Positions 1 through 34,706 of a stretch of 34,706 nt of DNA are shown here, in pieces. Below the pieces are notes generated by a model. It was given only the letters and a program-made list of their open reading frames with translations, was not told the DNA's origin and did no database searches. Position numbers and translations under genes: made by a program. Positions within the stretch are counted from its first letter, which is position 1. Each line of letters starts with the position of its first letter. Source of the stretch: Jiangella ureilytica. Lineage in GTDB: Bacteria; Actinomycetota; Actinomycetes; Jiangellales; Jiangellaceae. The stretch lies in the NCBI RefSeq assembly GCF_004348545.1, contig NZ_SMKL01000066.1, forward strand, positions 1 through 34,706. Direction: 5' to 3'.

Positions 1-58
1 TCGTGTGATGTGTCCTTCCGCGAGAACCATTGGCGTGGTCTCGCTGACCATCACACGA
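1..58. repeat. nested inverted repeat at left edge
   Basis: Positions 1-10 (TCGTGTGATG) are perfectly complementary to 49-58 (CATCACACGA). Inside lies a second inverted pair, CGAGAACC at 21-28 and GGTCTCG at 38-44, with one bulged base. Together they can fold into a two-tier hairpin. The element may extend past the left edge. It sits downstream of the protease gene, which ends at 151 on the minus strand, so it could act as a terminator or be a dispersed palindromic repeat. No U-rich tract follows. Positions 59-150 show no recognisable gene. Confidence 0.5.
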
Positions 59-150
59 TGGCCTCCACACGCGTGGTCACCCACGCCGTCAGGCCCGACG
101 AGTTACACCACAAGCGGGGACATCACCCGGATGCCGACGTGTGTCCGCGA

Positions 151-2493
151 TCAGCGCGGCGTCAGTGAGCCCGCGCGACGGCGCCAGGCGACCGTCGCGG
201 CTACGGCGGCGCCGGCGGCCACGATGCCCGCGGCGGCGGCCAGCACCCCGCCGCGCGGGCCGGCTCCGTCGTCCGAGGCGGCGGCGCGGTTCGCGTCAGA
301 GCCGGGCGAAGCGCCGCTGGCGACCTCGAGGACGACCGGCTTCGACGGCTCGGAGGTGAGGTCGTCGAGGGTCTGGGTGGCGACGACGACGTGCCGGCCG
401 GCGGGCAGCGGCGGGTCCAGCCGGACGGTCCAGCTGCCGTCGGCGCCGGCCTCGGTGTGCAGTTCGGGCACCGCGGCGACGTCGGCGCCGGAGGCTGCGA
501 CGCGCACCGACACGGCCGCGCCCGGAAGGCCGGCCCCGCGGACGAGGCCGGCGTCGGCCGCCACGATGCCGCCCAGCGGCGCGCTGACGACGGGGGCGCT
601 CGGCGCCACGCCGACGCCCGCGACGGTGACGGCCTCGGTCCCGCCGGCGTCCGTGCCGTCGCCTGCGGTGAGGGTGGGCGCGGCGGCCGGGTCGGCCCCG
701 CCCTCGGCACCGGAGGCGGCGAAGCCCCCGGCCAGGTGCTGGGTCAGGACGGCGTCGAACCGGCCGGCGGGGCGGGCCGCGCGCAGCGACCAGGTGCCGT
801 CGTCGCCGACCGTCGTGGTGGCGAGGACCTCGCCGCCGACGGTGAGCCGCACGCCGGCACCCGGCTGGCCGGTGCCCTCGAAGTGCAGCCGGCCGTCGGT
901 GCTGACGTGGCCGGGCGCCGGCCAGCTGACGCCGAGGTCGGCCACGGCCGCGACCTCGAGCTCGCCCGTGGTCGCGCCGGAGGTGACCGTCCGGTCGCTC
1001 GTCGCCGGCCGGAGCGAGGTCGTCGCCTCGTACTCGTGGGTGCCGGGGTCCAGCGGTTCGCCGACGGTGGCGCTCCAGCGCCCGGCCGGGCCGACCGTGG
1101 CCTCGACGGTGGGCCCGCCGGCGATCTCGACGGTCACGACGGCGCCCTCGGCGGCGTCGGCGGTCCCGGTGACGGTCGGAGTGGGCCCGGCGACGGCGCC
1201 GTCGGCGGGCGCCGTCACGTCGGGCCGGCCGACCCGGACCGCGAGGTCGAAGTCGTCGCCGTACAGCTCCTCGACGCCGGCCGCGCCCGCGATCGCGTAG
1301 CCCACGGCGACGTCGTCGCCTGCCGCCGCCAGGTCGCCGTCGGCGCAGGTCGGCCCGGTCCGGGTGGAGCCCGAGTTCAAGCCCAGCGCGTACTGGCCGG
1401 TGACGACGGCACCGCCGCTGTCGCCGGGGAGGACGCAGGCGTCGAAGAGGAAGCCGGTGACCAGCTGGCCACTGACCGGCACGGTCGCCTGCGCGTCGAG
1501 GACGTGCCCGCAGGTCCATCCGGACGCGACGCCGGCCGAGCAGACCGGTGCGCCCGCGACGGGGGCGATCGAGTCGTGGACGGCGAGTGCGGGTTCGTCG
1601 CCGGTGCCGGGGCTCCACGCCGCGACCTCGGGCGCCACGTCGCCGCCGACTGTCAGCAGCGCGGCGTCGCGGCCGTCGCCGAAGGCCGCGCTGCCCGGCA
1701 CGAAGTCGCCGATGCCGGCGCCGATCAGGCCGGGCCAGGTGTCGCCGGCTCCGGCCGACAGCGGGGCCGGCGGCGCGAGCTCCCGGGCCCCGGACGCGAA
1801 CGGACCCTCGGGTCCCGCGGTGCAGTGCCCGGCCGTGAGCAGCAGCGGGTCGCCGTCGTCGTCGGTGCCGGTGAACGCGGTGGAGCAGTGGTAGTCGGCG
1901 GCCTGGTCGTCGACGGCGAGCCCGCTGCCGCCGCGGTGGTCGTCGCCGGACTGCGCCGACACCCGGACCCGGCCGACCGGCGCGCCGCGGACCTGGGAGC
2001 CCACGGCGACGACGCGCTCGGCCTCGCGGTCGACGTAGGCGAGCTTGTCCTGGGCCCGGGCCGCCGTCAGCGCGTCGGCGAGGACGTCGCCGACCTGCAC
2101 CTCGGCGCCGGCGGTGCGGGCGGCGATCGCCTGGCCGCGGTCGGTGACGGCGACGTGCAGGGTCTGGCCGTCGAGCCAGGCCGAGCGGACCGCGTCGCCG
2201 AGCGAGCCGACGACCTCGCCGGCCAGCCGGGCCGCGGCCGCCGTCGCCAGGTACTCCTCGGGTGACAGGTCCAGATCGCGACGGACCGCGTCGGCCAGGC
2301 CGGGCGGGAGCTGGGCGGCGCGCCCGGCGAACTCGGCCGGGTCGAAGACGCGCATGCGGACGGCCGGTGCGGCGGGCGTGGTGTCGACCTCGAGGGCGGC
2401 GGCCGGCGCGGCGACCGTGACGAGGGTCGCGGCGGCGACGGCGAACGCCCCGGCGGCGAGCGCGACGCGGCGGCCGAACGACGAACCGTCCAC
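151..2493 (-). CDS. secreted trypsin-like serine protease with Ig-like repeats and C-terminal anchor
   Basis: This 780-residue protein is probably an exported, cell-surface serine endopeptidase. Residues 1-33 form a signal peptide (RR near residue 8, long Ala-rich hydrophobic core). Residues about 60-165 resemble the prodomain of streptogrisin / alpha-lytic-type proteases. The chymotrypsin-fold domain follows: His223 in TAGHC, Asp276 in RDAALL and Ser359 in PGDSGGAV form an apparently complete triad. Cys pairs around the His (203/224) and near the Ser (319-353) suggest disulfides. After residue 420 there are about three Ig-like repeats, each with a G-x-W-S/T strand. An Ala-rich membrane segment at about 750-770 followed by WRRRAG suggests C-terminal anchoring. 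The start is a GTG at 2491-2493 with a GGAGG-like sequence upstream. The triad is seen; family and surface display are inferred; the substrate is unknown. Confidence 0.85.
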   Translation of the reverse strand: MDGSSFGRRVALAAGAFAVAAATLVTVAAPAAALEVDTTPAAPAVRMRVFDPAEFAGRAAQLPPGLADAVRRDLDLSPEEYLATAAAARLAGEVVGSLGDAVRSAWLDGQTLHVAVTDRGQAIAARTAGAEVQVGDVLADALTAARAQDKLAYVDREAERVVAVGSQVRGAPVGRVRVSAQSGDDHRGGSGLAVDDQAADYHCSTAFTGTDDDGDPLLLTAGHCTAGPEGPFASGARELAPPAPLSAGAGDTWPGLIGAGIGDFVPGSAAFGDGRDAALLTVGGDVAPEVAAWSPGTGDEPALAVHDSIAPVAGAPVCSAGVASGWTCGHVLDAQATVPVSGQLVTGFLFDACVLPGDSGGAVVTGQYALGLNSGSTRTGPTCADGDLAAAGDDVAVGYAIAGAAGVEELYGDDFDLAVRVGRPDVTAPADGAVAGPTPTVTGTADAAEGAVVTVEIAGGPTVEATVGPAGRWSATVGEPLDPGTHEYEATTSLRPATSDRTVTSGATTGELEVAAVADLGVSWPAPGHVSTDGRLHFEGTGQPGAGVRLTVGGEVLATTTVGDDGTWSLRAARPAGRFDAVLTQHLAGGFAASGAEGGADPAAAPTLTAGDGTDAGGTEAVTVAGVGVAPSAPVVSAPLGGIVAADAGLVRGAGLPGAAVSVRVAASGADVAAVPELHTEAGADGSWTVRLDPPLPAGRHVVVATQTLDDLTSEPSKPVVLEVASGASPGSDANRAAASDDGAGPRGGVLAAAAGIVAAGAAVAATVAWRRRAGSLTPR

Positions 2494-2767
2494 TGACGTC
2501 CCGCCTCCCCTCCGACCGAAGTCCCCCCCCGAACCGGGACCGACCCGGTCGAATCGCTGCTCAGCGGCGTTTCAGCCGCTCCGCCGACCGAGGTTACCCG
2601 CGGGGAACCCCGGCCCGGCCCTTGATGTGTCAGGAATCACCCGTACGGTCGATCCCCTGGCACGGCCTCGGACGCGGCCCGGGAGGAGCCCGGGTCCGCG
2701 CGGGCCCGGACTCCCCTTGCGTAGCGGCGCGCCCGCTACTGGGCGGCCGCGGTGCCCGCCGTCGGAG

Positions 2768-3304
2768 TCAGCGGGCGGCGCGGTGCCGGCGGCGGTAGTC
2801 GGCCGCGCGGGCCCGGTTCTGGCACTGGACCGAGCAGAACCGGCGCCGGCCGGCCGGTGAGATGTCCACGTAGACGTCGGCGCAGCCGCCGTCGACGCAG
2901 ATGCCGAGGCGGCCGGGATCCTGCTCGGCCACCTGCGCGCGCAGGGCGAGCAGCGCCGCCGCCAGCAGGGCGTCGTCCTCGGCGGTGAGCCAGACCGGGC
3001 GGACGCGGTCGCCGTCGATCACCAGATCGGGTCTGATGGCGAGGCCGGTCAGCAGGGCGGAGATCCGCTCGACCCGCTCGGCCGTCGACGGCCGGGCGAA
3101 GATCCCGAACACGACGTCGGCGAAGTCCGCGAGGTCGGCGTCGGTCAGCCGGTCCGCGACCTCGGGTGGGAGGCCGGCGCGGTGGACGTGATCGGCGCGG
3201 CTGGGCACGTGCGAGCGGGCGCCCGCGCGGCGTGGTTCGGCGCCCCACCCGTTCACCAGCTCGACGAGCGTGTCCATCGGCATCGGCCGCACCCGGACGT
3301 CCAC
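2768..3304 (-). CDS. CGNR zinc finger / ABATE-domain putative regulator
   Basis: This 178-residue protein has the layout of the ABATE + CGNR zinc-finger family, actinobacterial proteins thought to be stress-related transcription regulators. The N-terminal part (DTLVELVNGW near residue 12) matches the ABATE domain. The C-terminal part carries four spaced cysteines (C136, C141, C157, C161) followed by NRARAADYRRRHR, the family's DNA-binding tail. The name-giving motif reads CQNR instead of CGNR. The start is a GTG at 3302-3304 with no clear Shine-Dalgarno sequence. The gene is divergent from the LacI fragment, and the roughly 80-bp gap holds two dyad sequences. Its targets are unknown. Confidence 0.82.
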   Translation of the reverse strand: MDVRVRPMPMDTLVELVNGWGAEPRRAGARSHVPSRADHVHRAGLPPEVADRLTDADLADFADVVFGIFARPSTAERVERISALLTGLAIRPDLVIDGDRVRPVWLTAEDDALLAAALLALRAQVAEQDPGRLGICVDGGCADVYVDISPAGRRRFCSVQCQNRARAADYRRRHRAAR

Positions 3305-3313
3305 GACCCCAAC

Positions 3314-3352
3314 ATAACGCGTTGCGGCGGCTCAATGCGTTGCGTAACGTAA
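3314..3352. promoter_or_regulatory. dyad operators between CGNR and LacI-type genes
   Basis: The short divergent gap contains the perfect palindrome AACGCGTT (3316-3323) and the near-palindrome CGTT-GCGT-AACG (3338-3349). The heptamer GCGTTGC also occurs twice (3319-3325 and 3337-3343). A central CpG flanked by AA/TT is typical of LacI-family operators, so autoregulation by the LacI-type protein is plausible; the CGNR protein is an alternative binder. Assignment is inferred. Confidence 0.4.
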
Positions 3353-3386
3353 TGACTCACATATTCGCGTGACGATCGGAGTCTCG

Positions 3387-3896
3387 ATGGTGGCGACGAT
3401 GCGGGACGTGGCCGAGCGAGCCGGCGTCTCGCTGAAGACGGTCTCCAACGTGATCAACGACTACCCGCACATCACCCCGGCGACCCGCGCCAAGGTCGAG
3501 GCGGCGATCACCGCGCTGGACTACCGGCCCAACATCACCGCCCGCGCCCTGCGCAGCGGCCGCGTCGGCGTCGTCGCCCTCGCGGTCCCCGACCTCCGCT
3601 CGCCCTTCTTCGCCGCCCTCGCGGCCGCCGTCGGCCGGGCCGCGAAACGCCACGACCACGCCGTCCTCATCGAGCAGACCGACGGCGACGCCGGCTCCGA
3701 GCGGGTGGCGCTCGACGGCCTCCGCAACCGACTCGTCGACGGCGTCCTGGTGTGGCAGACGGCGGCGACCACCCGCTCGGCCGGTTCGAGTCGCCCTGTC
3801 GTCCTGCTCGGTGCGGGACGTCCCGACGCCACCGCACCACCGGTGGAGATCCTCGCCCGCGACGGGGTCGACCTGCTCCTTGCCCGCCTTCGGTGA
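3387..3896 (+). pseudogene. LacI-family regulator, C-terminally truncated
   Basis: The 169-residue product begins with a textbook LacI helix-turn-helix (MRDVAERAGVSLKTVSNVIN) and hinge (YRPNITARALRSGR). It continues into the first half of the periplasmic-binding-like effector domain (VGVVALAVPDLRSPFF, then a ligand-lobe strand DGVLVW). It stops after ARDGVDLLLARLR. Family members are usually about 330-350 residues, so the second half of the effector domain is missing. Only 79 bp separate the stop from the next gene, so the lost part is not present downstream. The ATG at 3387 is chosen because CGGAG (3378-3382) precedes it at good spacing; a GTG at 3369 is in frame but lacks this. The product could still bind DNA, perhaps without effector control, or the gene may be dead. 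Confidence 0.7.
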
Positions 3897-3921
3897 CGTG
3901 GGTCGCCGCCACCTGATTTCA

Positions 3922-3934
3922 ATACCGGTATAGT
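3922..3934 (+). promoter_or_regulatory. palindrome and -10-like box upstream of map
   Basis: A perfect 10-bp palindrome ATACCGGTAT (3922-3931) overlaps a -10-like TATAGT (3929-3934). It lies in the otherwise GC-rich gap before the methionine aminopeptidase start at 3976. The overlap is what a repressor operator would look like. No clear -35 box is visible. The binding protein is unknown. Confidence 0.4.
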
Positions 3935-3975
3935 TATCGCCGACAGGTTCGGAACGCCGTCCGCGAAGGTGCCGC

Positions 3976-4743
3976 ATGATCGAGTTGAAGACCGCCGCCG
4001 AGATCGAGATCATGCGCGCAGCCGGGCGCGTGGTGGCCAACGTTCACGCCGAGGTGCGCGCCCACGCCGTCCCCGGGGTCTCGCTGCTGGAGCTGGACGA
4101 GGTGGCCCGCAAGGTCATCGACGCGGCAGGGGCGGGGTCGTCGTTCCTCGGGTATCACCCGCGCTTCGGCGCGACGCCGTACCCGGGCGTCATCTGCACG
4201 TCGGTCAACGACATCATGCTGCACGGCCTGCCGACCACGTATCGCCTCCGCGACGGCGACCTGATCAGCGTCGACTGCGCCGCCCACGTCGAGGGCTGGC
4301 ACGCCGACGCGGCCGTCAGCTTCGTCGTCGGCACGGCGCGGGCCGAGGACCTCGAGCTCATCGAGGCCGCCGAGCGAACCCTCGCCGCCGGCATCGCCGC
4401 CGCCCAGCCGGGCGGGTACATGGGTGACATCGGTCACGCGATGTCCGCGGCCGGGCGAGGTGCGGGCTACGGCATGCAGAACGACTTCGGCGGCCACGGC
4501 ATCGGTCGGGCCATGCACGAGGAGCCGTTCGTGCCCAACGAGGGCCGCCGGGGGCGGGGCTTCCGGCTGCGGCCGGGCCTGGTCATCGCCATCGAGCCGA
4601 GCCTCATGGCCGGCGGCCGCGACGGCTACCACATGGCCGACGACGGCTGGTCGCTCGTGACCGACGACGGCAGCCGCAGCGTGCACGTCGAGCACACCGT
4701 CGCCATCACCGAGGAGGGTCCGCGCATTCTCACCGTGCCGTGA
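3976..4743 (+). CDS. map: type I methionine aminopeptidase
   Basis: This enzyme removes the initiator methionine from nascent proteins in the cytosol using a dinuclear metal site. The 255-residue protein is full length for the short bacterial type Ia form, with no N-terminal extension. The expected metal ligands can be placed by family comparison: D100 (ISVD), D111 (HADAA), H174 (GGHGIG), E207 (AIEPS) and E239 (VEHT). Accessory histidines H83 and H181 are also present. It is not next to adk/secY, the usual location of the housekeeping copy, so it may be a second MetAP paralogue. A palindrome overlapping a promoter-like box precedes it, suggesting local control. The ATG at 3976 has no strong Shine-Dalgarno sequence. 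Confidence 0.93.
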   Translation: MIELKTAAEIEIMRAAGRVVANVHAEVRAHAVPGVSLLELDEVARKVIDAAGAGSSFLGYHPRFGATPYPGVICTSVNDIMLHGLPTTYRLRDGDLISVDCAAHVEGWHADAAVSFVVGTARAEDLELIEAAERTLAAGIAAAQPGGYMGDIGHAMSAAGRGAGYGMQNDFGGHGIGRAMHEEPFVPNEGRRGRGFRLRPGLVIAIEPSLMAGGRDGYHMADDGWSLVTDDGSRSVHVEHTVAITEEGPRILTVP

Positions 4744-4758
4744 CGGCCGGGCGCGCGA

Positions 4759-4777
4759 GTACGGGTTCGCTCCGTAC
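4759..4777 (+). terminator. hairpin downstream of map
   Basis: GTACGG (4759-4764) pairs with CCGTAC (4772-4777) across a 7-nt loop. CGGCCGG copies flank it at 4744-4750 and 4777-4783. It lies 15 bp after the map stop and before the tRNA. No T-run follows, which is common for actinobacterial terminators. Confidence 0.45.
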
Positions 4778-4808
4778 GGCCGGGTGCTGATAGCCTTTCC
4801 AGGCCCGA

Positions 4809-4881
4809 GCCCGCGTAGCTCAGGGGATAGAGCGTCTGCCTCCGGAGCAGAAGGCCGTAGGTTCGAATCCTACCGCGGGCA
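4809..4881 (+). tRNA. tRNA-Arg (anticodon CCG)
   Basis: The sequence folds as a complete tRNA. The acceptor stem GCCCGCG (4809-4815) pairs with CGCGGGC (4874-4880), with discriminator A4881. The D arm is in AGCTCAGGGGATAGAGC. The anticodon stem TCTGC/GCAGA encloses the loop CTCCGGA, giving anticodon CCG, which reads the arginine codon CGG. The T arm is GTAGG-TTCGAAT-CCTAC. No 3' CCA is encoded. The sequence after it is gene-poor, so this tRNA is a possible integration site for mobile DNA. Confidence 0.96.
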
Positions 4882-5181
4882 CACAGGTCAGATGGTGTCT
4901 CGATCTTCGCCACGCTCTGCTTCCGATCTGTCGTCGAACCGCTCGGATGGCGACACAGCGACTCGCGAGCCCAGCGCTGCTTCGCCCATGGCATCTCATC
5001 GCGCGTCGACATCCCGCATCCGCCGTAGCTCGTCACGAACGGTCTGCAGGGCGCCGCGGTATGGAGCTCCCGACGTTCTCTAGGCGTTCTTGGGCGCCGC
5101 ACCGCAAGAACGGAAACGTCGTCTCACGCATTGAGCCGTTCGACGGGCGAGGCGGCGCCGGCGCGGCTAACGTCTTCGAGC
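4882..5181. other. gene-poor stretch after tRNA-Arg
   Basis: About 300 bases with no convincing gene. Base composition is less GC-rich than the neighbours and frames on both strands lack the usual G/C third-position bias. Translations do not resemble known families. The only clear structure is a hairpin at 5085-5112. This could be decayed remnant sequence left beside the tRNA; no integrase or att repeat is visible. Confidence 0.4.
5085..5112. terminator. 8-bp stem-loop in gene-poor stretch
   Basis: CGTTCTTG (5085-5092) is perfectly complementary to CAAGAACG (5105-5112) around a 12-nt loop. It could terminate read-through from the tRNA or be part of a remnant element. No T-run follows it. Confidence 0.35.
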
Positions 5182-5370
5182 GTGGACGTTGCTCGATACC
5201 GTGCCCACTGCCCCACCTGCCCGTGGACCAGCCGCGACTTCTCCCGCTACGGCACCGCCGAGAACGCTGCCCGCGCGCACGCGGACGAGAAGGACCACGC
5301 CTGCCACGTGATCGACCAGTACGGGTTACGGGTGACGGGGTCCACAGTGCGGCCGGGCGACAGCGCCTGA
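5182..5370 (+). CDS. small Cys/His-rich hypothetical protein
   Basis: A putative 62-residue protein from a GTG at 5182; the same frame is open back to a TTG at 5131, but the upstream codons look non-coding. It contains CPTCPW, then HADEKDHACH about 25 residues later, a C-x2-C ... H-x5-H-x2-H arrangement compatible with one zinc site. The intervening RYGTAENAARAH segment is probably helical. No Shine-Dalgarno sequence is visible. I do not recognise the family. The position after tRNA-Arg and a gene-poor stretch fits accessory DNA. Confidence 0.45.
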   Translation: MDVARYRAHCPTCPWTSRDFSRYGTAENAARAHADEKDHACHVIDQYGLRVTGSTVRPGDSA

Positions 5371-5421
5371 CCCGATGCGCGACGACGCCGCAGCTCAGCG
5401 GGATCTTGCCGACCTCTCGCC

Positions 5422-5427
5422 TATCGT
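5422..5427 (+). promoter_or_regulatory. -10 box for leaderless marR-type gene
   Basis: TATCGT matches the actinobacterial TANNNT -10 pattern and ends 6 bases before the ATG at 5434. No Shine-Dalgarno sequence is present, so the transcript probably begins at or next to the start codon. Confidence 0.5.
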
Positions 5428-5433
5428 TGCGGC

Positions 5434-5901
5434 ATGGTCCTCACGCGCACGGCCGGCCCAGACCTCGCCGGCCTCGTGCTGCCGATCGCCAAGACGCTGA
5501 CGGCGCTGGAGACGTCCGTCGCGCGCCGGCACGGCCTGACACCGTGGCAGTACGCGATCCTCGCGGCCGCCGCCGAGCCGCTCTCGCGCACCCAGGGCGA
5601 GCTGGCCGGAGCCATCGGCTACGACCGCAACCGCATCGTCGCCGACCTCGACGAGCTGGAGGGGCGCGGCCTGGTGACCCGCCATGTCGACGCCGCCGAC
5701 CGCCGGTCCAACCGCATCGAGGTGACCCCGGCCGGCCGCCGGCTCGCCCGCGCCACCGCCCGCGACCTGGCTGCCGGCACCGAGGCGCTGCTGGCGGCGG
5801 TGGGTCCCGGCGACGAGCGCGCGGCGCTGCTCGCGGCGCTCGCGGTGCTGTGCGACCGGTGCGCCGACGACGACTGGCGCGCCCGCTGGCTGCGCCGATG
5901 A
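5434..5901 (+). CDS. MarR-family transcriptional regulator
   Basis: This 155-residue protein has the size and order of a MarR winged-helix dimeric regulator. It has an N-terminal dimerisation helix, a helix-turn-helix around TQGELAGAIGYDRNRIVADLDELEGRGLV (about 53-81), and a wing containing the family motif DAADRRSNRIEVTPAGR. A C-terminal helical dimerisation segment follows. The ATG at 5434 lies just after a -10-like box, suggesting leaderless translation. Its stop overlaps the start of the acetyltransferase gene (ATGA), so the two are co-translated. Its ligand and operator are unknown; control of this two-gene operon is the simplest idea. Confidence 0.88.
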   Translation: MVLTRTAGPDLAGLVLPIAKTLTALETSVARRHGLTPWQYAILAAAAEPLSRTQGELAGAIGYDRNRIVADLDELEGRGLVTRHVDAADRRSNRIEVTPAGRRLARATARDLAAGTEALLAAVGPGDERAALLAALAVLCDRCADDDWRARWLRR

Positions 5902-6479
5902 CGTTCATCTTCCGCCCACTCCGGCGCGACGACTTCCCGCTGCTGCGCGGCTGGCTCCAGCACCCGCACGTCGCCCGGTGGTGGAACCACGAGACCGAGC
6001 CCGGCGACCTCGAGCGCGACTTCGGCGGCACGGCCGACGGCTCGGAACCGGGCGAGGACCTGCTCGCGCTGGACGACGGCGTCCCCGTCGGCCTGGTGCA
6101 GCGGTCGCGGCTGGCCGACTTCCCCGACTACCTCGAGGAGTTCGCCGTCCTGACCGAGGTGCCACCGAACGCCGTCACCATCGACTACCTCGTCGGCGAC
6201 CCCGGCCGCGTCGGGCGCGGCCTGGGCACCGCGATGATCCGTGCCGTCGTCGCCGACACCTGGGCGACGCAGCCCGGCGCCGACACCATCCTGGTCGCCG
6301 TCGTCGCCGCCAACACCGCATCGTGGCGGGCGCTCGAGAAGGCCGGCTTCCGCCGGGTCGCCGAGGGGCGCATGGAGCCGGACAACCCGGTCGATGACCC
6401 GCTCCACTACGTCTACCGCCAGGACCGGCCCGGCGACGGCGGCGAGGCCGCGGCCGCCGCGGTCACGGGCAGCGGATGA
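5898..6479 (+). CDS. GNAT acetyltransferase, AAC(6')-like
   Basis: This 193-residue protein is a GNAT-fold acetyl-CoA-dependent N-acetyltransferase. The N-terminus (FRPLRRDDFPLLRGWLQHPHV, then ARWW) resembles the aminoglycoside 6'-N-acetyltransferase / siderophore-acetylase branch. The acetyl-CoA loop is RVGRGLGTAMI (104-114), followed by the NTASWRALEKAGFRRV segment typical of GNAT motif B. The start overlaps the marR stop by 4 bases. The last 17 bases overlap the end of the convergent ketoacyl synthase gene. The natural substrate is unknown. Resemblance to aminoglycoside acetylases does not prove resistance, since many members of the branch are uncharacterised. Confidence 0.85.
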   Translation: MTFIFRPLRRDDFPLLRGWLQHPHVARWWNHETEPGDLERDFGGTADGSEPGEDLLALDDGVPVGLVQRSRLADFPDYLEEFAVLTEVPPNAVTIDYLVGDPGRVGRGLGTAMIRAVVADTWATQPGADTILVAVVAANTASWRALEKAGFRRVAEGRMEPDNPVDDPLHYVYRQDRPGDGGEAAAAAVTGSG

Positions 6480-7401
6480 CCAGCCCCGCGTAGGACAGTC
6501 CGCCGCCGAAGCCGAACAGCAGCACCGGCGCCCCGGCCGCGATCTCGCGCCGCTCGACCAGCTTCGACAGCGCCATGGGGATGCTCGCCGCCGACGTGTT
6601 GCCGGACTCGACGACGTCGCGGGCGACGACGGCGTCCGTGGCGCCGATGCGTGCGGCCAGCGGCTCGATGATGCGCAGGTTGGCCTGGTGCAGGACGATG
6701 CCGCCCAGCTCGTCGGGCGTGATGCCGCTGCGCTCACAGGCGAGCCGGGCGATCCGCGGCAGCTCGGTGGTGGCCCAGCGGAACACCGCCTGGCCCTCCT
6801 GCCCGAACGTGCCGAGCCGGCCCTCGATGCGCACCGCGTTGGACATCTCCGGAACCGAGCCCCAGGTCACCGGCCCCACCTCGGGCTCCGGCGACGCCAC
6901 CAGCACGACCGCGCCCGCGCCGTCGCCGACCAGCACGCAGGTGGAGCGGTCGGTCCAGTCGGTGAAGTCGGTCAGCTTTTCCGAGCCGATCACCAGTGCA
7001 CGCGTCGCCGCGCCCGCGCGAATGGCGTGGTCGGCGGTCGCCAGCGCATGGGTGAAGCCGGAGCAGGCGGTGTTGACGTCGATGGCCGCCGGCGTGGTCA
7101 CACCGAGCCGCGCGGCGACCCGGGCGGCCATGTTCGGCGACCGGTCGATGGCGGTGCACGTGGCGACCACGAGGTAGTCGATGTCCGCGGGCGCGAGCCC
7201 GGCGCCGGCCAGCGCCTTCGCCGCGGCCTGCGCGGCCATGGAGTCGACGGTCTCGTCGTCGGCGGCGATGCGGCGGGTCTCGATGCCGACCCGGGAGCGG
7301 ATCCACTCGTCGCTGGTGTCCACCATGGTGGCGAGCTCGGCGTTGGTGAGCACCCGGTCGGGTTGGTGGTGGCCGACGGCGACCACGCGGGAGCCTGTCA
7401 T
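6463..7401 (-). CDS. fabH: beta-ketoacyl-ACP synthase III
   Basis: This enzyme condenses a short acyl-CoA starter with malonyl-ACP, starting fatty acid or related polyketide chains in the cytosol. The 312-residue protein is the normal KAS III length. The catalytic triad is complete: C113 (NTACSGF), H238 (LHQANLRI) and N268 (ESGNTSAAS). The GFGGGLSYAG end is typical of FabH. No acyl carrier protein, fabD or fabF lies beside it, so this stand-alone copy may serve a special starter unit; the gene symbol reflects family, not a proven housekeeping role. The ATG at 7399-7401 follows a TACGCT box by 6 bases, suggesting leaderless translation. It is divergent from the OsmC gene and overlaps the GNAT gene tail-to-tail. 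Confidence 0.9.
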   Translation of the reverse strand: MTGSRVVAVGHHQPDRVLTNAELATMVDTSDEWIRSRVGIETRRIAADDETVDSMAAQAAAKALAGAGLAPADIDYLVVATCTAIDRSPNMAARVAARLGVTTPAAIDVNTACSGFTHALATADHAIRAGAATRALVIGSEKLTDFTDWTDRSTCVLVGDGAGAVVLVASPEPEVGPVTWGSVPEMSNAVRIEGRLGTFGQEGQAVFRWATTELPRIARLACERSGITPDELGGIVLHQANLRIIEPLAARIGATDAVVARDVVESGNTSAASIPMALSKLVERREIAAGAPVLLFGFGGGLSYAGLVIRCP

Positions 7402-7407
7402 GCTCGC

Positions 7408-7413
7408 AGCGTA
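7408..7413 (-). promoter_or_regulatory. -10 box for leaderless fabH
   Basis: Read on the minus strand this is TACGCT, a TANNNT -10 match ending 6 bases before the fabH ATG. No Shine-Dalgarno sequence is present. Confidence 0.45.
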
Positions 7414-7434
7414 ATCGCGACCCCGGGAGAGGCG

Positions 7435-7908
7435 ATGACCAGTCACCACTACACGACCACCGTCCGCTGGACCGGCGACCAGGGCACCGGCACCGCGTCG
7501 TACCGCGGTTACTCGCGCCGCCACGACATCGAGGCCGACGGCAGGCCGGTCCTCGCCGCCAGCTCGGACCCGGCGTTCCGCGGCGAGGCGGACCGCTGGA
7601 ACCCGGAGCTGCTGTTCGTCGCGGCGCTCTCGGAGTGCCACATGCTGCAGTACCTGCACCTGTGCGCGGCCGCCGGCGTCGTCGTGGTCGGCTACGAGGA
7701 CACCGCCGGCGGCACCATGGAGATGACGCCCGACGGCGGCGGCGCGTTCACCGAGGTGGTGCTGCGCCGCGCCGTCACCGTCGCCCACCCGGGCATGGCC
7801 GACGAGGCCGCGAAGCTGCATGAGCGGGCGCACGAGCTCTGCTTCCTGGCCTCGTCCGTGCGGATGCCCGTGCGGCACGAGCCGACGGTGACGGTCGCGG
7901 CCGGGTGA
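7435..7908 (+). CDS. OsmC/Ohr-family peroxide-detoxifying protein
   Basis: This 157-residue protein belongs to the OsmC superfamily of thiol-dependent peroxidases that reduce organic hydroperoxides. The peroxidatic cysteine should be C68 (LSECHMLQYLHLC) and the resolving cysteine C136 (HELCFLASS). NPELLFVAALSECH is the typical active-site helix. An extra cysteine, C77, lies nine residues after the first. The ATG at 7435 has a GGGAGAGG Shine-Dalgarno sequence at 7425-7432. The stop overlaps the GTG start of the phosphotransferase (GTGA), so the two are co-translated. It is more like the general OsmC-like subgroup than Ohr. Confidence 0.87.
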   Translation: MTSHHYTTTVRWTGDQGTGTASYRGYSRRHDIEADGRPVLAASSDPAFRGEADRWNPELLFVAALSECHMLQYLHLCAAAGVVVVGYEDTAGGTMEMTPDGGGAFTEVVLRRAVTVAHPGMADEAAKLHERAHELCFLASSVRMPVRHEPTVTVAAG

Positions 7909-8900
7909 GGCTCGACGACCTCCGCGACTGGATTGACGCCGACTTCGGCGTCCGGTTCGTCGAGGTGACGCCCATCGGCCATGGCGCCGACGCGGCGGCC
8001 TCGGTCTGGCAGGTGACGCAGAGGGATCGCACGCGCTATGCGGTGAAGTGGAGCGGTGGCGGGTCGGCGGCCGGGCTGCTGCTGCCGGCCCGGCTCGCGG
8101 AGCTGGGCGTCGACGGCGTCCCGGCGCCGGTCCGCACGCACGAGGGCGGGCTGTGGAGCGAGCGGGACGGGCGGCGGCTCTCTGTGCAGCCGTGGGTCGC
8201 CGACCGGCGGGCGGTCGACACCGCGATGACGCCCGCGCAATGGACGGCGTACGGCGCGCTGCTTGCGCGGGTGCACGCGGTGCCGACGGCCGACACCGTC
8301 GTCCGCGCGCTGCCGGTCGAGGACCACCGCCCGGACGAGCTGCTGGCGACGACGGCGACGGTGACGGCGCGGCTGGGCGGCGCGGGCGACGACGGCGACG
8401 ACCTCGTTCGCGGGCTGGCAGCGGCGTGGCGCGGCGGCGCCGGGCTGCTCGGCGCACTGACCGCCCGGGCGGCCGTCCTCGGTGACGGGCTGCGCGACCG
8501 CACCGCTCACCCCGTCGCCGTCTGCCACACCGACGCGCACCTGGGCAACGTCCTGCTCGGCGACGACGGGACGGTCTGGCTCATCGACTGGGACGACGCG
8601 ACCCTGGCGCCGCCCGAGCGCGACCTCATGTTCGTCGTCGGCGGGCTGCCCGGGTTCGCCCCGGTGGGTGCCCGTGAGCTGGCCTGGTTCGCTGCCGGCT
8701 ACGGCCCGGTCGACCCGGATCCGGACCGGCTCGCGTACTACCGGACGGTCCGGGCACTGGCCGATCTCACCGAGTTCGCCGTCGAGATCCTCGACCACGA
8801 CGTCGGTCGCGAGGGCCGGGAGTTCGCGCTGCGGATCGTGCGGGCCGAGCTGGCCGGCGCGGGACTGGCCGCCCTCGCCGTCGCCGATCATGGGGCGTGA
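7905..8900 (+). CDS. aminoglycoside/choline-kinase-like phosphotransferase
   Basis: This 331-residue protein has the protein-kinase-like phosphotransferase fold (APH family), which phosphorylates small hydroxylated molecules with ATP. The ATP-binding lysine is probably K48 (YAVKW). The catalytic loop is CHTDAHLGNVLL with D210 and N215, where HGD is more usual. The metal-binding motif IDWDD (D228) follows. The GTG start overlaps the OsmC stop by 4 bases. The UBP zinc-finger gene starts 4 bases after its end. The substrate is not predictable from motifs; homoserine, choline, fructosamine or antibiotics are all used in this family. Confidence 0.83.
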   Translation: MRLDDLRDWIDADFGVRFVEVTPIGHGADAAASVWQVTQRDRTRYAVKWSGGGSAAGLLLPARLAELGVDGVPAPVRTHEGGLWSERDGRRLSVQPWVADRRAVDTAMTPAQWTAYGALLARVHAVPTADTVVRALPVEDHRPDELLATTATVTARLGGAGDDGDDLVRGLAAAWRGGAGLLGALTARAAVLGDGLRDRTAHPVAVCHTDAHLGNVLLGDDGTVWLIDWDDATLAPPERDLMFVVGGLPGFAPVGARELAWFAAGYGPVDPDPDRLAYYRTVRALADLTEFAVEILDHDVGREGREFALRIVRAELAGAGLAALAVADHGA

Positions 8901-8904
8901 GACC

Positions 8905-9207
8905 ATGACGGCCATGAGGACCTGCACGCACCTGGACACGGTCGCCGAGGTGACGCCGTCGGGTACCGGCTGCGTCGAGTGCCTGCGCGAGGGCGGCCGC
9001 TGGGTGCACCTGCGGCTCTGCATGGCGTGCGGCCACGTGGGCTGCTGCAACAGCTCGCCGGGCAAGCACGCCACCGCGCACGCGCACGAGCACCCCGACC
9101 ACCCGATCATCCGGTCCTACGAGCCGGGCGAGGACTGGTGGTATTGCTACGCCGACGAGCTCACGTTCGAGATCGAGGGGCAGGAGCCGGCGCCGTCACA
9201 TCCGTGA
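8905..9207 (+). CDS. UBP-type zinc finger protein
   Basis: This 100-residue protein is almost entirely a UBP-type (ZnF-UBP) zinc finger: TCTH near the start, CVEC (23-26), CMACGHVGCC (39-48) and a run of histidines HATAHAHEHPDH, then WWYCYADE. Eukaryotic relatives bind the ubiquitin C-terminus. Stand-alone actinobacterial versions have no established function and may recognise a free C-terminal tail. The ATG at 8905 is 4 bases after the phosphotransferase stop; a second ATG at 8914 is possible. It is the last gene of the OsmC-phosphotransferase operon. Confidence 0.85.
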   Translation: MTAMRTCTHLDTVAEVTPSGTGCVECLREGGRWVHLRLCMACGHVGCCNSSPGKHATAHAHEHPDHPIIRSYEPGEDWWYCYADELTFEIEGQEPAPSHP

Positions 9208-9222
9208 GCCGTCGTCGACGGT

Positions 9223-9277
9223 CACGCCGTGCTCCACCGGTGGTGCGCACCTGCACCTGACCCCGTACCGCGGCGTG
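9223..9277. terminator. dyad region between convergent genes
   Basis: CACGCCG (9223-9229) and CGGCGTG (9271-9277) are complementary, with the perfect palindrome CCACCGGTGG (9234-9243) between them. The site lies between two convergent genes and could act as a bidirectional terminator. No T-run is present. Confidence 0.35.
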
Positions 9278-9287
9278 AGCTGGTGCG

Positions 9288-10088
9288 TCAGCGTCCGACG
9301 GCGTCGGCGATGAGCTCGACCTGACCGGGATCGCCGCTGCACGGGTAGAGCACGACGTCGGTACAGCCCGCGTCCCGCAGCCGGGTCAGCTCGGTGCGGA
9401 TCCGCGCGGGGCTGGTCCACGTGTCCGCCCTGGCCGGGCCGAAGTACTCGGCGCCGTAGTAGTGGCGGATGTAGTCGTCGGCGACGGCGTTCGCGGCGGC
9501 GCCGAGGCCGACGTACCGGCCGGTCACGACCCGGGGCCGGCCCTCGCGCCCGGCGTCGGCCCAGGCCTTCGCCAGCGTCGCGGCGCCGGAACGCAGCAGG
9601 TCGAGGCCGAACAGCGGCGCCACCCAGCCCTCGCTCGGCGCGGTGGCGGCGCGCTCGACGGCGGCGGGCACGGTGCCGCCGAGCAGGGTCCGCGCCGCCG
9701 CCTGCAGGCCCGGCAGCGCCCGCCGGAACGTGGCGAGCCGTCCGGCGGTCGCCACGCCGCTCGCCGCGTAGTCCGCGGGCCAGCCCCCCATGCCGAGGCC
9801 GGCCACCACCCGTCCGCCCGAGAGCCGGTCGACCGACGAGAGCTGCTTGGCCAGCAGGGTCGGGTTGCCCCGCCAGTTCACGTTGAGCACCGTCGTCACG
9901 AGCTCGACGCGGGAGGTCGTCGCCGCGGCCGCGGCCAGCGCCGTCAGGGGGTCGAGGTTGTCGTAGACGAGGCGGTCGATGACGCCCACCGACGCGAAGC
10001 CCCGTCGTTCCGCCGCCTCGGCCCACGCGCCGATGGTGGTCATGTCCGCATCCGGCACGGCGGCCGGCAGCCCGATTCCGATCCTCAT
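9288..10088 (-). CDS. LLM-class (F420-type) oxidoreductase
   Basis: This 266-residue protein has the luciferase-like monooxygenase TIM-barrel signature, which in actinobacteria usually means an F420-dependent oxidoreductase. Visible marks are MRIGIGLP at the N-terminus, WAEAAERRGFASVGVIDRL (about 22-40), VELVTTVL and the loop LLAKQLSSVDRLSGGRVVAGLGMGG. The C-terminal part is TELTRLRDAGCTDVVLYPCSGDPGQVELIAD. It is slightly shorter than the usual 280-340 residues. The start is the ATG at 10086-10088 with a TACCGT box 8 bases upstream, so the leader is very short. Substrate unknown. A flavin-dependent member of the same fold is the alternative. Confidence 0.85.
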   Translation of the reverse strand: MRIGIGLPAAVPDADMTTIGAWAEAAERRGFASVGVIDRLVYDNLDPLTALAAAAATTSRVELVTTVLNVNWRGNPTLLAKQLSSVDRLSGGRVVAGLGMGGWPADYAASGVATAGRLATFRRALPGLQAAARTLLGGTVPAAVERAATAPSEGWVAPLFGLDLLRSGAATLAKAWADAGREGRPRVVTGRYVGLGAAANAVADDYIRHYYGAEYFGPARADTWTSPARIRTELTRLRDAGCTDVVLYPCSGDPGQVELIADAVGR

Positions 10089-10202
10089 ACCCGACGACGG
10101 TAGGAAGCCGACGACAGGGCGGTCTTGAAGGATTCGGACGGACTCGGAAGCGAGGCGCAGCCTTCATGCACCCATGCCCGCGACACCGCCGTCAACTCGA
10201 TG

Positions 10203-11579
10203 TCAGGCCCGGGCAGGCGGGATGTTGTGGTTGGAGCGGAACAGGTTGGCCGGGTCGTAGGCCGCCTTGACCGCCGCCAGTCGCTCCCAGGTGGGCGACG
10301 GGTAGGCGCTGCGGGCGTGCTGCGGGCCGTCGTCGCTGACGAAGTTGACGTAGGAGCCGGGGACGTCCTGGTCGAGGGCGGCGGTGAGCTCGTCGACCCA
10401 CTGCCGCCGGCCCGGCCGGTCCTGCGGGCCGAGCACCATCGACACCACGTTGACCATGACCTTCGCGGCCCGGTGGCCATAGGCCGTCGCGTCGTCGGGC
10501 ACCCGTGAGATCGCGCCGCCGAGGACCCGCAGCTGGACCAGCCGCAGCGGCGCGTCCGACCTGGTCAGGTGGGCGACGATCGTCTCGGCGGTGGCGAGGT
10601 CGACGTGGTCGAGGTAGCCCGTGGTGCCGACGGTGACCGGCCGGGGCGCGGCGGGATCGTCCGGCGGGAACAGACCCGGGTACGGCATCGGGCGCACCAG
10701 GTCGGCCACGGGCGTGGCGATGCCGCGGAACGGGGCGATCGCCTGCCGGCCCGCCTCCGCCGGGCCGGCGTAGCAGAGCGTGCCCATGATGACGAGCTGC
10801 CCGCGCAGGTGTGCGGGGACGAACGGCAGCGGCGGGGCGGGCATGACGGTGGCGATGGTGCTGAGCTGGTCCGGCGCGGCGGCGGCCGCGGCGGCGAACG
10901 CCGCGATGTTCTCGGCGGTCGCCGGCAGCAGGAGCAGCCCGCCGACGATCGACGGGAGCTCGTGCAGGCGGTACCGGAACCGGGTGACGACGCCGAAGTT
11001 GCCGCCGCCGCCGCGGATCGCCCAGAACAGGTCCGGGTGGGTGTCCGCGTCCACGTGCAGGATCGGCCCGTCGGCGGTGACGACCTCGGCGGCGAGCAGG
11101 TTGTCGATCGTCAGGCCGTGCAGCCGGGAGAGGTGGCCGACGCCGCCGCCCAAGGTGATGCCGCCGATGCCCACCGAGCCGGTGTCGCCGAACCCTGTGG
11201 CCAGCCCGTGCTCGGCGGCCGCCGTCGTGTACGCCCCGGCGGTCAGCCCGCCGCCGGCCCACGCGGTGCGCGTCTCGAGGTCGATGTCGAGCCCGGTGAG
11301 CCCGCGCACGTCGACGACGAGGCCGTCGTCGATCACGCCGTGGCCGGCGGCGCTGTGCCCGCCGGCGCGCACCGACAGGGGGACACCGACGTCGCGGGCG
11401 ACGCCGACGGCCGCGGCCACGCCGGCCGCGCCGTCCGGGCGGACGATCGCCGCCGGGCGCCGGTCGAAGCCGCCGGCGAGCAGGGCGCGAGCCGCGTCGT
11501 AGCCGTCGTCGCCGGGCACGATGACCTGTCCGTCGACCATGGAACGGAGCTGGGGGAGGGGTAGCTGGTTGTCGATCAT
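10203..11579 (-). CDS. FAD-linked oxidase, berberine-bridge-enzyme type
   Basis: This 458-residue protein belongs to the PCMH/VAO flavoprotein family with a C-terminal BBE segment (YDPANLFRSNHNI). The FAD-binding domain shows VRAGGHSAAGHG with H75, the residue that forms the 8-alpha-histidyl FAD bond in this family. The usual second anchor, a Cys in the GLTCD motif, is replaced by Ile158 (GLTIDN), so the cofactor should be held by one covalent bond. The enzyme probably oxidises an alcohol, sugar or secondary metabolite with O2. The ATG at 11577-11579 follows an ECF41-type promoter (11620-11646), divergent from the sigma-factor gene. I infer that it is this sigma factor's target. Confidence 0.87.
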   Translation of the reverse strand: MIDNQLPLPQLRSMVDGQVIVPGDDGYDAARALLAGGFDRRPAAIVRPDGAAGVAAAVGVARDVGVPLSVRAGGHSAAGHGVIDDGLVVDVRGLTGLDIDLETRTAWAGGGLTAGAYTTAAAEHGLATGFGDTGSVGIGGITLGGGVGHLSRLHGLTIDNLLAAEVVTADGPILHVDADTHPDLFWAIRGGGGNFGVVTRFRYRLHELPSIVGGLLLLPATAENIAAFAAAAAAAPDQLSTIATVMPAPPLPFVPAHLRGQLVIMGTLCYAGPAEAGRQAIAPFRGIATPVADLVRPMPYPGLFPPDDPAAPRPVTVGTTGYLDHVDLATAETIVAHLTRSDAPLRLVQLRVLGGAISRVPDDATAYGHRAAKVMVNVVSMVLGPQDRPGRRQWVDELTAALDQDVPGSYVNFVSDDGPQHARSAYPSPTWERLAAVKAAYDPANLFRSNHNIPPARA

Positions 11580-11619
11580 GTCGAGCCGTCCTCGTCGCGA
11601 GATGTGTCGTTCCTCGCTT

Positions 11620-11646
11620 GACGATGCGGCCGCGCGAAGTGTGACT
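11620..11646 (-). promoter_or_regulatory. ECF41-type promoter of the FAD oxidase gene
   Basis: On the minus strand the order is AGTCACA (11640-11646), 16 bases, then CGTC (11620-11623). This matches the ECF41 promoter pattern I recall (TGTCACA at -35, CGTC at -10) in 6 of 7 and 4 of 4 positions. It points at the FAD oxidase gene 40 bases downstream. The adjacent divergent gene encodes an ECF41-type sigma factor. Confidence 0.65.
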
Positions 11647-11658
11647 CCGACCCGCCGA

Positions 11659-11685
11659 GGTCACACGTCGGCCCGCTCGTTCGTC
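11659..11685 (+). promoter_or_regulatory. ECF41-type promoter of the sigma-factor gene
   Basis: GGTCACA (11659-11665), 16 bases, then CGTC (11682-11685) repeats the pattern and exact spacing found on the opposite strand. It implies autoregulation of the sigma-factor gene, which starts at 11709 after a strong GGGAGGAGG (11694-11702). Confidence 0.65.
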
Positions 11686-11708
11686 ATCAGTACGGGAGGA
11701 GGTGCCTG

Positions 11709-12623
11709 ATGACCGATCCGAGCCTGACGGCGATCATGAGCGAGCGGCGCCGGCTGATCAACCTGGCGTACCGGCTGCTCGGCTCGCTCACCGACGCCGA
11801 GGACGTGGTGCAGGAGACCTACGCTCGCTGGTACGCGATGCCGGAGGAGCAGCGCGACGCCGTCGAGACCCCCGCGGCCTGGCTGACCACCGTCGCGAGC
11901 CGCATCTGCCTCGATCAGCTCGGTTCCGCCCGGGCCCGGCGCGAGAGCTACGTCGGCGAGTGGATCCCCGAGCCGGTGCCGGACCGCACGGAGTGGGTCA
12001 CCGGCCGCCCGGCCACCGAGGCCGCCGAGGCCGCGGACCCGGCCGACCGCGTCACCCTCGACGAGTCGATCAGCATGGCCTTCCTCGTCGTCCTCGACTC
12101 CATGACCCCGGCCGAGCGCGTGGCGTTCGTGCTGCACGACGTGTTCCGCTACTCCTTCCCCGAGGTGGCCGAGATCGTCGGACGCACGCCGGCCGCCTGC
12201 CGCAAGCTGGCCTCGTCGGCCCGCCGCCGCATCGACGCGACCCGGGCGCCCGCCGTCCCGGCCGACCGGCACGCCGAGCTCGTCCGCGACTTCAAGGACG
12301 CCTGGGCGGCCAAGGACATCCAGGCCCTCGTCGGACTGCTCGACCCCGACGCGACGGCGATCAGCGACGGCGGCGGCATCGTCCCCGCCTCGCTCGACCC
12401 GGTGCGCACCGGCGAGGGCATCGCCCGCTTCCTCGTCGAGGTCGTCGCCCCGCTGACGTCGCTGCAGGTGCTGGAACGGACGGTCAACGGCCGGCCCGGC
12501 CTGGTGCTGCAGCGCGACGGGGCGACGGTGACCGTGCTGGCCTTCGATGTCGACGGCGACCGGATCACGCGCATCTGGGCGGTGCGCAACCCGGAGAAGC
12601 TGCGCAGCTGGACCACCGGCTGA
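11709..12623 (+). CDS. ECF41-type RNA polymerase sigma factor with SnoaL-like C-terminal domain
   Basis: This 304-residue sigma factor has region 2 (LINLAYRLLGSLTDAEDVVQ, about 16-35) and region 4 (about 120-175, helix-turn-helix SFPEVAEIVGRTPAACRKLASSA). It then has a SnoaL/NTF2-like domain (about 185-300). Three marks of group ECF41 are present: WIPEP at 85-89 (usually WLPEP), DGGG at 220-223 and NPEKL at 294-298 (usually NPDKL). In this group the fused C-terminal domain replaces a separate anti-sigma factor and tunes activity. No anti-sigma gene is nearby, as expected. Known ECF41 genes sit beside an oxidoreductase, epimerase or carboxymuconolactone-decarboxylase gene; here the divergent FAD oxidase fits. 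The inducing signal is unknown. The ATG has a strong Shine-Dalgarno sequence. Confidence 0.93.
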   Translation: MTDPSLTAIMSERRRLINLAYRLLGSLTDAEDVVQETYARWYAMPEEQRDAVETPAAWLTTVASRICLDQLGSARARRESYVGEWIPEPVPDRTEWVTGRPATEAAEAADPADRVTLDESISMAFLVVLDSMTPAERVAFVLHDVFRYSFPEVAEIVGRTPAACRKLASSARRRIDATRAPAVPADRHAELVRDFKDAWAAKDIQALVGLLDPDATAISDGGGIVPASLDPVRTGEGIARFLVEVVAPLTSLQVLERTVNGRPGLVLQRDGATVTVLAFDVDGDRITRIWAVRNPEKLRSWTTG

Positions 12624-12871
12624 TCATGAACCCAGGGCGCTCCGCCCGTAGGTGACCCGCGGACGAGGTGCCGGCGCTCGGCACGTCCGTGACGCCGGTG
12701 GGCATCAGCGCCACCGGCTGCGCGCCGAGGACGGCCACCGCGGCGGCGGTGGGTCCGGCCGGTCGGGCCGGCGATGTGTGGCCATCGCCACGAGCCTCGT
12801 CGGCGGCGGACCGGCGCCGCATCGGCCTGAAGTCGACGGCGGTGCGACCAGCGGCCAAGGCCGTCGTCGCC
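12624..12871. other. intergenic stretch with possible gene remnant
   Basis: A short hairpin GGGCG-CTC-CGCCC (12635-12647) follows the sigma-factor gene and may terminate it. The rest has no recognisable gene. A minus-strand frame from a TTG at 12858 down to 12565 keeps G/C-rich third positions as far as about 12655 (it would contain AVAVLGAQPVALMPTG). It matches no family I know and then runs antisense into the sigma-factor gene. It may be a decayed fragment. Confidence 0.3.
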
Positions 12872-13762
12872 TCAGGACAAAATCACCGACCGGGTGAGGT
12901 TGCGCGGCCGGTCGGGATCGAAACCCTTGGCGAGGGCGGCGGCGACAGCCAGGCGCTGGACGCGGACGAGGTCCGCGACGGGGTCGAGCGGGTCGGCGAC
13001 GACGGTGGCGCCGAGGGCCGTAACCTCCTCGCCCAGGCCGCCGGGCACCAGCCCGCCGAGGAACCAGACCAGGCTGGCGCCGTCGGTCAGGCTGACCGGG
13101 CCGTGGCGGTAGTCCATGGCGGGGTAGGCGTCGGCCCACGACAGCGACGCCTCGCGCATCTTCAGCGCGGCCTCCTGCGCCAGTCCGGTGGTCCAGCCGG
13201 TGCCGAGGAAGGTGTACGGACGGCGCTCCAGCAGGTCGTCGCCGATGGGCCAGGCGAGGGCGTGCTCGAGATCGGCGAGCGCCTGGTCGACCGGCGCGCC
13301 GAGGTGCGCGCGCAGCATCGTCAAGGCGGTCGTGGCGAACCGGGTCTGCACCACCGACCTCTCGTCGGCGAAGTCGAGCACGACCAGCTCGTCGGCGGCG
13401 TCGGCGACCTCGGCGTCGGGCACGGCGGTGACGGCGGTGGCCGGGACCCCGCGCAGGCGGTCGAGCAGCTGCAGGACCTCGGTGGTGGTGCCGGAGCGAG
13501 TGATGGCGAGGACGCGGTCGTAGGACCGGCCCTCGGGGAACTCGGACGCGGCGAACGCGTCCGTCTCGCCGTGACCGCTCGCCTCACGCAGGGCGGCGTA
13601 CGCCTGGGCCATGAACCACGAGGTGCCGCAGCCGACGACGGCGACACGGTCGCCGTCGCGCGGCAGCACGCCCGCGTTCTCGTGGGCGACCTGGGACGCA
13701 CGCCGCCAGCAGTCGCCCTGACTGTCGATCTCCTTCAGCACGTGTCCGCCGCCCAGCACCAT
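12872..13762 (-). CDS. SIS-domain amino-sugar isomerase/deaminase (GlmS-C / AgaS-like)
   Basis: This 296-residue protein is a double SIS-domain enzyme like the isomerase half of GlmS and the AgaS / NagB-II deaminases. These interconvert ketose-6-phosphates with amino-sugar-6-phosphates. The first SIS domain (about 38-160) has VVGCGTSWF (42-50) and ITRSGTTTEVLQLL (87-100), the phosphosugar-binding serine loop. The second has FLGTGWTTGLAQEAALKMREAS and the AYPAMDYRHGP segment that matches AYPAGELKHGP of GlmS. No glutaminase domain is present. The ATG at 13760-13762 lies 3 bases after GGAGG; the adjacent in-frame GTG is better spaced. It is divergent from the GH109-like gene, and the pairing suggests amino-sugar catabolism. 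MurQ-like function is less likely. Confidence 0.87.
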   Translation of the reverse strand: MVLGGGHVLKEIDSQGDCWRRASQVAHENAGVLPRDGDRVAVVGCGTSWFMAQAYAALREASGHGETDAFAASEFPEGRSYDRVLAITRSGTTTEVLQLLDRLRGVPATAVTAVPDAEVADAADELVVLDFADERSVVQTRFATTALTMLRAHLGAPVDQALADLEHALAWPIGDDLLERRPYTFLGTGWTTGLAQEAALKMREASLSWADAYPAMDYRHGPVSLTDGASLVWFLGGLVPGGLGEEVTALGATVVADPLDPVADLVRVQRLAVAAALAKGFDPDRPRNLTRSVILS

Positions 13763-14172
13763 GGTCCTCCAACGGTCGATCGCGCGTGGTCAGATGTGAG
13801 CGATATGCGATGTTATCAGTCACGTTAGTGCAGTCCAGTCTTGACAATCATTGGGCTCGGCGGCACGCGCGACGCGCGAGAGGCCGCCGGCACTGAGCGA
13901 GTGTGAGCGTTCATGACGTTTTTCAGTCGAGAACGCTTGACATCGAGCACGCGGCGTCGACAGGATGTGCCCATTGGGGTGCATTCGCCGCCCTCGGTGA
14001 AGCCCTCAGAGCGTTGACCTGAGCGTGTTGAAGCCGCCGGAGCTCCTTCGGCGGCCACCCGAGTTCCGTCGAACCGATCCACCGGGGTCCGCCGTTCCAC
14101 GACAGCTTCGCCATGCCTTGCCGACCCCGGTGAGCCGAACGGTCCACCGAACCTCAACAGCAGGAGGTAGTC
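13763..14172. promoter_or_regulatory. 410-bp divergent control region, SIS gene / GH109-like gene
   Basis: No gene is seen here. Rightward, TTGACA (13937-13942) and CAGGAT (13961-13966), 18 bases apart, form a good promoter, leaving a leader of about 200 nt. Leftward, a weaker TGGACT-N16-TAACAT (13810-13837, minus strand) precedes the SIS gene. An inverted repeat AGCGTTC (13906-13912) / GAACGCT (13931-13937) abuts the rightward -35 and could be an operator. A leader hairpin is formed by GCCGCCG (14033-14039) and CGGCGGC (14049-14055). The GH109-like gene has Shine-Dalgarno AGGAGG before the ATG at 14173. Confidence 0.5.
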
Positions 14173-15582
14173 ATGGCACCTGAGTCCGAATCGCCGGGCC
14201 TGACCCGGCGCGCGCTCCTCGGCACCGGCGTGGCCGCGGGCGCCGGCCTGGGCATGGCCGGTCTGCCCGGCGTCGCCGCGGCCGACGACGATCCCACCGG
14301 CCGGGCTCCGGAACGCCGCAAGGGCGAGCGGTTCATGGGCGGCGTCCCCTTCGAGCGGCACGACGTCGTGCGGGTGGGGATCATCGGCCTGGGCATGCGC
14401 GGCGGCGGCATGCTCGACCGGTTCCTGGCCACGGCCGGCGTGCGCATCACCGCACTCGGCGACATCAACCAGGCCAAGCTGGACGAGGGCGCGGCGGCGG
14501 TGCGCGCGGCGGGCCAGCCCGACCCGGCCCTCTACAAGGGCGAGCACGCCTACGAGAAGCTGGCCCGGCGCGACGACGTCGACTTCATCTACACCGCGAC
14601 GCCGTGGGAGTACCACCACCCCATCTGCATCTCGGCCATGGAGAACGGCAAGCACGTCGGCACCGAGCTGCCGCTGGCCATGACGCTCGACGAGCTCTGG
14701 GACATCGTCCGCACGTGCGAGCGCACCCGCCGGCACGCGTTCATCTTCCACAACCGCTCCTACGGCCTGGACCAGCTGCGGATGCTCCGCTTCGTCGAGG
14801 CCGGGCGGCTGGGCAAGCTGCTCTACGGCTCCGGCGGCTACGTGCACGACCTGCGCGAGCTCAACTTCAGCGACGACCACGAGCCGGCCGGCTGGCGGCG
14901 CAAGTGGCACACGCGGCTCAACGCCAACCTCTATCCGGTGCACGGCCTAGCCCCGATCTCGAACGCCATGAAGATCACCCGCGGCGACCGCTACGACTGG
15001 CTCATCGCTGTGGCGTCGCCCGAGGCGGGCTACTCGGAGTACCGCGCGGCGAACATGCCGCCCGGCCACCCGTCGTGGCGCGAGAAGTACATCTGCGGCG
15101 ACACGAACATGTGCTTCATCCAGACCGTCCAGGGCCGGTTCATCCGCTCCGAGCACGACGTCTCAGCGCCGCACCCGTACACGCGGGCAAACACGCTGCA
15201 GGGGTCCAAGGGCAAGCTGACCGAGGACGACCGGACGACGGCGTTCGCCAACCGCTGGCAGGTCTACGTCGAACCCGACCACGACGACCACCGGTGGCGC
15301 CTGTTCTCCGACTACGGCGCCGAGTACGACCACTGGCTGTGGAAGGCCGGCATCGCGAACGACGCCGACCAGCTCGTGGTGTACCGGACGATGCAGCTGT
15401 TGCGGCTCGGGCTGCCGCCGGACATCGACGTCTACGACTCCGCGACGTGGACCGTCCCGATCCCGCTGAGCCACGAGTCGGTGAAGCGCGGCAGCCGGGC
15501 GGTGAAGGTGCCCGACTTCACCCGCGGCCACTGGCGCGAGGACCGGCCGAACATCAACTCGGAGCAGCCCGCCGAGGTGTGA
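14173..15582 (+). CDS. Tat-exported GH109-like glycosidase (Gfo/Idh/MocA fold)
   Basis: This 469-residue protein starts with a twin-arginine signal (TRRALLGTG at 11-19, hydrophobic to about 37), so it is exported folded. The Rossmann domain (VRVGIIGLGMRGGG, 66-79) binds NAD. The body matches family GH109, alpha-N-acetylgalactosaminidase type, which uses bound NAD+ in a redox-assisted hydrolysis. Family landmarks are TPWEYHHPI (143-151), GKHVGTELP (159-167), NLYPVHGLAP (252-261), YICGDTN and the HDVSAPHPYTR segment. Conserved Y197, Y254, H257 and Y336 fit the family's active-site tyrosines and histidine by position. Differences from the usual sequence (SAPHPYTR for SSPRPYSR) leave the sugar uncertain. 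The divergent SIS enzyme supports an amino-sugar substrate. A plain dehydrogenase is the alternative. Confidence 0.8.
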   Translation: MAPESESPGLTRRALLGTGVAAGAGLGMAGLPGVAAADDDPTGRAPERRKGERFMGGVPFERHDVVRVGIIGLGMRGGGMLDRFLATAGVRITALGDINQAKLDEGAAAVRAAGQPDPALYKGEHAYEKLARRDDVDFIYTATPWEYHHPICISAMENGKHVGTELPLAMTLDELWDIVRTCERTRRHAFIFHNRSYGLDQLRMLRFVEAGRLGKLLYGSGGYVHDLRELNFSDDHEPAGWRRKWHTRLNANLYPVHGLAPISNAMKITRGDRYDWLIAVASPEAGYSEYRAANMPPGHPSWREKYICGDTNMCFIQTVQGRFIRSEHDVSAPHPYTRANTLQGSKGKLTEDDRTTAFANRWQVYVEPDHDDHRWRLFSDYGAEYDHWLWKAGIANDADQLVVYRTMQLLRLGLPPDIDVYDSATWTVPIPLSHESVKRGSRAVKVPDFTRGHWREDRPNINSEQPAEV

Positions 15583-15590
15583 CGACCCCA

Positions 15591-15632
15591 CGCCCGCGCC
15601 CCCGGTCACCGTCGTGGCCGGGGGCGCGGGCG
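15591..15632. terminator. strong bidirectional terminator-like hairpin
   Basis: A perfect 15-bp stem, 15591-15605 paired with 15618-15632, closes a 12-nt loop. It lies 8 bases after the GH109-like stop and 14 bases before the end of the convergent gamma-glutamyltransferase gene, so it can serve both. No T-run is present. Confidence 0.75.
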
Positions 15633-15645
15633 CGGGCGGGGGTCG

Positions 15646-17430
15646 TCAGCGGCCGACGGCGTAGCCCTGCATCCCGCGCGGGTTGGCCGCCGCGCGGAGG
15701 AACCCGCCGGGCTCGTGGCCGGCGGCGGAGACCCGGCCGAGCGACCAGTCGTCCTCGACGGTGACGCGGTGGCCCCTCGCGCGCAGCCCCTGCAGCACCC
15801 GCTCGCCGACGCGGCCCTCGATGTACAGCGCGCCGGGCTCGCTGCCGCGCGGGTAGAACGACGACGTGAAGTGCGTGGTGTGCCAGGCGGGCGCGTCGAT
15901 GGCCTGCTGCAGGCCGTGCCCGTGGTGGACCAGGCGCAGCAGGAACAGCAGCGACCACTGGTCCTGCTGGTCACCGCCCGGCGTCCCGAACGCGAGCCGC
16001 GACCCGTCGGGCCGCAGCACCAGGCTCGGCGTCAGCGTGGTGCGCGGGCGCTTGCCCGGGGCCAGCGAGTTCGGCAGGCCGTCCTCGAGCCAGAACATCT
16101 GGCCCCGGGTGCCCAGGCCGAAGCCCAGGCCCGGCACGGCCGGCGAGCTCTGCAGCCAGCCGCCGCTAGGGGTGCACGAGACGACGTTGCCCCAGCGGTC
16201 GGCGACGTCGAGGTGGCAGGTGTCGCCGTGGGTGCCGGCCCAGGTGGGCTCGCCGCTCCCGCTGCCGAGTGGCTGCGCGACGGCCGACGGCGGACGCGGG
16301 AGCCGCGGCTCACGACCGGCGGGCCGGCCGGGACGCAGCGGCCCGGTGTCGGCGGCGGCCGCGTCGACGAGGCGGGCCCGCTCCTGGGCGTACGACGGCG
16401 CCAGCAGTGCCGCCAGCGGCACCTCGGCGAACGCCGGGTCGCCGTAGAACGCCTCGCGGTCGGCGAAGGCCAGCTTCGCCGACTCGACGACGAGGTGGAC
16501 GAAGTCCGCGCCGTCCGGCTCGGCAGAGCCCAGACCGGCGGCGTCGAGCAAGGCGAGCTGCTGCAGGAACACCGGGCCCTGGCTCCATGGCCCGGCCTTG
16601 AGGACGGTGTGGCCGTGGTAGTCGTACGCGACGGGGTCCTCGACGGTCGCGCGCCACGCGGCCAGGTCGCCCGCGGTGAGCAGCCCGCGGTGCGCCGCAC
16701 CGCTCTCGTCCATGACCTCGGTCGCCGCGAACGCCGTCAGCGCCTCGGCGACGAACCCCTCGTAATAGGCCCGCCGGGCCCGCTCGATCTGCTCGTCGCG
16801 GTCGCCGGAGCCGGCCTCGGCCTCGGCGACGATCCGCTCGTAGGTCGCCGCGAGCTCGGCGTTGACGAACCGGTCGCCCGCCCCCGGCGCCGCGCCCGCC
16901 GCGCCCCTCAGCCACAGCGCGGCCGACGTCGGCCAGTGGGTGCGAAACCAGGCCGCCGACTCGCCGATGACCCGCGCCGCCGACGCCCCCAGCGGAAAGC
17001 CGCCGCCGGCGTACTCGATGGCGTAGGACATGACGTCGCGCGGGCGCATGGTGCCGTAGCGCTGCAGGAGCAGCATCCAGCCGCCGAACGCCCCGGGCAC
17101 GACGGCGGGCAGCAGCCCCGTCCCCGGGACCACCTCGACGCCGAGGTCGCGGACGGCGGCACTGGTGGCGGCGGCCGGCGCGACGCCCTGGCCGCAGACC
17201 ACGAACGGCTCGCCGGCGGCGGCGTCCCAGCCGACGACCGGCAGGTCACCGCCCGGCCCGTTCATCTCCGGCTCGACCACCTGCAGCACCAGCCCCGCGG
17301 CGACGGCGGCGTCGAAGGCGTTGCCGCCGCGCTCCAGCACGGACATGCCGGCCTGCGACGCCAGCCAGTGCGTCGAGGCGACCATGCCGTGGGTGCCGGT
17401 GAGCTCGGGTCGGGTCGTGAATGTCGTCAT
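15646..17430 (-). CDS. gamma-glutamyltransferase-family Ntn hydrolase, cytosolic
   Basis: This 594-residue protein is a gamma-glutamyltranspeptidase-family precursor that should self-cleave into two chains. The N-terminal hallmark GGNAFDAAVAAGLVLQVVEPEMNGPGGDL (35-63) is intact. The likely nucleophile is T404 in GTHGDTCHLDV, after which WGNVVSCTPSGGW and the FGTPGGDQQDQ segment complete the active site. Length is normal. Unlike typical GGTs it has no signal peptide, so it should act inside the cell on imported gamma-glutamyl or similar amide compounds. It lies 67 bp downstream of the ROK repressor on the same strand. The ATG at 17428-17430 starts MTTFTTRPEL. Substrate unproven; some relatives are acylases. 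Confidence 0.87.
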   Translation of the reverse strand: MTTFTTRPELTGTHGMVASTHWLASQAGMSVLERGGNAFDAAVAAGLVLQVVEPEMNGPGGDLPVVGWDAAAGEPFVVCGQGVAPAAATSAAVRDLGVEVVPGTGLLPAVVPGAFGGWMLLLQRYGTMRPRDVMSYAIEYAGGGFPLGASAARVIGESAAWFRTHWPTSAALWLRGAAGAAPGAGDRFVNAELAATYERIVAEAEAGSGDRDEQIERARRAYYEGFVAEALTAFAATEVMDESGAAHRGLLTAGDLAAWRATVEDPVAYDYHGHTVLKAGPWSQGPVFLQQLALLDAAGLGSAEPDGADFVHLVVESAKLAFADREAFYGDPAFAEVPLAALLAPSYAQERARLVDAAAADTGPLRPGRPAGREPRLPRPPSAVAQPLGSGSGEPTWAGTHGDTCHLDVADRWGNVVSCTPSGGWLQSSPAVPGLGFGLGTRGQMFWLEDGLPNSLAPGKRPRTTLTPSLVLRPDGSRLAFGTPGGDQQDQWSLLFLLRLVHHGHGLQQAIDAPAWHTTHFTSSFYPRGSEPGALYIEGRVGERVLQGLRARGHRVTVEDDWSLGRVSAAGHEPGGFLRAAANPRGMQGYAVGR

Positions 17431-17497
17431 GGCCTCTCGTTCCTTGGTCGGGTGTCCGCCTCGTGTGCCCGATTCGTCCCCACCCCGAGGCATGATG

Positions 17498-18751
17498 TCA
17501 CCCGGTGGCGCCGCCGAGCTGGTCGAAGATCTGCCTCTCGACGGTGTCGATGCCGCGCCGGACGGCGCCGAGCGCGATGGCCTGGTCCTCCAGCGAGGTG
17601 ACGTGCACCCGCGGCGGGGCCGGCACGGCGGCGTCGAGCTGCTGCTGGAGCCGGGGCAGGTAGGCGCCGAGCTGCTCGCCGACCTCGCCGCCGAGCACGA
17701 CGATCTCGGGATTGAGCACGGCCGCGATGCTGGCCAGCCCGCCGGCGAGGTGGCCGAGGACGGTGTCGACGATGCCGGCGGCGGTCCGGTCGCCGTCGCG
17801 CGCCGCGGCGAGCACCGAGGCGGCGGTGATCTCTCCCGACCGGGACGGCCGGAGGCTGGTCTCCTCGCCCCGGGCGATCGCCTCGGCGGCGAGCGCGCTG
17901 AACGCCGTCGCGCCGGCGGCCGCCTCGAACGGGCCGAGCCCGGCGGCGGTGCCGGTGGCCGGCCGCGACCGGACGACCGGCAGGTAGCCCACCTCGCCCG
18001 CGGCGCCGTCGGCCCCGGCGTAGACGGTGCCGTCGATGAGGAACCCCATGCCGACGCCGACGTCGATCTGCACGTAGGCGGCGTTGCGCAGGCCCGCGGC
18101 CACACCCCGCCAGTACTCGCCGATGACCGCGAGGTGGACGTCGTGCTCGAGCAGCACGGGGGCCGCCAGCGCCTCGGAGAGCAGCCGGGCGAGCGGCCGG
18201 CCCTCCCATCCCGACAGCTGCGGCACCAGCCGGACGGTGCCGGACTCGCGGTCGACGATGCCGGGCGTGCCGACGACCACGGCCCGCACCGCCGACCAGT
18301 CCGCCTCGCCCTGCGCCACGACGTCGCGCACCGTCTGCCGGACCGCGCGCAGCACCTCGTCCTGGCGGCCGCCGTGCGGGGTGGGCCGCCGCGCCGAGCC
18401 GAGGATGGTGCCGTCGAGGTCGGACAGCAGCGCAAGGATCCGCGACGCCTCGACGTCGACCCCGACCACCAGCCGGCGGCGTGAGTTGAACTGCAGCAGC
18501 CGGGCCCGCGGGCCGGGCCGGCGCGGCCGCTCGGTGCCGCCGTCGAGCGACTCGGTGATCAGGCCCTCAGCCAGCAGGGTTTCGACAACCTCGTTGACGG
18601 TTGGCTTGGAGATGCCGCTGACACGCACGACATCGCTGCGCGGCATGGGTCCCTCGCTGCGGATGATGCGCAGTACATGGGCCAGGTTGAGGCGTCTGAG
18701 GACCGATGGCGATCCCGCCGCAGTGTCCCCCGGAGGTGTGACCTTCACCAC
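17498..18751 (-). CDS. ROK-family transcriptional repressor
   Basis: This 417-residue protein has an N-terminal winged helix (LAHVLRIIRSEGPMPRSDVVRVSGISKPTVNEVVETL, about 23-60) fused to a ROK sugar-kinase-like sensor domain, as in NagC/XylR. The usual zinc motif (C-x-C-G-x2-G-C) is absent; the region after GEVGYLPVVRSRP has no cysteines, and EVGY replaces the common E-x-G-H. Catalysis is therefore unlikely, and the domain should act only as a sugar sensor. The start is a GTG at 18749-18751 (a second GTG follows at once) just after a TATCCT -10-like box. It is divergent from the ABC transporter operon and upstream of the GGT gene. A dyad in the shared promoter is its probable operator. Confidence 0.88.
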   Translation of the reverse strand: MVKVTPPGDTAAGSPSVLRRLNLAHVLRIIRSEGPMPRSDVVRVSGISKPTVNEVVETLLAEGLITESLDGGTERPRRPGPRARLLQFNSRRRLVVGVDVEASRILALLSDLDGTILGSARRPTPHGGRQDEVLRAVRQTVRDVVAQGEADWSAVRAVVVGTPGIVDRESGTVRLVPQLSGWEGRPLARLLSEALAAPVLLEHDVHLAVIGEYWRGVAAGLRNAAYVQIDVGVGMGFLIDGTVYAGADGAAGEVGYLPVVRSRPATGTAAGLGPFEAAAGATAFSALAAEAIARGEETSLRPSRSGEITAASVLAAARDGDRTAAGIVDTVLGHLAGGLASIAAVLNPEIVVLGGEVGEQLGAYLPRLQQQLDAAVPAPPRVHVTSLEDQAIALGAVRRGIDTVERQIFDQLGGATG

Positions 18752-18760
18752 GAATACCCC

Positions 18761-18788
18761 TTGACAGGATAGGTAGGTTTCTTATCTA
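18761..18788 (+). promoter_or_regulatory. promoter and putative ROK operator of the transporter operon
   Basis: TTGACA (18761-18766) and TATCTA (18783-18788), 16 bases apart, form a likely promoter for the binding-protein gene. An imperfect dyad GATAGG-N7-CTTATC (18768-18786) fills the spacer. The opposite strand carries TATCCT for the ROK repressor gene. This AT-rich island stands out in GC-rich sequence. Repressor binding here would control both directions. Confidence 0.5.
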
Positions 18789-18837
18789 GTTATACCCGAA
18801 TCGCTCAGGTTCGGCACGGATGCGGGAGGTGTGAGAC

Positions 18838-20415
18838 ATGCGTACTCATCGAAGCACCGGCGCCCGTCGCCGGTGGCGGGTGTGCGGCTCGTCCGCGGTG
18901 GCGCTGATCGTCCTGGCGGCCTGCGGCGGCTCGGGCGACGACGACGGCTCCGGAGAGGGCTCCGGTGGCGGCGCGGACGGCTCGGCCGAGATCACGATCT
19001 CCATGGTGGAGGACGCGGACACGCTCGACCCCACGTTCGGCCAGACCTTCGGCGGCCGCTACGTGTTCATGCACATGTGCGAGAAGCTTTACGACCTCAG
19101 CCCCGAGCTGGAGATCGTGCCCCAGCTGGCGGCCGAGCTGCCCACGGTGTCGGCCGACGGGCTGACGGTGACGATCCCACTGCGCGAGGGCGTGCAGTTC
19201 AACGACGGCGAGCCGTTCGACGCCGAGGCCGTGAAGACCTCGCTCGACCGGCACCGCGAGACCGAGGGCTCGGCCCGCGCGGGTGAGCTGGCCCCGGTGA
19301 GCGAGGTCCGCGTCGCCGACCCGATGACGGTCGAGATCGCGCTCGCGCAGCCCTATGCGCCGCTGACGGCGATCCTGGCCGACCGCTCCGGCATGATCAT
19401 GTCGCCGGCCAAGCTCGAGGACCTGGGCGAGGACTTCACCCAGGACCCGTCCTGCGTCGGTCCGTTCACGCTGACCGAGCGCGTGGTCGGCGACCGCATC
19501 GTCCTGGAGAAGTCCGACCTGTACTACGACGCGGACCAGATCCACATCGACCGGGTGATCATGCGCCCGATCCTCGACGACACCGTCCGCGTGGCGAACC
19601 TGCGCTCCGGTGAGATCGACGTCATCGACCGCATCCCGACCACGGAGTACGCCCAGCTCGAGAGCGCTGACGGCATCACCGTCGACACCCTGCCGTCGCT
19701 GGGCTTCGACACTCTCATGCTCAACACCGTCGACGGGCCGTTCGCCGACGTGCGGGTGCGCGAGGCGTTCGAGCTGGCGCTGGATCGCCAGGAGATCAAC
19801 GACACCGTCTACGGCGGCCTGCACTCCACCAGCTGCCAGCCGTTCCCGGGCGCGAGCCCGTACCACCTCGACGACCTCGAGTGCACCGAGCGCGACCCGC
19901 AGGCGGCCCAGGACCTGCTGGCCGAGGCGGGCGCGGCGACACCGGTCGCGATCGACCTGGTGCTGCTCAACAACACCCTCAGCACCCGGCGCGGCGAGCT
20001 GATCCAGGCGCAGGCCGCCGAGGCCGGCTTCGAGGTGAACGTCCGGCCCACGGAGGTCGGCACCCTCATCGACGACGCCGCCGCGGGCGCGTTCGACGCC
20101 GTCGTGCTGACGTGGTCCGGCCGGGCCGACCCGGACGGCAACTTCGCCACCTTCGAGCACACCGACGGCGGGCAGAACTTCGGCGGGGCGTCCGACCCTG
20201 AGATCGACGCCGCCATCGAGGCCGCGCGCAGCGTCAACGACCCGGCCGAGCGCGCCTCTGCCTACGCGGCGGCGTGGGACCTGGCCCGGGCGCGACACAG
20301 CGAGATCGTCCTGATGAACCCGAACCTCCTGACCGGCTGGCGCGACACCGTCCAGGGCCTGCAGCTGGTCCCGGACGGGCTGATCCGGCTCAAGGGAGTG
20401 TCGGTCTCGGAGTGA
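18838..20415 (+). CDS. ABC transporter substrate-binding lipoprotein, family 5
   Basis: This 525-residue lipoprotein is the extracytoplasmic receptor of the importer. The N-terminus has basic residues, a hydrophobic stretch and the lipobox VLAAC with C29, followed by an acidic Gly/Ser linker. The rest is a family-5 (DppA/OppA/NikA) binding protein: DADTLDPTFGQTFGGRYVF near the start, TIPLREGVQFNDGEPFDAEAVKTSLDRH, then AALD-type motif FELALDRQEINDTVYGG. Family 5 proteins bind peptides, but many actinobacterial ones bind oligosaccharides. The ROK kinase in the operon favours a sugar-containing ligand. The ATG at 18838 has GGGAGGTG six bases upstream. The permease gene starts 16 bp after the stop. 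Confidence 0.9.
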   Translation: MRTHRSTGARRRWRVCGSSAVALIVLAACGGSGDDDGSGEGSGGGADGSAEITISMVEDADTLDPTFGQTFGGRYVFMHMCEKLYDLSPELEIVPQLAAELPTVSADGLTVTIPLREGVQFNDGEPFDAEAVKTSLDRHRETEGSARAGELAPVSEVRVADPMTVEIALAQPYAPLTAILADRSGMIMSPAKLEDLGEDFTQDPSCVGPFTLTERVVGDRIVLEKSDLYYDADQIHIDRVIMRPILDDTVRVANLRSGEIDVIDRIPTTEYAQLESADGITVDTLPSLGFDTLMLNTVDGPFADVRVREAFELALDRQEINDTVYGGLHSTSCQPFPGASPYHLDDLECTERDPQAAQDLLAEAGAATPVAIDLVLLNNTLSTRRGELIQAQAAEAGFEVNVRPTEVGTLIDDAAAGAFDAVVLTWSGRADPDGNFATFEHTDGGQNFGGASDPEIDAAIEAARSVNDPAERASAYAAAWDLARARHSEIVLMNPNLLTGWRDTVQGLQLVPDGLIRLKGVSVSE

Positions 20416-20431
20416 CCGGAAGGACGGGTCG

Positions 20432-21394
20432 ATGACCGCGTACGTGATGAGGAGAGCGGGCTGGGCCATCGTCACCCTCCTGCTGGCCTCGGTGGTGGTG
20501 TTCATCGGCGCGCACGCCCTGCCCGGCGATCCGGCCCTGGCGCTGGCCGGGCAGGAGGGTGCGCGCGACCCGGAGCTGCTGGCGGCCATCCGCGAGCGCT
20601 ACGGGCTGGACCAGCCGCTCCCCGCACAGTACGTCGCCTGGCTCGGCCAGGTGCTGCAAGGCGACTTCGGGCAGTCGATCCGCACGTCGTTGCCGGTGGC
20701 TGACATGGTGGCCGACCGGGTCCCGGTGACCCTCCAGCTGGCGGCCTGCAGCCTGCTGATCGCCATGCTGGTGGGCATCCCGATCGGCGTGCTGGCGGCC
20801 GTGTACCGGGGCCGCTGGCCCGACCACCTCGGCAACGCCCTCACGCTGACCGGGATGTCGGTGCCGAACTTCTGGGTCGGCCTGATCCTCATCGCGGTCT
20901 TCGCGGTGCAGTTCGGGATCTTCCCGGCGTCGGGGTTCGTGGCGTTCGCCGACGACCCGGTGGCGAACCTGCAGCACCTGGTGCTGCCGTCGGTGGTCCT
21001 CGGGATGGGGCTCTCGGCGGTGATCATGCGGCAGACGAGGTCGTCGATGGTGCAGACCCTGAGCGCGGACTTCATCCGCACGGCACGCGCCAAAGGGCTG
21101 TCCGAGTGGTCGGTGGTGGTGCGGCACGCGCTGCGCAACAGCCTGCTGACGGTCACGACGATCCTGGGCCTGCAGCTGGGCCTGCTGATCGCCGGCTCGG
21201 TGGTGACGGAGCAGATCTTCCTCATCCCGGGCTTCGGCAAGCTGATCATCGACGCCGTCGCCACTCGCGACTACCCGGTGATCCAGGCCGTCACCCTGCT
21301 CGCCGCCGTCGCTTACATCGTCGTCAACCTGCTGGTCGACGTGCTCTACACCGTCCTGAACCCCCGAGTCCGGCTGGAGGCGAGGGCAGCGTGA
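20432..21394 (+). CDS. ABC transporter permease, DppB type
   Basis: This 320-residue inner-membrane permease is the DppB-like partner in the importer. It has six predicted membrane segments, beginning with AIVTLLLASVVVFIGAHAL. The DppB N-terminal signature GDPA follows, then the linker YGLDQPLPAQYVAWLGQVLQGDFGQSI. The coupling loop that contacts the ATPase is DFIRTARAKGLSEWSVVVRHALRNSLL, matching the E/D-x-I-R-T-A-R-A-K-G consensus. Its GTGA end overlaps the start of the second permease. Confidence 0.92.
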   Translation: MTAYVMRRAGWAIVTLLLASVVVFIGAHALPGDPALALAGQEGARDPELLAAIRERYGLDQPLPAQYVAWLGQVLQGDFGQSIRTSLPVADMVADRVPVTLQLAACSLLIAMLVGIPIGVLAAVYRGRWPDHLGNALTLTGMSVPNFWVGLILIAVFAVQFGIFPASGFVAFADDPVANLQHLVLPSVVLGMGLSAVIMRQTRSSMVQTLSADFIRTARAKGLSEWSVVVRHALRNSLLTVTTILGLQLGLLIAGSVVTEQIFLIPGFGKLIIDAVATRDYPVIQAVTLLAAVAYIVVNLLVDVLYTVLNPRVRLEARAA

Positions 21395-22265
21395 CCGCCG
21401 TGACCGCCGTCGACACCACCACCGAGCGGGTCGTCCGGCGCCGCGGCGTCCTGCGCCGCATCGCCGGGCACCGCACCGGCCGCATCGGGCTCGTCCTCGT
21501 GGGCGGGGTGGTGCTGGTCGCCCTGCTGGCGCCGGTGCTGGCGCCGTTCGGGCCCGAGGAGATCACCGGCACGCCGGCGCTCACGGGGCCATCCGGTGCG
21601 CACTGGCTCGGCACCGACGAGCTCGGCCGCGACGTCGCCTCGCGCATCATCTGGGGCAGCCGGACGTCGTTGCAGGTGAGCGTGCTGGCGACGCTGCTCG
21701 CGCTGCTGGTGGCGCTGCCGCTGGGGTTGATGGCCGGGTACTTCCGCGGCCGGCTGGACACCGTCGTCATGCGGCTGACCGACACCGGGCTGGCGTTCCC
21801 GTTCATCGTCCTGGCCGTCGGGCTGACCGCGATCTTCGGGCCGTCGATGGTCAACGCGGCGATCGCCATCGGCATCTCGCAGGTGCCCATGCTCATCCGG
21901 GTGGTCCGCGGCGAGGCGCTCGCGGTGCGCGAGGAGGACTACATCGCCGCATCGGTGGCCGACGGTGCCGGCAGCGCCCGCATCCTCGGACGGCACGTCC
22001 TGCCGAACATCGTCAACACCTTGATCGTGCAGGTCACTGTGCTGATGCCGTTCGCGATCATCACCGAGTCGATGCTGTCGTTCCTCGGCCTCGGGGTGCA
22101 GCCGCCGACACCGTCGTGGGGGGTCATGCTCACGGCCGCCCAGGCGTACACCGCGCAGGCACCGTGGCTGGCGGTGTTCCCGGGCCTGGCGATCTTCGTG
22201 GCGGCGCTCGGCTTCAACCTGCTCGGCGACGGCGCTCGCGACGCCCTGGACCCACGGAGGGCACG

Positions 22266-22269
<4 letters not shown>
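21391..22269 (+). CDS. ABC transporter permease, DppC type
   Basis: This 292-residue permease is the DppC-like partner. It has the N-terminal cytosolic segment and first membrane helix (GLVLVGGVVLVALLAPVLAPFGP), then the DppC signature HWLGTDELGRDVASRIIWGSR. The coupling loop is EDYIAASVADGAGSARILGRHVLPN. Five more membrane helices follow. It begins at a GTG that overlaps the previous stop by 4 bases and ends in an ATGA overlap with the first ATPase gene, so all are made in step. Confidence 0.92.
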
Positions 22270-23281
<1,012 letters not shown>

Positions 23282-23285
<4 letters not shown>

Positions 23286-24286
23286 GCCAGCAGAGCCCCG
23301 GGAGTCCCGTGCTGCGGGCCGGCGGCCTGGTCAAGGATTTCCAGGTCGGCTCCGTCGGCCGCCGGTCGGTGCTGCGCGCCGTCGACGGCGTCGACCTCGA
23401 GCTGGCCGCGGGCGAGACGTTCGGCCTGGTGGGGGAGTCGGGCAGCGGCAAGTCGACGCTGGGCAAGGTGCTGCTGCGGCTGCAGACGCCGACGGCCGGG
23501 ACGGTGGAGTTCGAGGGCCGCGACATCTCCCGCGCCGGCGGGCGCGAGCTGCGCGCCGTCCACCGCCGGCTGCGGATGGTGTTCCAGGACCCGTACTCGT
23601 CGCTGGATCCGCGGATGTCCATCGGCGACATCGTCGCCGAGCCGCTGCGGCTGCACCGGGTGGCCCGTGGCCGCGACCTGGAGGCGCGGGTCACCGGGCT
23701 GTTCGACCAGTGCGGGCTCGCGGCGGCCTGGCGGCACCGGTACCCGCACGAGCTCTCCGGCGGGCAGCGCCAGCGGGTCGGCATCGCGCGCGCGCTCAGC
23801 CTGCGCCCGTCGGTCCTCATCGCCGACGAGCCGGTGTCGGCGCTGGACGTGTCGGTGCAGGCCGGGATCCTCAACCTGCTCAAGGACCTGCAGGCCGACC
23901 TGGGGTTCACCTGCCTGTTCATCTCCCACGACCTCAGCGTCGTGGAGTTCATGTGCGACCGCATCGCCGTCATGTACCTGGGGCGCATCGTCGAGGTGGC
24001 GAAGGCGAGCGAGCTGTTCGCCCTCCCGCGGCATCCGTACACGCAGGCGCTGCTGTCGGCCGACCCCCCGCTGCACGCCGACGCCGCGGCCACGCCCCGG
24101 GTGGTGCTCAGCGGCGACATGCCCAGCGCGCTCGACCCGCCGCCGGGCTGCCGGTTCCACACCCGCTGCCCGGTCGCCGAGGCGGTCTGCCGGACGGAGG
24201 ACCCCGCTCTGGTCCCGCGCGCCGCCGACGGCCACCCGGTGGCCTGCCACCTGGTGCTGGCCGACGGATCGGGTCCCCGCCTGTGA
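23282..24286 (+). CDS. ABC transporter ATPase, DppF/OppF type
   Basis: This 334-residue ATPase should pair with the previous one. Walker A is GESGSGKST (51-59), the signature is LSGGQRQRVGIARAL and Walker B is VLIADEPVSALD. The C-terminal oligopeptide cap has RHPYTQALLSADP and the cysteine pattern CRFHTRCPVAEAVC. The GTG start at 23282 overlaps the upstream stop (GTGA), and the stop overlaps the kinase GTG in the same manner. Confidence 0.93.
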
Positions 24287-25185
24287 CCGCGGCGACGGTC
24301 ATCGCGCTCGATGTGGGCGGCACCGTCATGAAGGGCGCCGTCCTCGACGAGGCCATGAACGTGCTGGCCGAGACGTCACGGCCGACCGCCCGCCACCTGG
24401 GCCCGGACGCCGTCGTCAAGTCCGTGCTGACCGCGCTCGAGGAGCTGGCGGCACATCCGCGGGCGCGGACCGCGACGGCCGCCGGGCTGGTGGTGCCGGG
24501 CATGGTCGACGCGCAGACCGGGACGGCGGTGTTCTCGGAGAACCTGGGCTGGGCCGACGTGCCGTTCACCGAGCTGGCCGTCGCCCGCACCGGGCTGCCG
24601 GTCGCGTTCGGGCACGACGTCCGGGTCGCCGCGCTGGCCGAGTCGCGGCTGGGCGCGGCCCGCGACCGCCACGACGTGGTCTTCCTCGCCATCGGGACGG
24701 GGATCGGCGCGGCACTGATCGTGGACGGGAACCTGCTGGAGGCGGGCGGGTACGCGGGCGAGATCGGGCACGTTCGCGTCGCCGGTAGTGAGCCGTGCGC
24801 ATGCGGTGGCCAGGGGTGTCTCGAGACCGTGGCGTCGGCCGCGGCCATCGCCCGGCGCTACGGCGAGCGCAGCGGCCGGGCCACCGACGGCGCCGCCGAG
24901 GTGCTCGCGCGGGCCCGCAGCGGTGACGCCGTCGCCCGCCAGGTCTGGCACGAGGCGGTCGAGTACCTGGCGACGGCGCTGGCCATCGGCTCGTCGCTGG
25001 TCGGCCCGGAGCTGGTGGTCGTCGGCGGCGGGCTGTCGCTGGCCGGCGACGACCTGCTGGTGCCGCTGGCCCGGCGGCTGGACGAGCTGCTCACCCTGCA
25101 GCGGCTGCCGTCGCTCGCGGCGGCCGCGCTGGGCGACCGGGCCGCCTGCCTGGGCGCCGGCCTGCTCGCCTGGGAGCTCGCGTAG
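24283..25185 (+). CDS. ROK-family sugar kinase
   Basis: This 300-residue protein is a catalytic ROK kinase that would phosphorylate a hexose or amino sugar with ATP. The phosphate loop is DVGGT (10-14). D112 in GHDVRVAALAE is the likely catalytic base. GTGIGAALIVDGNLLEAGGYAGEIGH leads to H163, and the zinc site CACGGQGC (172-179) is complete with E181 after it. This contrasts with the divergent ROK repressor, which lacks the zinc motif. The GTG start overlaps the ATPase stop and the stop overlaps the SDR GTG by one base (TAGTG). Substrate specificity (glucose, GlcNAc, ManNAc, allose) cannot be read from the motifs. Confidence 0.92.
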   Translation: MTAATVIALDVGGTVMKGAVLDEAMNVLAETSRPTARHLGPDAVVKSVLTALEELAAHPRARTATAAGLVVPGMVDAQTGTAVFSENLGWADVPFTELAVARTGLPVAFGHDVRVAALAESRLGAARDRHDVVFLAIGTGIGAALIVDGNLLEAGGYAGEIGHVRVAGSEPCACGGQGCLETVASAAAIARRYGERSGRATDGAAEVLARARSGDAVARQVWHEAVEYLATALAIGSSLVGPELVVVGGGLSLAGDDLLVPLARRLDELLTLQRLPSLAAAALGDRAACLGAGLLAWELA

Positions 25186-25937
25186 TGCGTGGCCTGGCCG
25201 GCAAGGGCGTGCTGGTGACCGGCGGGACCAGCGGCATCGGGCTGGCGACCGCCCGGCGGTTCCTGGCCGAGGGGGCGCGGGTGTTCGTGTGCGCGGACGA
25301 CGCCGCTGCAGTCGACGCGACGGTGGCCTCGCTCGGGGTGGGCGGCGGGTACTGCGACGTGAGCCGCTCGGAGGAGGTCGGCTCGATGGTGGCGGCCGCC
25401 GACGCCTGGCTGGGCGGCATCGACGTCCTGGTCAACAACGCCGGCGTCGCGCAGCGCTCCCCGTTCCTCGACATCACGGCCGCGTCGTTCGACCGCGTGG
25501 TCGCCGTCAACCTGCGCGGCGCCTTCCTCGTCGCCCAGGCCGTCGCGCGGGGCATGGTGGAACGCGGGCGCGGCGGCGTCATCCTCAACATGTCCTCGAC
25601 CAACGGCCTCGGCGGCGAGGAGGACTACGCGCACTACAACGCCACCAAGGCCGGCGTCCTGCTGCTCACCCGCACCATGGCCGTCGAACTGGGGACGCAC
25701 CGCATCCGGGTGAACGCGCTGTGCCCCGGCTACATCCGCACCCCGCTCAACGCCGCGATCGCCGCCGGATCGGGCGACGACTTCGTCGGTGCGTACATAC
25801 GCGACCGGATCCCGCTGGCCCGGGCCGGCTCGGCCGAGGACGTCGCGGGGGCCTACGCCTTCCTCGCCTCCGACGACGCCGCCTTCGTCACCGGCACGGA
25901 GCTCGTGATCGACGGCGGCCAGCTGGCGGTGATGTGA
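25185..25937 (+). CDS. short-chain dehydrogenase/reductase
   Basis: This 250-residue NAD(P)-dependent oxidoreductase is a classical SDR. The cofactor loop is TGGTSGIG (12-19), the structural motif is NNAG (84-87), and the catalytic set is S138, Y151 and K155 (YNATK). PGYIRTPLN follows, and the C-terminus ends FVTGTELVIDGGQLAVM, usual for sugar-alcohol or 3-oxoacyl-type SDRs. Being last in a transporter-kinase operon, it probably oxidises or epimerises the imported sugar or its product; this is inferred. The GTG start overlaps the kinase stop. Confidence 0.9.
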   Translation: MRGLAGKGVLVTGGTSGIGLATARRFLAEGARVFVCADDAAAVDATVASLGVGGGYCDVSRSEEVGSMVAAADAWLGGIDVLVNNAGVAQRSPFLDITAASFDRVVAVNLRGAFLVAQAVARGMVERGRGGVILNMSSTNGLGGEEDYAHYNATKAGVLLLTRTMAVELGTHRIRVNALCPGYIRTPLNAAIAAGSGDDFVGAYIRDRIPLARAGSAEDVAGAYAFLASDDAAFVTGTELVIDGGQLAVM

Positions 25938-25956
25938 CGTGGGGAGACAACCCGGC

Positions 25957-25988
25957 GCCCGGCTCGGCCGTCCATGGCCGAGCCGGGC
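25957..25988. terminator. 13-bp stem terminator of the transporter operon
   Basis: GCCCGGCTCGGCC (25957-25969) pairs perfectly with GGCCGAGCCGGGC (25976-25988) around a 6-nt loop. It starts 19 bases after the SDR stop and lies between convergent transcription units, so it may act in both directions. Confidence 0.8.
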
Positions 25989-26021
25989 CAGTCGTGGTTC
26001 AGCGGTGTGACGGCCGGCGGG

Positions 26022-26132
26022 TCAGTCCACCTCGTTCCGCCAGGTCCTGCGTGGCGCGTCTCGATCCGTGATGACGCGCGCGACATCGCCGACCGGGCCG
26101 GCCGTCACCGTCTCGTCGATGATCGGACTCAT
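26022..26132 (-). CDS. possible 36-residue ORF
   Basis: A tiny frame starting at an ATG (26130-26132) with a well-placed GGGAGG just upstream on the minus strand. Its codons again show G/C-rich third positions. The product begins MSPIIDETVTAGPVGDVARV. No family is recognised. It continues in the same frame as the longer ORF from 26432 and may be its end or an internal restart. Confidence 0.3.
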   Translation of the reverse strand: MSPIIDETVTAGPVGDVARVITDRDAPRRTWRNEVD

Positions 26133-26432
26133 CACCTCCCTCTCGTCCTGGCGCACCGACCGGCTGCGTTCCGGAGGTGCTCTGGACCGGCACCGTTCCC
26201 TGTGCGCGCGACCCAGTACCCCGCGCGGGCGCCGCGGCGCAACCTCCGGCCGGGGTCGGGGACGCCCCGGTTCGAGCAGCCTGCAACCGGTCGGAGCGAC
26301 GACGTCCGGATCCGCGGGCCAGGCGGCCGCGACCAGTGCGGCGAACTCCGCGTCGATGACCGCCTGGTCGGTGAACCGCTCGCCGGCCCGCGCCGGCTCG
26401 AGACCGGTGTAGGTGGCAGGCATCGCCGTCAC
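26022..26432 (-). CDS. hypothetical protein downstream of Hsp20
   Basis: This 136-residue frame starts at a GTG (26430-26432), 5 bases after the Hsp20 stop, or at an ATG at 26423, so co-transcription is likely. The first 45 codons look coding: G/C-rich third positions and a plausible helix RFTDQAVIDAEFAALVAAAWPADP. The middle, about 26145-26290, has rare AGG/AGA/CGA codons and Arg/Pro-rich translation, while another frame looks better there. A frameshift or decay is therefore possible. The last 36 codons look coding again. Family unknown. Confidence 0.4.
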   Translation of the reverse strand: MTAMPATYTGLEPARAGERFTDQAVIDAEFAALVAAAWPADPDVVAPTGCRLLEPGRPRPRPEVAPRRPRGVLGRAHRERCRSRAPPERSRSVRQDEREVMSPIIDETVTAGPVGDVARVITDRDAPRRTWRNEVD

Positions 26433-26437
26433 CTCGG

Positions 26438-26950
26438 TCAGGCGGGAACGGGGTCCCTGTCGGCGGCGGACCCGGCCGACGAAGCCTCGACGGTGCCGCT
26501 CAGGACCGGGCCGGCGCCGCTGTCGATGGCCTGCGGGCCGTGGTCGCCGGACGACGTCACGTTGATCTTGCGCGGCTTCGCCTGCTCGGCGACCGGGATG
26601 AGCAGCGTCAGGACACCGGAGTCGTAGTTCGCGGTGATGTGCTCGAGATCGAGGTTGTCGCCGAGCACCAGCTGGCGGCTGAAGACGCCGCGTGGTCGTT
26701 CGGCGGCGATCAGTTCCATGTCGTTCTCGGGTGCGGGACGCTCGGCCTTGACGGTCACGACGTTGCGCTCGACGTCGAGGTCGATCGAGTCGACGGCCAC
26801 GCCCGGCAGATCGAACTCGACGACGAACCGGTCGCCCTCGCGCCAGGCGTCCATCGGCATGACGGCCGGACGGGCGAGGGTGCCCCTGGTGCCCAACATC
26901 TGCTGGGTCAGACGGTCCAGCTCACGGAACGGATCGGTGCGCATAAGCAT
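26438..26950 (-). CDS. Hsp20-family small heat shock protein
   Basis: This 170-residue protein is an alpha-crystallin-type holdase chaperone that binds unfolding proteins without ATP. The N-terminus [18 protein letters not shown] is typical. The alpha-crystallin domain covers about residues 33-130, with [31 protein letters not shown] and the closing [18 protein letters not shown]. The tail is long and acidic. The ATG at 26948-26950 is chosen because GGGAGGTGG lies about 5 bases upstream; the frame is open to 26998 but those residues are unlike the family. It is divergent from the XRE-argS operon. No HspR (HAIR) or CIRCE repeat is seen. Confidence 0.93.
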
Positions 26951-27130
26951 CGGTTCCACCTCCCATGCACAGACACAGAGATGCTCCTCGTGGACCATGA
27001 GACCGCTCGTGCGATCTATGGCATGCGCTACACTTTTTCTATAACACAGCGGCCAGAAGGCCGCAAGAGCCGGATCGCGAGAGATCGTGGACGCGGAGTG
27101 CGCACACGCGAGCGGTATTAGTATTGGGGC
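26951..27130. promoter_or_regulatory. divergent control region, Hsp20 / XRE-argS
   Basis: An AT-rich patch (27031-27045, with a T5 run and TATAAC) and a perfect hairpin GCGGCC-AGAA-GGCCGC (27049-27064) lie between the divergent genes. TAGTAT (27119-27124) ends 6 bases before the XRE ATG at 27131, pointing to a leaderless transcript. The Hsp20 promoter cannot be placed with confidence. Confidence 0.45.
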
Positions 27131-27418
27131 ATGGTGCGAGTCCCGCTGACCCTCGACGAGCGCGAACGCGGCGAGCGGCTGGGCCGGGCGCTGCGTGCGG
27201 CCCGGGCCCGGCGCAGCATCGTCGACGTCGCCACGCAGGCGGGCATCTCGCCCGAGACGCTGCGCAAGATCGAGCGGGGCCGCATTCCCACGCCGGCCTT
27301 CTTCACCGTCGTCGCCGTGGCCGACGTGCTCGGGCTGTCGCTGGACGAGCTGCTGGCCGGCCTCGCCACTGATACCGAGAGGATCCCGGCCGGCGATTTG
27401 GCTACGCTTGCTCGGTGA
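27131..27418 (+). CDS. XRE-family helix-turn-helix regulator
   Basis: This 95-residue protein is essentially one Cro/C1-type helix-turn-helix domain. It runs [60 protein letters not shown] (about 16-75), with recognition helix [12 protein letters not shown]. There is no sensor domain. The ATG at 27131 is preceded by a leaderless-type -10 box. Its stop overlaps the argS GTG start (GTGA), so it is the first gene of the argS-lysA operon. Its target is unknown; autoregulation of the operon is the simplest guess. Confidence 0.87.
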
Positions 27419-29073
27419 CCCCCGAACAGCTCTCCAGCGCGGTACGCGACGTCCTCACCGCCGCCGTCGACGCAGGTGACCTCGCCCTGCCCGACGGCGT
27501 GCCCACCCAGGTGACCGTCGAGCGACCGCGCAACCGCGACCACGGCGACTACGCCACCAACGTCGCGCTCCAGCTGGCGAAGAAGGCGGGCACCAACCCG
27601 CGGGCGCTGGCCGAGCTGCTCGCCGCGCGCCTGCGCCAGGTCGGCGGCATCGAGGCGGTCGACATCGCCGGGCCGGGCTTCCTCAACATCACCGTGTCGG
27701 CGGCCGCCCAGGGTGAGCTGGCCCGCACCGTCGTCGAGGCGGGCGCGACCTACGGCCGGGGCGACGCACTGGCCGGCACCGCCATCGACGTCGAGTTCAT
27801 CTCGGCCAACCCCACCGGTCCGCTGCACCTCGGCCACGTGCGCTGGGCCGCCGTCGGCGACGCCCTGGCCCGGGTGCTCGAGGCCGCGGGCGCCGCCGTC
27901 ACCCGCGAGTTCTACATCAACGACCGCGGTGGCCAGATGGACAAGTTCGGCGCCTCCATCATGGCCCGCGCGCTCGGCGAGGCGGTGCCCGAGGACGGCT
28001 ACCACGGCGAGTACGTCAACGAGCTCGCCACGGCCATCGTCAATGCCGACCCCGGCATCCTCGAGCTGCCCCGCGACGAGCAGCTGGCCCGGTTCCGCGA
28101 GGACGGCTACCGGCTGCAGCTGGCCGAGCAGCAGGCCCAGCTCGAGCAGTTCCGCACCCGTTTCGACGTCTGGTACTCCGAGCGCAGCCTGCACGACGGC
28201 GGCCGGGTCGAGCACGCCCTCGACGTGCTGCGGCAGCAGGGCCACCTGTTCGAGGCCGACGGCGCGCTCTGGATGCGCACCACCGACTTCGGCGACGACA
28301 AGGACCGCGTGCTGCGGCGCAGCAACGGCGAGTACACCTACTTCGCCGCCGACGCCGCCTACTACATCGACAAGCGCGAGCGCGGCTTCGACATCTGCGT
28401 CTACCTGCTGGGCGCCGACCACCACGGCTACATCGGCCGGCTCAAGGCGCTGGCGGCGTGCGCGGGCGACGACCCCGAGAAGAACATCGAGATCCCCATC
28501 GGCCAGCTCGTGAAGATCGTGCAGGACGGCCAGGAGCTGCGGCTGTCGAAGCGGGCCGGCACCATGCTCACGCTCGGCCAGGTCGTCGAGGCGGCCGGCG
28601 TCGACGCCCTGCGCTACTCGCTGTGCCGGTACCCCGCCGAGTCGCCGCTGACCCTCGACGTCGCCCAGATCACCAAGCACGCGCCGGACAACCCGGTCTA
28701 CTACGTGCAGTACGCCCACGCCCGGCTCGCGTCCATCCTGCGCAACGCCGCCGAGCTGGGTGTCGACAAGGGCGAGCTGCGGCCCGAGCTGCTCGACCAC
28801 GAGCGCGAGTCGCTCCTGCTGGGCGCGCTGGCCGAGTTCCCGCGCGTCATCGCCACGGCGGCCGAGTTGCGCGAGCCGCACCGCGTCGCCCGCTACCTCG
28901 AGGACACCGCCTCGACCTTCCACAAGTTCTACGACGTCTGCCGAGTGCTGCCCATGGGCGACGAAACGGCCACCGACGTGCACCGTGCACGGCTCTGGCT
29001 GGTCGAGGCCACCCAGGTGGTCCTGGCCAACGGCCTCGGACTGCTCGGCGTCGACGCACCGGATCGGATGTAA
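27415..29073 (+). CDS. argS: arginyl-tRNA synthetase
   Basis: This class I enzyme charges tRNA-Arg with arginine in the cytosol. The 552-residue protein is full length. It has the N-terminal Add-1 tRNA-binding domain (about 1-115), the HIGH-type motif PLHLGHV (136-142) in a Rossmann core, and an LSKRAGT loop (377-383) in place of KMSKS. The C-terminal anticodon-binding helical domain ends in [13 protein letters not shown], the family's usual tail. The GTG start overlaps the XRE gene by 4 bases. lysA starts 2 bases after its stop. A tRNA-Arg(CCG) gene lies about 22 kb upstream in this window. Confidence 0.96.
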
Positions 29074-29075
29074 CC

Positions 29076-30485
29076 ATGCGCGCACACGAAGCCGGCGCCC
29101 TGCACGCGGAGGCCGGCCACCGCGGACCGTCCTGGCTGCGCGAGCCCGAGGACGTCAACGCCCTCTTCCCCGGCCTCTGGGCCCACGGGGTCGAGCGCGA
29201 CGACGACGGCGTCCTGCGGGTCGGCGGCCTGTCGGTGAAAGAGCTGGCCACCGAGTTCGGCACGCCGCTCTACGTCGTCGACGAGTCTGACTTCCGCTCG
29301 CGGGCACGGGCGTTCCGCGAGGCCTTCGGCGCCGTCCTGGGCGGGGCCGACGTCTTCTACGCCGGCAAGGCGTTCCTGTCCGTCGCGACGGCGCGCTGGA
29401 TCGCCGACGAGGGCCTCAACCTCGACGTCTGCTCCGGCGGCGAGCTGGCCGTGGCGCTGCGGGCCGGGTTCCCGGCAGCGCGTATCGGCCTGCACGGCAA
29501 CAACAAGACCGTCTCCGAGCTGGTGCGGGCGCTCGACGCCGGCGTCGGGCGCGTCGTGCTCGACTCCTTCGAAGAGATCGACCGGCTGGCCACGCTTGCG
29601 GCGGCCCGCGACGTCCGCGCCGACGTGCTCGTGCGCACGAAGGTCGGCGTCGAGGCACACACGCACGAGTACATCGCCACCGCGCACGAGGACCAGAAGT
29701 TCGGCTTCTCCATCGCCTCGGGCGAGGCCGCCGAGGCGGTCCGGGCCGTGCTGAAGTCGCCGTCGCTGCGACTGCTCGGCCTGCACTCGCACATCGGCTC
29801 GCAGATCTACGACACCGCCGGCTTCGAGGTCGCGGCCCGCCGGGTGCTGCGGCTGCAGGCCGACATCCGCGACGAGCACCGGCTCGAGCTGGCCGAGCTC
29901 GACCTCGGTGGCGGCTTCGGCATCGCCTACACCAGCCAGGACGACCCGCAGCCACCCGCCGTCCTGGCCGCGGGCATGGCCGAGATCATCGAGCACGAGT
30001 GCGCCGGCTACGGTCTCGCGGTGCCGCGGCTCAGCGTGGAGCCCGGTCGCTCCATCGCCGGCCCGTCGACGTTCACGCTCTACGAGGTCGGCACGGTCAA
30101 GTCCGTCCCGCTCGACGGCGGCGCCTCGCGCCGGTACGTGGCCGTCGACGGCGGCATGAGCGACAACATCCGCACCGCTCTCTACGACGCCGACTACTCC
30201 TGCACGCTGGCGTCGCGCGCGTCGTCGGCCCCGCCGGTGTTGTCGCGGGTGGTCGGGAAGCACTGCGAGAGCGGCGACATCGTCGTCAAGGACGAGTTCC
30301 TGCCCGGCGACATCGCCCCCGGTGACCTCGTGGCGGTCCCGGGCACAGGCGCCTACTGCCGCAGCATGGCCAGCAACTACAACCACCAGCCGCGCCCCGC
30401 CGTCCTCGCCGTCCGCGACGGCCAGGCCCGGCTGATCATGCGCCGCGAGACCGAGGACGACCTCCTCGCCCTCGACGTCGGCTGA
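29076..30485 (+). CDS. lysA: diaminopimelate decarboxylase
   Basis: This PLP enzyme converts meso-diaminopimelate to L-lysine, the last step of the pathway. The 469-residue protein has the fold-type III alanine-racemase barrel. K98 (FYAGKAF) binds PLP. The glycine-rich phosphate loop is LDLGGGFGI, HSHIGSQI carries the PLP-stacking histidine, EPGRSI binds the phosphate or substrate, and CESGD supplies the cross-subunit cysteine. The ATG at 29076 is 2 bases after argS, so the genes are coupled. In many actinobacteria hom, thrC and thrB follow; here the next gene is on the opposite strand. The last 50 bases overlap the methyltransferase gene tail-to-tail. Confidence 0.96.
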   Translation: MRAHEAGALHAEAGHRGPSWLREPEDVNALFPGLWAHGVERDDDGVLRVGGLSVKELATEFGTPLYVVDESDFRSRARAFREAFGAVLGGADVFYAGKAFLSVATARWIADEGLNLDVCSGGELAVALRAGFPAARIGLHGNNKTVSELVRALDAGVGRVVLDSFEEIDRLATLAAARDVRADVLVRTKVGVEAHTHEYIATAHEDQKFGFSIASGEAAEAVRAVLKSPSLRLLGLHSHIGSQIYDTAGFEVAARRVLRLQADIRDEHRLELAELDLGGGFGIAYTSQDDPQPPAVLAAGMAEIIEHECAGYGLAVPRLSVEPGRSIAGPSTFTLYEVGTVKSVPLDGGASRRYVAVDGGMSDNIRTALYDADYSCTLASRASSAPPVLSRVVGKHCESGDIVVKDEFLPGDIAPGDLVAVPGTGAYCRSMASNYNHQPRPAVLAVRDGQARLIMRRETEDDLLALDVG

Positions 30486-31092
30486 GGGTCAACGATTGGA
30501 ACCACCCCTCCGGATCGAGCGGCACCCGGTGGAAGTCGACCACGTCGAAGTGCTCGCCGGCAGCGGCGAGCAGCTGTGCGTCGGTGCGCCACGAGAAGAA
30601 CCGGGGCGGGTCGTGCCGGTCCCACTCGACCACGCCCTCGGAGCCGTCGCCGCCGTAGAGGCCGAGGAAGAACAGCCCGTCCGGGCGCAGCAGCGAGCGC
30701 ACCGACGCCAGCGCCGCGGGCAGGTCGGCGTCCGGCACGTGCAGCAGGCAGTTCAGCGCGTACGCCGCGTCGAAGGACTCCGCCGGCAGGTCCGGCGCGA
30801 GCACGCTCATGACCCGCGCGTCGAGGCCTTTCGCCGCGCAGGCGGCGACCATCTCGGCCGTGAGGTCGGTCGCGATCACGTCGAGGCCGCTCTGCTGGAA
30901 GAACAGCGCGTCCTGGCCGGTGCCGGCGCCGATCTCGACCAGCGTCCGGGCGCCGGCCGACCGCAGCCGGTCGAGGAACGCGGCCCGTTCGGCCAGCTTC
31001 CACGGCGTCTTGGCGATGGCGTCGCGATGCTCCGCCCCGCCGGCGTAGGCGGTGCGCAGGTCGTCGGCGACGTCGTCGAAGCGGGTGTTCAT
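30436..31092 (-). CDS. SAM-dependent class I methyltransferase
   Basis: This 218-residue protein has a class I Rossmann methyltransferase fold. Motif I is LVEIGAGTGQD (51-61), with the acidic residue ending strand 2 in VIATDLT (about 72-78). Motif post-II is SFDAAYALNCLLHVPDADLP, like UbiE/Methyltransf_11-type enzymes, then LLRPDGLFFLGLYGG. The C-terminal Arg-rich tail comes from the region overlapping lysA and may be non-functional. The ATG at 31090-31092 follows a GGGGGT stretch. Its substrate is unknown. A 9-bp palindrome separates it from the divergent HtrA-like gene. Confidence 0.88.
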   Translation of the reverse strand: MNTRFDDVADDLRTAYAGGAEHRDAIAKTPWKLAERAAFLDRLRSAGARTLVEIGAGTGQDALFFQQSGLDVIATDLTAEMVAACAAKGLDARVMSVLAPDLPAESFDAAYALNCLLHVPDADLPAALASVRSLLRPDGLFFLGLYGGDGSEGVVEWDRHDPPRFFSWRTDAQLLAAAGEHFDVVDFHRVPLDPEGWFQSLTLSRRRGRGGRPRSRGA

Positions 31093-31132
31093 GACCCCCA
31101 TCCTCGCGGGCGTCGATGCGCTGACCGGCGGC

Positions 31133-31153
31133 GTGTCCGCCCACGGCGGACAC
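31133..31153. promoter_or_regulatory. perfect 21-bp palindrome between divergent genes
   Basis: GTGTCCGCC (31133-31141) and GGCGGACAC (31145-31153) are perfect inverted repeats around CAC. The site lies 40 bp upstream of the methyltransferase start and 60 bp upstream of the HtrA-like start. It could be an operator for both. TAGCGT (31159-31164) beside it could be a rightward -10 box. Confidence 0.45.
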
Positions 31154-31213
31154 GGGAGTAGCGTGCGCGGTACCCGGCGTTGACCCCTGCATCTCGAACG
31201 TGGGAGGTGCGCC

Positions 31214-32158
31214 ATGGCCGACGAGCTGGACGCGTATTCGCAAGTGGTGACCGGCGTCGCGCGCACGCTGCTGCCGTCCGTCGCGAGCCTGGCGGTCACG
31301 GGGGAGCGGCGCGGCCGCACGGGCATCGTCGGCACGGGCTCGGCGGTGGTGTTCACCGGCGACGGGTTCCTGCTGACCAACGCACATGTCGTCGGCTCGT
31401 CGTCGCGCGGGACGGCCGCGTTCGCCGACGGCACCGAGGTCGGCTACACCGTCATCGGCCGCGACCGGCTGTCCGATCTCGCCGTCGTGCGCGCCGACGG
31501 CGACACCCCGCCGCCGGCCACGCTCGGCGACGCCGACGAGCTCATCGTCGGGCAGCTGGTGGTCGCCGTCGGGAGCCCGCTGGGGCTGTCGGGGTCGGTG
31601 ACGGCGGGCGTGGTCAGCGCGCTCGGGCGGTCGATGCCGGCGCAGAGCGGGCGCACCGTGCGCATCATCGAGGACGTCATCCAGACCGACGCCGCGCTGA
31701 ACCCGGGCAACTCCGGCGGGGCGCTGGCCGACTCGCACGCGAAGGTCGTGGGCATCAACACCGCCGTCGCCGGGGTCGGACTGGGCCTGGCGGTGCCGAT
31801 CAACGCGACCACGACCCGCATCGTCACGACGCTGCTGCGCGAGGGCCGGGTGCGCCGCGCGTTCCTGGGAGTCGCCACGTCGCCCGCGCCGGTGCCGCCG
31901 TCGCTGGCCGAGCGCATCGGGCGCACCAAGGGCGTGCGCATCGTCCACGTCGAGCCGAACAGCCCGGCGGAGGTGGCCGGGCTGCGGCCGGGCGACCTGG
32001 TCATCACCGTCGGTGGCGAGCCGGTCGACGACGCGCAGGCACTGCAGCGGCGCATGTTCGCCGACGCCATCGACGTGCCGCTGCCCATCACCACGTTCCG
32101 CAACGGCGCCATGGTCGACGTCATCGCCCGGCCGGTGGAGCTCGCGGACCAGGCGTGA
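31214..32158 (+). CDS. HtrA/DegP-like S1C serine protease with PDZ domain, cytosolic
   Basis: This 314-residue protein is a trypsin-fold protease of the HtrA family with one C-terminal PDZ domain. The triad is complete: H58 (LTNAHVV), D88 (SDLAVV) and S167 (NPGNSGGAL). The PDZ domain (about 215-305) has FLGVA, GVRIVHVEPNSPAEVAGLRPGDLVITVGGEPV. Actinobacterial HtrA proteins usually carry a signal peptide or a membrane anchor; this one starts directly with MADELDAYSQVV and has neither, so it should be cytosolic. GGGAGGTG precedes the ATG at 31214. Downstream genes on the same strand encode a small membrane protein and a two-component system. Protein quality control is the likely role; substrates are unknown. 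Confidence 0.9.
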   Translation: MADELDAYSQVVTGVARTLLPSVASLAVTGERRGRTGIVGTGSAVVFTGDGFLLTNAHVVGSSSRGTAAFADGTEVGYTVIGRDRLSDLAVVRADGDTPPPATLGDADELIVGQLVVAVGSPLGLSGSVTAGVVSALGRSMPAQSGRTVRIIEDVIQTDAALNPGNSGGALADSHAKVVGINTAVAGVGLGLAVPINATTTRIVTTLLREGRVRRAFLGVATSPAPVPPSLAERIGRTKGVRIVHVEPNSPAEVAGLRPGDLVITVGGEPVDDAQALQRRMFADAIDVPLPITTFRNGAMVDVIARPVELADQA

Positions 32159-32226
32159 CAACTGTCATGGTCAGGACCGGACGGCCGTGACCTCTGCGTT
32201 CGCCCCCGCGGGCGGACGCTGGAGGC

Positions 32227-32580
32227 ATGACCGAACGCCCCACTGCTCCGTACGCGGTCCGGCTGGCCGCGCTGCACCCGCACCCGCTGCCGGTCGCCGA
32301 CGTGCTCGATCGGGCGGGTCTCGCCGGCCTGGCCTCGACGGTGTCCGCCGGCGGCCGGGTCTCGCAGGAGCGGCACGCCGGCTGGACCCGCGAGCTGCGG
32401 CTGCCGCCGTTGCGCCCGCTGTCCTACGCGCCGACCAAGAGCGTCGTCGCGCTGGTGCTCGGCATGCTGGCCGCGACCCTGGTGTTCGCCGTCGTGCTGC
32501 GCGGCGTGCTGACGCCGGTGGCGTGGACCGTGGTGCTCGCCGCGCTGGTCCGCCGGCACTACGGCCGGGCGGAGCGGTGA
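32227..32580 (+). CDS. hypothetical membrane protein
   Basis: This 117-residue protein is not recognised. Its N-terminal 70 residues are soluble, with HPHPLPVADVLDRAGL and a basic RQ/RL-rich patch. Two membrane segments follow: SVVALVLGMLAATLVFAVVL (72-91) and LTPVAWTVVLAALV (95-108), with a short basic tail. The GGAGG upstream is only 1 base from the ATG at 32227, so initiation is unusual or the start may differ. The GTGA at its end overlaps a possible GTG start of the sensor kinase. Co-transcription with the two-component genes suggests a membrane accessory role. Confidence 0.7.
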   Translation: MTERPTAPYAVRLAALHPHPLPVADVLDRAGLAGLASTVSAGGRVSQERHAGWTRELRLPPLRPLSYAPTKSVVALVLGMLAATLVFAVVLRGVLTPVAWTVVLAALVRRHYGRAER

Positions 32581-32582
32581 CG

Positions 32583-33764
32583 ATGAGCGCTACCGTGACG
32601 ACGATGCCTTCCGCCCCGGCCGAAAAGCCCTCGGCCCCGACGGCCTCGCCGTTCGCCCGCGACGGCGAGCGGCGGCTGCCGCTGGTCGCCGCGCTGGTGT
32701 GGGCCGTCGTCCTGGCCCCCACCGCGGCCGGCATCTACCAGCACCACTACCCGCCGGGCTGGGCGATCGCGGGCTACGTGTCGCTGGCGGGGTTCGTCGC
32801 CGCGTTCTACTACGTGTTCACCCGCGCGGCCGTGGCCCGGCGGAGCGGCGACCCGGTGCCGTGCTCGATCCGCCGATTCGGCTTCATCGGGCTGAGCGTC
32901 CTGGGTGCGCTGGTGGTCGGCTTCGCCGGCGAGAACGGCGTGGTCGTGTGGTTCGTGCTGAGCCAGGCCGCGCTCGTCCTCATGGGCCGTCGCGAGGCGT
33001 GGGCCACCATAGGCAGCATCTGCGTCGCCGTCGTGGCCGTGCCGTGGTCACTGGGCCTGGAATGGGAGGTCAACGCCTGGTTCCTCGTGGCGATCCTCGG
33101 ATCGTCGTGGGCCACCGACGCGATCTTCCGGCTGCGCGACACCAACCAGCGCCTGACCCGGGCACAGGAGCAGATCGCGTCCATGGCGGTCGAGCAGGAG
33201 CGGCTGCGCTTCGCCCGCGACCTGCACGACGTCGTCGGCCACAGCCTCACCGCCGCGACGGTGAAGGCGCAGCTGGCCCGGCGCCTCGTCGACAGCGACG
33301 ACGACCGCGCCAAGGCCGAGCTGCGCGAGGTCGAGGGGCTGCTGCGCGAGGCGCTCAGGGACGTGCGCGGCACTGTCGCCGGCTACCGCGAGGTCACGCT
33401 GACGTCCGAGCTGGTCCGTGCCGCGACCGTGCTCGAAGCGGCGGGCGTGACGGCGGACCTGCCGCGCGCCGTCGACCACGTCCCGGCGCAGTGGAGCGAG
33501 CTGTTCGGCTGGGTGCTGCGCGAGGCCGTCACCAACGTCGTCCGGCACAGCCACGCGCACTACTGCCGGGTCACCGTCGCCGTCGACACCATCGAGATCT
33601 GGAACGACGGCGCCGTCGGCGCGGCTCCGGGGGAGTCGGCGTCGTCCGGGCTGGTGGGACTGCGGGAGCGGGTCGAGGGCGCGGGCGGCACGCTGGTCGC
33701 GGGGCCCGGCGGCGACGGCGGCTGGCGCGTCGTGGCGCGAGTGGGTGGTCCGGGGCCGCGATGA
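32583..33764 (+). CDS. sensor histidine kinase, DesK/NarL-partner type
   Basis: This 393-residue membrane kinase senses an unknown signal. Residues about 33-175 hold several hydrophobic segments (probably four to six helices) with only short loops, so the signal may lie in or at the membrane. A short coiled coil (RLTRAQEQIASMAVEQERLRF) leads to the HisKA_3 box RFARDLHDVVGHSL with phospho-acceptor H215. The ATPase domain has the N box REAVTNVVRHSHA and the G box SGLVGLRERVEGAGG. The ATG at 32583 is chosen because GGAG lies 8 bases upstream; a GTG at 32577 overlaps the previous stop. The response regulator gene follows directly. Confidence 0.9.
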   Translation: MSATVTTMPSAPAEKPSAPTASPFARDGERRLPLVAALVWAVVLAPTAAGIYQHHYPPGWAIAGYVSLAGFVAAFYYVFTRAAVARRSGDPVPCSIRRFGFIGLSVLGALVVGFAGENGVVVWFVLSQAALVLMGRREAWATIGSICVAVVAVPWSLGLEWEVNAWFLVAILGSSWATDAIFRLRDTNQRLTRAQEQIASMAVEQERLRFARDLHDVVGHSLTAATVKAQLARRLVDSDDDRAKAELREVEGLLREALRDVRGTVAGYREVTLTSELVRAATVLEAAGVTADLPRAVDHVPAQWSELFGWVLREAVTNVVRHSHAHYCRVTVAVDTIEIWNDGAVGAAPGESASSGLVGLRERVEGAGGTLVAGPGGDGGWRVVARVGGPGPR

Positions 33765-33771
33765 TGGCCAC

Positions 33772-34377
33772 GTGATCCGCTTGCTGCTCGCCGACGACCA
33801 GGCGCTGGTCCGTGGCGCGATGGCGGCGCTGCTGTCGCTGGAGCCCGACCTCGAGGTCGTCGCCGAGGTCGCCCGCGGCGACGAGGTCGTGTCCGCCGCG
33901 CTGGTCGCCCGGCCGGACGTCGCCCTCGTGGACGTCGAGATGCCCGGCCTCGACGGCATCGCGGCGACGGCGGTACTGCGGGAGCAGCTACCGTCGTGCC
34001 GGGTGCTGGTGGTGACGACCTTCGGCCGGCCCGGCTACCTGCGGCGGGCCATCGAGGCCGGCGCCTGCGGGTTCGTCGTCAAGGACAGCCCCGCCGAACA
34101 GCTCGCCGACGCCATCCGCCGGGTCCACTCCGGCCTGCGCGTGGTCGACCCCGCACTCGCGGTCGAGTCCCTCGCCGCCGGCCCGTCGCCGCTCACCCCG
34201 CGCGAGGCCGACGTCCTGCGCGCGACGCGTGACGGCTCGTCGGTGGCCGACGTGGCCGCCCGGCTCTACCTGTCCGAGGGCACGGTGCGGAACTACCTGT
34301 CCAGCGCCATCGGCAAGACCGGCACCCGCAACCGGGTCGAGGCGGTCCGGGTGGCCGAGCAGAACGGCTGGCTGTGA
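33772..34377 (+). CDS. NarL/LuxR-family response regulator
   Basis: This 201-residue regulator is the partner of the kinase. The receiver domain (1-115) has acidic D8/D9 (LLADDQ), phospho-acceptor D54 (ALVDVEMPG), the switch Thr region VLVVTTFG and the conserved Lys in GFVVKDSP. A LuxR-type helix-turn-helix follows (LTPREADVLRA and DVAARLYLSEGTVRNYLSSAIGKTGTRNRVEAV, about 140-195). This layout and the kinase type resemble DesK/DesR, which controls membrane-lipid desaturation in Bacillus; no desaturase gene is in this window. The start is a GTG at 33772, 7 bases after the kinase stop; an upstream GTG at 33745 is in frame. Regulon unknown. Confidence 0.91.
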   Translation: MIRLLLADDQALVRGAMAALLSLEPDLEVVAEVARGDEVVSAALVARPDVALVDVEMPGLDGIAATAVLREQLPSCRVLVVTTFGRPGYLRRAIEAGACGFVVKDSPAEQLADAIRRVHSGLRVVDPALAVESLAAGPSPLTPREADVLRATRDGSSVADVAARLYLSEGTVRNYLSSAIGKTGTRNRVEAVRVAEQNGWL

Positions 34378-34558
34378 GCGGTCCGGACAGAACGGAGGCT
34401 CCGACCCGCATCGCCGGCCCGCCGCCCCGGTGGCGAGACCCTCGATGCGGGGCGGAGCCCCGCCCCCCTATCCGCCAAGACGAGGTCCTTGTCCGGGTAT
34501 GACGAGTACCTCGATGTGACCTGTGTCACATTGAGGTTCGTGGGGTCGGGTGGGGTTT
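34378..34558. other. intergenic stretch with stem-loops and a CRP-like site
   Basis: No gene is seen. CCCGCATCG (34405-34413) pairs with CGATGCGGG (34443-34451), and GGGGC-GGA-GCCCC (34449-34461) forms a tight hairpin; one of these probably terminates the two-component operon. CGAGGT (34481-34486) and ACCTCG (34508-34513) form another pair. A perfect CRP-like palindrome follows at 34515-34530. Confidence 0.5.
34515..34530. promoter_or_regulatory. CRP/GlxR-like site TGTGA-N6-TCACA
   Basis: TGTGA (34515-34519), six bases CCTGTG, then TCACA (34526-34530), flanked by A and T, is a full match to the CRP-family consensus TGTGA-N6-TCACA, also used by actinobacterial Crp/GlxR. It does not lie upstream of any gene in the window and may serve a gene beyond the right edge. 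Confidence 0.5.
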
Positions 34559-34696
34559 CCCCCGTCCCCCTGCTGCCCATTCTCTTAGCCGCGAATCCGC
34601 GCCTCAAGCGGACCGGTGGGCGCTGCGCGCCTTGGGGGTCCGCTTGACCCGCGGCTTCGCGGTCTAAGAACGGGCAGCTATCAGGGGGACGGGGGG
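34559..34696. repeat. about 138-nt imperfect nested inverted repeat
   Basis: Outer arms CCCCCGTCCCCCTG (34559-34572) and CAGGGGGACGGGGG (34682-34695) are perfectly complementary. Between them the arms remain largely complementary with a few bulges (CTGCCCATTCT against AGAACGGGCAG). The inner arms TCAAGCGGACC (34604-34614) and GGTCCGCTTGA (34637-34647) are perfect, and a central GGCGC-TGC-GCGCC hairpin caps the structure. Almost the whole stretch folds into one long rod. It may be a REP/MITE-like dispersed element or a structured RNA. No ORF is present. Confidence 0.7.
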
Positions 34697-34706
34697 AGTC
34701 TGGCTA

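What the first reader, a model, noticed from the sequence alone, without database searches (positions are those of the whole stretch)
12872..25937. Candidate amino-sugar or glycopeptide uptake and breakdown locus combining GH109, SIS, GGT, ROK and a family-5 importer
Genes that fit one pathway lie together: a Tat-exported GH109-like glycosidase, a SIS isomerase/deaminase of the GlmS-C/AgaS kind, a family-5 ABC importer, a ROK sugar kinase, an SDR, a cytosolic gamma-glutamyltransferase-like hydrolase and a ROK repressor. The motifs are seen. The family roles (GH109 on GalNAc, SIS on amino-sugar-6-phosphates, ROK on sugars) are established. The linked pathway is inference: outside trimming of a glycoconjugate, import of a sugar-peptide, inside cleavage of a gamma-glutamyl-type bond and phosphorylation of the sugar. 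Pairing a peptide-type importer and a GGT with amino-sugar enzymes is not a standard arrangement I know.
Basis: partly seen in the sequence, partly recalled or inferred. Interest (0 to 1): 0.8.

Follow-up and report, generated by a model that had tools for sequence, protein, structure and literature searches.

The report
Mosaic amino-sugar and amide-uptake gene locus
An actinobacterium carries an accessory gene cluster that joins a peptide-type importer and an unusual amide-cleaving enzyme to amino-sugar enzymes, but two of its proteins lack active-site residues that the proposed sugar-peptide pathway would need, so it is probably a variant route for a still unknown conjugated amino sugar.

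Summary
The locus is a mosaic of two modules that occur apart elsewhere.

Module A, family-5 importer plus GGT-like Ntn hydrolase, forms an operon in 9 of 9 other importer homologues read.

Module B, SIS plus ROK kinase, has left ends within 1.5 kb in 43 of 393 class genomes; in loci read it lies with PfkB, class-II aldolase, DeoR and a CUT1 importer. The own genome holds such an N-acetylgalactosamine-type locus, including the PfkB and aldolase missing here.

A and B were found joined only in the window and one congener (2 of 393).

The GH109-like protein lacks the GGHGG loop with the catalytic His and has E149 changed to His; 26 of 29 places keep the loop. The GGT-like protein lacks the arginine that reads gamma-glutamyl and is closest to LmbA2991, a homologue that cleaves a C-C bond.

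Best reading: accessory uptake and catabolism of an N-acylated or amide-conjugated amino sugar, finished by the genome's other locus. Substrate unknown.

The parts
12872..13762 (-). SIS-domain amino-sugar-phosphate isomerase/deaminase-like protein, 296 aa
   Evidence: Pfam SIS; best NCBIfam GlmS/GlmD/AgaS models, all below cut-off; QEAALKMREA...YRHGP keeps the GlmS-type E, K, E, H; residue roles recalled
13763..14172 (.). divergent promoter region of SIS and the GH109-like gene
   Evidence: 410 bases; no operator shared with 18752-18837 found
14173..15582 (+). Tat-type Gfo/Idh/MocA protein of the GH109 fold without the GGHGG loop, E149 to H
   Evidence: Pfam PF21252 and PF01408; loop and E149 missing
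15646..17430 (-). GGT-like Ntn hydrolase, LmbA2991-like, 594 aa, D-T cleavage site
   Evidence: Pfam PF01019; below NCBIfam GGT cut-off; nearest solved chain 6J3A; R114 to Q
17498..18751 (-). ROK-family repressor with winged HTH
   Evidence: Pfam ROK and MarR-type HTH
18752..18837 (.). divergent promoter of repressor and importer operon
   Evidence: 86 bases, 83 of 86 identical in the congener; TTGACA-like -35 seen by eye
18838..20415 (+). family-5 solute-binding lipoprotein
   Evidence: Pfam SBP_bac_5; lipobox-like VALIVLAAC by eye
20432..21394 (+). importer permease B
   Evidence: Pfam BPD_transp_1 and N domain
21391..22269 (+). importer permease C
   Evidence: Pfam BPD_transp_1, OppC_N
22266..23285 (+). 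importer ATPase D
   Evidence: Pfam ABC_tran, oligo_HPY
23282..24286 (+). importer ATPase F (start 23279 or 23282)
   Evidence: Pfam ABC_tran, oligo_HPY; starts
24283..25185 (+). ROK sugar kinase, 300 aa
   Evidence: Pfam ROK; DVGGT and GHx9CxCGxxGCxE motifs; nearest solved chains are ROK glucokinases
25185..25937 (+). SDR oxidoreductase
   Evidence: Pfam adh_short_C2; TGGTSGIG and YxxxK; over the cut-off of NF005559 glucose 1-dehydrogenase subfamily

Best explanation
The locus is an accessory, mosaic catabolic locus. A family-5 ABC importer takes up a small amide- or acyl-conjugated amino sugar. A cytosolic LmbA-like Ntn hydrolase removes the acyl or amide part, not a gamma-glutamyl group. 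The ROK kinase made in the same operon phosphorylates the amino sugar. The SIS enzyme converts the amino-sugar 6-phosphate to a keto-sugar 6-phosphate and ammonia. PfkB and class-II aldolase of the genome's other amino-sugar locus finish the route. The exported GH109-like protein has kept the C3-oxidising and C2-proton-transfer residues but lost the acid/base loop, so it more likely oxidises a sugar at C3, or releases only easy leaving groups, than hydrolyses ordinary glycosides; the SDR may handle a keto-sugar. The ROK repressor controls at least its own divergent operon. Shown: gene content, operon overlaps, residue losses, the two separate conserved modules. Inferred: the substrate, order of steps, regulation, and complementation by the second locus.
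For: SIS-ROK pair within 1.5 kb in 43 of 393 genomes; in loci read it, or SIS alone, lies with DeoR, PfkB, class-II aldolase, an amidohydrolase, GH20, GH89 or CUT1 importers. Importer-GGT operon in 9 of 9. Kinase gene overlaps the last ATPase gene and SDR gene overlaps the kinase gene. SIS active-site residues intact. Second locus with PfkB and aldolase at the ends of contigs C166 and C82. Two nagA hits over cut-off in the genome. GalNAc route as reviewed in PMC12118421 (passages). All 11 genes kept in G012.
Against: No substrate is known. The two modules sit together in only 2 closely related genomes of 393, so co-location may be chance. No shared operator was found. PfkB, aldolase and NagA are absent from the locus itself. 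In most named loci of GGT-like relatives no such importer was found: permeases within 8 kb in 8 of 80 (5 of the 43 with 8 kb on each side), binding protein in 11 of 80. Importer equivalogs and PDB relatives give no sugar ligand that I could assign.
Confidence: 0.42

Rival explanations
1. Two independent modules lie side by side by chance: a second N-acetylgalactosamine-type set (SIS, ROK kinase) and an unrelated peptide/amide importer with its Ntn hydrolase.
For: Each module is conserved without the other; the union is in 2 of 393 genomes and absent upstream of argS in the 5 congeners read; no shared operator.
Against: The kinase gene overlaps the importer's last ATPase gene by 4 bases and the SDR gene overlaps the kinase gene by 1, so part of module B is in module A's operon; order and identity kept in G012.
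Confidence: 0.27
2. One reading: exported GH109 trims a glycoconjugate, a sugar-peptide is imported, a gamma-glutamyl bond is cut inside and the sugar phosphorylated.
For: Gene families as named; Pfam GH109_C and GGT hits.
Against: GGHGG loop and E149 missing; gamma-Glu Arg lost, score 257.5 against cut-off 357.85 for TIGR00066; nearest relative LmbA2991.
Confidence: 0.08
3. Recycling of cell-wall fragments: import of muropeptide-like material, Ntn hydrolase on D-Glu-containing peptides, kinase and SIS on the amino sugar.
For: 7 of 80 relatives of the GGT-like gene lie near an enolase-superfamily (dipeptide-epimerase-like, recalled) gene and a DUF1611 gene; a related importer in G017 lies beside an M19 dipeptidase and an amidohydrolase.
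Against: The SIS protein has no MurQ model among its six NCBIfam hits; no amidase- or MurQ-type family among the Pfam hits of the eleven genes; the 7 loci are all alphaproteobacterial by title.
Confidence: 0.13
4. The Ntn hydrolase and importer serve a specialised metabolite (uptake, inactivation or a biosynthetic step as in lincomycin), with the sugar genes modifying its sugar part.
For: Nearest solved relative is LmbA2991 of the lincomycin producer.
Against: No biosynthetic core gene among the eleven genes typed; LmbA2991 itself lies outside the lincomycin cluster.
Confidence: 0.1

Closest known systems
N-acetylgalactosamine (Aga) pathway, kinase-type, as in Shewanella (agaK, agaA, agaS; PMC2996990, passages)
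   Same: sugar kinase plus deaminase/isomerase of the SIS kind; the genus's other locus adds PfkB and class-II aldolase
   Different: window locus lacks deacetylase, PfkB and aldolase and uses a family-5 importer; SIS scores 32.8 bits against 529.2 for the AgaS model
Bacteroides thetaiotaomicron BT4240-50 mucin O-glycoprotein/GalNAc locus (PMC11992087, passages)
   Same: GH109-family protein, proposed uptake of glycopeptides and a GalNAc kinase in one locus
   Different: that GH109 is active on Tn antigen and the kinase is of the APH family, reported to act at O1; here the GH109 loop is missing and the kinase is ROK
LmbA / LmbA2991 / Ant6 gamma-GT homologues (PMC5519988, passages)
   Same: GDTCHLD cleavage site and missing gamma-Glu Arg as in 6J3A, the nearest solved structure
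   Different: no alkylproline biosynthesis genes seen here; paired with an importer
GH109 N-acetylgalactosaminidases (2IXA, 6T2B) and GH188 sulfoquinovosidases (PMC10755693, passages)
   Same: NAD-binding fold; Tyr and His of the C2/C3 chemistry of GH109 kept
   Different: GGHGG loop His and E149 absent; GH188 was not compared by sequence here

Membership tests
GH109 | Rossmann + GH109 C-terminal domain | tested here: met
   PF01408 and PF21252 over cut-off
GH109 | GGHGG loop with catalytic acid/base His | tested here: not met
   absent in window and G012; present in 26 of 29 places found; loop role from the title of Teze 2020 in reference lists and passages in PMC10755693
GH109 | Tyr and His of 6T2B Y226/H259 (2IXA Y179/H228) | tested here: met
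   window Y223 and H257
GH109 | Glu at 2IXA position 149 (sugar-contacting role recalled) | tested here: not met
   His in window and G012; Glu in the other 27 of 29 places
gamma-glutamyltransferase (true) | Ntn Thr after autocleavage | tested here: met
   GDTCHLD; autocleavage itself not tested
gamma-glutamyltransferase (true) | Arg114 (E. coli) that binds the gamma-Glu carboxylate (role recalled) | tested here: not met
   Gln81, Gln also in 6J3A
gamma-glutamyltransferase (true) | TIGR00066 equivalog cut-off | tested here: not met
   257.5 against 357.85 bits
LmbA-like gamma-GT homologue | closest sequence and D-T cleavage motif | tested here: met
   6J3A 606 bits against 191 for the next solved protein other than its Ala variant 6J3I; TCHLDVVDRW and D420/T421 identify 6J3A as LmbA2991 by inference
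LmbA-like gamma-GT homologue | C-C cleavage with release of oxalate | not testable with these tools
   needs an assay
Aga (GalNAc) catabolic locus | kinase, SIS deaminase/isomerase | tested here: met
   by family and residues only
Aga (GalNAc) catabolic locus | PfkB and aldolase in the locus | tested here: not met
   no such Pfam hit in the eleven genes; present in the genome's other locus
AgaS (TIGR02815) | model cut-off | tested here: not met
   32.8 against 529.2 bits
MurQ etherase | MurQ model hit | tested here: not met
   no MurQ family among the six NCBIfam hits
Opp/Dpp family-5 importer | SBP_bac_5, two permeases, two ATPases with oligo_HPY | tested here: met
Opp/Dpp family-5 importer | named substrate class | tested here: inconclusive
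   none of the 11 NCBIfam hits over cut-off; PDB relatives mixed

The most novel reading that the evidence does not exclude
A new catabolic route in which a gamma-GT homologue serves as cytosolic deacylase of an imported N-acyl (for example oxalyl- or aminoacyl-) amino sugar, in place of NagA/AgaA, together with a loop-less GH109-fold sugar 3-dehydrogenase outside the cell; the importer-Ntn-hydrolase operon seen in 9 of 9 other genomes would then mark a general uptake system for acyl-amide compounds in actinobacteria.
Probability: 0.18. Interest if true: 0.68.

Novelty: new variant of a known kind. Interest (0 to 1): 0.4.

Why it matters
Zhong et al. (PMC5519988, passages read, 2017) state that to their knowledge none of the actinobacterial gamma-GT homologues of their network had been characterised except LmbA-like ones. 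A conserved operon with one importer, here coupled to a sugar kinase, gives a concrete handle for finding a substrate. The loop-less GH109-like protein shows that a GH109_C domain hit alone does not prove an N-acetylgalactosaminidase.

Tried and rejected
Chance grouping: rejected within each module, still open for their union.

True gamma-glutamyltransferase: rejected on residues and model cut-off. The phmmer alignment to E. coli GGT is poor in the small subunit, so for the residue equivalent to D433 (recalled) I rely on the alignment to 4Y23, where Asp meets Met; treat as weak.

Recent duplication from the own-genus locus: rejected for SIS. In a midpoint-rooted tree of 19 rows the window and G012 copies join those of other family members (99/97), not the genus paralogues. 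The kinase tree (15 rows) is unresolved at that point.

Shared operator between the two divergent promoters, or between 13763-14172 and the other locus's promoter: searched by shared words and inverted repeats, none convincing. Some likeness in AAACG-type words to the other locus was seen by eye and not tested.

A re-check weakens that: three of the five congeners read (G015, G005, G013) share their upstream content, a fourth in part, and the M24/tRNA-Arg pair points the other way relative to argS in the window. No att site: the best match to the last 20 bases of the tRNA downstream has 6 mismatches.

Structure prediction of the GH109-like protein: mean pLDDT 41, not used, no fold search made. 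One gene-calling script lost the GGT gene in 29 of 80 loci; the counts use tblastn on all 80 instead.

Limits: the 393 class genomes are an even draw, and the GH109 search used another draw of 340. Hits beyond the E-value limits set are not counted. In some searches only up to 3 to 6 candidates per genome were scored, so misses are possible. The coordinates counted were pasted by hand. The search for related loci kept the best 80 of 370 relatives.
Full report
WHAT IS THERE. The window is contig C131 of a 6.3 Mb genome, 73.7% GC. SIS (-) and GH109-like (+) are divergent. GGT-like and ROK repressor (-) are divergent from a seven-gene operon: binding protein, two permeases, two ATPases, ROK kinase, SDR (+). 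Within the operon there is a gap of 16 bases and then overlaps of 1 to 4 bases if the second ATPase starts at 23282.

CONSERVATION OF THE WHOLE. Of 22 family genomes only the window's and G012 have a close binding protein (100 and 94%); two others have 41 and 31% matches. G012 keeps all eleven genes at about 86-97%. In 393 class genomes, SIS relatives (110 genomes), ROK kinase relatives (103) and GGT-like relatives (74) were mapped at set E-value limits. SIS or kinase lies within 30 kb of the GGT-like gene only in G000 and G012, although 31 genomes have all three.

MODULE A. Nine other class genomes have a binding protein at 40-43%. In 9 of 9 the operon holds binding protein, two permeases, one long or two ATPases and a GGT-like gene. 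A GntR/FCD regulator near one was typed by Pfam (L153); similar proteins near others (L154, L155, L156, L157, L159, L161) were recognised by eye. Sugar-type neighbours are rare but not absent: L159 has a ROK kinase-like gene (33%) beside the operon, and L153 and L155 a ROK repressor-like gene (30%) a few genes away. Conversely, GGT-like genes often lack the importer nearby: permeases within 8 kb in 8 of 80 named loci, binding protein in 11 of 80. In 7 of 80 the neighbours include an enolase-superfamily gene and DUF1611.

MODULE B. SIS and ROK kinase have left ends within 1.5 kb in 43 of 393 genomes, 95 having both. In five family genomes read (L133-L137) the set is CUT1 binding protein and permeases, SIS, ROK kinase, PfkB, class-II aldolase, GH109 and DeoR, and in 2 of 5 GH89; types are from Pfam on L134 and L135 and from clustering for the rest. 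In the window's own genome the same set lies at the ends of C166 and C82, most likely one locus cut by the assembly. Elsewhere SIS lies with DeoR, an amidohydrolase (NagA-type by eye), PfkB and aldolase (L165), with ROK kinase, PfkB, aldolase, CUT1 and GH20 (L167), and in L162, L163, L164 and L169 with the aldolase without this kinase or PfkB adjoining. This fits the known GalNAc route: kinase or PTS, deacetylase, AgaS, tagatose-6-P kinase, aldolase (PMC12118421, passages; Shewanella kinase type, PMC2996990, passages). The window SIS groups with family members outside its genus and not with the genus paralogue (99/97).

GH109-LIKE PROTEIN. Solved relatives are 6T2B and 2IXA. In GH109 the catalytic acid/base lies in a GGHGG loop (title of Teze et al. 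2020 in reference lists; PMC10755693, passages, names His404, Tyr226 and His259 of 6T2B, though its sentence gives the acid/base role to His259; its own overlay puts the His404 equivalent at C1 and the His259 equivalent at C3). The window protein has the Tyr and His (Y223, H257) but no loop, and His in place of 2IXA E149. Of 29 places found, 26 keep GHGG; window, G012 and one distant copy (L101, 44%) do not. I infer a protein that can still oxidise C3 but is a poor glycoside hydrolase.

GGT-LIKE PROTEIN. The nearest solved chain is 6J3A. Its small subunit begins TCHLDVVDRW after D420/T421, which is what Zhong et al. report for LmbA2991 of Streptomyces lincolnensis (PMC5519988, passages); the identity of 6J3A with LmbA2991 is my inference. 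LmbA2991 cleaves a C-C bond, with oxalate as co-product in that assay system. A reply paper (PMC6085292, start of abstract in the listing) says LmbA and Ant6 lack gamma-glutamyl activity. R114 of E. coli GGT is Gln in window and 6J3A. So a gamma-glutamyl bond is not the expected target.

SIS, KINASE, SDR. SIS keeps the E/K/E/H set of GlmS-type isomerases (roles recalled), and the C-terminal Lys of GlmS (recalled) is Arg in all 16 rows aligned, window included. The kinase keeps DVGGT and the zinc motif. The SDR has the classical motifs.

SETTING. argS is matched in all 12 genus genomes, the close binding protein in 2 of the 12, and none of the 5 congeners read has the cluster upstream of argS. 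The cluster is therefore accessory within the genus. Three of the 5 (G015, G005, G013) share their content between argS and an M24 peptidase gene, G006 in part; in G011 the M24 gene follows directly. A tRNA-Arg(ccg) lies beside the M24 gene in 4 of the 5 and in the window, but the pair points the other way in the window and is 22 kb from argS. How the cluster arrived is open: no integrase among the six genes of 5434-10088 typed and no repeat of the tRNA end.

LITERATURE. In the held library, no paper holds gamma-glutamyltranspeptidase, ABC transporter, amino sugar and ROK together, and none holds Streptomyces, N-acetylgalactosamine, SIS domain and catabolism. The library lacks most subscription journals.

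JUDGEMENT. Real genes, real partial linkage, two chemical steps of the proposed pathway contradicted by residues. New variant of known catabolic loci, substrate open.

Noticed in passing
window 3976-4882 and 27415: M24 peptidase gene and tRNA-Arg(ccg), which lie near argS in congeners but in the opposite direction: the region upstream of argS has been rearranged in this genome.
   Followed up: partly
window 26438-26998: HSP20 gene region with a 95% DNA-identical stretch elsewhere in the genome (C86).
   Followed up: no
L138 (G017:C10) 9064-18637: Related family-5 importer beside an amidohydrolase and an M19 dipeptidase (Pfam) and a beta-lactamase-like serine hydrolase (by eye) instead of a GGT-like gene.
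   Followed up: partly
L032, L045, L048, L059, L060, L078, L079: GGT-like genes of alphaproteobacteria near an enolase-superfamily gene and DUF1611, possibly D-glutamate or murein-peptide breakdown.
   Followed up: partly
L134 and L137: The genus's other amino-sugar locus carries an alpha-N-acetylglucosaminidase (NAGLU, GH89) next to GH109 (Pfam on L134, clustering for L137).
   Followed up: no
window 6463-8900: KAS III-like, OsmC-like and APH-type phosphotransferase genes upstream of the cluster.
   Followed up: no
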